Of a stretch of 64,000 bases of DNA, positions 1-64,000 are shown one piece after another. The notes under the pieces are model-generated. The model worked only from the letters and a program-made list of their open reading frames with translations, was not told where the DNA came from and searched no databases. The DNA comes from Bifidobacterium aquikefiri (lineage in GTDB: Bacteria > Actinomycetota > Actinomycetes > Actinomycetales > Bifidobacteriaceae). The stretch lies in NCBI RefSeq assembly GCF_002259795.1, contig NZ_MWXA01000003.1, positions 248,001-312,000 on the forward strand. The letters run 5' to 3'. The translations under genes were made by a program, and so were the position numbers. Numbering within the stretch: the stretch's first letter is position 1; every line of letters begins with the position of its first letter.

Positions 1-1437
1 GCGCAAGGTCACCCCAATGGGGTGCCCCAGTATGTGCTTCATAAGACCTTGATGGGGCTTCTCTGCGCCTATAGATATCTTGCCTCAGACAAGGCGCTCG
101 ACATTGCTCGACACGCATCGCAGTGGATCATGCGTTGGGCCAGGCAATTCGATGCCGATCGGTGGAATGCCATTCTCGATGTAGAGACTGGTGGCATGCT
201 TGAAGTTTGGGCTGATCTCTATGAGATCACGCACGACGTGAAGTACCGGGAGATGCTCGATCTCTATTGGCATCAGCACCTCTTCGATCCGCTTCTTGCA
301 GGTGAGGATGTTCTCACCAATCGCCATGCGAATACGACCATTCCAGAGGCAATCGGCGCGGCACGTGCCTATGAGGTTACAGGAGCGCAGTGTTGGAAAG
401 ATGTTGTCGAAGCATATTGGAAGTGCGCCGTGGAGCGGCGAGGTTTTTTTGCCACGGGCGGATGCAATGCAGGGGAAATCTGGTGCCCTCCCTTTGAATA
501 TGCTGCAAGAAGAGGGGATAAGAATCAGGAGCTCTGCACTGTATTCAACATGATGAGGCTTGCTGATGTGCTGTTTCGGTGGACTGGCAGGAGAGAATTT
601 CTGGATTATTATGAGCTCAATTCGATAAATGGGCTCCTTGCTCAGACACATGCACGCACAGGAATGCCATCGTATTACCTTCCGCTCGAAGGTGGTGCAA
701 GAAAGCTATGGGGTTCGCGCCTGCATGATTTTTGGTGCTGCCATGGCACTGCCGTTGAGGCAGGGGCAATGCACGGTGAGGGAATCTATTACTACGATGA
801 AAGCGCTGAGCTGCCCGCCGTCGTGGTTGCAAGATTCGTGAACTCGAAGCTGACCCTTCCCATCGCGAACGGTGAACTTCACATTGCCATGCAAGAAGGG
901 TCAAGCATGCAGGGCGATGCGTTGCACAATGCATCTTCAGCAGGAGCATTGCATAGGCCTCAATCTCTGACGGCATACCTGAAAGTCGAAAACGCGGGCC
1001 AAGCCTCGATTATCCTTCGATTGCGGATGCCGTCATGGTGCAGCGGCTCTCCCACAATCAGCGTGGATGGAGTCAGACGCCCGGCTCATGCGGTCAATGG
1101 GTTTACCGAACTGGTGATAGCCCCTGGTCGCTGTGAAGTGACTCTCGTGGTGCCAAAGGAACTCAGAGCAGTAGCCATACCGGATGCACCAGAAACAGTT
1201 GCATTCCTTGATGGGCCCGTTGTCTTGGCTGGGATCGCCGACAGGGAGACAACGTTATACGGTGATCTCAAGCGCCCCACCTCGATGCTTGCATCCAACA
1301 ACGAACGACAATGGGGGACATGGATGCATGGATACCGCAGTATTCACCAGCCTCAATCGATGGTGTTCAAACCGCTGTACGAGGTCGACGACGAAGCCTA
1401 CTGCGTCTACTTTCCAACACAGCCCTGCGCGACATAG
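1..1437 (+). CDS. DUF1680 glycoside hydrolase (GH127/GH146-type beta-L-arabinofuranosidase), 5' truncated
   Basis: The frame is open from base 1, so the gene enters from the left edge and only about 478 codons are visible; the GTG at 22 is internal, not a start. The fold is the DUF1680 (alpha/alpha)6 barrel of GH127/GH146 enzymes, which release L-arabinofuranose from beta-linked arabinooligosaccharides. These enzymes use a zinc-bound cysteine nucleophile. The expected ligands are visible: Glu-x-Cys at 529-537 (context QELCTVFNMM) and the Cys-Cys pair at 736-741 (context FWCCHGT). A beta-sandwich C-terminal domain follows. There is no export signal in the visible part. It lies 52 bases before an Asp-box protein on the same strand, probably one transcript. 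Family assignment is firm; GH127 versus GH146 and the substrate are not settled. Confidence 0.85.
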   Translation, partial: AQGHPNGVPQYVLHKTLMGLLCAYRYLASDKALDIARHASQWIMRWARQFDADRWNAILDVETGGMLEVWADLYEITHDVKYREMLDLYWHQHLFDPLLAGEDVLTNRHANTTIPEAIGAARAYEVTGAQCWKDVVEAYWKCAVERRGFFATGGCNAGEIWCPPFEYAARRGDKNQELCTVFNMMRLADVLFRWTGRREFLDYYELNSINGLLAQTHARTGMPSYYLPLEGGARKLWGSRLHDFWCCHGTAVEAGAMHGEGIYYYDESAELPAVVVARFVNSKLTLPIANGELHIAMQEGSSMQGDALHNASSAGALHRPQSLTAYLKVENAGQASIILRLRMPSWCSGSPTISVDGVRRPAHAVNGFTELVIAPGRCEVTLVVPKELRAVAIPDAPETVAFLDGPVVLAGIADRETTLYGDLKRPTSMLASNNERQWGTWMHGYRSIHQPQSMVFKPLYEVDDEAYCVYFPTQPCAT

Positions 1438-1489
1438 CAAGTCAACGTTCAAGTTCAGATATCGATATCAGAGAAAAGGGGAATCAACG

Positions 1490-2878
1490 ATGCATGGAAC
1501 GGACTCATGGAACTATGATAGCTACGGACCCAACCCCACCATTGATCCGGATGATTTCCGCATCACACGGATCGTCCCTCACCACGATGGTTTCAGCATA
1601 TCGTGGAGTCCAGCTCTGGGCGAGCGGAAATATATCGTGCGGTGGAACGACATTGAGCACGGCGATGAAGGATCGCTGCTGATTGACTCGACTGCTGCGA
1701 TCATCACTGGATTGCGTGAGGGGTTCAACTACAGGGTGGTGGTGTCTACGATCGATGGGTCCTTGCAAACCCGGCCTCGTGTGCTTCGGACATCGGACGT
1801 TCCAGGAACCGTGATCAATTATCTTCATCCCAAGGATGACAGTTTCAATTTTTCAGGCAGGTTTCTGGCAAGCCCTTCAATCGTTCGCCTGAGTAATGGC
1901 AGGCTGCTCGCATCCATGGATGTTTTTTCGTGGCATGGAGGACAAAACCTTACCATGATCTTCAGCTCGGATGATGCAGGGGAGACGTGGGAATACCTTA
2001 CCGAGCTGTTTCCTTGCTTCTGGGGCGCAATGTTCGTGCATCGCGATGCCTTGTACATGCTTGCAATGACTACGGAATATGGTGATTTGATCATTGGAAG
2101 GGCATCAGATGAGGGGCGCAGCTGGTCACAACCCGTGACCTTGTTCAGATCATCCGCGAATGGCGATGTGGGAGGACTTCACAAAGCGCCGCTTCCCATC
2201 GTCGAAACCCATGGGTGCCTGGTGACGGCAATAGACTATGGGTCGTGGGAAACGGGAGGTTTTCAGCAGGCCATAGTGTCGGTGCCCTCTGATGCTGATC
2301 TGTTGGATCCCGACCAGTGGAATCTGTCGAAGTCCTGCAATCCGAAGGATGCATTGCTTCGCAATGCATCGATTGTCGGTAGCGGGCTTGAAGGCAACGT
2401 CGTCGTCGGCAATGACGGCATCATTCATGATATGTTGCGTCTACAACTTGGATCTGAGAGCCAGCATCCATCACGTGCCCTCATGCTTACAGTGGATCCA
2501 TCGCTGACAAGCCTATCGTTTGAAGGGACTGTGCCATTCAATGGGGGCAATAACTCCAAGTTCTTTGTTCTCTTTGATGCTCAATCCGCTCTATATTGGG
2601 CTGTGGGCAATGAAATTGCAGGTGGCGATGCCGATGCCAGAAACATATTGTCACTCAGCTGTTCGAAGGATCTTGCCATGTTCGAGAACGTCCACCGAAT
2701 AGTCGATCTCAGTCATGGAGATCCTCGCTACGTTGCCGCTCAATATCCCAGTTGCATCATCGATGGCAACGATTTGCTGGTAGTGAGCAGAACAGCCTGG
2801 AACGAGGCTGATTCATACCACAATAGTAATTACATCACCTTCCATCGTGTGCAGGATTTTCGACAATATGCGCGATGA
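1490..2878 (+). CDS. Asp-box (sialidase-fold) protein with N-terminal fibronectin III-like domain
   Basis: 462 residues. I place the start at the ATG at 1490 because a purine-rich ribosome site (GAGAAAAGGGG) precedes it and the upstream part of the open frame overlaps the previous gene. Residues of about 25-110 look like a fibronectin III-type beta sandwich (WSPALGERKYIVRW, then GLREGFNYRVVV). The rest has two clear Asp-box (BNR) motifs, SSDDAGETW and ASDEGRSW, the hallmark of six-bladed beta-propellers such as GH33 sialidases. The arginine triad of a true sialidase could not be assigned by eye, so hydrolase activity on sialic acid is not proved. There is no signal peptide, so it should act in the cytoplasm on imported oligosaccharides. 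The neighbouring aldolase-family gene makes a nonulosonic or similar sugar substrate conceivable. Confidence 0.75.
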   Translation: MHGTDSWNYDSYGPNPTIDPDDFRITRIVPHHDGFSISWSPALGERKYIVRWNDIEHGDEGSLLIDSTAAIITGLREGFNYRVVVSTIDGSLQTRPRVLRTSDVPGTVINYLHPKDDSFNFSGRFLASPSIVRLSNGRLLASMDVFSWHGGQNLTMIFSSDDAGETWEYLTELFPCFWGAMFVHRDALYMLAMTTEYGDLIIGRASDEGRSWSQPVTLFRSSANGDVGGLHKAPLPIVETHGCLVTAIDYGSWETGGFQQAIVSVPSDADLLDPDQWNLSKSCNPKDALLRNASIVGSGLEGNVVVGNDGIIHDMLRLQLGSESQHPSRALMLTVDPSLTSLSFEGTVPFNGGNNSKFFVLFDAQSALYWAVGNEIAGGDADARNILSLSCSKDLAMFENVHRIVDLSHGDPRYVAAQYPSCIIDGNDLLVVSRTAWNEADSYHNSNYITFHRVQDFRQYAR

Positions 2879-2983
2879 ATTCTGCCTGGCAAGGCGTTAG
2901 GTTCTGGGAAATGAGCGTGCAAGAACCGAGCGGAGTGGCTCCATGATGTGGATTTGCATATGGAGCCTCGCGGGTCGCAAGCA

Positions 2984-3808
2984 TCATGAATTCGGAAATT
3001 CCCGTGTGATCCATGAGATGAACAGCTGCATCCATGACTGAACGCATTGCTCCACTGCGCCATGACCATGCCAGGCGGTCTCTGCTGTACCAAGACTCAG
3101 ACCATGATCGCCACTGGGATATATATGTGCTTCGATAGGCACGCCATGTTCCAGACATGCTTGGACGAAAAGCAACGAATTCTGAACGGGAACGAGTTGA
3201 TCCGTGATGGTGTGCCATATAAAGGTGCGCGGAGTTTTCTCGTCAACCTGAGATTCGAGACTGAGCCTGTTGAGAAGACTGCCGGTATTGTATGTCTTTC
3301 CAAGCAAGGCCTTGAAACTATCCTGATGCCCATATTTTCCTGAGGTGATTACTGGATAGCCAAGCATCATCCCATTCGGTCGAACGAGATCAGGGTCGAA
3401 TCCATGCTCTTTCAGTTGCTCTGCCGCTGCACCGGTGCCCAGGGTTGCGCTGAGATGGCCTCCTGCTGAGAAACCTGCAACAATCACTTGATTTGGGTTG
3501 GTATGCCACTTGGATGCGTTGTTGCGTATGAGGGTTATTGCCGACGCCAGCTCGAGTATGGCATTGGGATACACGGATGGTGATACCGAATAGCGCAATA
3601 CGAACGCGTTGCATCCGTTGCCTAACATCTTCAGTGCTATCGGTTCTGCCTCTCTGTCGGAAGTAAAGACGTATCCACCACCAGGGACAATGATGACCGC
3701 TGGCCTGGTTACTGCGCTATTCATTTCTGGGCTCGTGTCGATGACATACCCATCCAGATATGCCGAGGACCCATCCAGACTCTTCAGATCGTGACGAAAT
3801 GTAAGCAA
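2984..3808 (-). CDS. alpha/beta-hydrolase, acetylesterase-like
   Basis: 274 residues starting at a TTG with AAGGG six bases upstream. The sequence shows the oxyanion-hole motif PGGGY (about 42-46), the nucleophile elbow GFSAGG with Ser114, a likely acid Asp203 (ITDQLVPV) and His235 (SGDHGL). This is the carboxylesterase/acetyl-xylan-esterase-like group of the alpha/beta-hydrolase superfamily, often found in glycan-utilisation loci where it removes acetyl groups from sugars. There is no signal peptide, so it is cytoplasmic. It lies 62 bases downstream of the aldolase-family gene on the same strand and is probably co-transcribed with it, convergent to the Asp-box gene. The exact ester substrate is unknown. 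Confidence 0.85.
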   Translation of the reverse strand: MLTFRHDLKSLDGSSAYLDGYVIDTSPEMNSAVTRPAVIIVPGGGYVFTSDREAEPIALKMLGNGCNAFVLRYSVSPSVYPNAILELASAITLIRNNASKWHTNPNQVIVAGFSAGGHLSATLGTGAAAEQLKEHGFDPDLVRPNGMMLGYPVITSGKYGHQDSFKALLGKTYNTGSLLNRLSLESQVDEKTPRTFIWHTITDQLVPVQNSLLFVQACLEHGVPIEAHIYPSGDHGLSLGTAETAWHGHGAVEQCVQSWMQLFISWITREFPNS

Positions 3809-3870
3809 GGCCTACCCTTCCCTTCATGTTGTTCCCCAGGTGATGTCACACGAAACGGCGTCAATGCCTC

Positions 3871-4758
3871 TTATCGTGTGAACGACAATGTGTCCACGCT
3901 CTCAGATGAAACTATACAGCGAATCTTCTCCATAGATGACTCATCCACTCCGTCTATAGGCATGCGACATTGCCCTGCAGCGATTCCTAGCAGTCTGAGT
4001 GCATACTTGATGTTGCCGATACTCGGCCCCAGCACCCTCACCATGTTCCGAATATGCTGTTGGATAGCCGCAATTCGAGGTTTGTCGCTAAGCATGACGG
4101 CATCTCGTAATTCGGACCACGCCATTGGATACACTCCCGAGACTCCTGAAATCACTCCTGCGCCTCCATGTGAAATCGTGTTTGGAAAATCTGCGTCATT
4201 GCCGGACCAGATATCAATATGCGGTGCTATGTGATGATATTGTGCAACGCGATCTGAAGCCATGCCAGAAAGCTTGAGACCATCAATCCCTATGTCTGCG
4301 AATCGTGAAATTGTCTTGGCGGTTATATCGTTTCCTGTTACGTCTGGATATATATATGCATACAGCCGTCCAGGCGTTCTCTTGCGCAGAAGCTCGTAGT
4401 AATGCAAAGTCGATGCTTCTGATATATGAAGATAGTACGGCGTTATGGCGGTGAATCGAGTGGCGCCGACATCCGCCGCCATGTTGAGCAACATGCTGGT
4501 CTGCCGCAGAGATGCGGCACCGATGTGGGCGATTACTCGCGAGGTGTCAAAAACATTGAGTGCAGACTGAATGAGGCGGGTTCGTTCATACGGACTGAGC
4601 GAAGGGAATTCCGCAGTTGTTCCATTGACAAGAACACCATCGACGTAGGGTAGCAATCTAAGAAGGTAGAGCTCGAATTCATCGATGGCTATGTCTCCAT
4701 GCGCGTCAAAGATTGCAATGGCTGCTGAAATTATTTGTGAAGTGTGTGATCGCATCAT
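3871..4758 (-). CDS. DapA/NanA-family class I aldolase or dehydratase
   Basis: About 295 residues. Two adjacent ATGs (4758 and 4755) follow GAGGA; the second has the better spacing, so the true start may be 4755. The Schiff-base lysine is Lys162 in DGLKLSG, the conserved tyrosine is in YIYPDVTG, and the pyruvate/keto-acid carboxylate loop reads NGTTAE instead of the usual GTTGE. Family members include dihydrodipicolinate synthase, N-acetylneuraminate lyase and 2-keto-3-deoxy-sugar-acid aldolases or dehydratases. The locus lies next to glycosidase-like and transport genes rather than lysine genes, so a catabolic role on a 2-keto sugar acid is inferred. An operator-like motif lies in its upstream region, suggesting control by the GntR repressor of the locus. 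Confidence 0.8.
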   Translation of the reverse strand: MMRSHTSQIISAAIAIFDAHGDIAIDEFELYLLRLLPYVDGVLVNGTTAEFPSLSPYERTRLIQSALNVFDTSRVIAHIGAASLRQTSMLLNMAADVGATRFTAITPYYLHISEASTLHYYELLRKRTPGRLYAYIYPDVTGNDITAKTISRFADIGIDGLKLSGMASDRVAQYHHIAPHIDIWSGNDADFPNTISHGGAGVISGVSGVYPMAWSELRDAVMLSDKPRIAAIQQHIRNMVRVLGPSIGNIKYALRLLGIAAGQCRMPIDGVDESSMEKIRCIVSSESVDTLSFTR

Positions 4759-5076
4759 GTCCTCTTCATTGAGAGTTGCACTACAAAACAGAGTTATTAG
4801 ACAACTGTTAACATTATAATATACCAAAGCTTAAGCCTTCCACGCCAGAGATTGGCTCCCATGCACTGGAAAACATAGATATTCTCACAGATACCACGCC
4901 TTTTTATAAAATTGACATGGATTTTCAGGCAGCGTACACTATAAAAATGTCAACAGTTATCAAAGATGTAACTGTGGACACTATTCCAAGGCACAGTCTC
5001 ATCCCAATGTTTGGCAAGTAATTTCAGTACAGACGAACCAAACGAGATTTATTGATGCAGAGAGAAAGGAATACAC
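4759..5076. promoter_or_regulatory. divergent promoter region of aldolase gene and ABC importer
   Basis: This 318-base gap separates two divergent genes. On the plus strand a strong sigma-70-type promoter reads TTGACA (4912-4917), 17 bases, then TACACT (4935-4940). Just downstream is a perfect inverted repeat, ACAGTTA (4953-4959) and TAACTGT (4969-4975) with 9 bases between. For the minus strand gene a TATAAT box lies at 4818-4813, followed by AACTGTTAAC at 4803-4812. The same core recurs before the GntR-type gene (CAGTTAACAG near 9694-9703). I infer that the GntR repressor binds these sites. Confidence 0.65.
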
Positions 5077-6687
5077 ATGACACATCGAAGTGTCGCGTGC
5101 ACAGCACAAAGAGTCATCGCAATGGTGTCGGCATTAGCCGCGCTTGCCGCAGTTGCTTCGTGCGGCGGGAATTCTTCAGAGGCCGGGAGCAATGAGAAAC
5201 CGGTCATCAAGGTATTGGTCCAATATGACAGCACCAACAGACTGCCAATCGCAAAAAACCAGTGGGTCTCAACTCTGGAATCGAAGTGCAATTGCACCAT
5301 TCAATGGCAGATTGTTCAACAGAATGCCTGGGCGCAGCAGAAGTCTGCGATTTTGGCATCCGGCGATGTGCCAGATGTCTCGATTCGAGCGTTCAATCCA
5401 GACGATGCTGCAAAGTTCCCTTACTTCGAGAATCTCAAACCCTATCTCAAGCAGATGCCCAACGTTGAGGCGTTTTTCAAGGAAAACCCTTCCGCCAAGC
5501 GAATGGTTTCTGACATACAGGGGAATTTGGAGGTTCTTCCAGCGGGGATGCCATCAGGGGGATCGAACCAACATTGGATGATCAACAAGACTTGGCTGGA
5601 TAAGCTAGGTCTTTCGATGCCTACAACGTGGAATGAACTCATTCAGGTGCTGGAAGCATTCAAGACGCAAGATCCAAATGGCAATGGGAAGAACGATGAG
5701 ATTCCCTTTGATGTTACTGCTTTGGGAACCGATGGTTTTCGGTGGTACACCCCTATGCTGGCGCTCGGATCGACGGGCATCGTGACTCAGGCTCAGGGCG
5801 GTCCGTTCCAAGACGGCATATATGTGGAGAAGGGGAAGGTCAAGGAATGGCTGACATCCAATGAGTTCAAACAGACGCTGCAATGGTATGCGAAGCTGTT
5901 CAAGGCTGGTTTAATACCTGAAAATGCCTTGACCCAAGATGGTTCGAAATACGGCAGTGCCCTTACAGGCACCAAGGAAGTCGCAACCGTTGGACTGGCA
6001 TTTGCCTATCAACCCGCGGCATTCGGCACTCATGCCAATGAATATGTTGCAATGCCTGTTCCAAAGGCAACCGCGTCAATGTCCGACAAGGACGTGGTGT
6101 GGGACGCTTCTGGCGACTATGGCAAATATGAAAACTATCATCTTGCCGTGAAGAAGGACGACGCTCATATGAGCAACATCCTCAAGATGGTTGATGCCCT
6201 CTACAGTCCAAGAATGTCTGTAGAGCAGTATTACGGCGATATACCGTCACTGGTAACTGAAGAGAGCACAAACACGTACAAGATCTCGGATAAAGTCTAT
6301 TCAGATCCCAATGTGTTCTATAGTCTCGGGCCTTGCTTTGCAGGTTGGTTCCCTGAAAGCCTGAAGATCAAGGGAGATCCGAATATTACTGCTCGTGAGA
6401 AGGCAGAGGCTGCGTATGCAAGTGCATACGGCAATTACAAGGTCAATGTCGATTCGATGCCGATATGGGTCAAACTCGATGACACAGACGAAAAGACATT
6501 TGACGGCAACAATACACAGATCTTGAATTATGCAATCCCATTAATCGCCAAATGGATGAATGGATCAAGTTCTGATTACGGACAGGCGTGGCAGACCTAT
6601 GTGTCTCAGGTGAACAAGCTCGGTTTGCAGCAGAACGTCAAGCTGTGGCAAAAATGGTATGACAAATATGAACAACAGAAAGTCTGA
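5077..6687 (+). CDS. ABC transporter extracellular solute-binding lipoprotein (LplA type)
   Basis: 536 residues, with AAGGA about nine bases before the ATG. The N-terminus is a lipoprotein signal: a basic start, a hydrophobic stretch and a lipobox ending AVASC, so the mature protein is anchored outside the membrane at Cys29. The body matches the large family-1 oligosaccharide-binding proteins of LplA type (motifs such as DPNGNGKNDEIPF, a calcium-binding-like loop, and long C-terminal helices). It delivers a glycan fragment to the two permeases downstream. No ATPase is encoded in this cluster, so a shared MsmK-type ATPase elsewhere is expected, as is common for this transporter group. Confidence 0.9.
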   Translation: MTHRSVACTAQRVIAMVSALAALAAVASCGGNSSEAGSNEKPVIKVLVQYDSTNRLPIAKNQWVSTLESKCNCTIQWQIVQQNAWAQQKSAILASGDVPDVSIRAFNPDDAAKFPYFENLKPYLKQMPNVEAFFKENPSAKRMVSDIQGNLEVLPAGMPSGGSNQHWMINKTWLDKLGLSMPTTWNELIQVLEAFKTQDPNGNGKNDEIPFDVTALGTDGFRWYTPMLALGSTGIVTQAQGGPFQDGIYVEKGKVKEWLTSNEFKQTLQWYAKLFKAGLIPENALTQDGSKYGSALTGTKEVATVGLAFAYQPAAFGTHANEYVAMPVPKATASMSDKDVVWDASGDYGKYENYHLAVKKDDAHMSNILKMVDALYSPRMSVEQYYGDIPSLVTEESTNTYKISDKVYSDPNVFYSLGPCFAGWFPESLKIKGDPNITAREKAEAAYASAYGNYKVNVDSMPIWVKLDDTDEKTFDGNNTQILNYAIPLIAKWMNGSSSDYGQAWQTYVSQVNKLGLQQNVKLWQKWYDKYEQQKV

Positions 6688-6884
6688 AATCATCCGTTTC
6701 CACAGTTCGTATTGAGCGGCGTTGAATGAGATGTCTGTCGAGCTGCCCTATGGCAGTGTGCGGATGTCCATGCAGCGCCACGGTCCATGAATTCGTTGGT
6801 CAATGAAGTAGATATCCCTCACGGCTTGCTCCGTGTGACCAGCATGTATTGAGATTCCGAACGACGCAGTTTCTGGAGAAGACA

Positions 6885-7811
6885 ATGGGAGAACTCATTC
6901 AACGCCTTGTTGATTCCTCGCAATCGAGGATTGTGCACACCTTGGTGAAATCATGGAGATTGCTGGCTATGGCACTGCCTGCAATGTTCTTTGTCGGACT
7001 TTTTGCGTATGTGCCAATGTATGGGGTGCAGATTGCATTTAGAGAATATGATCCCCTGTCAGGATTGACAGGCGGAAAATTCATCGGACTTCAGTACTTC
7101 AAACAGTTCGTTGAGTCACCTGTGTTCTGGAACATCATTACCAACACCTTCAGAATCAGTCTGGGAACATTGGTGCTTGGGTTCTTTGCCCCTATCATTC
7201 TTGCCTTGTTGATCAATCAGCTGGGGAGCCAGAAAGTAAAGGGATTCGTTCAGACCATAACCTATATGCCGCATTTTATCTCGACGGTTGTCATAGTCTC
7301 GATGCTGAATATATTCCTTGATCCTCAATCAGGTCTGTTGGGAAAATCCCTGGGAGCCACAAGTGTTCTTGCAATGCCGAATGCATTTGCCCCAGTATAT
7401 TGGATAAGTGAAATCTGGCAGCATACTGGCTGGAATGCAATCATTTATCTTGCGGCGCTTTCCTCCGTTGACGTTTCTTTGTATGAAGCTGCCAAAATGG
7501 ATGGTGCCGGCAGATTGCAGCTGATAAGGTACGTCGATTTGCCAACGATCATGCCTACGTGTGTGATTCTGCTGATCATGAATATGGGTAGTGTTCTTTC
7601 CGTAGGATTTGAAAAAGTATGGCTCATGCAGAATGCATTGAACCTTCCAGCGTCTGAAGTCATATCGACTTTCACCTATCGAATAGGCATTCAAAGTTTC
7701 CAATTCTCGTATGGAACTGCAATTGGGCTGTTCAACACCATGATTAATTTCGTATTTCTGATTATCGCAAATGGAATATCTCGAAAAGTGACGGATACGA
7801 GCATTTTCTGA
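6885..7811 (+). CDS. ABC sugar transporter permease, LplB type
   Basis: 308 residues, six predicted membrane segments. I choose the ATG at 6885, which has GGAG six bases upstream, over the in-frame TTG at 6849. The conserved inner-membrane permease loop is present (EAAKMDGAGRLQLIRYVDLP), which contacts the ATPase. It is the first of two permease subunits of the LplABC-type importer; the binding-protein gene ends 197 bases upstream and the second permease begins 17 bases downstream. Confidence 0.9.
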   Translation: MGELIQRLVDSSQSRIVHTLVKSWRLLAMALPAMFFVGLFAYVPMYGVQIAFREYDPLSGLTGGKFIGLQYFKQFVESPVFWNIITNTFRISLGTLVLGFFAPIILALLINQLGSQKVKGFVQTITYMPHFISTVVIVSMLNIFLDPQSGLLGKSLGATSVLAMPNAFAPVYWISEIWQHTGWNAIIYLAALSSVDVSLYEAAKMDGAGRLQLIRYVDLPTIMPTCVILLIMNMGSVLSVGFEKVWLMQNALNLPASEVISTFTYRIGIQSFQFSYGTAIGLFNTMINFVFLIIANGISRKVTDTSIF

Positions 7812-7828
7812 ACAGGAGGGAGCTACAC

Positions 7829-8794
7829 ATGGATGACAAGCTGATTGAGGGCGGCATTGTTGCACTGCAACCTGAGTCTTCCGGTATCAAGACGAACAGA
7901 CATGTCCATCAACGACGAACGGCATACGACTGGTGCATAGATGTTCTGCTGATGGTGCTCGTGGCCGTTATCATCGTAGCGGTCGTATACCCATTGTGGT
8001 TCGTGGTCATTGCGTCATTTTCAGACCAGACATTGGTTGCCACTGGGAAAGTCACGCTCTTCCCTAGTGGATTCACACTTTCTGGATATGACAAGATTTT
8101 CAGCAACGTTCGTGTGTGGAGTGGTTATAAAAATACGCTGATATACAGCGTTGTGGGCACTGCGTTGAATTTGGTGGTCACCATGCCGGCTGCCTTCGCC
8201 CTTTCGAGGCGAGAGTTTCCAATGCGTAGAATGGTCATGTTCCTTTTCACCTTTACCATGTATTTTGCAGGGGGTCTGATTCCCAACTATGTGTTGTTCA
8301 AACAGCTTCATCTGCTGAATAATATGTGGGTCTTTATTCTGCCTGGCGCAGTAAGCGTGTGGAATCTCATCATTGCCAGATCATTCTTCGAAACTTCAAT
8401 TCCGGAAGATCTTCATGATGCCGCTCAGCTCGATGGTTTGAACGATTTCTCATATTTCCTGCGAGTCGTGATCCCACTGAGTTCAGCAATTGTTGCTGTC
8501 ATAGGCTTATATTATTTCGTTGGGCATTGGAACGATTACTTTACCGGCCTCATCTACATTCGAGACGATGCCAAGCAGCCACTGCAAAACATCTTGCAAA
8601 GTATTCTGCTTGGCAGTCAGACCCAGACCACCGGGCAGGTCACTGCCGGTGTGGATATTCAGCAGCTGCAACAACTTGCCGATCAGATCAAGTATGGTGT
8701 GATCATCATTTCCACCATCCCGCTGCTGGTGCTCTACCCATTTCTGCAGAAGTACTTCAACAAGGGAGTGTTGATTGGGGCGGTGAAGGGGTAA
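7829..8794 (+). CDS. ABC sugar transporter permease, LplC/YtcP type
   Basis: 321 residues with a strong AGGAGG site. The N-terminal 35 residues are cytoplasmic, followed by six membrane segments. The EAA-type loop reads DAAQLDGLNDFSYFLRVVIP. The C-terminus (LQKYFNKGVLIGAVKG) is typical of LplC/YtcP/MalG-like subunits. It pairs with the preceding permease in the channel. The transcript probably ends at the inverted repeat just after the stop codon. Confidence 0.9.
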   Translation: MDDKLIEGGIVALQPESSGIKTNRHVHQRRTAYDWCIDVLLMVLVAVIIVAVVYPLWFVVIASFSDQTLVATGKVTLFPSGFTLSGYDKIFSNVRVWSGYKNTLIYSVVGTALNLVVTMPAAFALSRREFPMRRMVMFLFTFTMYFAGGLIPNYVLFKQLHLLNNMWVFILPGAVSVWNLIIARSFFETSIPEDLHDAAQLDGLNDFSYFLRVVIPLSSAIVAVIGLYYFVGHWNDYFTGLIYIRDDAKQPLQNILQSILLGSQTQTTGQVTAGVDIQQLQQLADQIKYGVIIISTIPLLVLYPFLQKYFNKGVLIGAVKG

Positions 8795-8795
8795 C

Positions 8796-8833
8796 CATCT
8801 GTGGCAGCGGCGAAGCCGGCCGTGCCACAGATG
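8796..8833. terminator. stem-loop between convergent genes
   Basis: A perfect 11-base inverted repeat, CATCTGTGGCA (8796-8806) and TGCCACAGATG (8823-8833), encloses a loop that itself pairs (CGGC-GAA-GCCG). It begins two bases after the LplC-type stop codon and lies between convergent transcription units. There is no T-tract, so it may be a Rho-assisted or bidirectional terminator or an mRNA-stabilising hairpin. Confidence 0.55.
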
Positions 8834-8920
8834 CCCGCTATTGCGAGAAGTCTCCTGTGGCCTTGTTGCCGCGTGTGCCGGAGAAGTCCGAGCAGCAGCG
8901 AGGCTGCTGGGAGTCTCGGG

Positions 8921-9589
8921 TCATTGTGGTGGCAGGGCATTGGAGAATGTCGTCATCATTCTATGCAGAGATCCGTTGAGGTGACGTGATATCAGGCGGG
9001 ATGCCTCGCCTGGCTGGCCATTTTTCAATAGGTTCAGAATGACGATATGGTCGTTGAACGATGGAGTGAGGTCCGCATCCTGCGCATTGGTCAGGTCAAG
9101 CATGACTGAGAACAGTGGCTTGATCACTGACCAAAAGGCTGTGACTCTTGAATTGTTGGCGGCAAGGAGAAGTTCCTCGTGAAAATTGAGATCAGCCTGG
9201 GCATATGCGTGGGCATCATTCTTTTCCAGCGCCTGCTTCATTCGACCTATGGCATCATCCATCCCCACCCAGGAAATCGACTGTGGATGAGCGGCAACAT
9301 GATCAACGGCAAGTTTTTCGAAGCACACTCGAACCTCATACATGTCTCTGACATCATTTTCGGATAATCCTGAAACAATGCACCCTTGGCGCTGCCGAAG
9401 CAGCAACCCCTCGCTGAGCAAGAGCTGCAATGCATCCCGTATCGGACCACGACTGACGTCATAGTGATCTGCAAGCTCAGTCTCTATGATCCGTGTCCCC
9501 TTTGGCATGGTCCCACGAATAATGCTGGAACGCAGGTCTTCTGCGATTTGATTGCCCATGTATTTTATTGCAGCGAGCTTGTGTGCCAT
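8921..9589 (-). CDS. GntR-family repressor, FadR subfamily
   Basis: 222 residues with AAGGA before the ATG. Residues 1-75 form the winged helix-turn-helix of the GntR family (RIIETELADHYDVSRGPIRDAL). The rest is the all-helical FCD ligand-binding domain; His in FHEELL, Asp/Arg in YEVRVCFE and later His residues fit the metal/ligand site of that domain. It is convergent with the importer genes and is the likely local regulator of the glycan locus, responding to a sugar acid or related metabolite. A CAGTTAACAG motif about 105 bases before its start suggests autoregulation. Confidence 0.88.
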   Translation of the reverse strand: MAHKLAAIKYMGNQIAEDLRSSIIRGTMPKGTRIIETELADHYDVSRGPIRDALQLLLSEGLLLRQRQGCIVSGLSENDVRDMYEVRVCFEKLAVDHVAAHPQSISWVGMDDAIGRMKQALEKNDAHAYAQADLNFHEELLLAANNSRVTAFWSVIKPLFSVMLDLTNAQDADLTPSFNDHIVILNLLKNGQPGEASRLISRHLNGSLHRMMTTFSNALPPQ

Positions 9590-9690
9590 TGGTTTTCCTT
9601 AGATCAGATCAACAAATCTGCCCTGCCTAGGTGCCATGTATCTGAGCATTTACCATGCATTCATGATGATTCATAGATACTTGACCAGAA

Positions 9691-9712
9691 AAGACAGTTA
9701 ACAGTCTACTGT
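9691..9712. promoter_or_regulatory. putative GntR operator upstream of its own gene
   Basis: The segment contains CAGTTAACAG followed by TCTACTGTAA. The CAGTTAAC core matches the reverse complement of the AACTGTTAAC site at 4803-4812 and resembles the half-sites at 4953-4975. I infer an autoregulatory operator; no binding data support this. Confidence 0.4.
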
Positions 9713-9770
9713 AATCCGATACATGAGGAGAATCGACCCACCAATGAAATTTGCGAGCGAGAGCGAGAGG

Positions 9771-10691
9771 TTAGAAAATCGGCTCACCGCCGGTGACTGC
9801 CAGCACAGTTCCACTTACATATGATGCTTCGGCATTGTTGGCAAGGAATACCATTGCACCTGCCAATTCGGACGGTTGTCCGGCTCTGCCGAGAGGCGTG
9901 TGCCTGCCAAAATTCTCGATGCTTTCCTGAGGCATGGTCGAGGTGATCAACGGTGTCCAGATCGGGCCAGGTGCCACGGCATTCACCCGGATTCCCCGGG
10001 GGCCGAGCTGCTGTGCGAGATTGGCCGTGAAATTGGTGAGTGCTGCCTTGGTTGCAGCATAGTCGATCAGGTTTGCGGAAGGATTGTAGGCTTGGATCGA
10101 CGTTACATTGATGATGCTCGATCCCGCGTGCAGATAGGTAAGTGCCTGTTGCGTCACATAGAAGGTTCCCAGAAGATTCGTGGAGAAGATATTTCGCATG
10201 TCATCCCCCTTGAGATCAGCGAAGCCGCGAGGGCGTCGTCCTTGCTGAGTGCCGGCATCGTTGACAAGGATATCCAAGCCGCCCAAGGCCTCGGCGGCAT
10301 CGTCCACGAGTTTGCGCGCCCTTGCCTCGTCGCGTATGTCGGTCTCAAAGATTTCGCATCCGCCCTTGCCATCGATATCGATGATTTCCTGTGTTCTCTG
10401 CGCATCCTCGATCTCGGATGAAAGATAGGAAATCGCGACATGCGCACCCTCGCGGGCAAACGCGATGGCCGTCGCCCGCCCAATGCCAGAATCGCCACCG
10501 GTAATCAGAGCACGTTTACCTGCCAGACGTTTCAAACCCTTCCAACTGAACTCCCCATGATCCGGTTCCGGTGTCATTGCAGTTGTCATTCCCGGCGCAT
10601 TCTGTGTCTGCTGAGGAAACTCTTGCTTACTGAGTTGTTCGCCGGTCTTGTTTGTCGACTGAGCGTTTTCGTTTGTATTCGTCCCTGTCAT
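9771..10691 (-). CDS. SDR-family NAD(P)-dependent oxidoreductase (YghA/YhdF-like)
   Basis: 306 residues from the ATG at 10691, which has GGGGGA upstream. The first 55 residues are polar and Gln/Asn-rich, typical of the YghA/YhdF/glucose-dehydrogenase-like SDRs induced by general stress. The Rossmann motif is TGGDSGIG, the NAG-like motif NDAG, the catalytic Ser lies in NVTSIQAY and the Tyr-Lys pair in YAATKAA. The protein probably reduces aldehydes or sugars with NADPH in the cytoplasm. It stands alone on the minus strand, divergent from the ROK regulator. Confidence 0.87.
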   Translation of the reverse strand: MTGTNTNENAQSTNKTGEQLSKQEFPQQTQNAPGMTTAMTPEPDHGEFSWKGLKRLAGKRALITGGDSGIGRATAIAFAREGAHVAISYLSSEIEDAQRTQEIIDIDGKGGCEIFETDIRDEARARKLVDDAAEALGGLDILVNDAGTQQGRRPRGFADLKGDDMRNIFSTNLLGTFYVTQQALTYLHAGSSIINVTSIQAYNPSANLIDYAATKAALTNFTANLAQQLGPRGIRVNAVAPGPIWTPLITSTMPQESIENFGRHTPLGRAGQPSELAGAMVFLANNAEASYVSGTVLAVTGGEPIF

Positions 10692-11008
10692 TGCTTTTCC
10701 CCCATACATCGTTGTCTGGTATGCCAATGCCTGTCAATGGCAGTGTCGGTTCCGTTGATCATTGCCGGTTACGGCAAACAGGCCGGTATTCGAGATAGGA
10801 ACATCCACACCACAGTATTATATCTAAGCTTAGAAAATGACATGTGAGAGTTCAAACATATACGCTGATAACAAAGATGTGTCTCACACTTGCGACATGA
10901 ATCGAAGCACGGTTCTTTCATCTGCGCGGCGCGTTGAATTCAACACTTCAATGGTGCAGCCATGATCAATGTCGGCGAACATAGGCCGATCACGCTATTC
11001 TATAAGGC
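10692..11008. promoter_or_regulatory. divergent intergenic region SDR / ROK regulator
   Basis: No gene is seen in these 317 bases. Two perfect 12-base palindromes stand out, TCTAAGCTTAGA (10823-10834) and GTTGAATTCAAC (10933-10944), either of which could be a regulator site. A TATTCT box at 10996-11001 sits eight bases before the ROK start codon and there is no usable Shine-Dalgarno sequence, so that mRNA may be leaderless. Confidence 0.45.
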
Positions 11009-12178
11009 ATGGTTTCAAGAATTTCTGGCTCGCAGCAGGCTTTGCATAGGGGCAATCGCGCTGCATTGCTGGATGCCATTCATAAGTTTGGGGCTTTGAC
11101 CCAGATCGAACTCGCGGAAAAAACCGGGTTGTCAACCGGTTCGGTATCGAATCTTGTTCATCAAATGGTTGATGACAACATTCTTGAGACCGAAGCCACC
11201 ATTCGCAATGGCAGACGAGCGACCTTGGTAACGTATGCCCGTCAGGATGGTGTCTCGGCAGGATTGTCCATCGACAAGCGTGGTGTGACGATCAACGTCA
11301 TCAATAATCACAACGAGGTCCTCGCCGAGCATACGCTGCCCTTGCAACTGGGCCATAAGAGCGATGCTGTCATTCAACGTTGCCTGATGCTGATCAGCGA
11401 AACGATGGATCGCATAGGCGCTTCGGTCTCTGAACTGCTGAGCATCGGGATTGCAGTGAACGCTCCTGTGAATGCAAGGACGCATGAGATTGCGCTCGCC
11501 GGAATCTTGAGAGGCTGGGAGAATGTCAACATTGGCGCGCCCTTTGAGGAGGCCTTTCATGTCCCGACATTTGTGAACAATGATGCGAACATGTCGGCCA
11601 TTGCCGAGGCAAATGTGGGAGTTGGAGTCGGACACCGTAACTTTATCTATATTCTGGCTGGCGATGGCGTTGGCTCTGGCATAATCATCAATGGGCATCT
11701 TTGGACTGGAGTGACCGGTCTGGCTGGTGAGATAGGGCATGTTCAGGTTGACCCTTTGGGGAGCATCTGCAGCTGTGGAAACCGGGGCTGTCTCAACACG
11801 GTGGTTGACGAAGACAGACTCGTTTCTCTGCTGAGCGTAACCCATGGAGACATGACACTTGATGATCTTATCGTGGAGGCAGTCGCAGGGGATCCCGGCT
11901 GCAGACGAGTCATAGCGGACTCGGCCATTCGTGTCGGCAGTGTCGTTTCCGGACTATGCATCGGAATGGATCCCGAAATTGTTATTGTAGGGGGCAAGCT
12001 TTCAATGTCTAACGAGATATTCATAGACCCATTTCAAGAATCCCTGCGTCGTCTGCTGTTTCCTGATGTCGTGGTTCCGATTCAGGTGCTCCAGGCTGAT
12101 CATCCAGTCACTGGCGGTGCACTGGGAGCTGCCATATTCGCGATGGGGAAAGTCAATTCATTTATCCCCGCAATGTAG
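11009..12178 (+). CDS. ROK-family transcriptional repressor (NagC/XylR type)
   Basis: 389 residues. An N-terminal winged helix-turn-helix (residues about 20-75, LTQIELAEKTGLSTGSVSNL) precedes the ROK sugar-kinase-like domain. The zinc site of ROK regulators is intact: His in GEIGHVQVDP and the CSCGNRGCL cysteine cluster. Such proteins bind sugars and repress sugar-transport operons. It is followed at once by a sugar-type ABC ATPase gene and lies 2.2 kb before a xylose-type importer, which is the likely target. The start has no ribosome site and a -10 box directly upstream. Confidence 0.88.
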   Translation: MVSRISGSQQALHRGNRAALLDAIHKFGALTQIELAEKTGLSTGSVSNLVHQMVDDNILETEATIRNGRRATLVTYARQDGVSAGLSIDKRGVTINVINNHNEVLAEHTLPLQLGHKSDAVIQRCLMLISETMDRIGASVSELLSIGIAVNAPVNARTHEIALAGILRGWENVNIGAPFEEAFHVPTFVNNDANMSAIAEANVGVGVGHRNFIYILAGDGVGSGIIINGHLWTGVTGLAGEIGHVQVDPLGSICSCGNRGCLNTVVDEDRLVSLLSVTHGDMTLDDLIVEAVAGDPGCRRVIADSAIRVGSVVSGLCIGMDPEIVIVGGKLSMSNEIFIDPFQESLRRLLFPDVVVPIQVLQADHPVTGGALGAAIFAMGKVNSFIPAM

Positions 12179-12248
12179 CATTATTGGCGGGGATAATTCC
12201 GGGCAAGGCAATGCAGCCTTCCACCCGAGACAAGGAGTCATTGCACTG

Positions 12249-13112
12249 ATGAATGTTCATGACACACGATTGTTAATGGAACTTCAAAGCGTGTCCGTAC
12301 GCTTTGGCATCAACGAGGCGCTGAAGAATATAGATCTGCCTATTCACCAACACGAGATCTGTGCCATCGTGGGAGACAATGGGGCAGGGAAATCGACTTT
12401 GGTGAAAGTACTTTCCGGCTATATGCAACCCTCCGGCGGCTCAATAGTGTGGAAGTCGCAGGATGTTTCAATCTCCAATCTTCGTGCGGCGAATGCGCTT
12501 GGCATTGCTTCGGTATTTCAGCACCCGGAATTCTGCGAAAATCTTGATGTTGCGGCGAATCTATTTCTCGGCAAGGAAATCAGCAAGGGCCGTTGGAAGG
12601 GTTTCATGCGCGATGATTCCGCGATGTATACGCGAGCCAAGGAAGTGCTGAATGAACTGTCCTCTTCGATCAGAGTGGCTTCTTCGATGCAGGAGCTTTC
12701 TCTTGGACAGCGTCAAACCGTGGCAATAGCGCAGACACTGCTGACGAGTCCTGAGCTCATTGTGCTGGACGAACCGACCGCAATGCTATCGGTGATTCAG
12801 ACGGCAGAGGTGCTGAGCTACATGAAGCGTCTGCGTGAACAGGGGTTGAGCATGGTGTTTGTGAGTCATGATCTGCCTGATGTCTTTGCCGTTGCCGATA
12901 GAGTCATTGTCATGCGTCTGGGGCGAGTTATGGGTGATCACAAGGTCAAGGATACGAGCTACGAAGAGGTGATTGCTGAAATTTCTGGAGTGATTCAACC
13001 CAATGATCTTACATCTGCCGGGGTGAAAGCCGCCAGGAATTCGCAGGTGAATCGGCTGCGAACCCAGCATAAGCTCATTGAGCGAGCTCTCCAGATGAAT
13101 GAGGAAGCGTGA
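12249..13112 (+). CDS. single-domain sugar ABC transporter ATPase (FrcA-like), orphan
   Basis: 287 residues from the ATG at 12249, with AAGGAG 11 bases upstream. One nucleotide-binding domain is complete: Walker A GDNGAGKST, signature LSLGQRQ (a variant of LSGGQ), Walker B LIVLDEPT followed by A-M, and H-loop VSHD. It resembles the single-domain ATPases of CUT2 sugar importers. No permease or binding protein accompanies it, unlike the complete importer that starts at 14386. It may serve a transporter elsewhere, or be what remains of a lost operon. The 71-base gap from the ROK gene suggests co-transcription. Confidence 0.82.
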   Translation: MNVHDTRLLMELQSVSVRFGINEALKNIDLPIHQHEICAIVGDNGAGKSTLVKVLSGYMQPSGGSIVWKSQDVSISNLRAANALGIASVFQHPEFCENLDVAANLFLGKEISKGRWKGFMRDDSAMYTRAKEVLNELSSSIRVASSMQELSLGQRQTVAIAQTLLTSPELIVLDEPTAMLSVIQTAEVLSYMKRLREQGLSMVFVSHDLPDVFAVADRVIVMRLGRVMGDHKVKDTSYEEVIAEISGVIQPNDLTSAGVKAARNSQVNRLRTQHKLIERALQMNEEA

Positions 13113-13254
13113 TGGACAGCAGAAACGATGGGTTTTCAAGCTATATGTTCCTGCTTGCAGACATCGGCACCTGTGGTCTGCCATACGAGCAGCATAGGTA
13201 ACAATACCGATATTCACAATATTATTTTCATGAGCGATTGGGAGGGTTCTCATC

Positions 13255-13623
13255 ATGATGTTTTGGGGGACAGTAGTTGGTAGCGCCGTTGTGTCACTCG
13301 TCTTGGGGCTATTTCTGGGCTTCATGCCCTTGAAGAATGACGAGATGACGGAGCAGCAGCAGAAATATTCGCAACTGGTAGGATTGCTGGCATTCGCATT
13401 GCTGGTTGGATTGATCATCCTTCATCAGAATGAAGCCTCCTGGGTACTTATTGCGGGATTGGTCATTGGGTTTGTCATTGGCAAGATTCCGCCGATTAGA
13501 CATCATTTTTCGACTCGATTTGCTCTGTTCGCGCTCACGCCGAAAGAGTCTCGCGGATCGCGGCGGAATCAGCAGACTCCGCGGCGAGAAGGCACGAAGC
13601 AATCCACGCAGAGAAGGCGCTGA
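13255..13623 (+). CDS. small membrane protein with basic tail, unknown function
   Basis: 122 residues with GGGAGGG before the ATG. Three hydrophobic segments (about 3-23, 40-58 and 62-80) are followed by a strongly basic, Arg/Ser/Gln-rich C-terminal tail (residues 95-122) that should lie in the cytoplasm. I do not recognise the family. It is convergent with the next gene. Confidence 0.65.
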   Translation: MMFWGTVVGSAVVSLVLGLFLGFMPLKNDEMTEQQQKYSQLVGLLAFALLVGLIILHQNEASWVLIAGLVIGFVIGKIPPIRHHFSTRFALFALTPKESRGSRRNQQTPRREGTKQSTQRRR

Positions 13624-13629
13624 ACCGCA

Positions 13630-14037
13630 TCATGAGGCGATATGTTGCAATATCTGCCTTGCATGTCTTTCATCCGGCAATTGCAGCTGTAGCGTCGCCC
13701 CTGACCTTGTTCCCCATATCTGCATCGCGTTGTCGCATGAGCGCAGCACGGTGATGAATGTTGCAGAAAGTTCAGCGGGACTGATGGTTCCAAGCATCTC
13801 GCCATTGTGAGTAAGCACAACGCTGGGATAGCCAAGACCTTTGAAGGAATCGAGAATGAGCAGAAAGGGTTCGTGCAGGTGTTGGGGAATGCGGCCGAAT
13901 TGATCCAGAAAATCCATGGAACAGGTGAATTCGACATTCTGTGTGTCTGCGAGGGTGGATGAGCGCCAACTCATGGGCGGAGTAGATGGCTGATCCGGGG
14001 AATGATGGTGCAACATCTGCCAAAAATCACTCATCAT
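13630..14037 (-). CDS. hypothetical protein
   Basis: 135 residues. AAGGAG lies four bases before the ATG at 14037, which supports translation. The sequence begins Met-Met-Ser-Asp-Phe and has no signal peptide or membrane segment. The part from about residue 60 has alternating hydrophobic strands and helices (SVVLTHNGEMLGTISPAELS), which vaguely recalls a CBS- or ESAT-like small domain, but I cannot assign a family. It ends six bases from the convergent membrane-protein gene. Confidence 0.6.
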   Translation of the reverse strand: MMSDFWQMLHHHSPDQPSTPPMSWRSSTLADTQNVEFTCSMDFLDQFGRIPQHLHEPFLLILDSFKGLGYPSVVLTHNGEMLGTISPAELSATFITVLRSCDNAMQIWGTRSGATLQLQLPDERHARQILQHIAS

Positions 14038-14293
14038 AGCGCTCCTTTGCCGTGAGATGTGTGTTGATCGAGGAAAAGCTTTTCCTCGATATGCCTACAA
14101 CGTAGTACGTATTCGGAAATCCTGCGTTCAAAGCATGCCCGTATAGCTGCCAAAGCTTGCATGGAACCGTGCAGCGAAGCGCAAACATTGGTGTAACCGT
14201 GTTGTTGAACTCAGAAAAACTATAGCTTCCCTTGGCTTGGATTTCTAGAACTTTGTTTCTTAACTCAATAATTAAAAAAGTTGCATATTAAAT

Positions 14294-14322
14294 TTGACTA
14301 GTGAACACAAGAGGCATATATT
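14294..14322 (+). promoter_or_regulatory. promoter of xylose-type ABC operon
   Basis: TTGACT (14294-14299), a 17-base spacer and TATATT (14317-14322) form a near-consensus promoter, 64 bases before the binding-protein start. The region from 14220 to 14340 is strongly A+T-rich, with a TTAACTCAATAATTAA segment (14261-14276) just upstream of the -35 box that could be a ROK operator. The remainder of the 348-base gap (14038-14385) holds no gene that I can see. Confidence 0.65.
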
Positions 14323-14385
14323 ATTAACTGATTTCGATGTTCATTCGAAATTGTAAACCCACGTTCTTTCAAGGGAGAAAGAATC

Positions 14386-15555
14386 ATGAAGTTACCAATG
14401 AAAATTATGGCCAGTCTGGCCAGCGTGGCAATGCTCGCAGGCTTTGCCGCATGTGGAGTTGGCGGTGCATCGCGTGGCTCGGGGGACAGCAACGCTGCAA
14501 CAATCAAAAAAGGAGACGTGGTCGGAATTTCAATGCCGACCAAGGCAGATCAACGTTGGAATGTTGATGGCGCGAATCTGAAGAAAGACCTTCAGAATGC
14601 CGGGTACAAGGTCGTGTTGTCCTACGCCAATAACAGTCCTTCCCAGCAGTCGACCGATATCAACAACCTGATCTCAGCAGGAGCCAAGGCGATTATCGTG
14701 GCGGCTGTCGACGGAACCGCAGTCGGCCCTGCGGTGGCTCAGGCCAAGGCGGCCGGAGACACCGTCATCGCATACGATCGTCTGATCATGAACACCGACG
14801 CCGTGAACTATTACGTCACATTCAATCTTGAGATGACAGGAACGCTCGAGGCCAACTACATTATCGACAAGTTGAATCTGAAGAATGGTGGTTGCAAGGA
14901 TACCCCTTGCAACATAGAAATGTTTGCAGGTTCCGATGACGATAACAATGCACCATACTTCTTCAAGGGGGCATGGGATCTCCTGCAGCCGTACTTCAAG
15001 TCCGGTCAGCTGAAGGATCCTTCGAACCACGGTGGTGGCATCACGGCCTCGTTCAAGAACTCGGATTGGAAAAAGATCTCCGTTCACGCATGGGATCAGA
15101 ACACAGCACAGTCTCAGATGGACGCGATCATGACTCAGGCGTATGCACATGGCGAGAAGCTTTCTGCAGTGTTGAGCCCATACGATGCAATCTCTCAGGG
15201 CATCATCAACTCCATCAAGAATCACCGGCCAGACATGGTGCCCGGCACCAGCACCTGGCCGATCATCACTGGTCAGGACGGCATGGATATTGCCATTCAC
15301 AACATCTATTGGGGCATGCAGGGTCAGACTGTCTTCAAGAATGTTGCGTTGCTTGCCAAGCAGACCACAAAGATCATCACGACGCTTGCTGCAGGCAAGA
15401 AGCCCGGCAATTTCAGTGGAAAGATGGATAATGGCAAGATCAAGGTTCCTACTTATTACGAGAAGTCTCAGCAGCTGACAAAGGCCAATCTCCACACTGA
15501 GGTTGAAGTTGGTTTCATCACTGAATCTCAATATCAGAAAGATATACAGAAGTAG
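14386..15555 (+). CDS. ABC transporter sugar-binding lipoprotein, XylF/ChvE type
   Basis: 389 residues with AAGGGAGAAAG before the ATG. A lipoprotein signal ends in the lipobox GFAAC (Cys23). The mature part is a periplasmic-binding-protein-like I fold of the ChvE/XylF group: WNVDGANLKKDLQ near the N-terminus, AYDRLI in the sugar-binding loop and ITGQDGM in the C-lobe. Ligands of relatives include D-xylose, L-arabinose, D-glucose and galactose; the ligand here is not settled. It is first in the binding protein/ATPase/permease operon; a hairpin after it may raise its mRNA level relative to the membrane genes. Confidence 0.92.
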   Translation: MKLPMKIMASLASVAMLAGFAACGVGGASRGSGDSNAATIKKGDVVGISMPTKADQRWNVDGANLKKDLQNAGYKVVLSYANNSPSQQSTDINNLISAGAKAIIVAAVDGTAVGPAVAQAKAAGDTVIAYDRLIMNTDAVNYYVTFNLEMTGTLEANYIIDKLNLKNGGCKDTPCNIEMFAGSDDDNNAPYFFKGAWDLLQPYFKSGQLKDPSNHGGGITASFKNSDWKKISVHAWDQNTAQSQMDAIMTQAYAHGEKLSAVLSPYDAISQGIINSIKNHRPDMVPGTSTWPIITGQDGMDIAIHNIYWGMQGQTVFKNVALLAKQTTKIITTLAAGKKPGNFSGKMDNGKIKVPTYYEKSQQLTKANLHTEVEVGFITESQYQKDIQK

Positions 15556-15625
15556 GATTTCTGAGGCCATCGAGCCGTTGGGGGTTCGAAAGGCGCAACT
15601 ACTTGTGTATTCGAACATGCGCAGA

Positions 15626-15651
15626 GTGCTTCGATTTACGAATCGGAGCAC
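15626..15651 (+). other. intercistronic stem-loop
   Basis: GTGCTTCGATT (15626-15636) pairs with AATCGGAGCAC (15641-15651), 11 base pairs with one T-G pair and a four-base loop. It lies in the 115-base gap between the binding-protein and ATPase genes. There is no T-tract, so a processing or 3'-end-stabilising element for the binding-protein mRNA is more likely than a terminator. Confidence 0.5.
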
Positions 15652-15670
15652 CGCGTAGAAGGAGCAAGGC

Positions 15671-17236
15671 ATGACAAAGTCAGACGTGATTCTCAAGATG
15701 AATCACATCACAAAATCCTTTGGCCCGGTCAAAGCCCTGAGAGAAGTGAATCTCGAAGTGGCGCGAGGTGAGATCCATGCTATATGTGGTGAGAACGGTG
15801 CAGGAAAATCAACGCTGATGAATGTGCTTTCGGGGGTGTATCCTCACGGCTCATATTCAGGTGAAATCATGTTCAACGGCCAAGAATGCAAATTCCGCAA
15901 GATTCTTGACTCAGAAGCACAGGGGATCGTGGTGATCCAGCAGGAACTCGCCTTGAGCCCGTTCCTCTCTATTGCAGAGAACATCTATGTTGGCAACGAG
16001 CAGCAGCATGCAGGTGTTATCGATTGGGAGGAAACCCGTTCGAAGGCATCCAAGATCCTCAAGCTCGTGGGACTCGACGAGAACCCGAATACCAAGGTCA
16101 TGGATATTGGCGTTGGAAAGCAACAGCTCGTAGAGATTGCCAAGGCCTTATCGAAGCATGTGACGCTGCTGGTGCTTGATGAGCCCACCGCAGCATTGAA
16201 CGATGAGGATTCCGCCCATCTGTTGCAATTGGTACGTGATTTGAGAGACAAGCAGGGTGTCACTTCAATCATCATCTCGCACAAGCTCAACGAGATTGCA
16301 GCCATCGCCGATGATGTCACGATAATTCGTGATGGTTCCACGGTCGGTTGGATGGCGGTATCGCCTGAAACTCCTCTGGACCAGGAGGAACTCGTACGAA
16401 AGATGGTTGGTCGAGAGCTGAACAATCTCTATCCCGAGCATGAACCGCATATCGGCAAGGACATCTTCGAAGTGCGTGACTGGACCGTCCATCATCCGCT
16501 CGATCGCGAGCGTCTGGTGGTCAATCATGCGAATTTTCATGCCAGGTCTGGAGAAATCGTCGGCTTTGCCGGTTTGATGGGTGCGGGTCGAACGGAAATG
16601 GCCATGAGTATCTTTGGCCATGCTTATGGATCCGGTATTTCTGGAGAGGTCTATGTCGAAGGCAAGAAGGTCAATACATCTTCGGTAAGCAGGGCAATCC
16701 ATGCAGGATTGGCCTATGCAACCGAGGACCGTAAGGTCTTTGGGCTCAACCTCTTGCAGAACATACGAGAAAATGCATCGCTCGCATCCTTGCTCAAGCA
16801 CAGTACCTTCGGTGTCATGGATGGGAGTGCCGAAAGGCTTGCGGTTGAAAAATACCGCAAGGAATTCCATATCAAGACTTCGACGATTGAAGAAAAAGTA
16901 TCCAACCTCTCTGGTGGCAATCAGCAAAAGGTGGTGCTGGCGAAGTGGGTTATCTCCGATCCTGACATTCTGATCCTGGATGAGCCCACCCGAGGCATCG
17001 ACGTTGGTGCAAAATATGAAATTTATGAAATTATCGACGAACTCGCCAATCAGGGCAAGGCCGTCATCGTAATCTCGTCCGAATTGCCTGAGCTCATCGG
17101 TATCTGCGACCGCATTTACACCATGAGCCAGGGAGTGATTACCGATGATGTGGATCGGAAGGGATTCACACAGGAATACCTGATGAAGCGGATGACCGAA
17201 GATAGAAAAAACATGGCAAAGGTGGTAATTAAATGA
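15671..17236 (+). CDS. ABC sugar importer ATPase with two nucleotide-binding domains (XylG/GguA type)
   Basis: 521 residues, with AGAAGGAG before the ATG. Two tandem ABC domains are seen. The N-terminal one has Walker A GENGAGKST, a signature VGKQQ variant and Walker B LLVLDEPTAAL. The C-terminal one has a degenerate P-loop (GLMGAGRTE), signature LSGGNQQK and Walker B ILILDEPTRGID. This arrangement is typical of CUT2 importers such as XylG, GguA and MglA. It couples ATP hydrolysis to the permease encoded next, with which it overlaps by four bases (ATGA). Confidence 0.93.
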   Translation: MTKSDVILKMNHITKSFGPVKALREVNLEVARGEIHAICGENGAGKSTLMNVLSGVYPHGSYSGEIMFNGQECKFRKILDSEAQGIVVIQQELALSPFLSIAENIYVGNEQQHAGVIDWEETRSKASKILKLVGLDENPNTKVMDIGVGKQQLVEIAKALSKHVTLLVLDEPTAALNDEDSAHLLQLVRDLRDKQGVTSIIISHKLNEIAAIADDVTIIRDGSTVGWMAVSPETPLDQEELVRKMVGRELNNLYPEHEPHIGKDIFEVRDWTVHHPLDRERLVVNHANFHARSGEIVGFAGLMGAGRTEMAMSIFGHAYGSGISGEVYVEGKKVNTSSVSRAIHAGLAYATEDRKVFGLNLLQNIRENASLASLLKHSTFGVMDGSAERLAVEKYRKEFHIKTSTIEEKVSNLSGGNQQKVVLAKWVISDPDILILDEPTRGIDVGAKYEIYEIIDELANQGKAVIVISSELPELIGICDRIYTMSQGVITDDVDRKGFTQEYLMKRMTEDRKNMAKVVIK

Positions 17237-18456
17237 GTGTCGTAGCAGAAACACCTCAGGAGGCGAAGGGCAAGAAATCAGCCGGTGTTCTGGCGCCTAT
17301 CACGTCGAATCTGCGGCAATATGGCATGGTCGGGGCTCTTATTGTCATTGTCGCTGTATTCGAAGTGCTCACGGGCGGTGTCCTTCTTCAACCGAACAGC
17401 TTTGTGTCTTTGATTCAGCAGAATGCATACGTGATCATACTTGCAGTCGGTATGGTGATGGTCATCATTGCAACGCATATCGATCTGTCGGTTGGCTCCT
17501 TGGTCGGCTTCATCGGTGGATGCGCTGCACTGCTGATGCAGAATGCGAACATGAACTGGTTCCTGGCGATCATCGTTGCACTGATCATCGGTCTGGCAGT
17601 TGGTGTGTGGCAAGGTTTCTGGGTTGCCGTTGTCGGTATTCCAGGCTTCATCACCACGCTTGCCGGTATGTTGATCTTCCGTGGCTTGGCCACAACGATG
17701 ATTAATGCATCGATTCCCATCAACTCAGTGCCCTTCGACGCCATCGCCGCTGATTATCTGCCGAATATCCTTGGATTTTGGGGGCCGTTCGATGGTTTGA
17801 GCATCGTGGTCGGCATCGCGGCAATTGTCTTCTACGCGTGGAGCAGCATGCGCAAGCGGGCGAAGATCGTTCGCGTGGGTCTGGTACCGGAGGCCATATC
17901 GCTGACATACATCAAGATTGGCATCGCGGCAGTCGTCATTGCCTTCATCACCTATTTGCTGGCTTCTTCCGGAAGCTCGAGTGAGGGCGGCATTCCCATC
18001 ATTCTGGTTATTGTTGCCGCGCTAGTGTTCATCTATAACTTCATTCTGACCCGCACCGTGTTTGGACGTCACGTCTATGCGGCTGGTGGCAACAGGCGAG
18101 CAGCCATTCTCTCGGGTATCAATACCAAGCGCGTGGATTTCTCACTGTTCGTGCACATGGGATTCCTGTCTGCCGTGGCCGCCATCGCGATGCTTTCGAG
18201 ACTTTCCTCGGCATCGGCATCGACCGGTACCAGCTTCGAAATGGACGCAATCGCAGCCTGCTTCGTTGGTGGGACCGCAGTCACCGGCGGCATTGGGACC
18301 ATTCCTGGGGTTGTGATTGGTGCCGTCGTCATGGGTGTCATCAACCAGGGTCTCTCGATCATGGGCGTTGATTCGGCAATCGTCCAGACCATCAAGGGTC
18401 TTGTGCTGCTGCTTGCCGTTGCAGTCGACATCATGTCGAAACGCAACAGGAAGTAA
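17233..18456 (+). CDS. ABC sugar importer permease (XylH/GguB type)
   Basis: 407 residues with about ten membrane segments. Conserved CUT2 permease motifs are visible: HIDLSVGSLVG, GIPGFITTLAGMLIFRG, and GGNRRAAILSGINTKRV in the cytoplasmic loop that contacts the ATPase. Translation is coupled to the ATPase gene by the overlapping ATGA. Last recognisable transport gene of the operon. Confidence 0.93.
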   Translation: MSVVAETPQEAKGKKSAGVLAPITSNLRQYGMVGALIVIVAVFEVLTGGVLLQPNSFVSLIQQNAYVIILAVGMVMVIIATHIDLSVGSLVGFIGGCAALLMQNANMNWFLAIIVALIIGLAVGVWQGFWVAVVGIPGFITTLAGMLIFRGLATTMINASIPINSVPFDAIAADYLPNILGFWGPFDGLSIVVGIAAIVFYAWSSMRKRAKIVRVGLVPEAISLTYIKIGIAAVVIAFITYLLASSGSSSEGGIPIILVIVAALVFIYNFILTRTVFGRHVYAAGGNRRAAILSGINTKRVDFSLFVHMGFLSAVAAIAMLSRLSSASASTGTSFEMDAIAACFVGGTAVTGGIGTIPGVVIGAVVMGVINQGLSIMGVDSAIVQTIKGLVLLLAVAVDIMSKRNRK

Positions 18457-18515
18457 GCGTTCGAAACGGCGAAAATATCGTATATTCCAACGCTCATGTT
18501 GGGGCAAGGTTGGTG

Positions 18516-18749
18516 ATGAGAATGAGTGCAAAATCCAAGTCAAGACTGTCGATGCTCACTGCCGGAGCATGTCTGATCTGGCTGATTCAGGCGGTGTATC
18601 AAGCGGTTCAGCAGCATCAGGTGATGTATTGGCCGAATGTTGTCTTCTACATCACGATGGTACTGGCCGTTGCTGGATCGTTGTATTCGTCGCTTCGCGA
18701 CTGGTCTGGAGACGACAAGCAGCGCGAAGACACTTCTGGCGGGAAATAA
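18516..18749 (+). CDS. small two-helix membrane protein
   Basis: 77 residues from the ATG at 18516, with AAGG seven bases upstream. Two hydrophobic segments (about 12-28 and 40-57) flank a short loop, and the tail is charged (DWSGDDKQRED). It follows the permease by 59 bases on the same strand and may be part of the sugar-importer transcript. I do not recognise a family; no function is proposed. Confidence 0.55.
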   Translation: MRMSAKSKSRLSMLTAGACLIWLIQAVYQAVQQHQVMYWPNVVFYITMVLAVAGSLYSSLRDWSGDDKQREDTSGGK

Positions 18750-18823
18750 CTGCCGGCACCACGCCTGACTTGACATTTCTTGATGGCTTGCCTTAAATGA
18801 GTCTGATAATTCAATGCAGTTTG

Positions 18824-18897
18824 TGGTCTGGGGTGCTTGAAAAAGCTGAGATACACCCATGGAACCTGAAGCAGCCAGTACTGCCGTAGGGAGACCA
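18824..18897 (+). ncRNA. TPP riboswitch (THI element)
   Basis: The conserved thiamine-pyrophosphate aptamer core is visible: GGGGTGC, CTGAGA (18845-18850), ACCC, GAACCTGA (18862-18869), then the GTACTGCCGTAGGGA segment near 18877-18891. The closing P1 helix is TGGTCT (18824-18829) with AGACCA (18892-18897). It lies upstream of the tenA-like gene and is followed by a strong hairpin that can serve as its expression platform. TPP binding should shut off the downstream gene. Confidence 0.92.
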
Positions 18898-18928
18898 TTT
18901 CAGTGTCGCGTTGGCAACAGCGTGTGTG

Positions 18929-18976
18929 AAAGTCCACGTATGATTCGAGAATTCTCGCATCATACAGTGGACTTTT
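18929..18976 (+). terminator. terminator hairpin following the TPP riboswitch
   Basis: AAAGTCCAC (18929-18937) pairs with GTGGACTTT (18967-18975) and the adjacent GTATGAT pairs with ATCATAC, giving a 16-pair stem with one bulge, followed by TTTTGCTTTG. It starts 31 bases after the aptamer and is the probable expression platform. A further 145 bases separate it from the tenA-like start codon. Confidence 0.7.
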
Positions 18977-19121
18977 GCTTTGTCTGATGTGGTTTGATTT
19001 CGTTCGTGGGCTTGATGGAATACCTGAGTCTCGTCAAGTTTTTTCCAGCATCGTGTGAATCACGAACTACACAGCTCGGCGATGTCAAACATCGCTGCGC
19101 ATCACTGCAAAAGGGGAAACC

Positions 19122-19850
19122 GTGTCATTTTCACAGTCGTTAATTCAGGAAGCCCAGCCATTGCTTGAGGCCAACGAACAGTGCCAGTTCATTCAGGATG
19201 TAGTTCACGATACGCTCTCGCCCGAGGCGATGAACTATTACATTCAGCAGGACTTGCACTACACCGATGCTGAAACCTATGTGCAGACGCAGTTGATTGC
19301 AAGGAGCAGGGCGGTCGCAGACCAACAGCTCTTTACTGGACAATTGAATTCGCATCTCCACACAGTCAATGCTCTGTATGAAAGCATGACCAAGACGCTT
19401 GGTGTCGATTGGTCGCAGCAGCGTGGCCAAGCCATGCAACCAGTGACCTACTTCTATCGTGAACATCTGCTGTCGCAAACCCGTGATGGCGATGTGCTCG
19501 ATATGCTGACGCCGTTCCAGGCAGGGATCTGGATGTATGTCGAGCTCGGCAAATATTTGGGCTCAACCGGTCAAGTCAAGCCCGGCAATAATTTCCATCA
19601 GTGGGTAATTGACGTACAGGAGCCATCGTTGGCCGGTCCTGATGGCATATCGGCCAAGTTCTTCGCCGTGATGGATAGGGATGCTGAGCATGCAAGCGAG
19701 GAACAGCTCAAGCGCGCTCGCGAGAATTTCCACCGCAGTTGTCTCTTCGAATGGTATTTCTGGGAAGCCGCTGCCAGACAGCTCACCTGGGACGACTTTG
19801 AAAGCCATGTGTTTGAGGGGAGTGGTTTGCAGGGGATTGGGTTGAAGTAA
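19122..19850 (+). CDS. tenA: TenA/THI-4-family protein (thiaminase II-like)
   Basis: 242 residues starting at GTG 19122 behind AAAAGGGG. The all-helical TenA fold is recognisable: FIQDVVHDTLSPEAMNYYIQQDLHY near the N-terminus, the PVTYFYREHLL and FQAGIWMYVELG helices, and the C-terminal FEWYFWEAA with the conserved Glu. TenA enzymes salvage degraded thiamine by hydrolysing the aminopyrimidine; some also cleave thiamine. At the position of the usual active-site Cys (LPC-x-W-x-Y in Bacillus TenA) this protein has Phe in TPFQAGIW, which points to the Cys-less TenA_E-like group. The TPP riboswitch upstream supports a thiamine-related job. Confidence 0.85.
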   Translation: MSFSQSLIQEAQPLLEANEQCQFIQDVVHDTLSPEAMNYYIQQDLHYTDAETYVQTQLIARSRAVADQQLFTGQLNSHLHTVNALYESMTKTLGVDWSQQRGQAMQPVTYFYREHLLSQTRDGDVLDMLTPFQAGIWMYVELGKYLGSTGQVKPGNNFHQWVIDVQEPSLAGPDGISAKFFAVMDRDAEHASEEQLKRARENFHRSCLFEWYFWEAAARQLTWDDFESHVFEGSGLQGIGLK

Positions 19851-20343
19851 TGTGAGAAACATCGGGTCTTAGTGTTGATGCGCTTCGAATCGGTGGAGGT
19901 CCGGCCTTTTAGGTTGTAGAATTTGGGCACTTTTGTGCGATTGACGCTTTCGTTTTTCGCTGTTTTTCCTGCTGCTTCGATTTTTGTGGCCTGTTTCTGA
20001 GATATCTCGAGTATTCGTTCTGGCTGTTGTTGGTATGAAGCCATTCTTGAAGCGTCGAATGCCTTAGTTCTCACCACCCGGCAACAAAAATCATATCGTG
20101 GTACCGTGTTCAGCTAACGATGGCGGGATATGCACCTGCCGGGTGTACAAGTTGCGCTTTCAGAGTCACTTTTTTGCACGTTGTGCTTTGCAAGTCGCTT
20201 TTCGGCCGATATTGCCCAAAAACCGACTTGCAATGCACAGCGTGCACAGCGATAGCGGTGGTGCACGCTGAAGAGACTGTATTCTGTTGTCGTAAAGCTG
20301 CGTCATGGAATACTGTGTGCCACATCAAGAAAGCGAATACACA
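19851..20343. other. intergenic region before the defence island
   Basis: No convincing gene is seen in 493 bases. The second half holds a long imperfect inverted repeat (20175-20246), reported separately. Base composition and word use differ from the tenA side, so the left boundary of the island probably lies here. Confidence 0.5.
20175..20246. repeat. 23-bp imperfect inverted repeat upstream of hsdR
   Basis: The left arm 20175-20197 and right arm 20224-20246 pair at 21 of 23 positions (core TTGCAAGTCG with CGACTTGCAA) around a 26-base loop. It could be a terminator-like hairpin, a regulator site, or an end of a mobile unit. No matching copy was noticed at the right end of the island. Confidence 0.6.
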
Positions 20344-23300
20344 ATGAGTGCTGATTTCGAAAATCTGAAATGCGAAAGTGATTTTGAAAGGCAGCTCATT
20401 GAATGCCTTGCAAGCATGAGAAGCAGCACAACAAATATCAGCGATGTGCATCGTGGCAGCTACCTGAACAAGGCCATGAGCTGGCAATACCTGCCAAAGG
20501 TAAAGACGACCGAGCAGCTGTGGGCTAACTTCAAGGCAATCTTGGAGCAGCACAATCAGAACACACTCGATCAGCCTTTGAGCAAGGCAGAGTTTAAGCA
20601 AGTGAAGAATGCGATCAACGCTTTGCAAACTCCTTATGAAGCCGGCCAATTCCTCTATGGTCTCAATGGCGTTTCACAGATTGAAATCGATCTTGATGAT
20701 GGACGGCACGTGTTTCTGACCGTCTTCGATCAGAAGCAGATTGGTGCGGGAGATACCATCTATCAGGTCGTGAATCAGATTGAACGGCAACCTGTGATTG
20801 CAGGCAAACCGAAGCGCGTTTTTGACACCACACTGCTCATCAATGGCCTTCCGACCATCCAGATCGAAGAGAAATTCGGCGCGCATGACATTGACGAAGC
20901 GCTGAATCAGATGCGCCAATATGCCGATGAGCACCAGTATCACGACATTTTCTCAACCTTGCAGATATTGGTTGCAATCACGCCGCATAACGTGAAATAT
21001 ATGGCGAACACCACCACCGACCAATTCAACACGGACTTCGCCTTCAACTGGCAGCGTGAGCATGATCATAAACCTGTGCATGATTGGCGCGAATTTGCAG
21101 ATTCGATGCTGTCGATCCCCATGGCTCATCAGATGGCAACAAATTACATGATTTTGGACGGCACACAGAACAAGCAGACGCTCAAGGTCATGCGGCCATA
21201 CCAGGTGTATGCAACGCGCAGAGTCATCGACAAGCTCAAGCATGTCGATTACGAATTCGGTCAGAACAAAGTAGGATACATCTGGCATACCACCGGCTCA
21301 GGCAAGACAATTACAAGCTTCAAGACGGCTTGGCTTGCGAGCAGACTGCCAAATGTGGACAAGGTCGTGTTTGTGGTTGATCGAATTGCCCTGACGAAGC
21401 AGACCATGCAGAATTACAAGGCATATGATCCAGATTCGAGCGAAGAATCCTTGGGAAGCGTGCTGGATGCGAGCAATACGAGCGATCTGAGTCGAAAGCT
21501 CAAGACCAAGGACAACAGCATCATCATCACCTCAGTGCAGAAGCTCGACACCCTGGTGAAACGGAAAAGCTTCAAGGCGCCAGACAAGAACATTGTGTTC
21601 ATCGTCGATGAAGCCCATCGCTCCACTGGTGGCGACTCGTTCAAGAACATTCAGAGTGTTTTCAAACATTCTGCCTGGGTTGGTTACACCGGCACTCCGA
21701 TGTTCGAAGATTCAACGAATGGCACCTTGACCGAGCAGGTGTTTGGCAAGCTTCTTCACTCCTACACGATTCGTGAGGCAATCGCAGATCATAACGTGCT
21801 TGGGTTCAAGGTTGATTTTGAAACCACCATCGACGATAAGGAGATGAGAGAGCATTATCTGCGAGACTTCTTTAGATCGAAGTTTCCATCATGGTCGGAT
21901 GAAGACATTCAGGCGAAAATCAACAACCTGACTCAGGACGACATGGACGATACCGTTGAAAGCAGTTTCTATGACGAGAACGAGGATCATGTGCGGCTCG
22001 TCGTTGAAGACATCTTTGCGAAGTGGCAGAACCGATCGAACGAGGGCAAATACAACGCCTTGCTCACCACGCATGTTGGTGGGAATGGAGCGAGCACGCC
22101 AATGGCGATGATGTATTTCAACGAGTTCCAGCGCGTCAATGCAGAACATGCAAAGAACGGCAGTCTGACGCTCAAGGTTGCTGTGACTTTCAGCTCCAAC
22201 ACATCAAACAACGGCACGATGCTTGAGACGAATCGTGGCTTATTCACTGCCATGCAAGCTTATAACCAGGAGTTCGGCACGTCATTCGACATGTCAGATG
22301 TTGGCGGGTACACGCAGGATGTGATTTCCAGGCTTGACAGAACCGCGAACGATGGCCAGTTCCTTGACATAGTAATCGTTGTAGATCAACTGTTGACCGG
22401 CTTTGATGCGCCTGAACTCAATACCCTCTATGTTGACCGGACGCTTAAGAATGCCAACCTGATTCAGGCTTATTCACGCACGAACCGCATTGCTGACATG
22501 CAGGACAAGCCTTTCGGACGCATCATCAACTATCGCTGGCCTGCACAGAACGAAAAGCTGATGAACAAGGCGCTCGCCATCTATGCAAATAACGATTCCG
22601 CGAATATTTCCGACGAAAAGCTTAAGGAGCTGAACGAAGAGACTGGAGTCATCGCGAAATCCTTCGACAAGGAGTTAAGAAACGTTCAAGGTAAGGTTGA
22701 GAAGCTGCGCAGCCTGACCAGCGACTTCTCTGTGCTGCCGCCTTCTGAGAAGCAGCAGGAGTTCATGGCTCAGTTGTTGCGTGAATACAATGCCGGAGTG
22801 GCGAAGCTGAAGCAATATACGCCGGAGCAACGGGCTGCCGACTCAGATGGTGCGGATGGTTCCGATGATGCCAACAGCACAGATGACACGAATGAATCGG
22901 AAGTGAAAGGTTTCGATTACAGCAATCCTGACAAACTGGTAAGGGCACTAGGCATGACTTCCGATGAGGAAGCGCTACTCACCACGGTTTTTGCCAACCA
23001 ACTTCGGGAGAATCTGGCACAAAAGAAGCATGTGCCATACACCCAGATTCAGCTACGCATGACACATGTGAAAGACGTGAAGGTGAATTACGACTGTTTG
23101 ACCGAGCTGGTTCAGAATCTGTTGAATCAGGTTCATGAAGGCAAGCATGAGGATGCGCAAGAAACCCATGAGAAGATTCGTCAATTTGCCCACGGCTTGG
23201 ATAATCGCAGTCATGCCAAGGAGATCATGAACGCAGCTGAGGCGATCTCGAGTGGTTTGTTCCCACCGGACAGCATCGGGTTTGAGTATCCTGCGCAGCT

Positions 23301-23619
23301 CAAAGACAGTGACGACATTATTCGTCAGGCAAACGAGTTGAGTCTTGACCGCATGCTGTTGGACTTCCGCGTGAAATGGGGAATAACCGACATCATCACC
23401 AGCGCACAGATGCAAGAATTGTTCGCGCACCACCATTACGGCAAACAGGACTTGGACGATGCCGGTCAAATCACCGACATCCTCACCAAGGCATGCGATC
23501 GCAACCAATACACGGCGCTCGCCCATGATGAATCAATCCAGGCACTCAGCAAAATCAAATACCGCAACCAACTCCGCGCCGCAATCAATGCCCTAGCAGA
23601 TACCCAGGTGGTTGGATGA
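20344..23619 (+). CDS. hsdR: type I restriction enzyme, R (HsdR) subunit
   Basis: 1091 residues from the ATG at 20344; an in-frame ATG at 20305 would add 13 residues. The N-terminal endonuclease domain shows the PD-(D/E)xK strand pattern LLINGLPTIQIEEK (about residues 164-177). The SF2 translocase follows: HTTGSGKT (about 318-325), DEAHRS (about 421-426), GYTGTP and QAYSRTNRI. An acidic Asp/Ser-rich linker (about 840-860) precedes the C-terminal helical domain that docks on the methylase. The protein cuts unmethylated foreign DNA after ATP-driven translocation, in complex with HsdM and HsdS. First gene of the island. Confidence 0.95.
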   Translation: MSADFENLKCESDFERQLIECLASMRSSTTNISDVHRGSYLNKAMSWQYLPKVKTTEQLWANFKAILEQHNQNTLDQPLSKAEFKQVKNAINALQTPYEAGQFLYGLNGVSQIEIDLDDGRHVFLTVFDQKQIGAGDTIYQVVNQIERQPVIAGKPKRVFDTTLLINGLPTIQIEEKFGAHDIDEALNQMRQYADEHQYHDIFSTLQILVAITPHNVKYMANTTTDQFNTDFAFNWQREHDHKPVHDWREFADSMLSIPMAHQMATNYMILDGTQNKQTLKVMRPYQVYATRRVIDKLKHVDYEFGQNKVGYIWHTTGSGKTITSFKTAWLASRLPNVDKVVFVVDRIALTKQTMQNYKAYDPDSSEESLGSVLDASNTSDLSRKLKTKDNSIIITSVQKLDTLVKRKSFKAPDKNIVFIVDEAHRSTGGDSFKNIQSVFKHSAWVGYTGTPMFEDSTNGTLTEQVFGKLLHSYTIREAIADHNVLGFKVDFETTIDDKEMREHYLRDFFRSKFPSWSDEDIQAKINNLTQDDMDDTVESSFYDENEDHVRLVVEDIFAKWQNRSNEGKYNALLTTHVGGNGASTPMAMMYFNEFQRVNAEHAKNGSLTLKVAVTFSSNTSNNGTMLETNRGLFTAMQAYNQEFGTSFDMSDVGGYTQDVISRLDRTANDGQFLDIVIVVDQLLTGFDAPELNTLYVDRTLKNANLIQAYSRTNRIADMQDKPFGRIINYRWPAQNEKLMNKALAIYANNDSANISDEKLKELNEETGVIAKSFDKELRNVQGKVEKLRSLTSDFSVLPPSEKQQEFMAQLLREYNAGVAKLKQYTPEQRAADSDGADGSDDANSTDDTNESEVKGFDYSNPDKLVRALGMTSDEEALLTTVFANQLRENLAQKKHVPYTQIQLRMTHVKDVKVNYDCLTELVQNLLNQVHEGKHEDAQETHEKIRQFAHGLDNRSHAKEIMNAAEAISSGLFPPDSIGFEYPAQLKDSDDIIRQANELSLDRMLLDFRVKWGITDIITSAQMQELFAHHHYGKQDLDDAGQITDILTKACDRNQYTALAHDESIQALSKIKYRNQLRAAINALADTQVVG

Positions 23620-23831
23620 GTGGCTGGAAGAACAGCGATGAACGATGGCGAAATTGGGCAACTGTCAACTATCGGTTGACAGCTCAACAGTGGGATTTTG
23701 CGGCTGAGATGTTTGTCAATCTGATGCCGAGTGGAAACATCATTTACGATAGTGATGGACAATGTGCAGTGGTATGCAACCATCAGTTGCGAACCACTTT
23801 GGAATTGGAAAATACAGGCACATGGCTATGA
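23616..23831 (+). CDS. small ORF overlapping hsdR end, unknown
   Basis: 71 residues. The ATG overlaps the hsdR stop codon (ATGA), a usual arrangement for translational coupling, and the frame runs to within 33 bases of hsdS. The composition is Trp/Asn-rich with no membrane segment or known motif. It may be a genuine accessory peptide, or an unselected frame that happens to be open. Confidence 0.4.
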   Translation: MSGWKNSDERWRNWATVNYRLTAQQWDFAAEMFVNLMPSGNIIYDSDGQCAVVCNHQLRTTLELENTGTWL

Positions 23832-23864
23832 GTGGAAGCGTCGAGCAGGTGAAAGAAGAGAACA

Positions 23865-25088
23865 ATGACAGGCAATGATGTACGAGTGCCCAAGCTCCGC
23901 TTTCCTGGGTTCACTGAGCTGTGGAAGCGCAGAAAAATTGGCGATTATTATTTTTTTAAAAATGGTTTGAATAAAGGCAAAGAATATTTTGGACAAGGTA
24001 CCCCAATAGTTAACTTTGTGGATGTGTTCCACAATAGAGGGTTGACAGCGCTGGAGCTAAAAGGAAGAGTTCGGCTTTCTGATAAGGAAATAAAGAATTT
24101 TGAAGTTGGAAAAGGAGATTTATTCTTTACTAGAACATCTGAAACTATTGATGAGATTGGATATCCTTCGGTAATGCTTGATGTCCCTACCGACACCGTT
24201 TTCAGCGGATTTGTTCTTCGTGGCAGAGCTTTGAATGACGATCCTTTAACGAACGTATTCAAAAGGTATGTGTTTTTTACGCAGTCATTTCGCAAGGAAA
24301 TGATAAACAAAAGTTCAATGACTACTCGAGCTTTGACCTCTGGAACCGCATTGAGAGCAATGAACTTTAACTTTCCCTCAGATAAAAAAGAGCAAAGCCA
24401 GATTGGAATTTTTTTTGGAACAATCGATTCTTTGATAGAGAAACAAGAACGGAAGATTGCTGATGTGAAGAAGCTCAAAGAGGGTTTGCTTCAGAAAATG
24501 TTTCCGAAGAATGGCGAGCTTCTTCCAGAGATTCGTTTTCCCGGGTTTTACAGAACGTGGCAGAAAGAAGAATTTTCAGATTTGCTAAAGCGCCGAACTA
24601 TTTTTTCCTCAAATGATTCTCAGAATCCACGTGTTGAGTATGAGGATATTATTTCTGGAGAAGGGCGTTTGAATAAGAATCTAGATAATAAATTGAGTGA
24701 TAAAAATGGCTTGTACTTTCAAAAAAACGATATTATTTTTGGGAAGCTTCGTCCATATTTACAAAACTGGTTGTTATCTGATTTTGAAGGAGTGGCTGTT
24801 GGGGACTGGTGGGTGTTGCACCCGATACAGATAAATGCCAGATATGCTTATTCGTTCATTCAGACAGCAATGTTCAGAGAGGTGTCGAATATAACAACCG
24901 GAACGAAGATGCCTAGGTCTGACTGGAAGTTGGTATCTACGATGAAAGTTCCTTTTCCAAGTCCAGAAGAACAAGCAAAAATCGGGGAATTCTTCGCATC
25001 GATCGATCGCCTCATAACCCTCAACGAATGCAAGTTGGAGCATCTGCAGCAGCTCAAGAAGGCGTTGTTGCAGCAGATGTTTGTGTGA
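23865..25088 (+). CDS. hsdS: type I restriction enzyme specificity (HsdS) subunit
   Basis: 407 residues, with GAAAGAAGAG before the ATG. The protein has the two-fold repeat of HsdS: each half begins with a target-recognition domain introduced by RFPGF (VPKLRFPGF and LPEIRFPGF) and ends with a conserved coiled-coil helix (KEQSQIGIFFGTIDSLIEKQ and EEQAKIGEFFASIDRLITLN). Both target-recognition domains are markedly A+T-rich compared with the helices, a usual sign of domain exchange. It sets the DNA sequence recognised by HsdR and HsdM. Confidence 0.93.
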   Translation: MTGNDVRVPKLRFPGFTELWKRRKIGDYYFFKNGLNKGKEYFGQGTPIVNFVDVFHNRGLTALELKGRVRLSDKEIKNFEVGKGDLFFTRTSETIDEIGYPSVMLDVPTDTVFSGFVLRGRALNDDPLTNVFKRYVFFTQSFRKEMINKSSMTTRALTSGTALRAMNFNFPSDKKEQSQIGIFFGTIDSLIEKQERKIADVKKLKEGLLQKMFPKNGELLPEIRFPGFYRTWQKEEFSDLLKRRTIFSSNDSQNPRVEYEDIISGEGRLNKNLDNKLSDKNGLYFQKNDIIFGKLRPYLQNWLLSDFEGVAVGDWWVLHPIQINARYAYSFIQTAMFREVSNITTGTKMPRSDWKLVSTMKVPFPSPEEQAKIGEFFASIDRLITLNECKLEHLQQLKKALLQQMFV

Positions 25089-25103
25089 CTGGAAGGAACC
25101 GAT

Positions 25104-25784
25104 ATGACATACAAGACACTTTCGCAGGCTTATGCCGACGATGTTCTGGTTCGTCTCGCATACAATTCCAGCGCGATTGAGGGAAACACGATTTCTCTGT
25201 CAGAAACCGTGTCGATCATTCTGGAAAACACGATTTCGACCAGCTCTGGGCATTCGATACGCGAATTCTATGAGATTGAGAACCATAAGCAAGCATTTGC
25301 ATACATGCAGGACCTGCTCGAATCGAAGGAAATGCTTTCCATTCAGATCGTGCAACGATTCCATGCGTTGCTGCTTGAGCGTTTGCAACATGACAACGGT
25401 CAATTCAAGCAGCATGCCAATGCGATTGTTGGCGCTGAATTTCAGACCGCTAGCCCTGCTCAAACCCCGCAGCTTATGCAGCAGTGGGTCAGCAACGCCA
25501 CATATAGGCTTGAATCAGCGCAGGATCCAGAAGCTTTCTGCATGGCTTTGGCAGAATTGCATATCGAGTTTGAACGCATTCACCCATTTTCTGACGGGAA
25601 CGGGCGAACGGGCCGCTTGGTGCTGCTCTATCTGGCACTGCTCTATATGGGCGCGGCAATCCTGGTGAACACCGAGCGGCGAGCCGAATACATACGTCTC
25701 CTAGCCGAGCAGAATGCACAAGGCTTAGGGCAGATGTGCCTCGAATCATTGAAATATGAACAATCACGAGCAAAGAAATTTTAG
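25104..25784 (+). CDS. Fic-family AMP-transferase, class II, inside the hsd operon
   Basis: 226 residues, GGAAGGAACC before the ATG, 15 bases after hsdS. The full Fic motif HPFSDGNGRTGR starts at His160, so AMP transfer (or another NMP transfer) to a target hydroxyl should be possible. The N-terminal autoinhibitory motif of class II Fic proteins is present as S22-x-x-x-E26-G27 (SSAIEGN), whose Glu blocks ATP binding until relieved. No separate antitoxin is needed. It lies between hsdS and hsdM with tight spacing (15 and 17 bases), so it should be made together with the restriction enzyme. Its target is unknown. Confidence 0.92.
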   Translation: MTYKTLSQAYADDVLVRLAYNSSAIEGNTISLSETVSIILENTISTSSGHSIREFYEIENHKQAFAYMQDLLESKEMLSIQIVQRFHALLLERLQHDNGQFKQHANAIVGAEFQTASPAQTPQLMQQWVSNATYRLESAQDPEAFCMALAELHIEFERIHPFSDGNGRTGRLVLLYLALLYMGAAILVNTERRAEYIRLLAEQNAQGLGQMCLESLKYEQSRAKKF

Positions 25785-25801
25785 GTACAAGGGAAAATCT
25801 C

Positions 25802-27430
25802 ATGGCAAACCATACGACACTGCAAACGGTAACCAGTCAACTTTGGGCAATGGCGAACGAGCTTCGCGGAACTATGGATGCGTCTGAATACAAGAACTAC
25901 ATTCTTGCATTCATGTTCTATCGCTATCTGTCTGAGAATCAAGAAAAATATCTGGTCAGCAACAACGTCATTGACATTGCAACAGGCCAGTCTGTCAACG
26001 AGGCATATGCTGCCGAAGCACAAGGCGATGATTTGGCAGATTATCTGACCGATATCTCTTCAAGTCTCGGCTATGCCATCGCACCGGCGGATACATGGCA
26101 GTCGTTGATGGACAAAATCGACAACAGTCTCGTGATTCCCAGCGACTATCAGACCCTATTTGACAATTTCAATAAGAATTCCGAGCTCAACAAAGATGCA
26201 GTACGGGATTTTCGGGGAGTTTTCAACGACATCAATCTTGGAGATTCACGGCTCGGTTCGTCCACCAATGAGCGTGCAAAGTCTCTGAACAGAATCGTCA
26301 AACTTATCGATAGCATCGAATACAAGGACGAACAAGGTCGAGACATTCTTGGAGACATCTATATCTATCTGATTGGCAAGTTCGCCGCATCTGCGGGCAA
26401 GAAGGGCGGCGAGTTCTATACGCCTCACGAAGTGTCGATGATTCTGGCGAAGCTGGTCACGAATGGCGTCAAGAAGTCAGACGGAACCTTCTCCCTGTAT
26501 GATCCAGCCTGCGGTTCGGGCTCTCTGCTGTTGACCGTGCAGGATGAGCTTCCAGGTGGAGACCGGCAGGGTGCGGTGAAGTTCTACGGGCAGGAGCTCA
26601 ACACCACGACATACAACCTTGCGCGCATGAATCTGATGATGCACGGTGTGGATTACAACAACATGAACCTATCCAACGCAAATACGCTGGAAACTGACTG
26701 GCCTGACGGCCCCGACCCAGCAACTGGCAAGGACCAGCCGCGATCCTTCGATGCTGTCGTTGCCAATCCGCCATATTCTGCACATTGGGACAATGATCCC
26801 GCGAAGCTCAAGGATTCTCGCTTCAGCCCCTTCGGTGTGCTCGCTCCTAAGTCAAAGGCCGATTATGCCTTCATTCTTCATGGCCTGTATCACCTGAATA
26901 ATACCGGCACGATGGCAATCGTTCTGCCTCATGGCGTGCTGTTCAGGGGAGCAGCGGAAGGCAAGATTCGCAAGGCGCTCATCAAGTCGCAAGGCTCGCA
27001 CGCCCAAGGTAACTATCTTGACGCGGTTATTGGTCTGCCCGCGAACCTGTTCTACGGCACAAGCATTCCCACCTGTATTCTGGTGTTCAAGAAGAATCGC
27101 AGAACCAACGATATTCTCTTCATCGACGCAAGCAAGGACTTCGTCAAAGGCAAGAACCAAAACACGCTCAGCAGCGAAAATATCGACAAGATCATTGAAA
27201 CGTATCGCAATCGCACCGACATTGACAAATACGCCCATGTCGCCACGTTCAAGGAAATCGAAGACAATGAATTCAACCTCAACATTCCGCGCTACGTGGA
27301 TACCTTCGAGGAAGAGCCTCCCATCGACATCGACGAAGTGAACAGGCAACTCAAGCAGGACAACGCCGAGATCGCAGAGTTGGAGGCAAAGATCAACGAG
27401 CAGCTGCGAATTCTCGGAGGTGAGGTGTGA
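25802..27430 (+). CDS. hsdM: type I restriction enzyme methylase (HsdM) subunit
   Basis: 542 residues with AAGGGA before the ATG. An N-terminal helical domain (residues 1-140) precedes the Rossmann methyltransferase domain. The SAM-binding motif is DPACGSGSLL (about 235-244) and the adenine-N6 catalytic motif is NPPY (about 321-324). The C-terminal helices contact HsdS. It methylates host DNA at the site chosen by HsdS and protects it from HsdR. The gene order R-(orf)-S-fic-M is unusual; most type I loci keep hsdM next to hsdS. Confidence 0.95.
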   Translation: MANHTTLQTVTSQLWAMANELRGTMDASEYKNYILAFMFYRYLSENQEKYLVSNNVIDIATGQSVNEAYAAEAQGDDLADYLTDISSSLGYAIAPADTWQSLMDKIDNSLVIPSDYQTLFDNFNKNSELNKDAVRDFRGVFNDINLGDSRLGSSTNERAKSLNRIVKLIDSIEYKDEQGRDILGDIYIYLIGKFAASAGKKGGEFYTPHEVSMILAKLVTNGVKKSDGTFSLYDPACGSGSLLLTVQDELPGGDRQGAVKFYGQELNTTTYNLARMNLMMHGVDYNNMNLSNANTLETDWPDGPDPATGKDQPRSFDAVVANPPYSAHWDNDPAKLKDSRFSPFGVLAPKSKADYAFILHGLYHLNNTGTMAIVLPHGVLFRGAAEGKIRKALIKSQGSHAQGNYLDAVIGLPANLFYGTSIPTCILVFKKNRRTNDILFIDASKDFVKGKNQNTLSSENIDKIIETYRNRTDIDKYAHVATFKEIEDNEFNLNIPRYVDTFEEEPPIDIDEVNRQLKQDNAEIAELEAKINEQLRILGGEV

Positions 27431-27575
27431 GAAGGCGTTGTCTTCACAGGACAAGTAAGACAAGAAGCTGAGCCGTCGGATGGCTCCTTGTAAGTAGACA
27501 TGTCATTCGCTCAACTTGTGTGAGCTGTATATATACTGACATTGAAGGACATCCTCTTAGTTGATAGGAAAACTC

Positions 27576-28421
27576 ATGAGTGATCTGATGGGCCATAGTA
27601 ATTCCAATGATGAAATGCTTGCCATTGTTTTGAACAAAGCTGTTCAAATGCCGGGCATGAAGGTTGACCGCGAAGCTTTTCTGCGTAAACAGTTCAAGTC
27701 AGAATCGCATGAAATGATAACGGCAATTGTTGAAAAAGGGCCCATTGAGGCCAATTTTTCAAGAGATAAGCTCCGCATAAAGGCGAGAAGAATATTTCTT
27801 GACCGCACTCTTACCTCAGCGGGATTGTCATTCGCTGCGGGGCTTCCCGGTGGATTCGCAGCGGGTATAACTATTCCTGCAGACACGCTTCAATTCTTTA
27901 CGATGGCCCTGCGGGCAGCTCAAGAGGTGGCGTATCTTTATGGCGAGGATGATTTTTGGAATGGCGAGATTTCTGACGATGAACAGGTGACTGGCCAGTT
28001 GATTTTGTATTGCGGTGTAATGTTTGGTGCTTCTGGAGCTTCATCTGCTGTAAGAGTTGTTTCTTCACAGCTGGCCAAAGCTGCGCTTAAACAATTGCCT
28101 CAAAGAGCGCTCACCAAGGGTGTCATATATCCAATGGTCAAATCTGTTGCGAAATTACTGACTGTTCAGATGACGAAAGGTATTTTTGCAAAAGGAGTCT
28201 CAAAGGCGATACCTGTCGTAGGTGGGATTGTGTCCGGAAGCATTACTCTGGTGACAATGCGACCGATGGGATTGCGTCTGATAAATGTGTTGGATCATTC
28301 ACACTTTGCTTATTCAGATGAACAACTCGAGAACGACTTGAGTATCTTGAACAATGTTGGAAGGTCAAGTAGTGCTTCGGGGCGCGATATTCCAGATGTA
28401 GTGGTTGGCGAAATCGTTTAG
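27576..28421 (+). CDS. EcsC-like protein in the defence island
   Basis: 281 residues from the ATG at 27576, with AGGAAAA upstream. The centre is hydrophobic and Gly/Ala-rich: AGLPGGFAAGITIPADTLQFFTMALRAAQEVAYLYG fits the EcsC-family core (shown here only as context: AGLPGGFAAG, then IPADTLQFF, then AYLYG), and a second hydrophobic part (KAIPVVGGIVSGSIT) follows. EcsC-like proteins are membrane-associated and of poorly known function. It sits alone between the type I operon (145-base gap with its own promoter possible) and mcrB, so a defence role, for example membrane disruption, can be proposed but is inference. Confidence 0.6.
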   Translation: MSDLMGHSNSNDEMLAIVLNKAVQMPGMKVDREAFLRKQFKSESHEMITAIVEKGPIEANFSRDKLRIKARRIFLDRTLTSAGLSFAAGLPGGFAAGITIPADTLQFFTMALRAAQEVAYLYGEDDFWNGEISDDEQVTGQLILYCGVMFGASGASSAVRVVSSQLAKAALKQLPQRALTKGVIYPMVKSVAKLLTVQMTKGIFAKGVSKAIPVVGGIVSGSITLVTMRPMGLRLINVLDHSHFAYSDEQLENDLSILNNVGRSSSASGRDIPDVVVGEIV

Positions 28422-28622
28422 CTATAGCCTTGCTTTCTATCGCAGCGGGCGGGCTTGCCCATGCAGAAAATTCCCACGCAAATCTGACTTTTTAACAGCA
28501 AATATGAGCAGTATCTTGTCTCAACTAAACTTCGAGCTCCGCTTTTGAACAGTTTTTATTAGTTTATTCATCGTGGGTATTCTTTTTCTAGATCACTTAT
28601 CGTATTTAGGAGATGTTTTGTC

Positions 28623-30899
28623 ATGGGCGATAATTATCAATGGGAAACTTTCTATACGGATTTGGCGCAGAAGCTACTCGAGTATCGAGATCGCAGGAGT
28701 GAACTTTTCGACGTGATACGTGGATTGGCCAAAGACCAGCCGTTGATGAACTATTTCCATTTTGAGCGTGAAGATTGGTGGGGTTCTCAAGATCATCAGA
28801 TTGATCCATTTTCTGTGATGGCGGCAATGAACAGAGGGACTACCGATGAGAACAGGACTGCCATTGCGAAACTCTATGCGAAGGCCTTTGATATTACATC
28901 CACAGTTCCCACAGAATTCGTTGGTATTCCAGTACTCGACAATAGAAAATCATTTTTTGCCGGTGTAAACGAGATGTGGGAATTGTTTATTATCGCCATG
29001 AACGTTCCACAAGATGGGCAACTGCCATCCAACTTTGAAGATTCTTTCAATTCGGTCATTTCCTTAAGTGGCAACGGTATTGGCATGGTTTCGATGGCAT
29101 TGTTCTGGGTTCGTCCGCATGTCTTCATGCCTCTTGAAACCACGTCTCGCGGATATATTGCCAAGCATTATGACATCGATACAACAGGAATTCGGAAAGC
29201 CTCCCAATATGTGCAATTCTTGTCTGATTTTCGAGACAAGATAGTTACTCAAACCCCAGAATTAGGCTTTCCGGAACTATCTCAGAAAGCATGGGTGGAA
29301 TTCAATCAGCATGATGCCTCGCCGTCTCAAGGCAACGTTGCAACGACGACTCCGAAGAAAAACCTAGAAGATGCTGCTGATGTGCCGAACAACAATACCG
29401 ACAAGACGCCCACTGAAACGGAAATGGGAAAGAACATCATTCTCTATGGCACGCCTGGCACAGGAAAAACATACAGCACCATGCAATATGCGGTTGCAAT
29501 CATAGAGCACAAAGATATTTCAGTAATTCAACAGGAGCAATACTCCGATGTTTTTGCTCGTTATAGAAGGTATAAAGAAGCCGGACTTATAGCATTTACA
29601 ACTTTCCATCAATCCATGGGCTATGAGGAGTTTATCGAGGGAATTCGCCCAGTTTTGGATGATGATGAAACTGGAGAATCTCATTCAGAAATATCTCACG
29701 AAATTCATGACGGCATATTCAAAGAGTTCTGCAACAAGGCTGGAGCTCCAATTTCCAAGAGTGGCAATGATGATCTTGGTTTGAATAAGAATCCGCGCGT
29801 GTGGAAGGTGTCGCTCGAAAATACAGGAGATAATGGAACAAGAACAGAATGCTTGGCAAATGGGCATATCAGAATTGCTTGGGACGAATACGGAGAATCT
29901 GTATCTGATGAAATTGATTTTCCCCGAGGCGGAAAAGTGGTTCTGAACACTTTCTATAACCGCATGCAGATTGGCGATATCATATTTTCTTGCTTCTCAA
30001 GCCGAACCATTGATGCGATTGGTGTAATCACTGGCGATCCAGAATGGCATGACGAGTATGACAAATTCAAACGACTTCGAACCGTCAGATGGCTCGCGAC
30101 CGGTTTACACGAAGACATTGTCGGCATCAATAATGATAAGGCAATGACTCTTTCGACCGTATATGCACTCTCCGTTACGGTCACTGATGCCATATCGTTA
30201 CTCAAGAGAGTGAAACCGGGATCGGTGAGACAGGATATTGGCAATCAAGATCGGGTATTTATCATTGACGAGATCAACAGAGGAAATATTTCAAAAATCT
30301 TTGGTGAACTCATTACGCTCATCGAGACGAACAAACGAATCGGTGCTCGGGAGGAGAGCAGGGCTGTCCTTCCATATTCTGGCGATAATTTCGGTGTGCC
30401 CAATAATGTGTACATTATTGGAACGATGAACACGGCAGACCGTTCAATTGCGCTTATCGACACAGCTTTGCGCCGTAGGTTTGATTTTATCGAGATGGTC
30501 CCTCAATCAAGTGTTTTGCATCATACGACGATTGGGATCATTGATCTCTCGAAGCTGCTGGATACTCTGAACGCCAGAATTACAGCTCTACTTGACCGTG
30601 AACATACCATCGGCCAAGCTTATTTTCTTCCGCTCGTTGATCGACCGAGCATGAAGCAATTGGGAAACATCATGGAATTCAAGATCATGCCACTATTACA
30701 GGAGTATTTCTATGATGATTACCATAAAATTCAGCTCATACTTGGTGATAACCAGAAGAACAATGATGAGGATCGCTTCGTGCAATTTGTCGAAGCTGTG
30801 ACTTCACTCTTTGGTTCAGATGAGAACGAAACAGCAGACTATTACACAATAAACCGACAAGCATTTACACGAGCTGAAGCCTATGCATACCTTTCATAA
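28623..30899 (+). CDS. mcrB: McrB-type AAA+ GTPase with PUA/EVE-like insertion
   Basis: 758 residues. Residues 1-230 form a helical N-terminal domain with Trp/Phe-rich segments, probably the DNA-recognition part. The AAA+ motor has Walker A GTPGTGKT (about 276-283), Walker B VFIIDEINRG (about 545-554), the McrB signature MNTADRS (about 601-607) and arginine fingers in DTALRRRF. Between Walker A and Walker B lies an extra domain of about 90 residues (about 390-475) with PUA/EVE-like features: NPRVWKVSLE, GDIIFSCFSS and AIGVITGDPEW. Such domains read modified bases. Together with McrC it should cut modified foreign DNA. Confidence 0.9.
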   Translation: MGDNYQWETFYTDLAQKLLEYRDRRSELFDVIRGLAKDQPLMNYFHFEREDWWGSQDHQIDPFSVMAAMNRGTTDENRTAIAKLYAKAFDITSTVPTEFVGIPVLDNRKSFFAGVNEMWELFIIAMNVPQDGQLPSNFEDSFNSVISLSGNGIGMVSMALFWVRPHVFMPLETTSRGYIAKHYDIDTTGIRKASQYVQFLSDFRDKIVTQTPELGFPELSQKAWVEFNQHDASPSQGNVATTTPKKNLEDAADVPNNNTDKTPTETEMGKNIILYGTPGTGKTYSTMQYAVAIIEHKDISVIQQEQYSDVFARYRRYKEAGLIAFTTFHQSMGYEEFIEGIRPVLDDDETGESHSEISHEIHDGIFKEFCNKAGAPISKSGNDDLGLNKNPRVWKVSLENTGDNGTRTECLANGHIRIAWDEYGESVSDEIDFPRGGKVVLNTFYNRMQIGDIIFSCFSSRTIDAIGVITGDPEWHDEYDKFKRLRTVRWLATGLHEDIVGINNDKAMTLSTVYALSVTVTDAISLLKRVKPGSVRQDIGNQDRVFIIDEINRGNISKIFGELITLIETNKRIGAREESRAVLPYSGDNFGVPNNVYIIGTMNTADRSIALIDTALRRRFDFIEMVPQSSVLHHTTIGIIDLSKLLDTLNARITALLDREHTIGQAYFLPLVDRPSMKQLGNIMEFKIMPLLQEYFYDDYHKIQLILGDNQKNNDEDRFVQFVEAVTSLFGSDENETADYYTINRQAFTRAEAYAYLS

Positions 30900-32172
30900 A
30901 ACCTACACGATACGAGAATATGAGGGTTTTGCGCGACAGAAGACACTTGGAAAATACCAGGCTTTGCCCAGCGCAACCTTTGACGCGCTAGAGCAGCTGG
31001 TGATCGCTTCTGGAAGTGAGCGCGCCGACGATGCTCTTGCACTATTCTCATTAAGTGCGAAAAAAGGTTTAGGAACGGTGATCACTGCACAGAATTATGC
31101 AGGAATCGTGGCTTTATCAACGGGAGATGTCATCGAAATATTGCCCAAAATAGCGGGTAAAGGTATTCCAACACAGGATTCAAGGCATGTCTTTCTTGAG
31201 ATGTTGAAAACAGTCGAAACCGAGAAATTCAAAAGTTTGGGCAATGCCCATCTGGATATCGATTCGCTTCCGCTGCTGGATGTATTCATTATGATGTTTC
31301 TTAGCGCAGTTTCCAAGATCGTCAAGCAGGGTGTGCGACGGTCATACGAGCCGATTGAAGATAATCAGAATTTCTATAGGGGAAGACTACTGGTATCTGC
31401 AAATATTGCTCAAAATCTGTGGAGGCGTGACCGGTTCTTTCTGAGACATGATGAATTTACCTTGAATGTTCCAGAGAACAGGCTCGTGAAAACAACGATG
31501 AGATTTGTTATGGGTCTGACCCAGAGTCAACGCATCCAGAAGCAAGGAGCACAGCTGCTCACATATTTTTCTGGAGTCGAGTTTTCGAAGAATATTGGAA
31601 CCGATTTTCAGCATTGTCATGGTGACCGTACCATGCATGGTTATCAGACCGTGCTCTGTTGGTGCAAGGTTATCTTGTGCGGCCAATCCTTTACACCTAT
31701 TTCTGGCGAAAATGTGGCTCTCTCCTTGCTGTTCCCCCTTGACAAGCTCTTTGAGAGCTATGTTGCCCGAATTGCTCAACGTGTACTCGCCCCTGTTGCA
31801 CTGTTGCGCGTTCAAGACCATCGGCTCAGCCTTTTTACTCAGCCTTGTAGAAGCTTCATTCTCAGACCCGATCTCGTCGTTGAATGGGAAGGCGGCACGG
31901 CGATTCTGGATACGAAATGGAAAATTCTCGCTCAATCTTCGAGAAATCACGGTATTGCAGAGTCAGATATGTATCAAATGTTTGCGTATGCCAAGAAATA
32001 TAATGCTCGAAGTGTAACGCTGCTCTACCCTCAGTCGGATTGGATCGACGAGCAAGGTTTATCATATGTGGGCGAAGATGATGTCGCCATCAAGGTCAGA
32101 GCCATTGACATGATGGAGGCACGGAACAGTATCAAACATATTCTTGAAAGTTCTATGTCGGATCCGGCGTAG
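30883..32172 (+). CDS. mcrC: McrC-type endonuclease subunit
   Basis: 429 residues; the start overlaps the end of mcrB by 17 bases, so the two proteins are translated together. The N-terminal part matches the McrC family (IVALSTGDVIEILPKI, YRGRLL, HDEFTLNVPENRLVKTTM). The C-terminal nuclease domain shows the PD-(D/E)xK pattern: Asp in RPDLVVEW and Asp-Thr-Lys in AILDTKWK (about residues 328-347). It is the cleaving partner of the McrB motor. The gene ends 42 bases from the convergent GH65 gene, which marks the right border of the island. Confidence 0.92.
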   Translation: MHTFHKTYTIREYEGFARQKTLGKYQALPSATFDALEQLVIASGSERADDALALFSLSAKKGLGTVITAQNYAGIVALSTGDVIEILPKIAGKGIPTQDSRHVFLEMLKTVETEKFKSLGNAHLDIDSLPLLDVFIMMFLSAVSKIVKQGVRRSYEPIEDNQNFYRGRLLVSANIAQNLWRRDRFFLRHDEFTLNVPENRLVKTTMRFVMGLTQSQRIQKQGAQLLTYFSGVEFSKNIGTDFQHCHGDRTMHGYQTVLCWCKVILCGQSFTPISGENVALSLLFPLDKLFESYVARIAQRVLAPVALLRVQDHRLSLFTQPCRSFILRPDLVVEWEGGTAILDTKWKILAQSSRNHGIAESDMYQMFAYAKKYNARSVTLLYPQSDWIDEQGLSYVGEDDVAIKVRAIDMMEARNSIKHILESSMSDPA

Positions 32173-32214
32173 TGCCTCCAGCGAGCTCTGCTCTGCCGTA
32201 TCGGAGAGACTTGT

Positions 32215-35200
32215 TCAGCCATGCAACGCTTGGAATGGCAGCGGTGTCTGCCCTTTCTGCGGCTTCAGAGTTGTTGATGCACAGGGCAACGAATGAACGG
32301 CATTCGAAGTGACGAATGATTCACCAGAGGAGTCTGCTACTTGCTGAGCTCCCAGCTGCTCAATGTTGTTCACCCCTTTCCCATTCCCGACGGCGCTGAA
32401 GATGCTCACTTGGAATGCGGCTTTGGATAGATCCTCGTGTTGCAATGCCTCGGCTGGAATGGTCAGCACAATGTCGCGTTGCTGGCGAACACTCAACGAT
32501 GCGCGTGCGATGCGTGTTCCATCGGCTGTGAACAGACCGGTTGCACCAATTGCCCCGCTGTGTTCCCGTGGATTCGCGATGGCGACGTACTGCCAGGCTC
32601 CGGCCGTGGTGATGCCTGTGCCTTGAACACCTGGCGCTGCTGCGGTTGACGCGGGAGCATTGCTGCGAATATAGATATGCAAGAGTTGAAGGCTCATGCC
32701 TTCCAAGGCCCAGGGGTTAAGAATCTGACCTTCAATGCTGGTGACGAAGCGAATGTAATTTCCATCCTCAAATACCCTTAACGAACTGAGATCGAATGAG
32801 CCGGGCGTATATGTCTCAGCAGTGGGGAACGCTTGTTGCCGGTCTGCCACATCGGTCTGATCTCTCAAGGTACTGGCAGAAATCGAACCGACCAATCTTC
32901 CATATCCATCATTGGGCAGAGACTGCCGAGTTGCAAAGCTCAGAGGATTGTTCAATGAAGCGATACCTTGGCCAATGACCGTGAGATCACGTCCCTCGGT
33001 CACACTGACCGTGGTGATATCGGGAGATATCTCGATATCGAAGGTACTGCCTTGATAATGCAGACCAGTTACGGTGAGATTCGATAGCGAACTCGGCAGG
33101 ATGGGATTCACCGTCACGCCGTTCATCCTCCACCGCAGTCCGGTGTATCCGTAATAGAATTCCTGCAGGAATCCGCCAGCTCCGGTCAAGAAGGTGAACG
33201 CACTGCCGCCGCCGCGCTCCTCGGTGAACTGGTTGAATGGCCCTCGCATGAATCCGGTTGAACTGCGTTTGGTGTACCACATCGCTTCATCTGCACGGCC
33301 GATTTCTGCCGCGACAATCGAATGTATGGCATCGGTCATCGAAGGACTGGCATCTTCGTTTACCTTGGTTGAGTAGTAGTCAAGATTATTGGCAGTTCGC
33401 TCCAGAGACTGCTCGTTCTCCCAAGGGTAGCTGAGCATGACGGCATCGGCCTGTTTGATGCCAATGCCGTCATAGTTCGCATATTCTTTGGTGACATTGC
33501 GCACAGAATCTTCCGGAATGGCAAAGTTGCCACTGCGTTTGCGCCACTCGGGATTGGCGGTCTCGCCGACAATCGCTGCAGCCTGGCATGCGATTTCCAA
33601 CACTTTGGATGCGGCCAGATTGGTATAGGCGGAGTCGTCTCGACCAATTTCACCGTTGCTGGACCATTCGTCAGGAGGAGTCACATCATCGATGTGATAC
33701 TGATGATCAACGCCTAAGTATGAGCGTGCAATCCAGAAGTCGGCCGAGCCGGCAATGATTCCGTAACCAGTATTGATCAGCCAATCGGTATCTCCGGATG
33801 TCTCATAATATTGCCAGCATGCGAGTGCAATATCCGCCGTGATGTGAATTTCGTGGCCACCGAAGAACAGCGCTGTCGTCTGTTCCTTGCCATTCAGGCC
33901 GCCTTCCCAGGGGAAGCGCAGAGCACTTCCATTGCCGTAGCCATGCTGCCCATAGCTTTGTGTCGCTGGATTCCACTCAGAGATATGTAGCGCATTGAAT
34001 TTGGCCCCATCACTGTCTCCCAGACGATTCGCCCGATATTGCAGCACGGCCTTGGCAATACCGGGATCCTGTGCCAACAACGATGGCCACATCCAGGTTT
34101 CGCTATCCCAGAACACATGGCCGGCGTAACTGTCTGAAGACAATCCCGCTGGTGACGGGGACCAGGGACGTTCCCCGACGCTTGCTAGCAGATAGAATCT
34201 GCTGGCTCGAACCTCACTTTGGAGTAGATCGTCGCCCGAGATAAGAATGTCGCCTTGCCACAGCGCAGCCCATGCTTTATCACTATCGCTTCGAGCGGAG
34301 AGGAAACCGAGGGCGGCAGCCTCGGTTGCAATTGATGCCGCCGCTGCACGTGTGCGTTCAATCGAGTTCGTTGGAACATCCTGATTCGTTGCCAGACCTA
34401 CGAATTTCGTGAATTCATAGGTCTTCCCGACTTCCACCGCGATGCTCAGATGCTGTTCGACAGCATTTGTCATGTCATCGGCAGGGATCATGGAGTTGTC
34501 CGACTGCCTGAGGATCCCTGGACCATCGAGTTGCGAAACGAACGATGCCTGCTGATGAGTGCCGTCAAGCGTGGTCGTCAGGGCAATCTGTCTGGATGAG
34601 GGGTCTGCCCATCTGTCGAATGATGCGTTGCTGGCCGCCTGTGGGTCGAGCACATCCGTAACGGTCACGGTCCTCTCGTCACTGTTCCAGGCAATGGGCG
34701 TGAGCGTGAGGTGAACGAGGCCGAGCTGGTCGTTGGCCCGACTTGGCAACACCGTGTAGTCCACGTCAATCACGTTCCCGGACGGTGATGTCCATCGTGC
34801 ACTGGTGGTTATGGTGCCGTTCTTCATATGCAGTGTTTGACGATAGCCACTGAGGTTATGGCTGGCTGGCGAGTCGGCGCTTTTCGCTGCAATCTGGTGG
34901 TTGGACTCACCTGTCGCGTGCGCATTGTCGTGGGACTCAAAGGCATCATCAAATGTCCCAGAGGCATCGGCCACCTTCAATCCTGTCCATGCCGGGCCAC
35001 CCACGCGCCATTGATTGCTGTCGCTGGTGGCAGTGTAGAAACCCTGTATCTGGAATGATGTCGGAACGTGCGATTTGCTGAAACCCTGGCCCTGAGCGGG
35101 GATTCTCGCGGCAAAATAGCCATTGCCGGTATATGTCGGATAATACTGACCATTGAACGGGTTAGTCGCCGAAATTGTCCATGAGTCATTCGAATTGCTG

Positions 35201-35229
35201 CAATCCACAGTTGCTCCCTGATTGTCCAT
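32215..35229 (-). CDS. GH65-family enzyme with glucodextranase-type C-terminal module
   Basis: 1004 residues from the ATG at 35229 (an in-frame TTG at 35247 is an alternative; the ribosome site is weak). The GH65 core includes the N-terminal beta-sandwich, the (alpha/alpha)6 barrel with the general acid Glu521 in PPDEW, and Lys592 in KQADAV. Known GH65 members are phosphorylases or hydrolases of alpha-glucosides such as trehalose, maltose, kojibiose and nigerose. From about residue 810 the sequence (SFDLSSLRVFEDGNYIRF, NPWALEGMSLQLLHIYIR) matches the DOMON-like C-terminal module of glucodextranases and some pullulanases, an unusual partner for GH65. No signal peptide is seen. Confidence 0.85.
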   Translation of the reverse strand: MDNQGATVDCSNSNDSWTISATNPFNGQYYPTYTGNGYFAARIPAQGQGFSKSHVPTSFQIQGFYTATSDSNQWRVGGPAWTGLKVADASGTFDDAFESHDNAHATGESNHQIAAKSADSPASHNLSGYRQTLHMKNGTITTSARWTSPSGNVIDVDYTVLPSRANDQLGLVHLTLTPIAWNSDERTVTVTDVLDPQAASNASFDRWADPSSRQIALTTTLDGTHQQASFVSQLDGPGILRQSDNSMIPADDMTNAVEQHLSIAVEVGKTYEFTKFVGLATNQDVPTNSIERTRAAAASIATEAAALGFLSARSDSDKAWAALWQGDILISGDDLLQSEVRASRFYLLASVGERPWSPSPAGLSSDSYAGHVFWDSETWMWPSLLAQDPGIAKAVLQYRANRLGDSDGAKFNALHISEWNPATQSYGQHGYGNGSALRFPWEGGLNGKEQTTALFFGGHEIHITADIALACWQYYETSGDTDWLINTGYGIIAGSADFWIARSYLGVDHQYHIDDVTPPDEWSSNGEIGRDDSAYTNLAASKVLEIACQAAAIVGETANPEWRKRSGNFAIPEDSVRNVTKEYANYDGIGIKQADAVMLSYPWENEQSLERTANNLDYYSTKVNEDASPSMTDAIHSIVAAEIGRADEAMWYTKRSSTGFMRGPFNQFTEERGGGSAFTFLTGAGGFLQEFYYGYTGLRWRMNGVTVNPILPSSLSNLTVTGLHYQGSTFDIEISPDITTVSVTEGRDLTVIGQGIASLNNPLSFATRQSLPNDGYGRLVGSISASTLRDQTDVADRQQAFPTAETYTPGSFDLSSLRVFEDGNYIRFVTSIEGQILNPWALEGMSLQLLHIYIRSNAPASTAAAPGVQGTGITTAGAWQYVAIANPREHSGAIGATGLFTADGTRIARASLSVRQQRDIVLTIPAEALQHEDLSKAAFQVSIFSAVGNGKGVNNIEQLGAQQVADSSGESFVTSNAVHSLPCASTTLKPQKGQTPLPFQALHG

Positions 35230-35411
35230 ATAAAAGCGCACCCGCAACCTGCCTTGGCCTTGAGGCGCCTTTGTCCCCTATATGTAGTGACCGTTGTTCG
35301 TTCAATCGGCCACGCTTATGTTTTCCTTCAATTGGTAAAATATAGCGTCAGGTATCGAGACTGCACAATCGTAGCGCGGTTGTTCTCTCAGCCAACGATC
35401 TGGGCTGTCGA

Positions 35412-35417
35412 TAGAAT
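35412..35417 (+). promoter_or_regulatory. -10 box directly before yaaA start
   Basis: TAGAAT at 35412-35417 lies six bases before the GTG start at 35424 and no Shine-Dalgarno sequence fits, so the mRNA would begin at or next to the start codon. Confidence 0.5.
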
Positions 35418-35423
35418 GGCGGC

Positions 35424-36230
35424 GTGCATATCTTACTTCCACCTTCTGAGGGCAAATCCTTTCCAGAAACTGGGCCTGTGATGGAGCTTCAGAAACTATC
35501 GTTTCCGGAGCTTGCTGATGCAAGGCATCGTGTGCTCGAAGCCTTGATTGAAGTATCGAATAGGGATGATGCCGCAGAGATTCTCAAGGTGGGCAAGCGT
35601 GTCATACCCGAAGTTGTGGCTCAGCGAGACATTCTCAATATGCCCTGTGCTCCGGCTCGAAAGGTGTACAACGGTGTGCTGTATCAGGCCGCTCAATTAC
35701 GAAACAGTGATGATGTGCTGATTTTCTCAGCGTTATTCGGCATTACCTCAGCTGACGATCTCATCCCTGCGTATCGTCTGTCGATGAATACCTCATTGCC
35801 AGGGATTGGCAGTCTGAAGTCATTCTGGAGGCGTGAATTGGCGAAGGTTGCCTCGATCAGCACAGGTTCCGATAGGAAACGTCACGTTTGTGCAACATCA
35901 GACACAGATGAGACCCTGAATACCACGGTTGACATGCGTTCGGGTGCGTATCAGGTCACGACACCTCTCGGCCAGTCGTGGGACCTGAGTGTTGTGGATT
36001 CGCGCGACAAGGTCATCACTCATGCGGCAAAGCACTACCGGGGTCTGCTGACACGGGCGCTGCTTGATGCTCAGCAGACCGCGCAGCCAGAGCGCAGAGA
36101 TACTCCTGCTGGAACTAGTGATATCACAGCGAGCCTCGATGTGGCACAGGTGGCGCGCACACTGGGTCATATCGAAGTCACTCATGATGGGCTGCATCAT
36201 CACATCACTTTGAAACTGGGGGAGGGCTGA
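35424..36230 (+). CDS. yaaA: YaaA/DUF328-family peroxide-stress protein
   Basis: 268 residues, GTG start. The family hallmark MHILLPPSEGK opens the protein, and the central part (RKVYNGVLYQAAQL, SALFGITSADDLIPAYRLSM) fits YaaA. In Escherichia coli YaaA lowers free iron during peroxide stress and has a DNA-binding fold. This copy carries a Ser/Thr-rich stretch around residues 150-170 not usual in the family. It stands alone, divergent from the GH65 gene. Confidence 0.88.
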   Translation: MHILLPPSEGKSFPETGPVMELQKLSFPELADARHRVLEALIEVSNRDDAAEILKVGKRVIPEVVAQRDILNMPCAPARKVYNGVLYQAAQLRNSDDVLIFSALFGITSADDLIPAYRLSMNTSLPGIGSLKSFWRRELAKVASISTGSDRKRHVCATSDTDETLNTTVDMRSGAYQVTTPLGQSWDLSVVDSRDKVITHAAKHYRGLLTRALLDAQQTAQPERRDTPAGTSDITASLDVAQVARTLGHIEVTHDGLHHHITLKLGEG

Positions 36231-36351
36231 AGCCCGCGTAAGAGCTTCATGCAGAACCATGACATGTCTTCCACACGTTTTCGGCACGTGTAGGTGCGCG
36301 TATCATGATGTCAAGGTTGCCAACAAGAGATTTAGGAAGGCGGCACTGCCA

Positions 36352-37305
36352 ATGCACCAACACCACCAAGGTGATACCGCCACTGGTCAGGAATTGAATG
36401 ATGTGGCCGGTATCGGCGCTTCTCAAACGAGGAAATCTCCTTGGATCACATGGCGCCGTTTTTCTGTGATTTTCGTGGTGAGCTTGGTCATGGCAATTCT
36501 CGCAACGATCTTCACTGTGTATTGGATAGTGAGATCAGTGCCCTCACCCTCGCAGGTTGACTCGGTCACTTTTGCCAGTCTATCCGCTCTTCCTTTTGAC
36601 TATGACAATGCCGAACAATCTGACGGTATCCCCAGATTTACAACGAATAATCCACGTACAATTGCCAATGTGATTGCCGTGCAACAGGAAATCACGGACT
36701 GGAAATCAACTCCGAGATACTTCTCTTTGTTCAGAGAGAGCAATCCAACCGGTGAAGACGCTGATGTGGAAAGTGAAATCGAAAACCAAACCACCAGCTT
36801 CAATCTGTCATACTCCATGAAGGGAAACCAACTGTCACATTCGCATGCATACGATCTCTACCCCAAGTATCTGCATCGCAGCAGGGCTTTTCGGAAGTTG
36901 ATCAACGATCCGGGATATCGCGAGGCGATCAGCGTCGGTCATGTGCTTGGATACGACAATGTGAAGGTCGCCGAAGTATGTTCCGATGGTATTTACGCCC
37001 AGAACCAATACAGTCTCGATGACACGGAAGCGCAGCAGTTTGCCCGAGTGGTAGACGAGGATTATCTGCACATTCCGAAGCAGTCGATTGCCTCTGATGG
37101 ATACATTGTCAACGCTGACAAGTCGGTAGAGAAGAACATTTTTCCGATTGCCATAAGTGCATCCTCCTTGAAGGATAAGGATGACATCGTCGGCAATGGA
37201 AATACCATATTCATCCAGATAACATCCAGATATACGCGCACTATTGCATGGCTCAAATCCCATAATCTCTATGACAAGTGGACAGAGGCAGCGAAGCATC
37301 TCTGA
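36352..37305 (+). CDS. single-pass membrane protein of unknown function
   Basis: 317 residues from the ATG at 36352, with GGAAGG 11 bases upstream. A short cytoplasmic N-terminus is followed by one strong membrane segment (about residues 39-60), leaving a C-terminal domain of about 250 residues outside. That domain is polar with alternating strands and has no motif that I recognise; it resembles the extracytoplasmic sensor parts of other membrane proteins only in a general way. It is 121 bases from yaaA, probably unlinked in function. Confidence 0.65.
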   Translation: MHQHHQGDTATGQELNDVAGIGASQTRKSPWITWRRFSVIFVVSLVMAILATIFTVYWIVRSVPSPSQVDSVTFASLSALPFDYDNAEQSDGIPRFTTNNPRTIANVIAVQQEITDWKSTPRYFSLFRESNPTGEDADVESEIENQTTSFNLSYSMKGNQLSHSHAYDLYPKYLHRSRAFRKLINDPGYREAISVGHVLGYDNVKVAEVCSDGIYAQNQYSLDDTEAQQFARVVDEDYLHIPKQSIASDGYIVNADKSVEKNIFPIAISASSLKDKDDIVGNGNTIFIQITSRYTRTIAWLKSHNLYDKWTEAAKHL

Positions 37306-37633
37306 ATTGTGGGAACGTTTGTGCAATATTGACCTTAGGTCACCTGCCTTAGTTCACCTGAAAGTGTTCTTTGACGCCGTCGATGGCCAGGGTATCGCAA
37401 TGCGAATGCGTACGGCGAGGACACTTGATGAATCATACGGAGCAACCATATGGAGCAATCACCTCCGAATTCGCGCTTCACGAAACACAGGACTCTGCAA
37501 CTGCGTGTGTACGCCGTGCTCGCCAGGAGACGGATTCGAAATTTCTGGCGCAATCCGCTCAGTTTTCGCCGCTCAGGCAGATAGAGGTGCAATGGCCGAT
37601 GTGTTGACTGCATGGGTTGCTTTCAGGGTTGTG
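37306..37633. other. intergenic region, no gene seen
   Basis: This 328-base stretch lies between two converging genes. Open frames on both strands are short, lack ribosome sites and show no recognisable protein. No strong terminator hairpin stood out. Confidence 0.5.
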
Positions 37634-38785
37634 TTACTGATTCGCTGTGTGATAGGTCCGGCTGCATTTCCATAGCAGGGTTGATCCGATGGTGGTGATG
37701 ACTGCAAGGATGCTGATTGACCAGAATCCTGGCAGCGCTGATAGCAATGGACCTCCTATGATGCCGGCTATGGTTGAGCCGAGGTACATGAGTACGTTCG
37801 CCAGTGCGGAGACGGTGCCTCTTGCGGTGGTGGTCAGAGATTGCATAAGACTCATGAATACCGGGAACAGCATGCCTCCGATGAAGAAGGTGCATGTGAG
37901 TATCGTGACGGGAAAAGCTAGAACCGCGCCCAGAGGGAGGAGCAGGTATGCAATCGTGTATCCGCCCATGGAGAGGAAGAGCGCTCGCCATTGTCCGATG
38001 CGGGCGACGATTTGCGGTCCGATCAGAGCGCCCAAAGTGTTACCTGCACCGAGCACGATCATGATCATGCCAATGCCCTGTGTACTCAGCTGGAAGTCTT
38101 TGGAGAACCATGAGGCAATGAATGACATCACAGCGAAATTGCCTGTTTGAAAGACTAGATATGCGGCGAAGCGTGGAAGTGCATGCCGGGTATGAAGCAA
38201 GCTCGTGTACTGCTGCAATGGACGTTTTTGCTGTGCTGTTGGCTTGACATTGGGGAACCATATGGCCACGGCGATAGTCGCCAACAGCGAGGCTGCTCCG
38301 ACCACGAGGAAGGGATCGGAGGGTGACTGAGAGGCCAGAAAGCTACCAACGGGCACTCCTGCGATTTGTGCGACGGTTAGGCCAAGGGTTGGTGCTGCCA
38401 TCGATTTGATGATCTCGTTCTCGGCAACGAGTTGTGGAATTGATGCCCAGACCTGTGGCGAACCAATGGCTGCCATCACACCTGCGAGGAGACATAAGAC
38501 GATCATGGAGGGGAACGACCAGGCGATTCCACATGTCGCAGTGGCAAGGGAGAATCCGAGCATGCCGACGATGAGTACGTGCTTACGATCGAAATGATCC
38601 GACACGGGACCTGAGAAAATTGCCGTGACGCAGTAGCCGATGGCGTAGGCGGATATCATCCATCCAGCTTGACCACTGGGATTGTGGAACCTTTGGGTGA
38701 GCAGGGGAAGTAGGAGTGCCACAAGAAAGGTGTCGGTGCCGATCAGAAACTGTATGGCGAAGGTGAGTATGTTCAGTCGTTTCAT
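37634..38785 (-). CDS. MFS transporter (DHA-type drug/sugar exporter)
   Basis: 383 residues from the ATG at 38785. Twelve membrane segments are predicted. The MFS motif A is seen as GPVSDHFDRKHVLI between helices 2 and 3, and a Pro/Gly-rich helix 5 (GLTVAQIAGVPVGSFLA) is typical of proton-driven antiporters of the DHA1 group. The divergent MerR gene 98 bases away probably controls it, so export of a toxic small molecule is likely. Confidence 0.88.
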   Translation of the reverse strand: MKRLNILTFAIQFLIGTDTFLVALLLPLLTQRFHNPSGQAGWMISAYAIGYCVTAIFSGPVSDHFDRKHVLIVGMLGFSLATATCGIAWSFPSMIVLCLLAGVMAAIGSPQVWASIPQLVAENEIIKSMAAPTLGLTVAQIAGVPVGSFLASQSPSDPFLVVGAASLLATIAVAIWFPNVKPTAQQKRPLQQYTSLLHTRHALPRFAAYLVFQTGNFAVMSFIASWFSKDFQLSTQGIGMIMIVLGAGNTLGALIGPQIVARIGQWRALFLSMGGYTIAYLLLPLGAVLAFPVTILTCTFFIGGMLFPVFMSLMQSLTTTARGTVSALANVLMYLGSTIAGIIGGPLLSALPGFWSISILAVITTIGSTLLWKCSRTYHTANQ

Positions 38786-38846
38786 ATGATGTGTTCTTTC
38801 GCAATTATTGTGTCCTGGGATGTCAGACACTCCGGTATGCTAAACC

Positions 38847-38868
38847 TTGACATCAGTGTGAAAGTCAA
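38847..38868 (+). promoter_or_regulatory. MerR-type operator/promoter
   Basis: TTGAC (38847-38851) and GTCAA (38864-38868) form a 22-base dyad overlapping the likely -35 element, 15 bases before the MerR start codon. This is the usual place for a MerR-family activator or repressor to bind. It could serve both divergent genes. Confidence 0.5.
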
Positions 38869-38882
38869 ATCGGAGGCATCAG

Positions 38883-39215
38883 ATGCGTATTGGCAGTTTT
38901 GCGCAGCAGGCGGGTCTTACCACCAGACAGGTTCGTTATTACAGCGACAAGGATCTCCTACCCGCGATGAAGTCGCCTAATGGGTACCGAGAGTACGATC
39001 CCGATCAGATTCCTCGGGCCAAGAGGGTACATTGCCTGCTCGCAGCGGGAATACCGAGTGAACAGCTGAGTAGGATCAGTGACTGTTTGGATAGCGAAGG
39101 TCCGATTGCATGCAAGGAGTTGCAAGCTGCAATGAGAGTTCAGGTTGATTCGCTTGAACAACGAATACGACAACTGGAAACCGCAAGAGACACGCTCAAG
39201 AGGAAAATCCGCTGA
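38883..39215 (+). CDS. MerR-family transcriptional regulator
   Basis: 110 residues with GGAGG before the ATG. The N-terminal winged helix reads MRIGSFAQQAGLTTRQVRYYSDKDLL, the canonical MerR start, and the C-terminal half is the dimerising coiled coil (about residues 75-110, ending in Lys-Arg-Lys). The effector-binding region is very short and has no cysteine pair typical of metal sensors. It is divergent from the MFS exporter, which it probably controls. Confidence 0.88.
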   Translation: MRIGSFAQQAGLTTRQVRYYSDKDLLPAMKSPNGYREYDPDQIPRAKRVHCLLAAGIPSEQLSRISDCLDSEGPIACKELQAAMRVQVDSLEQRIRQLETARDTLKRKIR

Positions 39216-39339
39216 AGAGGCTTTCCTGATGGCTTGCCCAATCAGCCATAGGCTCATTACGCCAATCAGCTCCCGCATAAACCTGGAAAAAATGCCGTGT
39301 CGGGCTTTGAACTTACTCTTCCCGATGTAAAGAGAAATC

Positions 39340-39372
39340 AAAAAGCCCGGAATCATTGAGATTGCCGGGCTT
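39340..39372 (-). terminator. intrinsic terminator of tRNA-fMet
   Basis: AAGCCCGG and CCGGGCTT form an 8-pair stem with a 14-base loop. On the minus strand it is followed by TTTTTGATTT. It begins five bases after the 3' end of the tRNA. Confidence 0.75.
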
Positions 39373-39377
39373 ATCAG

Positions 39378-39451
39378 TAGCGGGGTCAGGATTTGAACCT
39401 GAGACCTCTGGGTTATGAGCCCAGCGAGCTACCGAACTGCTCCACCCCGCG
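39378..39451 (-). tRNA. initiator tRNA-fMet(CAT)
   Basis: 74 bases without encoded CCA. Acceptor CGCGGGG pairs with CCCCGC but position 1 (C) faces T at position 72, the unpaired first base of initiators. The anticodon arm CTGGG-CTCATAA-CCCAG has the three G-C pairs typical of initiator tRNA, and the T arm reads TCAGG-TTCAAAT-CCTGA. Confidence 0.95.
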
Positions 39452-39633
39452 ACGGCTGCTTTTCAGCAGCGTTCACCAAGTTTATTCAATAATTGGGATT
39501 TGTCAAATAGGTGAGTTCTTTGTTCGTAATAGTAAGGAAGGTGAAAGTGCTGAGGAACTTCAGTTGAAGGGCAACGCGCCATTTTGGCTCTCGGCACTTT
39601 CCACATCGAGCACGGGTTGCAATAATAGGGGAT

Positions 39634-40653
39634 ATGCCAATAAATATTCCGAGTGGTCTTCCCGCAAGGGCAATCCTAGATTCAGAGCGCATCTTCGCGC
39701 TTGAGAAGCCAGAGGCGGAAGCGCAGAACGTGCGTCCGCTACGTCTTGTCGTCTTGAATCTGATGCCCAAGAAGATTGAAACGGAAACACAGCTGCTTCG
39801 ACTCATTTCCAAATCCCCACTCCAGGTCGATGTTGATTTCATGAAAACCTCCACCCATGAGGCAACCCACACCAGCCATGATCATCTGGTGAAATTCTAT
39901 GAGACCCTCGATGTACTTGAGAACAATTGCTACGACGGTCTCGTCGTTACCGGCGCACCGGTGGAGCACCTTCCTTTCGAGGATGTCGATTACTGGGACG
40001 AGTTCAAGACCATCCTCGATTGGGCAAGTTCACACGTATTCTCAACGATGTATCTATGCTGGGGTGCGATGGGCGCTCTGAATTATAGGTATGGCATCCG
40101 CAAGCATATTCTTGAGCAGAAAATTTTTGGAGTCTTTCCGCAATTTTTGCAAGATGAGTATTGCTTCATTACGAATGGCTTTGACGAAATGGCTCTCCAA
40201 CCACATTCACGACTTGCTTCGATGGACGAGGATGACATTGCCAGGAATCCAGAATTGCAAGTGCTTACCTGGGGTCCTCAATCAGGACCGGGCTTGCTTG
40301 CAACCAAGGATTTCTCTGAAGTCTTTGCACTTGGGCACTGGGAATACGGCAAATACACGCTCAAGGAGGAATACGAGCGTGATATGGAACGTGGCATGAG
40401 CAATGTGCCATTCCCACATAATTACTTCCCGCACGATGACCCGACCCTTGAACCCCTGTTCTCGTGGCGGGCCCATGCAAATCTGCTGTGGCGCAATTGG
40501 TTGAACTGGGTATATCAGACAACCCCATACGATTTGCGCGAGATACCCCAACTGCGCGCGGAGAAGCGTCTTGGAACCGATCGCTCGATACGTCATAGTC
40601 CCGAAAGTCCAAGAGGCGATGGATACCAGCCTTTCATGAATCTTGATGACTAA
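39634..40653 (+). CDS. metA: homoserine O-acyltransferase MetA, predicted acetyl-CoA type
   Basis: 339 residues. The first step of methionine synthesis from homoserine: transfer of an acyl group from CoA. The catalytic triad sits at the canonical numbers: Cys142 (YLCWGA), His235 and Glu237 (GHWEYG). Position 111 is Glu (TGAPVEH). In the literature on MetA enzymes, Glu111 goes with acetyl-CoA and Gly111 with succinyl-CoA, so this should be an acetyltransferase despite the usual annotation as succinyltransferase. A -10-like AATAAT lies seven bases before the ATG and the ribosome site is poor, so the mRNA may be leaderless. Confidence 0.93.
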   Translation: MPINIPSGLPARAILDSERIFALEKPEAEAQNVRPLRLVVLNLMPKKIETETQLLRLISKSPLQVDVDFMKTSTHEATHTSHDHLVKFYETLDVLENNCYDGLVVTGAPVEHLPFEDVDYWDEFKTILDWASSHVFSTMYLCWGAMGALNYRYGIRKHILEQKIFGVFPQFLQDEYCFITNGFDEMALQPHSRLASMDEDDIARNPELQVLTWGPQSGPGLLATKDFSEVFALGHWEYGKYTLKEEYERDMERGMSNVPFPHNYFPHDDPTLEPLFSWRAHANLLWRNWLNWVYQTTPYDLREIPQLRAEKRLGTDRSIRHSPESPRGDGYQPFMNLDD

Positions 40654-41056
40654 TATTTCGTTCAATGAGATTATTCTCTGGACTCATCTGCTGGGCACAT
40701 AAAATTTACTGAGTTTTCACATGAAGAAAGGATTCATTGCTCCTCTCGCATCGTTGGCTTAGTGTTTCCAAGGATTTCAAGATCAGCGTCAAGACACATC
40801 AATCACCATGTGCTCATTTTGTGGTATGGATCATGCCTCAAATCCTTAAAAAGCTCGTAGGATATCCACGGATGGCAGTAGACCGAATACTGTTTCCTGT
40901 TACACAAGGAATGTTAGTTTCGTCACAGTCTGGAGTATCGTAAGTCCGGATGGATGCGACGCATGCCGATAAGTTTTGCAGAAACAAAAATGTCACATCA
41001 GTTTCAATAACTAGTGTTATATTGAATGCTGGTTTGAGTGAATTAGGAGGCGCTTG
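40654..41056. promoter_or_regulatory. intergenic region upstream of the ATP synthase operon
   Basis: 403 bases without a supported gene; a 68-codon frame at 40737 has no ribosome site or family. The last 80 bases are A+T-rich and should hold the atp promoter; TTATATTGAA near 41016-41025 is a -10 candidate. AGGAGG lies seven bases before the atpB start. Confidence 0.5.
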
Positions 41057-41863
41057 ATGGCGGGATTGGTAAGTGCACAGATGGTTTTGGCATCAGGTCC
41101 AAACTTTCCGACAATTAATGACTTCCTTCCTCCAGAGATACTCTTCCAAGGCACACCGTTCGCACTCAATCGCATAGTGTTGATTCGTCTGATCATGACG
41201 GTTGTCATTCTGCTGGTTCTTGGGATCACAACCATGCGGGCAAAGCTCATTCCTGGCAGATGGCAGGGTGCCGTGGAGTGGATGCTGGGCTTCGTACGCA
41301 ACAACATTGTCTATGAGGTGATGGGCGAGCGCAGAGGTAAGCGTTATGTTCCGATGATCACGACGATGTTCATGACCATCTTCCTGTTCAATCTTTGTGA
41401 GGTGATTCCAGGGGCAAACATTGCAGCTACGGCAACGATTGCAATGCCTCTGGTTTTCGCATTCTGGACCTTCTTCCAATATTGGATCGCTGCAGCTCGT
41501 GAACAGGGTCTTGGCAAGTATCTGCGCCATGAACTGATCCCGAAGGGTGTCCCGCTGCCAGTGCTGATCATCGTGTTGCCCATGCAATTGCTTGACGTAT
41601 TGGTTGTCCGTCCCGTTTCACTCATGGTTCGACTCTTTGCCAACATGCTTGCTGGCTACTTTATTCTCGAGCTGTGTCTGGCAGCCGCCCAGTACTTCCT
41701 GGTAAACGTGACCGACAAGTTGATGATGCCTCTCGGAGGCTTCATGCTCATTGCGGCACTTGTCATGACGCTGTTTGAATCATTCGTCGCAGCGCTTCAG
41801 GCTTTCATCTTTGCAACCCTCAGCACGGTATACATCAATTTGAGCTACCCAGAGGAAGCATAA
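41057..41863 (+). CDS. atpB: F0F1 ATP synthase subunit a
   Basis: 268 residues from the ATG at 41057 with AGGAGG. Five to six membrane segments; the essential arginine of the proton channel is in MVRLFANMLAGYF. It forms the two half-channels against the c-ring. First gene of the complete atpBEFHAGDC operon. No atpI is seen in front. Confidence 0.95.
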   Translation: MAGLVSAQMVLASGPNFPTINDFLPPEILFQGTPFALNRIVLIRLIMTVVILLVLGITTMRAKLIPGRWQGAVEWMLGFVRNNIVYEVMGERRGKRYVPMITTMFMTIFLFNLCEVIPGANIAATATIAMPLVFAFWTFFQYWIAAAREQGLGKYLRHELIPKGVPLPVLIIVLPMQLLDVLVVRPVSLMVRLFANMLAGYFILELCLAAAQYFLVNVTDKLMMPLGGFMLIAALVMTLFESFVAALQAFIFATLSTVYINLSYPEEA

Positions 41864-41910
41864 CAACACTTATTCTCCAATAATCACGGCTTGACTCAAA
41901 GAGCCTATAG

Positions 41911-42153
<243 letters not shown>

Positions 42154-42215
42154 ACCACTCGTTACGCAGGTTCAAGACAACAGGTCGTAAGCATTAAAGA
42201 AAGGAGGATGATGTG

Positions 42216-42749
42216 ATGACGTTAGCTCAAACAGGCGGAATTAAACTGTTTTTGCCACAGACCTATGACATCATTTGGTCGTTTATCATTCTCGTTGTCA
42301 TAGCTTTGTTCTTCTACAAGTTCATGCTTCCACGATTCCAGAAGATTTTTGATGAGCGTGCAAGCAAGATCGAAGGCGGCATCAGCAAGGCGAAAGTCGC
42401 TCAGGAAGAGGCTGATGCAGCGAAGAAGAAATTCGAGGATCAACTTAAGTCAGCACGAGTCGACGCTTCGAAGATTCGTGATGACGCACGTGCTGAGGCA
42501 TCGCATATTATTGCCGATGCGCGCAGCCGCGCTGAAACGGAGGCTGCACAGATCACCGCCAACGCTCAACGTTCCATCGAATCTCAGCAGCAGCAGGCTT
42601 TGGTAAGTTTGAAAAGTGAGGTCGGCGCTCTGGCAACTTCACTTGCAGGCAAGATTCTCGGGACCAGACTTCAGGACGATTCGGTTCAGTCCTCAATGCT
42701 TGATTCCATGATCGATGAGCTTGGTCAGGACAAGGACAAGGCAGCTTGA
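42216..42749 (+). CDS. atpF: F0F1 ATP synthase subunit b
   Basis: 177 residues from the ATG at 42216, eight bases after AAGGAGG; a GTG one codon earlier is possible. One N-terminal membrane helix (about 15-35) and a long charged helix (RFQKIFDERASKIEGGI onwards), the peripheral stalk. Overlap with neighbours is absent; atpH starts 36 bases downstream. Confidence 0.95.
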   Translation: MTLAQTGGIKLFLPQTYDIIWSFIILVVIALFFYKFMLPRFQKIFDERASKIEGGISKAKVAQEEADAAKKKFEDQLKSARVDASKIRDDARAEASHIIADARSRAETEAAQITANAQRSIESQQQQALVSLKSEVGALATSLAGKILGTRLQDDSVQSSMLDSMIDELGQDKDKAA

Positions 42750-42785
42750 GCTTGAATATCACAAGTATCGGGAAGGGGATGTGAT

Positions 42786-43613
42786 ATGCGCGGTGAGACT
42801 TCGCTGGCTTCCGACAAGGTAGCTCGGCAGAAATTCGCTTCACAACTGCGTGATTCGGGTGTGCAATCCGGCACAGTCGCGATTGAGCTTTTCGATTTCG
42901 CAAACATGCTTGACGATAACGCTGCAGTGGAACGTGCTCTGACCGATCCTTCACGCCCTGCACATGACAAGATTGTGCTGACAGACAAGCTGATCGGCGA
43001 TACGGTTGATCCCTTGACGAAAGAGATTCTCGAAGATCTTGTGTCACGAAAGTGGAGCCGAGTCGACCACATTGCCAATGCCGTCGAGGATTTGGCAGTT
43101 GACGCAACTCTGTATTATGCGGACGTCAAGGGTGTGACATCCACGGTTGCAATCGAGCTCGCAAAGATTCATTCTGCGTTCATCAATATTGCACCTGTGC
43201 GTGCCAAGCTTTCTGATATACGAATGTCGGCAAACAGCCGTGTTGCATTTCTCAGGGAACTGCTACGCAACCAGCGCTTGAATCCCTTGACGGTGCGCTT
43301 GGCCGAGCATGCGACGCGCGATTTGCGTAACCGCAGATTCCTTTCGACTCTGCAGTGGCTTATCGATGAGATTTCGCATCACATGGGTGAATCGGTGGTC
43401 ACCGTAACCTCGGCAATTCCGCTTCGCAAGGAACAGTTTGCCAAGATCATTGCGGCCTATTCCGCGAAACTGGGACGCCAGGTCCACATCAATTCGGTGG
43501 TCGATCCCAATGTGCTTGGCGGCATGAGAATCCAATATGGCGCAGAAGTGCATGACAGCACGGTTGTTGCTCAATTGCAGCGCCTGAAACAGATGGTCTC
43601 GGTCCCCGCCTGA
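42786..43613 (+). CDS. atpH: F0F1 ATP synthase subunit delta
   Basis: 275 residues with GGAAGGGG before the ATG. It links the peripheral stalk to F1. The OSCP/delta signature lies near the C-terminus (VTSAIPLRKEQFAKI, then DPNVLGGMRIQYG). It is about 100 residues longer than the Escherichia coli delta subunit, as usual in actinobacteria. Confidence 0.94.
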   Translation: MRGETSLASDKVARQKFASQLRDSGVQSGTVAIELFDFANMLDDNAAVERALTDPSRPAHDKIVLTDKLIGDTVDPLTKEILEDLVSRKWSRVDHIANAVEDLAVDATLYYADVKGVTSTVAIELAKIHSAFINIAPVRAKLSDIRMSANSRVAFLRELLRNQRLNPLTVRLAEHATRDLRNRRFLSTLQWLIDEISHHMGESVVTVTSAIPLRKEQFAKIIAAYSAKLGRQVHINSVVDPNVLGGMRIQYGAEVHDSTVVAQLQRLKQMVSVPA

Positions 43614-43674
43614 TTTTCGTCAGACTCAGACACGGAACATACTTATCAACCAGAAAATAATGTAAGGAGTGATC

Positions 43675-45303
<1,629 letters not shown>

Positions 45304-45306
45304 TCT

Positions 45307-47762
<2,456 letters not shown>

Positions 47763-47764
47763 TT

Positions 47765-48076
47765 ATGGCCGGCGTTGAAAAACCAACGATGGCAGTCAAC
47801 ATTGTTGCTGCCGATCGCCCGGTATGGTCTGGGAAGGCACGTTCCGTCACCATACCGGCCTCCGAGGGTGGCATGGGCATTCTGCCGAATCACGAACCGG
47901 TGCTCACCGTTATCAAAAGCGGTACGGTCACGGTTGTGGATCCGGAAGGAACCCGACAATCCTTCAAGGTTGATAACGGTTTCATAGCTTTTGACTCCAA
48001 TAAGCTCACCGTTGCGGTGGATCGAGGATCGGTCGTAACGGCAGAGCCCGAAGATTCGGATGCTCTCGCCAGCTGA
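47765..48076 (+). CDS. atpC: F0F1 ATP synthase subunit epsilon, short form
   Basis: 103 residues, two bases after atpD. The N-terminal beta-sandwich is complete (VRS-like VTIPASEGGMGILPNHEPVLT). The C-terminal helical hairpin that inhibits ATP hydrolysis in many bacteria is absent; the protein ends just after the sandwich. The same short form is known from other bifidobacteria as far as I know. Confidence 0.9.
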   Translation: MAGVEKPTMAVNIVAADRPVWSGKARSVTIPASEGGMGILPNHEPVLTVIKSGTVTVVDPEGTRQSFKVDNGFIAFDSNKLTVAVDRGSVVTAEPEDSDALAS

Positions 48077-48104
48077 CGGTGCTTTTCCGTTTCGCCTTGT
48101 CTTC

Positions 48105-48146
48105 AAGTGGGTGGGAAGTGAACAATGGTTCACTTCCCACCCACTT
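48105..48146 (+). terminator. atp operon terminator
   Basis: A perfect 19-pair inverted repeat, AAGTGGGTGGGAAGTGAAC (48105-48123) and its complement (48128-48146), with a four-base loop, begins 29 bases after the atpC stop codon. The following bases (CGTATATTCC) are only weakly T-rich. Confidence 0.8.
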
Positions 48147-48283
48147 CGTATATTCCTCGCGGTCATGAGATGGCTGCCCCATCCCCAATTACACGATTTG
48201 AATCGAGATTTTTATACAGTCAACCGCTTCAACATGAGTCTCGTGACGCGAATTTAGGCAAGAAGAAACGACACATTCTTAGA

Positions 48284-48311
48284 TTTGAATAGTTCAAAAC
48301 AATGATATAGT
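48284..48311 (+). promoter_or_regulatory. Fur-family gene promoter with overlapping palindrome
   Basis: TTTGAATAGTTCAAA (48284-48298) is a 15-base palindrome that overlaps the -35 region (TTGAAT), and TATAGT (48306-48311) is the -10 box, eight bases before the GTG start. I infer autorepression by the Fur-family protein, and the mRNA may be leaderless. Confidence 0.5.
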
Positions 48312-48319
48312 CTGTTTAT

Positions 48320-48958
48320 GTGAGCAACATTGGTGAAAACAACATGGAGCATGGGCTGATGGCATCTCAAGATGCCACGTACGAGGCTCAGACGAAAGCG
48401 CAAGCCAATGCTTCACATGCTTCAGATGTTTTCGATGCTTCCCAGAATTCTACGGTCACGAAAACCACAACGGATTGGCGTGATCGCCTACGCAAGGCTC
48501 GCATCAGGGTTACCTCGCAGCGTCTTGCTGTGCTTTCAACTCTTGAAGATCATCCTCATAGTTCCGCTGGTGAAATCATCAGCTCCGTCAACGCTGGGGA
48601 ACGTGAAAATCTCACTGCGCAGGGTACATATGTCATCCTGCAACAGCTGGAGCAATATGGTCTTGTCAGGCGTGTGAGCTTACCGGATTCTGCGAGCATT
48701 CGTTGGGAGACCCGAGTTGCGGACAACCACCATCATGTGCAATGCGTGGTGTGTGGACGCGTCGAGGATGTTGACTGCGTTGTTGGTCATGCTCCTTGCC
48801 TTACGCCTTCCGACACTCACGATATGGAAATATTCGAGGCCCAGATTGTATTCCGCGGACTCTGCAAGGCGTGCAAGGCAAAAATTGAGAGTGGTGCAAT
48901 CCATAAGGAAGACCTACCTCATCAATTGACCGATGAACTGTTCGGAACCGCAGGATGA
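48320..48958 (+). CDS. Fur/PerR-family metalloregulator
   Basis: 212 residues from GTG 48320; in-frame ATGs at 48344 and 48359 (GGAG nine bases before it) are alternative starts. The first 50 residues are low-complexity Ala/Ser/Thr. The winged helix reads RVTSQRLAVLSTLEDHPHSSAGEI. The metal-sensing part has HHHVQCVVCG, with a first CxxC, and LCKAC, with a second CxxC, giving the structural four-cysteine zinc site seen in Fur and PerR. An NADH oxidase follows 120 bases later, so a peroxide-sensing (PerR-like) role is inferred. Confidence 0.88.
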   Translation: MSNIGENNMEHGLMASQDATYEAQTKAQANASHASDVFDASQNSTVTKTTTDWRDRLRKARIRVTSQRLAVLSTLEDHPHSSAGEIISSVNAGERENLTAQGTYVILQQLEQYGLVRRVSLPDSASIRWETRVADNHHHVQCVVCGRVEDVDCVVGHAPCLTPSDTHDMEIFEAQIVFRGLCKACKAKIESGAIHKEDLPHQLTDELFGTAG

Positions 48959-49078
48959 AAGCACGCCATTTGCTCATCTGGATGACAGCACATCGGTACG
49001 AGATAACGAAAAACTTGTCCACACGAAACATCGAACAAGATTGAACCCTTTAAAGGGGTTGGAAAGGTTGGGTTGCAA

Positions 49079-50455
49079 ATGAGTGCAGCTAAGAAAGTCA
49101 TAGTGGTAGGATCATCGCACGGCGGGTATGAGGCAGTGCAACAGCTGCTGATGGATGCTCCTGACACCAACATTCAGTGGTACGAGAAGGGTGACTTCCT
49201 ATCCTTCCTCTCTTGTGGCATGCAGTTGTATTTGGAAGGCGTTGTCAAGGATGTCAATTCAGTCCGCTACGCAACTCCAGAGGGGGAAACCGCAAAGGGC
49301 GCGCACGTCTTTACACAACAGGAAGTGACATCGGTTGATGCTGCGGCGCACACGGTTCATGTCAAGGACCTCAAGTCCGGTGAAGAACGCGATGAATCCT
49401 ATGACAAGCTCATCTTAAGTCCAGGTGCAGTTCCTGCTTCCCTGCCGGTCGAAGGCAAGGATCTGCAGAATATATATGCGATGCGTGGACGCAATTGGGC
49501 GATCAAGCTCAAGGCCGCCACCGTTAATCCAGACATCAAGAACATCGTGGTCATCGGTGCCGGCTACATCGGCGTCGAGGCTGCCGAAGTCTTTGCCAAG
49601 GCAGGCAAGAAAGTTACGCTCATTGATATTCTGCCGCGTATGCTGCAGCTGTATCTCGATTCGGAATTCACCGAGACCCTTGAAGATGTAGTCAGCAAGC
49701 ACGGTATCACGCCTGCCATGGGGCAGACTGTCCAAAGCTTTGAAGGCAAAAACGGCAAGGTTTCACAGGTGAAGACCGACAAGGGCAGCTATGACGCTGA
49801 TCTCGTCATTGAGACCGCCGGAATCACAGCTAACACCGCATGGCTGAAGGAGACGCTCGATGTGGATGACCATGGTCTCATCAAGATTGACGAGCACCAG
49901 GCAACCAGCGCCCCAGATATCTTTGCAGTGGGCGATGCCACGCAGATCAAGTTCGCGCCGACCGGTGGCGAGGCTCGCATTGCGCTGGCAACCAACGCAC
50001 GTCGTCAAGGCCGTATCGCAGCGCGCAACGCCCTTGGCGAGAACGTTGCCATCACGCCGGTTTCCGGTTCTTCTGCATTGTCTGTATACGAATACAAGTT
50101 CGCATCCACGGGCATGAAGGAAGGCACTGCAGCGAAGTATGGTGTCAAGGTCGCATCGGTGTTCGTTGAAGATACATATCGTCCACCGTTTGTTCCTGAT
50201 GATGCTGGGAATGCACCGGTGCGTTTCAAACTTACCTATGATCCTGCCGATGGAAGAGTGTTGGGAGCCCAGATCATGAGCACCCAGGATGCCACCGCAA
50301 ACATCAATGCGATTTCCCTCGCCGTGCAACTGCATGCAACGGTCGAAGATCTTGCATATGCCGACTTCTTCTTCCAGCCAGGATTTGATCGTCCCTGGAA
50401 CATCATCAACATTGCAGCCCAGAAGGCTGTTGCAGCGATGAAGACTGAGAAGTAA
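49079..50455 (+). CDS. nox: NADH oxidase / CoA-disulfide reductase-family flavoprotein
   Basis: 458 residues from the ATG at 49079, with AAAGG upstream. Two Rossmann folds are seen: FAD ([13 protein letters not shown] at the N-terminus) and NADH ([21 protein letters not shown]). The redox cysteine is Cys46 in [10 protein letters not shown], typical of water-forming NADH oxidases, which use a cysteine sulfenic acid. The FAD-binding DIFAVGDA motif is present and the dimerisation domain ends the protein. It removes oxygen and regenerates NAD+, probably under the control of the Fur-family protein upstream. Confidence 0.92.
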
Positions 50456-50535
50456 CAGCATATTCTGTTTCGGGCGGCAACTGATGAGTTCGCTGCCTGA
50501 AACCGAACAACAGACTTATCTCGAGTGATTGGTTA

Positions 50536-50570
50536 GTGCCCATGCCATATATGGTGTGGGCACATTTCTT
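50536..50570 (+). terminator. terminator hairpin after nox
   Basis: GTGCCCA (50536-50542) and TGGGCAC (50557-50563) close a stem whose inner part CCAT/ATGG also pairs, followed by ATTTCTTTATC. An imperfect hairpin also lies directly after the stop codon. Confidence 0.6.
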
Positions 50571-50626
50571 TATCTCCCAGATATTTGGGCAGCGTGTGGT
50601 TCTGCCATCGCCGTACTCTTCCGGCC

Positions 50627-50739
50627 ATCCCGAGCGGAGAGCAGCGGAGTCTAGGGATTTCACACCATGGGACGTCATCAGAGGAGATCCCTCGACTTCG
50701 CTCGGGATGACGGGGTGTGGTGGGATGACGGGGTGTGGT
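50627..50739. repeat. REP-like palindromic element plus 18-bp tandem duplication
   Basis: ATCCCGAGCG with a downstream AGGGAT (50627-50658) and its inverse ATCCCTCGACTTCGCTCGGGAT (22 bases, 50687-50708) face each other. The 18-base unit that begins GGGATGACGG at 50704 is directly repeated at 50722. Elements of this CCCGAGCG/CGCTCGGG type are scattered in many bifidobacterial genomes. Confidence 0.6.
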
Positions 50740-50770
50740 GTGTTCCGTCCATAAACTATGGTGAATTGTT

Positions 50771-51547
50771 ATGCGCATTATCGTAGCTGACTGTTCCGCT
50801 CGCTATACCGGACGTTTGAATGCTTCCCTTGACCGTGCCAAGCGGGTTTTGCTCATCAAGGCAGATTCCAGCTGCCTTATATTTTCAGAGCTTGGTTCAT
50901 ACAAGCCCTTGAATTGGATGACGGCTCCGTGCACGCTGCATGAGTCGGTGCCTCAATGCTCCGGGAACGAGAGGGCAGTCAATACAGGCATTGTCGAGGC
51001 CGCTGAAGTCGATGCGGCCGATGTTACTGACGACGATGCATTGGATAATGATTGCATTCCGGAAAAGGTCATCACGGTCTGCGCTGATAAGTCTGACGAT
51101 GTGCTCGCGATTGATCTATGGCACATCTACAGCGATCAGATGCACGAGCTCGGCATTGACCCAGGTCTGGTCAAGGACGGCGTCGAGGACCATCTCCAGC
51201 ATTATCTGGCTGAGCAGATTGACCGAATCGGCAAGGGAGCTCGTCTGGTGAGGCGTGAATATCCCACTGCAATCGGCCCGGTTGACATTATGGCAATCGA
51301 TGCCGAGGGCAACCATGTGGCCATAGAAATCAAAAGGCACGGCGGCATTGATGGTGTCGAGCAGTTGACGCGATACTGCACGCTGTTGAACCGAGATCCA
51401 CTGCTGACACCAGTGCGTGGAATCTTCGCTGCACAGACCATTACGCCGCAAGCGAAGGTTCTGGCAGAAGATCGAGGCTTTCATTGCCTGATCCTTGATT
51501 ACGAGTCGATGAAACATGCGGAGAGTGACACGCTTACGCTGTTCTGA
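50771..51547 (+). CDS. nucS: NucS/EndoMS mismatch-specific endonuclease
   Basis: 258 residues. The enzyme cuts both strands at mismatches and replaces MutS/MutL in actinobacteria and archaea. The PD-(D/E)xK nuclease triad is Asp172 (GPVDIMAI), Glu186 and Lys188 (AIEIKR). The last residues LTLF fit the beta-clamp-binding tail of NucS. The linker at residues 70-105 is longer and more acidic than usual. TATGGT lies eight bases before the ATG and no Shine-Dalgarno is seen, so the mRNA is probably leaderless. Confidence 0.93.
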   Translation: MRIIVADCSARYTGRLNASLDRAKRVLLIKADSSCLIFSELGSYKPLNWMTAPCTLHESVPQCSGNERAVNTGIVEAAEVDAADVTDDDALDNDCIPEKVITVCADKSDDVLAIDLWHIYSDQMHELGIDPGLVKDGVEDHLQHYLAEQIDRIGKGARLVRREYPTAIGPVDIMAIDAEGNHVAIEIKRHGGIDGVEQLTRYCTLLNRDPLLTPVRGIFAAQTITPQAKVLAEDRGFHCLILDYESMKHAESDTLTLF

Positions 51548-51889
51548 ACAGCTTCAGAGAGCCAATTCCTATGAAAATCATGGAAATCCAGAAAATATGA
51601 AAATGGGCTGAAATCCCTATATCTAGTGACTGACCATACGACACGCCACTATAGATAGTGCTTTGCTTTCTAATCACATGCGTGTAGTCTTCAATATCAC
51701 CGAGTAAATTACACGGATGAAATTTTTGATCGAGACGCTTCATTGCAAAGGCACTAATGCAAAGGCACTAATGCAAAGGCACTAATGCAAAGGCACTGAG
51801 TTTTTGCGGAAGTTCCTGAGGAGTCAAGCTTTTCGTTCATAAACGATGAATCTGTATGTTGAATTTGTATGTTGAACCAAGGGGAGAAC
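51548..51889. other. intergenic region with four 14-bp tandem repeats
   Basis: 342 bases between nucS and the redoxin gene, with no gene seen. A 14-base palindrome (CACTATAGATAGTG, 51657-51670) and a four-copy tandem array (51742-51797) are the visible structures. Confidence 0.6.
51742..51797. repeat. 14-bp tandem repeat, four copies
   Basis: The unit AATGCAAAGGCACT is repeated three times exactly, preceded by a first copy with T instead of A at position 2 (51742-51755). The copies abut without spacers, so this is not a CRISPR. It could be a protein-binding array or a slippage-prone sequence upstream of the redoxin gene. Confidence 0.85.
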
Positions 51890-52126
51890 ATGTCAATCAC
51901 GGTCTATGCAAAACCTCATTGCCCACAATGCAACGCCACCAAGCGTCAGCTGGACAAAATGGGAGCGGATTATTCCGTGGTTGATCTCACCCAAAGTCCT
52001 GATGACCTTGCTCATTTCGTATCTGAAGGTTTCCAGCAGGCACCAATCGTCGTCGCGGGTGAAGATACGTGGAGCGGATATCGCCCAGACTTGCTCAGCA
52101 AGGTTTCACAGCTTATCAATGCCTGA
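51890..52126 (+). CDS. nrdH: NrdH-type glutaredoxin-like protein
   Basis: 78 residues from the ATG at 51890 behind GGGGAGAA. The redox motif is CPQC in YAKPHCPQCNATKRQL, and the C-terminal half has the SGYRPD loop typical of NrdH redoxins, which feed electrons from thioredoxin reductase to class Ib ribonucleotide reductase. nrdI, nrdE and nrdF are not next to it. Confidence 0.9.
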   Translation: MSITVYAKPHCPQCNATKRQLDKMGADYSVVDLTQSPDDLAHFVSEGFQQAPIVVAGEDTWSGYRPDLLSKVSQLINA

Positions 52127-52218
52127 ACAACCAGACGTTCTTTATGGATGATCCCGCACGGAACTTTCCTTGCGGGATCATCCATGTCTCACGAGCCACA
52201 GCTTGAAGGTCATGAACC

Positions 52219-53236
52219 TCAGTACGCTGCGAGAATATCCACCACGAAGATAAGCGTCGAATTTGCTGGGATGCTGCTTTGAGCCGTCGAACCATAGCCT
52301 TCATCAGGAGGAAACGATAAGCAGGACCTGCGATCCGACTGTCTGACCAGCAAGGCCCTTCTTCCAACCGGTGATGACCCGGCTAAGACTGAAATCGCTT
52401 GCCGATCCGCGATCCCAAGAAGAGTCGAACTGCTTGGCGTTACTCGCCAACCAACCGGTGTAGTTTGCACTGACCGTATTGGTGTCCTTGACGGTTTCTC
52501 CCTTGCCCTTGATCAGTGTCTGCACCACAAGCGTCTTTCCAGGCTTGTAGCCGTTCAGATCGATAGAGGGCTTGCCATTGGAAGCGAGCGTGACCTTGGG
52601 GAGATTTGAAGGGATATCCTTGACCTTGTCGCCTTCGGCGCGTGTCAGTGCCTTGGAACGTGAAACGAAGGTGAGTGCCATGATGTATGAGCCCGACGAT
52701 GAAGTCGTTTGTGAAGTATCAGTCGATGCAATCGCAATCGTCGTATTGATCTTTTGCCCTGCAAACAGCTTGTACCTGGCCGCTCCCAGCGATGTCGAAT
52801 TCACGACGACATCGCATTGTGGGGTGTTCGCATCCCATGTGGACTGAACCTCCTTGCCGGTCTCGGCACTGAGGGCGATGCCTTGATAGCAGACGCGATC
52901 GCCTTCCTTTATGGTGGCACCATCGCCTTCCTGAAGGATTGCCGCAGCACCATCGGTGGCCTTGAACGGTGTCTTAAAAGAAATCGTAGGCTTCTTGCCG
53001 AGTGTGCCCTTTGCCGTCACCCCCGTCAACGTTGCTGTTGAGTCGCTGCCGGTTGCTGAACTGGAGGTCGTTGGAGATGCGCTGGTACTAGACGAACCTG
53101 AACTTGATGCGGAGCTGGAGCTGCCGCAGGCAGCAAGTGAAACAGCGAGAGTGAGCGAGCAAACCGCTGCAAACAGTTTGATCAAAGGAGTAATCTTGAT
53201 ATGTTGATGCATATAGGCCACTCTAATGCTCGACAT
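52219..53236 (-). pseudogene. FKBP-type peptidyl-prolyl isomerase lipoprotein, frameshifted
   Basis: The gene starts at the ATG at 53236 (GAGG seven bases upstream) with a lipoprotein signal ending SLAAC. A Ser-rich linker and an N-terminal FKBP-like half lead to a C-terminal FKBP domain (GKTLVVQTLIKGKGETV, VITGWKKGLAGQTVGSQVLL). The open frame then stops at 52304. The missing end of the domain, PPDEGYGSTAQSSIPANSTL and FVVDILAAY, is encoded directly after it in another frame, ending at 52219. Removing one T from the TTT (minus strand; plus-strand AAA at 52312-52314) restores VPPDEGYG. The cause may be a real mutation, a sequencing error or recoding. Confidence 0.85.
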
Positions 53237-53355
53237 TGATTTTCCTCGTGATGCTTTGTTATTTCTGGTTAGTATTGATTGCGACAGTTATCGTTGATCG
53301 GTGCCATCCGGCGCTGATTTATGCCCTCACCCTAAGCATTGATAGGGGGAGACTG

Positions 53356-53361
53356 TAGAAT
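53356..53361 (+). promoter_or_regulatory. -10 box of the membrane-protein operon
   Basis: TAGAAT at 53356-53361, nine bases before the ATG at 53371, with no Shine-Dalgarno sequence between. The mRNA probably starts at the start codon. Confidence 0.45.
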
Positions 53362-53370
53362 AGCGGTGTT

Positions 53371-54756
53371 ATGAGTGTAGATGAACAGACAAAGCGCCGA
53401 GACCCGGCAGATGAGAAACCATCACGCCACAGCACAATTATGCGTGGTGTAGTGACACCTGCCCTTGGAATAATTGCTATCGCATTCATTGTCCTGGGGG
53501 TCTTGAATGCCACGATATGGCAGCCGACACGTCGGATAATCGCAACGGCAACAACGAATTCGCAGTATGTAGTTACTGATCCAGGCGTTCTGCAGGTCGT
53601 CGATTCGAAGGTAAGGATCAGGGTTGCTGCCACCAATAACGATGCTCGGGTATGCCTCGCTCTCGGATCCCCGCAAGATGTGACTGGGTGGCTTGGAGAT
53701 GCCGGTTACACGCGACTCACCGGACTTTCCAGTTGGACTGAGCTCAGCCATCGTCGCAGTGCATCGAACGGCAAGACAATGGACAATGCTGTCGGTTTCA
53801 GTGATTCCGATCTGTGGTCTCAAGTCGTGTGTGGCGAGGGTAAGGCGGCACTGACAACTTCCCAAGGAACATCGGGCAAGGTGTTGCTTATCGATGCAGA
53901 TGCTGGAAGCTCGCAGGGCACGGACTCATCATCTGACGATGCAACCACGGATTTGAAGGAATCTCAGGCGACCATATCAATGGATTGGACCCGTGAGAAT
54001 CTTCCAAATTATGCCATGCCATTCTATTTTGTAGGCGGGCTGCTTATCGTTGCCGCTATTCTTGCTGCTAGCGTCTTCGCTATCGATCCAATGAGACGCC
54101 GCAAGAAGCTGGATGAATCCAAACTCAAGAAAATCGAAGAAACGGAAATGAGCGTCATGGAGGCCTTTGCCGGTGCCATGCGTCCGCTTGCAGGTGAGAT
54201 TCGTTCCTCGTTCAAGAGGAATCCTGACAGCCGCCGTCGCCATGCCCATGGTGGTGCATCGCGGCGTTCCCGCAGAAGTAACCGCACCGTGAGCGCTGCT
54301 CAGCAGAGCGAAGAACCTCAGGTTCCTTCAACGCCTCGCGTTATCGACGTGGGCTCCAAGAATCTGGTTGCCGTGCAGCAGGGGAGCGCCGATGCCATGC
54401 ATACTTCAGCAGAAGGGCATACGCATGCAAATCATGTTACGAAAGTTTCTTCGACATTGAGTAACACGCATTCTGCTTCAGACAGTGCAGAGGAAACTGC
54501 GGTGATCAGTCCGGAGGAATTGCAATCCTATTTTGCGCGCTTTACTGCTGAAACGACTGGCTCAATCAAGAAGCTGGATGATGACAACGGCAGTTCGAAA
54601 CAAACCGTTGATCCGGCCAAGGATGATCAAGAGGCGGCCGATGCATCTGATGTATCCGACATATCAGACACAACAGTTGAGGCACCGCAGCATCCATATG
54701 AGGACATCGAAGATCCAGCCAAGGAACAATCGACAACAGAGAACGGGGGTGAGTGA
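53371..54756 (+). CDS. two-pass membrane protein with long acidic tail
   Basis: 461 residues. A membrane segment at about 28-48 and another at about 215-235 enclose an extracytoplasmic domain of about 165 residues. The cytoplasmic tail is first basic (RRRKK, SRRRHAHGG) and then very rich in Ser, Thr, Asp and Glu (residues 280-461), probably disordered. I do not recognise the family. It is followed seven bases later by a lipoprotein gene, so both probably work at the envelope. Confidence 0.75.
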   Translation: MSVDEQTKRRDPADEKPSRHSTIMRGVVTPALGIIAIAFIVLGVLNATIWQPTRRIIATATTNSQYVVTDPGVLQVVDSKVRIRVAATNNDARVCLALGSPQDVTGWLGDAGYTRLTGLSSWTELSHRRSASNGKTMDNAVGFSDSDLWSQVVCGEGKAALTTSQGTSGKVLLIDADAGSSQGTDSSSDDATTDLKESQATISMDWTRENLPNYAMPFYFVGGLLIVAAILAASVFAIDPMRRRKKLDESKLKKIEETEMSVMEAFAGAMRPLAGEIRSSFKRNPDSRRRHAHGGASRRSRRSNRTVSAAQQSEEPQVPSTPRVIDVGSKNLVAVQQGSADAMHTSAEGHTHANHVTKVSSTLSNTHSASDSAEETAVISPEELQSYFARFTAETTGSIKKLDDDNGSSKQTVDPAKDDQEAADASDVSDISDTTVEAPQHPYEDIEDPAKEQSTTENGGE

Positions 54757-54763
54757 GATTCGC

Positions 54764-55768
54764 ATGAGAAAACATATTGGGAAAATGGCTGCTTGCATTC
54801 TGGCTATTGGCCTGTGCACATCGATGGCCGCATGTGAAGGCCAGGTACCGCAGGTGAGTGCACCCACATCATCCGCTTCTGCTTCACCGGATCTGACTCA
54901 GGCACAGGAGAAGCGCATCAGGTTAAGAATTCTTGATGCACTGGAGAAGGCCAACAAGGCCAAGGATCCCAAGGGCATAGACGAGTATGTTGGTGGACCT
55001 CAGCTTCAGATTCGTACCAGCGAGCTCAACATAGCCAAGGCTTCTGGAGATTTGGATAACAAGACCACAATTCCGAGGCAAATCACGCAGACGGTGATTC
55101 CTACCGATTCAGGTTGGCCGCGTTCAATATTTACCATTACGACCACGACTGCAGATCAACAATCCAAGCGTCTGTTGGTGATGACTCAGGACGTCGCGGG
55201 CACCAATTACAAGCTGTGGGGTGTGGCAAGGCTTTTCCAAGGAGCACAGCTGCCAAAGTTTGCAGTGCCGACAATCGGTTCAGAGATGGGTGATTCAAGC
55301 GATACTGGTCTGGTCTTCACACCTGAGAGTGCAGTCAGCCATTATGCTGATATTCTCCAGAACGGCACTTCGAGTAAATATTCCTCGGATTTCACCTCAG
55401 ATTATTTCCAGCAGGATCTCAGCAAGCTGGAACAAACGGTGCAGCAGGGGATGGAAGCCAATAATGGCACGCAGAAACAGACTTTCACTGCCGTTCCCGG
55501 AGCAATCAAGATCATGAGATCGTCCGATGGAGGTGATTTGGTTGTCGCTCAGATCGATTCAGTGTGGACGCGCACAGCCGGTGAAGGACGTGAATCGTTG
55601 CCGGCTTCGGATGATGAAAAGGCGCTCTTTGGCAATACCAAGGCAACAAGCACCATCAAGGTCACCTATGTGAATGTTGTCGCCATGTATGTGCCGCCTG
55701 CAGGATCGGGTGCGAAGGTGAGTGCGGTTGGAGCTGAACGTCAGGCGATCAAGGTCGAGGCGCTATAG
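54764..55768 (+). CDS. lipoprotein of unknown function
   Basis: 334 residues from the ATG at 54764. The signal peptide ends in the lipobox SMAAC (Cys24). A Ser/Ala-rich linker leads into a polar domain with conserved-looking GLVFTPESAVSHYADIL. It follows the two-pass membrane protein by seven bases and is probably translated from the same mRNA. No known function. Confidence 0.75.
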   Translation: MRKHIGKMAACILAIGLCTSMAACEGQVPQVSAPTSSASASPDLTQAQEKRIRLRILDALEKANKAKDPKGIDEYVGGPQLQIRTSELNIAKASGDLDNKTTIPRQITQTVIPTDSGWPRSIFTITTTTADQQSKRLLVMTQDVAGTNYKLWGVARLFQGAQLPKFAVPTIGSEMGDSSDTGLVFTPESAVSHYADILQNGTSSKYSSDFTSDYFQQDLSKLEQTVQQGMEANNGTQKQTFTAVPGAIKIMRSSDGGDLVVAQIDSVWTRTAGEGRESLPASDDEKALFGNTKATSTIKVTYVNVVAMYVPPAGSGAKVSAVGAERQAIKVEAL

Positions 55769-55900
55769 CTTTTCTTCGCATCTCTGCTGGGTTGCCTCAT
55801 GCTGATCCTGTGCAGGAGGCATCAATGATGCAGGGGATTGCCGGGAGTACAAGGATTTTTCAACGTTATATTCACAATGAGATGTGAAAGGGATGTCGAT

Positions 55901-56869
55901 ATGGTCGATAGCAACAAACAGTTTCAACCAGGAGTGTCTCTGGCAGGGGCAGTCGATTTGGAGGCTTTGTCCCATCAGGTGAAGGCACAGCCGGGAGAGC
56001 AGGGTGGAGCGCCTTCCGCGGGTGGATATGTCATAGATGTCACTACGTCGAGCTTCCAGGCAGTGATGCAGACATCGGGCACCTTCCCGATTCTTCTTCT
56101 GCTCTGGGTGCCTACGGATGATCGGCTGTTTCCACTGGTCAAGACGCTTTCGGATGCCGTGAATGCTCAACAGGGCAAGGTCCAGCTCGCACGAGTTGAC
56201 ATTGACACGGAGACACAGATTGCTCAGGCTTTCCGTGTTCAGAGTGCACCTGCTCTCTACGCTCTGGTGGGAGGACGACCGATGCCCATTCTGCAAGGCA
56301 TGCCATCGGATGAAGAGCTTACACAGGTTACTGATGAATTGATTCCTCAGGTAATCCAGCTGGCACAGAAGTCAGGGATCACTGGCACCGCACCCTATCA
56401 GGGTGACGACACTGCAGATGCTGATGGCGCAGCCGAGAATGCCGACTCGAAAGACCAGGTTCCTCCTGAGCATCAGCAGGCCTATGCACTTGCACAACAA
56501 GGGGACTATTCAGGTGCTGCAGAGGAATACAAGAAAGTCCTTCAAGCTGATCCATCCGATAAGATTGCACAGCGTGAACGCTCAAAGGCTCTTCTGCTTG
56601 CCCGTTCCGGTAATGCAGATGTCAATGAGGCTCGCAAAGCCGCCGCTGATAGTCCTGACGATGTGACTGCCCAGCTCGCCGTTGCCGATATCGACATGAT
56701 CGGTGGCCAGACTCAGGATGCCTTTGAACGTCTTCTGGATTTCTTGCAGGCTCACCGTGCAGATTCACAAGCGGTTCGGGAGCGTCTGCTCGAATTCTTC
56801 GCCATTCCCGAGCCAACCGATCCACGATTGGCGCACGCACGCCGCCGTTTGGCCACCTTGATCTATTAG
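55901..56869 (+). CDS. thioredoxin-fold/TPR protein (CnoX/YbbN-like)
   Basis: 322 residues from the ATG at 55901 with AAAGGG eight bases upstream. Residues of about 40-150 form a thioredoxin fold, but the CxxC site is absent: the place reads WVPTDDRLF, and no cysteine is present in the protein. The C-terminal half (about 185-322) has TPR-like helices (HQQAYALAQQGDYSGAAEEY, then RRLATLIY at the end). YbbN/CnoX co-chaperones have this layout and hold proteins for GroEL or DnaK. The lack of cysteines suggests a holdase or scaffold role, not redox. Confidence 0.85.
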   Translation: MVDSNKQFQPGVSLAGAVDLEALSHQVKAQPGEQGGAPSAGGYVIDVTTSSFQAVMQTSGTFPILLLLWVPTDDRLFPLVKTLSDAVNAQQGKVQLARVDIDTETQIAQAFRVQSAPALYALVGGRPMPILQGMPSDEELTQVTDELIPQVIQLAQKSGITGTAPYQGDDTADADGAAENADSKDQVPPEHQQAYALAQQGDYSGAAEEYKKVLQADPSDKIAQRERSKALLLARSGNADVNEARKAAADSPDDVTAQLAVADIDMIGGQTQDAFERLLDFLQAHRADSQAVRERLLEFFAIPEPTDPRLAHARRRLATLIY

Positions 56870-56875
56870 TATTGC

Positions 56876-56978
56876 GTTCATTGTGAACTTGACCAAGTAC
56901 CAAAGCTCGAAACGGGCGATTTGGCGTTGGAGATATGCGGAGAATACGCGCTGATACTTGGATGAGTTCACAATGAAC
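56876..56978. repeat. 24-bp imperfect inverted repeat between convergent genes
   Basis: The left arm 56876-56899 and the right arm 56955-56978 pair at 21 of 24 positions (GTTCATTGTGAACT and AGTTCACAATGAAC are exact complements), with 55 bases between. It lies just after the thioredoxin/TPR stop codon and before the end of the CYTH gene, so it may act as a bidirectional terminator, or be a small mobile repeat. Confidence 0.65.
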
Positions 56979-57003
56979 ATGCGGAATCGCCTACAGCACG
57001 AAT

Positions 57004-57624
57004 TCAATGCTCGAAAGTTGTGTTTTCTCCAAAATTCTGCATGAATCGCGGACCTCGTGTCGCCAATTCCATTTCAAACTCATCCTTCCACGTTGAATAC
57101 GGGCGTTCAGCGAGCCCATCGTTCGAGAATCTTGCATCGTCAGTGATTTCCGAGATGCAGAAGCGCGGAATGACGAGATTGGTCACGGGCCCACTGCGTT
57201 CAGCCTCAGCGACAATCAATGGACCGTTCTGTGCTCCGAAAATATCTACATCCCAACCATCCTCGGCAATCCAGACGCTATAGCGATTCTTGATGATGGG
57301 GATTCCACCTCTCGCGATGAGCTCAGCGGCAATACCGGGGTCGATGTCGCGTTCTGCCTCGTATCGGGTTCCTCCGACTGCCGGTCCTTTCACCGTTACA
57401 AATGCTTCGGTGAAGGCGTCTCGATAGCGGAAAAGCACTTTCTGTGGATCTATGCTCTCGTTCATTTCAAGAGTCAGACCATGAGCCTGAATGCGCACTC
57501 GCAAGGCAAAATTATCGCGGTGTACATAATAGCTTTGGATAATGAGGATGGGTGCGTCTCCATCATTGAGAGTATCGGGGAACTCCCGGCAGAAGAATCT
57601 CCGCTCATATTCAAAATCGCTCAT
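57004..57624 (-). CDS. CYTH-domain protein (triphosphate tunnel enzyme family)
   Basis: 206 residues from the ATG at 57624, with GTGAAG upstream; an ATG four codons earlier (57636) is also possible. The N-terminal signature FEYERRF fits the ExExK-type metal/triphosphate motif of CYTH proteins, and alternating charged strands (RVRIQAHGLTLEMN, then TEAFVTVKGPAVGGTRYEAE) form the tunnel. Family members hydrolyse inorganic triphosphate or make cyclic AMP; the substrate here is unknown. No partner CHAD gene is adjacent. Confidence 0.75.
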   Translation of the reverse strand: MSDFEYERRFFCREFPDTLNDGDAPILIIQSYYVHRDNFALRVRIQAHGLTLEMNESIDPQKVLFRYRDAFTEAFVTVKGPAVGGTRYEAERDIDPGIAAELIARGGIPIIKNRYSVWIAEDGWDVDIFGAQNGPLIVAEAERSGPVTNLVIPRFCISEITDDARFSNDGLAERPYSTWKDEFEMELATRGPRFMQNFGENTTFEH

Positions 57625-57802
57625 ATCTTCACGCATATGACAATTGTAGGGGCTTAGACGTAGATGCCATGAATTCAGCGATTTTTGCGCACAATCTCCG
57701 CGGATTCCAAGTTCGTATGATCGCTTTATCGATAATCTGTGCATTGGGATGCAATTACTTGGGCAGATGTAATAGTATGGTGGGTTGCGCGTTGCCGCGC
57801 AC

Positions 57803-57875
57803 GGGTTCGTAGCTCAGTGGATAGAGCGTCTGTCTCCGGAACAGAAGGTCGAGGGTTCGAATCCCTTCGAGCCCA
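57803..57875 (+). tRNA. tRNA-Arg(CCG)
   Basis: 73 bases without encoded CCA. The acceptor stem GGGTTCG pairs with CGAGCCC (one T-G pair). The anticodon arm TCTGT-CTCCGGA-ACAGA gives anticodon CCG; the T arm is GAGGG-TTCGAAT-CCCTT. Confidence 0.94.
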
Positions 57876-57951
57876 CGTCTATTTCTACCCTAATCAGGGC
57901 CATTTTGGCCCACGGGTTTTCCAAGGAATCCACAACAATCGAGGAGACGAT

Positions 57952-58341
57952 ATGCCAGATAACATTCAGGAAGTTTCAACCGCTTATGCTCCGGCTGCGT
58001 TGGGAGCTTACAGTCAGGCAGTGAAGGCCAATGGATTCGTATTCGTTTCTGGACAATTGGGCATCGATCCGGCAACGGGCGAACTGGTTGGCGACTCCGC
58101 AGGGGAGCAGGCGCTTCAGGCATTGAAGAATATCAAGAATATTCTCGACACCGCAGGAACGGGCATCGAGGGTATTGTCAAGGCAACGATCTATCTCAAG
58201 AACGTCGAAGATTTCAAGGAGGTTGACGAGCAGTATGCCGCCGCATTCATCGGTTCGGTGAAGCCTGCGCGTGTGGCTTTCGGCAACAATTTCATTCCCA
58301 AAGGTGCACTTGTTGAAATAGATGCAATCGCGGCCGAATAA
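57952..58341 (+). CDS. ridA: RidA-family enamine/imine deaminase
   Basis: 129 residues with GAGGAG before the ATG. RidA hydrolyses the reactive 2-aminoacrylate-type intermediates formed by PLP enzymes. The family motifs are visible: GAYSQAV near the N-terminus, FVSGQLG, and the catalytic Arg in KPARVAFG with Glu in the final IDAIAAE strand. It lies between a tRNA and argS, and is a free-standing gene. Confidence 0.93.
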   Translation: MPDNIQEVSTAYAPAALGAYSQAVKANGFVFVSGQLGIDPATGELVGDSAGEQALQALKNIKNILDTAGTGIEGIVKATIYLKNVEDFKEVDEQYAAAFIGSVKPARVAFGNNFIPKGALVEIDAIAAE

Positions 58342-58384
58342 AGCCGGTCGTGAACGCGGGGAGTAAGTGTGTCGCAGTCTTGGT

Positions 58385-58390
58385 TAGACT
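58385..58390 (+). promoter_or_regulatory. -10 box directly before argS
   Basis: TAGACT (58385-58390) lies seven bases before the ATG of argS; the sequence between (GGGTTAA) is not a usable ribosome site at that distance. A leaderless transcript is inferred. Confidence 0.5.
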
Positions 58391-58397
58391 GGGTTAA

Positions 58398-60176
58398 ATG
58401 AGTCCTGAAGCACTTGGCGCATTGATCGCCTCCGTCATTACACAGCTAGTTGCAGCACATAAAACCGGAAGTCTGACCGAATCGGATATTCCCGCAGCAG
58501 ATAAAGTCGCCGTCATGCGACCGAAAGACCGCGCACATGGAGATTGGGCTACCAATATCGCCCTTCAGCTTGCCAAGAAGGCAGGGCTGAAACCTCGCGA
58601 TCTGGCGCAGCCCCTCGCTGAGTTGCTTCAGGCATCAGAGGGCATTGCGTCCGTTGAGGTTGCCGGTCCTGGATTCATCAACATCGTTCTTGATACATCA
58701 TCTGCTGCGCAGGTGGTGCAAAGCATTCTTGACCAACAGCAGCAATTCGGCACCAGCACGGCCTTCACAGGTGAAACGCTCAACCTGGAGTTCGTCTCTG
58801 CCAATCCAACCGGACCCATCCACATCGGAGGCACGCGCTGGGCTGCAATCGGTGATTCCATGGCGAGAATTCTTGCCGCCAATGGCGCAAAGGTCGTCAG
58901 TGAATACTACTTCAACGACCATGGCGAGCAGATTGACCGCTTTGCCAAGTCGCTCGTTGCCGCTGCCCATGGCGAACCGACGCCGGCCGATGGATACAAG
59001 GGCACATATATCAGTGAAATTGCGGCACGGGTCATCGCTGAGTCACATGCGGCGGGCATTGACGCTTTGGCTCTGCCACGTGTCAGAGACGATCAGGGCA
59101 ACGAAGGCGACAGCGAGCAGCGTGAGGAATTCCGCAAGCGCGCAGTGCCCATGATGTTTGCGGAGATTCAAGAATCCATGAAGAACTTCCGCGTGAACTT
59201 CGATGTGTGGTTCCATGAAAACAGTCTCTATGCATCAGGCGCTGTTCAACAGGCAATTGACGAACTGCGCGAACAGGGCGACATCTATGAGAAAGATGGC
59301 GCAACATGGTTCACCTCCACCAAGTATGGCGACGACAAGGACCGCGTCATCATCAAATCTGACGGTCATGCAGCGTACATCGCTGGTGATATCGCCTATT
59401 ACCTCAACAAGCGCAGACGCCCTGAAAACCCGTGTGACGTTGCCATCTACATGCTCGGTGCCGACCATCATGGCTACATTGGACGCATGATGGCAGTCTG
59501 CGCAGCGTTTGGCGACAAGCCCGGCACAAACATGCAGATTCTTATCGGGCAGATGGTCAACGTCATCAAGGATGGCAAGGCGGTGCGCATGAGCAAGCGA
59601 GCGGGGAACGTCGTTACGATTGACGACCTAGTCTCTGCGATCGGCGTCGATGCATCTCGCTATTCGCTGGCACGCACCGATTACAATCAGAGCGTTGACA
59701 TCGACTTGAATCTTCTTGCCTCTCACACGAAAGATAACCCCGTCTATTACGTACAATATGCGCACGCGCGATCTTGGAACGTGGATCGCAATGCGCACGA
59801 TGCCGGAATCGATCAGGCAACTGCAGACTTGAGTCTGCTTGATACTCCGGCCGACGAGGATGTGCTTGCAGTGCTCGCCATGTATCCATCCGTCGTTCTC
59901 ACCGCAGGCGAGCAGCGTGCACCTCATCGCGTGGCACACTATCTCGAACAATTGGCTGGCTCATATCATCGCTGGTACAACAGCGAGCGCGTCGTCCCCA
60001 TGCCCCTGACCGAACCCGAAGAACGACTCGACATGGAATCCCAGAAGGAGCTCAGCACTGCAAAGAATCCCGAGCCAGCGCGTGCGGCAGCTCGACTCAA
60101 ACTCAATGATGCAGTGCAACGCGTTCTGGAAAATGGACTCGAATTATTGGGCGTCGAAGCGCCAGAAAAGATGTGA
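58398..60176 (+). CDS. argS: arginyl-tRNA synthetase
   Basis: 592 residues. Class I synthetase; the HIGH motif is NPTGPIHIGG, the KMSKS-like motif is VRMSKRAGN and the C-terminal anticodon-binding DALR helices end the protein (HRVAHYLEQLAGSYHRWYN). The N-terminal Add1 domain for D-loop recognition is present. lysA begins at the next base after its stop codon, so the two genes are co-transcribed. Confidence 0.97.
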   Translation: MSPEALGALIASVITQLVAAHKTGSLTESDIPAADKVAVMRPKDRAHGDWATNIALQLAKKAGLKPRDLAQPLAELLQASEGIASVEVAGPGFINIVLDTSSAAQVVQSILDQQQQFGTSTAFTGETLNLEFVSANPTGPIHIGGTRWAAIGDSMARILAANGAKVVSEYYFNDHGEQIDRFAKSLVAAAHGEPTPADGYKGTYISEIAARVIAESHAAGIDALALPRVRDDQGNEGDSEQREEFRKRAVPMMFAEIQESMKNFRVNFDVWFHENSLYASGAVQQAIDELREQGDIYEKDGATWFTSTKYGDDKDRVIIKSDGHAAYIAGDIAYYLNKRRRPENPCDVAIYMLGADHHGYIGRMMAVCAAFGDKPGTNMQILIGQMVNVIKDGKAVRMSKRAGNVVTIDDLVSAIGVDASRYSLARTDYNQSVDIDLNLLASHTKDNPVYYVQYAHARSWNVDRNAHDAGIDQATADLSLLDTPADEDVLAVLAMYPSVVLTAGEQRAPHRVAHYLEQLAGSYHRWYNSERVVPMPLTEPEERLDMESQKELSTAKNPEPARAAARLKLNDAVQRVLENGLELLGVEAPEKM

Positions 60177-61742
60177 ATGATGAACAGAGCACCAGATATC
60201 ACGCCGATATGGCCGGCGGGCACGCAGATCTGCAACGGTCAGATGCGTTTTCGTGGAATTCGTGCGGAAGAGCTTGTCGATCGTTTTGGCACACCACTGT
60301 ATCTGATGGATCTGGATACCATGGTTGGTCGTGCCCAATGGTTCCGCGATGTGGCCGTGACAGCTTTCCCAAATGTGACGACGCGTGTCAGCTATTCGAC
60401 CAAGGCGTTCATCAGCAAGGAAGTCGTGCGCATGCTGCTCAAGCAGGGTCTCAACATTGACACCTGCAGCATGGGTGAGATGCGGATTGCTCTGGCAGCC
60501 GGCGCTCCCGGCCGCCGCATGGTGCTTCATGGCAACAATAAGTCAGATGAAGAGATCGAGCTTGCAATTGAGCGGGGATTCTCAAAGATTGTCGTTGACG
60601 ATCCCGAGGAGCCTGCTCGAATTGCGGCAATCGCACACCGGCTTGGCAAGGTTGCTCGCGTGATGCTCCGCGTAACGGTAGGTATCCATGCCGGTGGGCA
60701 TGAGTACATCTCAACTGCCCACGAGGATCAGAAGTTCGGAGTCCCGTTGCTGAAAAGTGGCAGTGATCCAACCGTGCTCGACATTGATTTTTCTGATGAA
60801 TCATCGTCAGGGGTTGAATCGTCGGAAGTTCAATCATTGCATGATCATCTTGACGAGGGCAATGCTCAGGAGCAGGGCTCGGTAAAGATTTCCTCGCTCT
60901 ATTCCCACACGTCGGCAGAGGCGAGAGAAAACGTCGATATGGAGCTTGTGAGGGCGATGGATGTGATTGCCGATGGTCCGGCACTCGCTGTATTGAAGGA
61001 CATGCATAGCCGTAGTGAGGACCTCGAACTTGTCGGTATCCATGCCCATATCGGTTCGCAGATTCACGATGCAACCGCTTATGTGGAGTCTGCGAAGCGT
61101 CTCATGCTGCTGCGCCGCACCTTCTGGGCAACTGATGGATTCATGCTTCCCGAAATCGATTTGGGCGGCGGGTTCTCAATCGCCTACACGGACAATGACA
61201 CGTCGATGGACATCGAGTCGACCATGGCTGAGCTCTCCGACGCGATCACGCAGACCACGCATCGTCTGGGACTGCCAGCTCCGATACTTTCATTTGAACC
61301 CGGTCGTTGGATCGCCGGCCCCTCGGGAGTCACGCTCTACCGCGTGGGAACCATCAAGCCAGTCCAACTTTCGGACGGTACCGTCAGAACGTACGTAAGC
61401 GTCGATGGCGGCATGAGTGACAATATTCGGCCTGCGCTCTATGGTGCCGATTACGCAGTACGGCTTGCGAATCGTTGTGGGAGCGAGCGTTCCATGCTCG
61501 TTCGCGTTGTCGGCAAGCATTGCGAATCTGGAGATATCGTCGTTCACGATGCTCAATTGCCGGATGATCTCAAACGCGGTGATATTCTTGCCGTCCCCGT
61601 CACAGGGGCGTATTGCCGTACGATGGCAAGCAACTACAACCAGTTGCCGACCCCACCGGTTGTCGGCATATGTGAAGGCAAGGCGAGAGTCCTCGTGAAG
61701 TCATTGTCCATCGATGATCTGTTGGCCTTGGACCAAGGCTAG
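60177..61742 (+). CDS. lysA: diaminopimelate decarboxylase
   Basis: 521 residues, ATG directly after the argS stop codon. The last step of lysine synthesis: meso-diaminopimelate to lysine and CO2. PLP is bound by Lys76 (YSTKAF), the HIGSQ motif binds the phosphate, and CESGD in the C-terminal barrel supplies the catalytic Cys. The protein is about 100 residues longer than usual because of an acidic Ser/Glu-rich insert (about residues 195-265) inside the TIM barrel. Confidence 0.96.
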   Translation: MMNRAPDITPIWPAGTQICNGQMRFRGIRAEELVDRFGTPLYLMDLDTMVGRAQWFRDVAVTAFPNVTTRVSYSTKAFISKEVVRMLLKQGLNIDTCSMGEMRIALAAGAPGRRMVLHGNNKSDEEIELAIERGFSKIVVDDPEEPARIAAIAHRLGKVARVMLRVTVGIHAGGHEYISTAHEDQKFGVPLLKSGSDPTVLDIDFSDESSSGVESSEVQSLHDHLDEGNAQEQGSVKISSLYSHTSAEARENVDMELVRAMDVIADGPALAVLKDMHSRSEDLELVGIHAHIGSQIHDATAYVESAKRLMLLRRTFWATDGFMLPEIDLGGGFSIAYTDNDTSMDIESTMAELSDAITQTTHRLGLPAPILSFEPGRWIAGPSGVTLYRVGTIKPVQLSDGTVRTYVSVDGGMSDNIRPALYGADYAVRLANRCGSERSMLVRVVGKHCESGDIVVHDAQLPDDLKRGDILAVPVTGAYCRTMASNYNQLPTPPVVGICEGKARVLVKSLSIDDLLALDQG

Positions 61743-61823
61743 GGTCTTTCATGCTCTAGTCAGGCTGATTTCGTAGGATAAGGCTAGATTCTTAACGCTT
61801 TTCTCGATTGGGAGGACTCACCA

Positions 61824-63137
61824 GTGTCAGAAAACAATAACAGGCCAATTCGCGTGGCTCTTTTGGGAGCAGGGACCGTTGGTTCGCAGACTGCAAGACT
61901 GTTGGTCGAGCAAAGCGATGAGTTGGCAAGCCGTATCGGCAGACCCATGGAGTTGGTGGGTGTTGCCGTTCTCGATCCCAGTTCGGTAACCGACCCATGG
62001 ATTGAGAGGTCATTGCTCACCACGGATGCCGCGGAGCTTGCTTCACGTGCTGACATAGTCATTGAATTGATTGGTGGCATTGAGCCCGCGCGTACCTTCC
62101 TGCTCACGGCCATCGAATCTGGGGCAAGCGTCGTCACCGCAAATAAGGCGTTGCTGGCGAAGCACGGTCCTGAGCTGTATGAGGCAGCGGCCAGGCAGGG
62201 CGTTGACATCTACTTCGAGGCAGCTGTTGGAGGCGCTATTCCAATTGTGCGCCCATTGCGCGAATCTTTGGTTGGAGACAAGGTTCTGAGCGTCATGGGC
62301 ATCGTCAACGGGACCACGAATTACATTCTTGACGAGATGACGACCAAGGGTATCGGATTTGACGAGGCATTGAGGGACGCGCAGGCGAAAGGCTTTGCCG
62401 AGGCCGATCCCACCGCAGACATTGAAGGTCACGATGCCGCTGCCAAGGCAGCCATCATGGCGTTGCTTGCATTCCATACGGACGTTCGCATCGATGATGT
62501 TCCCGTGGAGGGCATTGCTCATATCACCGCAGGCGATATTGCTGCGGCAAGTGCAGAACATAAGGTCATCAAGCTTTTGGCAGTCGTTGAACAGACAGAT
62601 GCAGGCATTTCTGCGCGTGTATATCCGGCGCTGTTGGACGAGACCCACCCGCTGGCAACCGTGCATGGCAGTTTCAACGCCGTATTCGTCAAGGCAGAGG
62701 CTGCAGACGATCTGATGTTCTATGGTCGCGGTGCAGGTGGGGCTCCAACCGCTTCTGCAGTGGTTGGTGATGTCGTGACTGAGGCTCGTCATATTGCACA
62801 GCACTCACTGGGACCCGTTATTCCGATATATGCCAACCTTCCCAAGGCTCCTTTGAATGCATCGAAGGCTGCGTTTGCCGTTCGATTCCTGATTCATGAT
62901 CGACCAGGCGTGCTCACTGCGATTGCCAAGGAATTCTCAGACCGTGAGATCTCGATCAATGGTGTGAACCAAGACATCAAGCCCACACAGCACGACCCGG
63001 GTTACAGCGGCGAGGTTCAGCAGTTGCGCATCGTGACGCATCTGTGTGACGAAATTACCTTACGAGATGCGGTGAAGGCAGTCTCTCAGCTCGATGCGGT
63101 GACAGGGGACGCGTCTATCATTCGCGTTCTGAACTGA
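61824..63137 (+). CDS. hom: homoserine dehydrogenase
   Basis: 437 residues, GTG start behind GGGAGG. Reduces aspartate semialdehyde to homoserine with NAD(P)H. The Rossmann motif is GAGTVG, the catalytic part has NGTTNYILDEM and the conserved Asp-Pro in EADPTADIEG. A C-terminal ACT domain (about 350-437, RFLIHDRPGVLTAIAKEFSD) suggests feedback control by threonine. Precursor supply for both metA and thrB. Confidence 0.97.
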   Translation: MSENNNRPIRVALLGAGTVGSQTARLLVEQSDELASRIGRPMELVGVAVLDPSSVTDPWIERSLLTTDAAELASRADIVIELIGGIEPARTFLLTAIESGASVVTANKALLAKHGPELYEAAARQGVDIYFEAAVGGAIPIVRPLRESLVGDKVLSVMGIVNGTTNYILDEMTTKGIGFDEALRDAQAKGFAEADPTADIEGHDAAAKAAIMALLAFHTDVRIDDVPVEGIAHITAGDIAAASAEHKVIKLLAVVEQTDAGISARVYPALLDETHPLATVHGSFNAVFVKAEAADDLMFYGRGAGGAPTASAVVGDVVTEARHIAQHSLGPVIPIYANLPKAPLNASKAAFAVRFLIHDRPGVLTAIAKEFSDREISINGVNQDIKPTQHDPGYSGEVQQLRIVTHLCDEITLRDAVKAVSQLDAVTGDASIIRVLN

Positions 63138-63173
63138 GCGCCACCTACAGAACACTGGCACGGTAACATCGAC

Positions 63174-63192
63174 ACTGCAACGGCAGTTTTTT
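63174..63192 (+). terminator. weak terminator or attenuator between hom and thrB
   Basis: ACTGC (63174-63178), loop AACG, GCAGT (63183-63187), then TTTTTT. The stem is only five pairs, so read-through into thrB 50 bases downstream is likely. Confidence 0.4.
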
Positions 63193-63241
63193 AATAGTGA
63201 TGGCAACACAACGCAGCAACAGTCCACAGCCTGGAGGCTTG

Positions 63242-64000
63242 ATGATGGGTGAAGCAAACATAATGACCACAGTCGTCAATCACAGCGATACGGTCCATGT
63301 ATCTGTACCCGCGACGAGCGCGAACCTGGGTTCGGGATTCGACTCGGTCGGCCTTGCTCTCGATAGGCGTGACCATGTGACCTTTACGCTTGGAGATGTG
63401 GGTGATTCCAGCGTCGAAGTGGAAATTCACGGCGAAGGCGAGGACGCGCTGCCTCGTGACGAGAGCAATCTTATTGTTCATACATTCCTTGGGGCATGCG
63501 AGGCGCTTGGACTGCCACGACGGGCGCTGCGGATGGTCGCCGAGAACAGGATTCCACAGGCACGTGGCATGGGTTCGAGTGCAGAGGCAATCGTGACTGC
63601 CACGGCAGCGGCACGGGCGTTCGCTCAGGATCCAGCGAGCAGCCTTGACCGAGAGTATGTCTTTGCACATGCGGCAGAGATAGAGGGACATCCCGATAAC
63701 GTGGCACCTGCGGTCTATGGAGGATTGACGGTGTCGTGGCACTATCGCCACAATGATGAAAATCTTCAGGATGTCAATGGAGGGGCGATTCAGGATGCTT
63801 CCATTGTCGAAGGTTTCCATACAGTCAATTATCTGGTCTCACCCGAAATTGCGGCCTACGTGTTTGTTCCCGATTTCTCGCTCTCAACCAACAAGGCCAG
63901 AAGGAGTCTTCCGGACACGGTTCCCTATGCAGATGCAGTGTTCAACGTTTCTCGCGCTGGACTGCTTCCCGCTGCGTTGGAATCAGCTGGTGGAGAAAGT
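63242..64000 (+). CDS. thrB: homoserine kinase, 3' truncated by window end
   Basis: The frame is open from the ATG at 63242 (GGAGG four bases upstream; ATG at 63245 is also possible) to the last base, 253 codons. GHMP-kinase motifs are visible: VPATSANLGSGFDS near the N-terminus, and the ATP-binding RGMGSSAEA; the EGHPDNVAPAVYGG motif follows. It phosphorylates homoserine for threonine synthesis. The C-terminal part lies outside the window. Confidence 0.95.
   Translation, partial: MMGEANIMTTVVNHSDTVHVSVPATSANLGSGFDSVGLALDRRDHVTFTLGDVGDSSVEVEIHGEGEDALPRDESNLIVHTFLGACEALGLPRRALRMVAENRIPQARGMGSSAEAIVTATAAARAFAQDPASSLDREYVFAHAAEIEGHPDNVAPAVYGGLTVSWHYRHNDENLQDVNGGAIQDASIVEGFHTVNYLVSPEIAAYVFVPDFSLSTNKARRSLPDTVPYADAVFNVSRAGLLPAALESAGGES

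Follow-up and report, generated by a model that had tools for sequence, protein, structure and literature searches.

A probable composite restriction island with a nested fic gene and an EcsC-like gene in Bifidobacterium aquikefiri

In the genome of Bifidobacterium aquikefiri, the window (the whole 64,000-nucleotide stretch of DNA analysed here) contains, at positions 20344–32172, seven genes on one strand in the order hsdR, hsdS, fic, hsdM, EcsC-like gene, mcrB and mcrC, all with intact catalytic motifs where such motifs are expected. Seven such frames in a row are no chance pattern. The open frames and family matches bear out an earlier note that described the region as a compact one-strand defence island consisting of type I restriction-modification (R-M) genes with a nested Fic, an EcsC-like gene and McrBC; the flanks are unrelated, as claimed, with tenA upstream and a GH65 gene downstream on the opposite strand. 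The features are as follows.

20344..23619, + strand: hsdR, type I restriction subunit with an EcoR124-like C-terminus, 1091 aa (TIGR00348, 341 bits, cut-off 285; HSDR_N, SWI2_SNF2, EcoR124_C)
23616..23831, + strand: open frame of 71 aa overlapping the hsdR stop, putative gene
23865..25088, + strand: hsdS, specificity subunit, GC3 0.41 (Methylase_S; PADLOC Specificity_I, 259 bits)
25104..25784, + strand: fic, class II-type, 226 aa, PADLOC PDC-S04 (PF02661, 76 bits; N-terminal inhibitory motif SSAIEG at 22; catalytic motif HPFSDGNGRTGR at 160)
25802..27430, + strand: hsdM, N6-adenine methyltransferase subunit (TIGR00497, 430 bits, cut-off 243; NPPY at 322)
27561..28421, + strand: EcsC-like gene, TTG start as called, PADLOC PDC-S30 (PDLC04989, 312 bits)
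28623..30899, + strand: mcrB, GTPase (AAA_5; Walker A at 276, Walker B at 549, NTAD at 603)
29784..30227, + strand: specificity-type domain resembling EVE, set into the McrB GTPase between its Walker A and B motifs (shared with loci L153 and L154)
30883..32172, + strand: mcrC, nuclease subunit (PF10117, 285 bits; PD...DTK from residue 329)

The intergenic gaps from hsdR to mcrB are, in order, 245, 15, 17, 130 and 201 bp, and the reading frames of mcrB and mcrC overlap by 17 bp. The 71-aa frame, which the earlier note omitted, has no homolog in Pfam or in the plasmid collection and no convincing one in three related operons. The gaps of 130 and 201 bp set apart the hsd, ecsC and mcr parts, and site prediction gives no support for transcription of the seven genes as a single unit: there are 14 promoter-like sites, compared with 16.5 (sd 4.5) in shuffles, and 12 terminator-like sites, compared with 11.9 (sd 3.5), that is, no excess of either. 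No structured RNA in 19800–32300 reaches the gathering score.

The type I system is complete, with HsdR, HsdM and HsdS all present and intact. HsdR (DEAH motif at residue 422; a longer alternative start is possible at 20305) shows 64–67% identity to HsdR in six related operons, and HsdM shows 71–74% identity to its counterparts in eight. HsdM2S would methylate the host DNA at a site recognized by its HsdS subunit, and HsdR would translocate and cut DNA that lacks this methyl mark. The operon has the HsdR, HsdM and HsdS families and the EcoR124_C domain in common with EcoR124-type (type IC-like) systems but differs from these in its gene order, R-S-fic-M. Five of the eight related operons have an adjoining second hsdS or integrase (the integrases were recognized by eye), unlike the present one. 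A phase-variable hsdS was rejected: neither a long inverted repeat nor an integrase nor a second hsdS was seen in the block, and the one further Methylase_S locus detected in this genome lies on contig C16.

The two genes at the end of the block encode a McrB with the GTPase motifs and a McrC with the PD-(D/E)xK nuclease signature, the hallmarks of type IV McrBC systems. McrB scores 121 bits against PRK11331, under the cut-off of 637, and reaches McrB relatives in the PDB at E 3e-53; at E <= 1e-40, it is absent from all 38 other relatives, and none was found in viral contigs. The domain within its GTPase is likewise inserted in L153 and is N-terminal in L154 (27% identity over 84 aa, E 1.4e-6). 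This domain has no Pfam match, a profile search reaches 2g2x at E 1.3, and folding of the isolated piece gives a mean pLDDT of 37; by resemblance, it is read as a putative modified-base reader. Both the association of type I systems with McrBC and the insertion of specificity domains into the GTPase of McrB have been described (PMC11090510, section 6). The present system shares with the McrBC systems of Bell et al. (PMC11090510, PMC7641849) the McrB motifs, the NxxD signature, the McrC nuclease and a domain that is either inserted or N-terminal, but here the domain is too diverged for Pfam, its putative EVE identity being assigned by resemblance. McrB, an NxxD-type GTPase, and McrC would be expected to cut DNA bearing modified bases, so that phages evading the type I enzyme through DNA modification would then face McrBC. 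The claim that the two systems attack both unmethylated and modified DNA is supported as a prediction, since the families to which HsdRMS and McrBC belong imply that the two complement each other, one restricting unmodified and the other modified DNA. In the available text on Vibrio cholerae VPI-2 (PMC11411939), a type I R-M system with embedded TgvAB is likewise packed with genes against modified phage DNA; there, however, the type IV part is GmrSD-like and embedded, whereas the McrBC here comes after the operon.

The block is composite: hsdR, fic and hsdM are close to the flanks in GC3 (0.56–0.62, compared with 0.58–0.65 in the flanks), and hsdS, ecsC, mcrB and mcrC are AT-richer (0.41–0.47). 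In the relative G015, TenA (78%) and the GH65 protein (65% over 913 aa) lie about 1.9 kb apart and the block is absent from the same site, the sole frames kept there by the frame picker being one that is MazG-like and one of 435 aa that has no Pfam match. The block between tenA and the GH65 gene is therefore most simply an insertion, although it could instead have been lost from G015. The explanation that we consider probable is a composite, horizontally acquired restriction island with layered HsdRMS and McrBC, in which Fic is a back-up toxin in a variable slot and the EcsC-like protein an accessory; the activities of all these proteins, the trigger of Fic and any cooperation are what we infer. 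The interpretation given in the earlier note is supported in part, and a kill step acting in synergy within such an island is a plausible hypothesis. The locus appears to be a clean natural example in Bifidobacterium of layered restriction, directed at DNA both without and with modifications, and its operon houses an exchangeable gene of toxin type. As an inserted anti-phage block made up of two well-known DNA-cutting systems and two listed candidates, it is a good specimen of a known kind but for the most part ordinary, and, as things stand, mainly suggests a reason why such a strain might be difficult to transform. A search of the Bifidobacterium literature yielded nothing recognizably about this locus.

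The Fic protein contains both the HPFx(D/E)GNGRxxR motif and the N-terminal (S/T)xxxE(G/N) motif that define class II AMPylases and matches the PDC-S04 model PDLC04840 with 295 bits over positions 3–221 of 227. Having every motif of a self-inhibited class II enzyme, it is compatible with the dormancy or kill step proposed earlier. Such an enzyme would keep itself inhibited and would therefore need no antitoxin gene; the gaps of 15 and 17 bp leave no room for a separate one beside fic. Assignment to the SoFic defence system was rejected: the match is limited to 97 bits over positions 57–242 of 361, the SoFic-type C-terminal domain is lacking and, unlike in the SoFic class, the 17 bp to hsdM leave no space for an AS1-like small gene. 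Like McrB, this Fic has a patchy distribution: at E <= 1e-25, it is absent from all 26 other genomes of the genus.

The earlier note had named co-occurrence of fic and the EcsC-like gene with restriction systems in other genomes as a check, and for fic this expectation was not borne out. Restriction genes were found in 2 of the 25 chromosomal neighbourhoods of Fic homologs (6 of the 25 on contigs under 12 kb) and in none of the 9 plasmid ones; these are raw counts without a background rate. For the chromosomal loci, tblastn with the proteins of the window gave 0 of 25, and purpose-built profiles covering the HsdR/M/S and McrB/C families raised this to 2 of 25, the figure used here. The gene tables for the plasmids describe themselves as incomplete; the profiles were also run on all 9 Fic and 13 EcsC-like plasmid loci. 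In held-out controls, the profiles found HsdR and HsdM of locus L162 and McrB of locus L163 and missed HsdS of L162 and McrC of L163, so that negatives for HsdS and McrC are weak. The two positive loci, both confirmed by Pfam, carry hsdR (L148) and a LlaJI-type system (L074). These counts do not bear out Fic as a conserved R-M partner or unit, and it counts against the preferred explanation that most Fic and all chromosomal EcsC-like relatives inspected lie away from the searched restriction families, as does the negative PDC-S04 result described below.

Embedded defences are reportedly the subject of a 2024 preprint by Payne et al. In the family of operons related to this one, the S-M junction holds a Schlafen AlbA_2 protein in three of eight cases and is empty in five, and the R-S junction, visible in six, holds a Fic-wHTH protein in one. 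Given these variable genes at its junctions, the hsd operon family looks like a loading slot for accessory genes, and Fic would most likely be an abortive back-up toxin in such a slot rather than an R-M subunit. Also in favour of this, the nearest relatives of Fic are plasmid genes that have no hsd neighbours. A Fic between hsdS and hsdM is already in print for Histophilus somni 2336, on the strength of one figure legend (PMC3339403) that gives the order hsdR-Abi-hsdS-Fic-hsdM; the likeness is one of gene order alone, and the H. somni operon differs in having an Abi gene between R and S and an integrase with a second hsdS after hsdM. The literature search found no further report of this arrangement, and the available parts of PMC11062135 and PMC10782964 do not place fic inside an hsd operon.

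PrrC is an anticodon nuclease in the EcoprrI operon, and Fic might likewise guard the type I enzyme, staying silent as long as HsdRMS is intact and being released by a phage anti-restriction protein to AMPylate a host target and stop the infection. The tight packing of fic within an EcoR124-type operon, the toxin-like genes at junctions of the same operon family, the H. somni gene order and the distant relative L148, where fic is followed by one frame and then an hsdR start, are all consistent with such a role, as is DarTG2 embedded in a type I operon, which is anti-phage according to the available text of PMC12255303. We nevertheless regard it as distinctly unlikely because hsd genes are missing from 24 of the 25 chromosomal Fic loci (one has the LlaJI-type system instead) and from all 9 plasmid loci, and the class II inhibitory motif already provides silencing. 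Highly doubtful is the broader version, in which the operon family serves as a dock for guard toxins, Fic in the present operon and, in related ones, Schlafen AlbA_2 or a Fic fused to the same winged-helix tail. Each toxin would watch over the type I enzyme and fire once phage anti-restriction proteins disable it, and AMPylase and Schlafen heads would be exchanged on a common tail with a sensor or DNA-binding role. If slot genes do guard the type I enzyme, AMPylases and Schlafen proteins would join PrrC as examples of this principle.

The EcsC-like protein is predicted to be all-helical, with two glycine-rich hydrophobic stretches (87–107 and 212–234). It scores 10.4 bits against Pfam EcsC (PF12787), below the gathering score of 30.4, as does a Rhodococcus relative (21.1 bits), and five plasmid relatives are annotated as 'EcsC family protein'. 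It belongs to PDC-S30, as do relatives in Bifidobacterium, Faecalibacterium, a Lactococcus and a Rhodococcus plasmid; unlike two relatives, L024 and L156, it lacks a SHOCT-like tail (recognized by eye). The structural model is of medium confidence (mean pLDDT 66) with the best PDB match at E 0.74, and accordingly the pore-like and other top structural matches were not used.

Co-occurrence of the EcsC-like gene with restriction genes held in part, at 5 of 13 plasmid loci, and failed at all 11 chromosomal or viral loci, again as raw counts without a background rate. The 11 include L019, which gave no repeat tblastn match; L014–L016 repeat L021–L023 and were counted once, and L170, a repeat of L163, is outside the 13. 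It is possible, if rather unlikely, that both fic and the EcsC-like gene are passengers of the block, serving plasmid maintenance or stress and contributing nothing against phages here. The plasmid relatives of Fic (the nearest at 46–51% identity) lie near ParA-like, relaxase or toxin-antitoxin genes; the two Bifidobacterium EcsC-like relatives with inspected neighbours both adjoin an aldo/keto reductase (by eye); and the 0 of 11 count points the same way, as does PDC-S04, for which the available text of PMC12409345 reports no detectable defence in E. coli NILS69, the one native-host test found. Against passengers stand the retained motifs, the plasmid EcsC-like loci with restriction neighbours, the inclusion of both genes among the PADLOC defence candidates and the protection conferred by SoFic-class relatives (PMC12249575, PMC11514479).

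Conversely, the EcsC-like protein might work together with restriction systems, above all with McrBC, perhaps through a membrane-acting step after DNA cutting. The gene precedes mcrB and is mcr-like in composition, type I genes lie within 8 kb at 4 of the 13 plasmid EcsC-like loci, and mcrB-mcrC was found in L163. Also in favour of this reading, plasmid pDK1 of Rhodococcus DK17 has a diverged mcrB (AAA_5, profile E 4e-38), mcrC (PF10117, 62 bits) and a PDC-S30 gene (364 bits) in succession on one strand, with 180 bp before ecsC, and JS3073 carries a near-copy of this locus; such recurrence beside McrBC offers a testable partner for the PDC-S30 candidate. This partnership is unlikely given the empty chromosomal and viral loci and a plasmid count that comes without a background, small lactic plasmids often bearing hsd genes. 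Under the preferred explanation, the protein would most likely be an accessory associated with the membrane, one whose gene repeatedly lies next to restriction genes in plasmids.

The seven frames at positions 20344-32172 of the window, all on the + strand, encode HsdR, HsdS, Fic, HsdM, an EcsC-like protein, McrB and McrC, in this order, as judged by open frames and family matches. The block of defence-type genes on one strand described in the earlier note is real and intact, with the expected motifs present:

HsdR: DEAH motif
HsdM: NPPY motif
Fic: HPFSDGNGRTGR, plus SSAIEG, the inhibitory motif of class II
McrB: Walker A, Walker B and NTAD
McrC: PD...DTK
23616-23831, + strand: additional 71-aa frame, absent from the earlier note, that overlaps the stop of hsdR

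A homolog search with the 71-aa frame gave no convincing match; its translation is possibly coupled to that of hsdR. Of the defence island proposed in that note, the gene block stands and joint action of its parts is plausible only. The parts of the block are known ones, and so, for the most part, is their arrangement.

Upstream of the block lies a gene for a TenA protein, with ABC transporter genes further up, and downstream, a convergent gene for a GH65 protein. Among the 27 genomes of the genus, TenA is found (E <= 1e-40) in two, the window's own and G015, where TenA (78%) and the GH65 protein (65%) are encoded ~1.9 kb apart, and the frame picker retained two frames in this interval, one MazG-like and the other 435 aa long, hydrophobic and unmatched in Pfam. 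Most simply, the block is an insertion at the TenA/GH65 site; an earlier presence followed by loss in G015 is a possible alternative, and no integrase or long repeat hinting at the mode of entry was found at the block. The block is composite because its genes form two GC3 groups, one close to the flanks (0.58-0.65), with hsdR and hsdM at 0.62 and fic at 0.56, and the other below them, with hsdS at 0.41, ecsC at 0.42, mcrB at 0.44 and mcrC at 0.47; the composition of hsdS is commonly deviant, since recognition domains get exchanged. Separate arrival of the hsd genes and of ecsC-mcrBC is possible. The gaps flanking ecsC (130 and 201 bp) leave room for promoters, and a consensus scan yields no more sites than in shuffled sequences, so that transcription of the whole block as one operon is possible.

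G229, a genome of the same phylum as the window's, belongs to a class, at a guess Coriobacteriia, in which 8 of 256 genomes contain relatives of HsdM (E <= 1e-150); all eight loci were retrieved for comparison (HsdM, 71-74% identity to the window protein; HsdR, where visible, 64-67%). The junction between hsdS and hsdM, visible in all eight (in G122, only via the last 17 residues of hsdS), is empty in five (G962, G998, G1046, G229 and G122) and holds a Schlafen AlbA_2 protein in three (G985, G970 and G175). The junction between hsdR and hsdS, visible in six, holds a 335-aa Fic protein with a winged-helix tail in G229 and is empty in the other five. This C-terminal tail is common to the Schlafen AlbA_2 and Fic proteins of the junctions (38% over 84 aa, E ~1e-11), which are encoded at the following positions:

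L113, 6925-7932
L114, 756-2360
L124, 6873-8549
L127, 9421-11073

From these sequences, the junction proteins would appear to carry heads swapped onto one common tail. Asn-Val-Gly-type repeats, recognized by eye, precede the tail in the L113 and L114 proteins. The presence of Schlafen or Fic genes at the junctions of the same hsd operon family is a modest new detail. Queries with the window-type Fic, the EcsC-like gene and McrBC found none of these in the eight loci, the exceptions, both at the G229 locus, being a different Fic and an McrB match at chance level (E 0.93); nor did queries find Fic near the three inspected plasmid relatives of HsdM (59-62%; L157, L158 and L160). Downstream of hsdM, five of the eight loci (L113, L115, L124, L126 and L127) contain an integrase, identified by eye, and extra hsdS pieces, the usual sign of invertible specificity, which suggests such a capacity in these relatives; the window copy has neither. 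A frame of ~190 aa, preceded in several relatives by a RadC-like gene (by eye), lies ahead of hsdR in the relatives (L113, 3129-3695, without a Pfam match; L123, 3418-3996), and no frame of this kind is seen before hsdR in the window.

The window Fic belongs to the PADLOC candidate class PDC-S04 (295 bits). Its closest relatives in the plasmid collection, where 152 records match at E <= 1e-20, come from Jeotgalibaca, Enterococcus, Carnobacterium and Listeria (46-51% identity), and across 396 genomes from the phylum of the window's genome, the best-scoring other matches reach 37-40%. In the nine plasmid neighbourhoods read out of the 152, up to 8 kb either side, no hsd or mcr gene was detected by annotation or profile; a gene annotated merely 'restriction endonuclease' is present in L151, and a ResIII/DEAD helicase adjoins fic in L035. 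Among 25 chromosomal loci (five from the phylum and the 20 best-ranked from the class of a Faecalibacterium genome), six of which are weak negatives on contigs shorter than 12 kb, tblastn detected nothing except an McrB-like piece in L074, and profiles placed restriction genes near fic in two:

L148, 7842-10459: PDC-S04 Fic gene of greater length, 243-aa frame unmatched in Pfam, then the start of an HsdR-type frame (HSDR_N, ResIII) 0.8 kb past fic, at the contig end
L074, 9545-16272: PDC-S04 Fic gene, then, on the same strand, an LlaJI-type R-M set (two C5 methyltransferases, McrB-like AAA_5 protein, RE_LlaJI endonuclease)

Thus, co-occurrence of this Fic with restriction systems elsewhere, a check put forward in the earlier note, finds little support, and the family is tied to restriction loosely at most. 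The window copy is probably of a plasmid-type lineage that dropped into the hsd operon slot. Fic between hsdS and hsdM is already in print and not new, because a figure legend in PMC3339403 gives the order R, Abi, S, Fic, M for Histophilus somni 2336; the placing of a PDC-S04-class Fic within a Bifidobacterium hsd operon is a modest new detail. The window's genome has six places with Fic domains above the cut-off (contigs C1, C6, C12, C14 and C16 listed), and hsd genes lie within 1.5 kb of the window one alone.

The SoFic model partially matches the window Fic (97 bits, positions 57-242 of 361), and PMC12249575 and PMC11514479 describe SoFic-type proteins as toxic AMPylases protective against phages; in PMC12409345, the effect of PDC-S04 in E. 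coli NILS69 is undetectable. Most likely, the window Fic is an independent, self-inhibited back-up toxin; a role as a passenger ranks next, ahead of one as a guard of the type I enzyme.

In McrB, Walker A is separated from Walker B by a domain at residues ~388-535, which recurs as an insert in the L153 McrB and at the N terminus of the L154 McrB. The insert has no Pfam match, and structure prediction for this piece alone gave no usable fold. In a search of PDB with a three-sequence profile, 2g2x, an EVE protein, appears only at E 1.3, after two Cas7 chains at 0.1. Bell et al. (PMC11090510, section 6) report McrB proteins whose GTPase carries an inserted specificity domain, and also that the E. 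coli-type McrBC branch often adjoins type I R-M. From the former and by resemblance, the insert is read as a putative modified-base reader of the EVE type. The first 260 residues of McrB match no Pfam family above the cut-off (HMG_box, 17.4 bits vs 25.4).

The EcsC-like protein, which does not reach the Pfam EcsC cut-off, belongs to PADLOC class PDC-S30 (312 bits), as do relatives from Bifidobacterium, Faecalibacterium, a viral contig, an Anaerolineae genome and three plasmids. It is predicted to be all-helical, with two glycine-rich hydrophobic stretches, matches no solved fold at E <0.7 and, at a guess, is membrane-associated. The gene is found in three other genomes of the genus (56-57%), next to an aldo/keto reductase (by eye) in both of those whose neighbours were read. 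Profiles detected no hsd or mcr genes at 11 chromosomal or viral loci, whereas such genes lie beside it in 5 of the 13 plasmid loci read (from 36 records): type I R, M and S in two (L028; L162, M confirmed by Pfam), a lone hsdS in two (L032 and L161) and, in one, mcrB-mcrC immediately ahead of it:

L163 (Rhodococcus DK17 pDK1), 4927-8744, one strand: mcrB, mcrC (Pfam AAA_5, 88 bits; Pfam McrBC, 62 bits) and PDC-S30 EcsC-like gene, consecutive

The remaining eight have no type I or McrBC genes. The plasmid count is suggestive only, and L163, with its near-copy L170 (kept out of the 13), is the only McrBC neighbour found for the family outside the window; this adjacency in the window and in Rhodococcus is a modest new detail. 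The picture for co-occurrence of the EcsC-like gene is thus mixed, with cases on plasmids and none at the chromosomal or viral loci, and a partnership of its product with restriction systems, McrBC in particular, is improbable. That the Fic and EcsC-like genes are both passengers is somewhat less improbable, although still unlikely. In three of the seven neighbourhoods read first (L028, L029 and L032, lactic-acid-bacterium plasmids), a small site-specific integrase gene lies directly 3' of the EcsC-family gene. On the viral contig (L156, 4958-15746), the neighbours of the EcsC-like gene include an AAA_13 protein, an SbcCD pair, a resolvase (by eye) and a Doc-like protein, the gene of which is preceded by a small frame.
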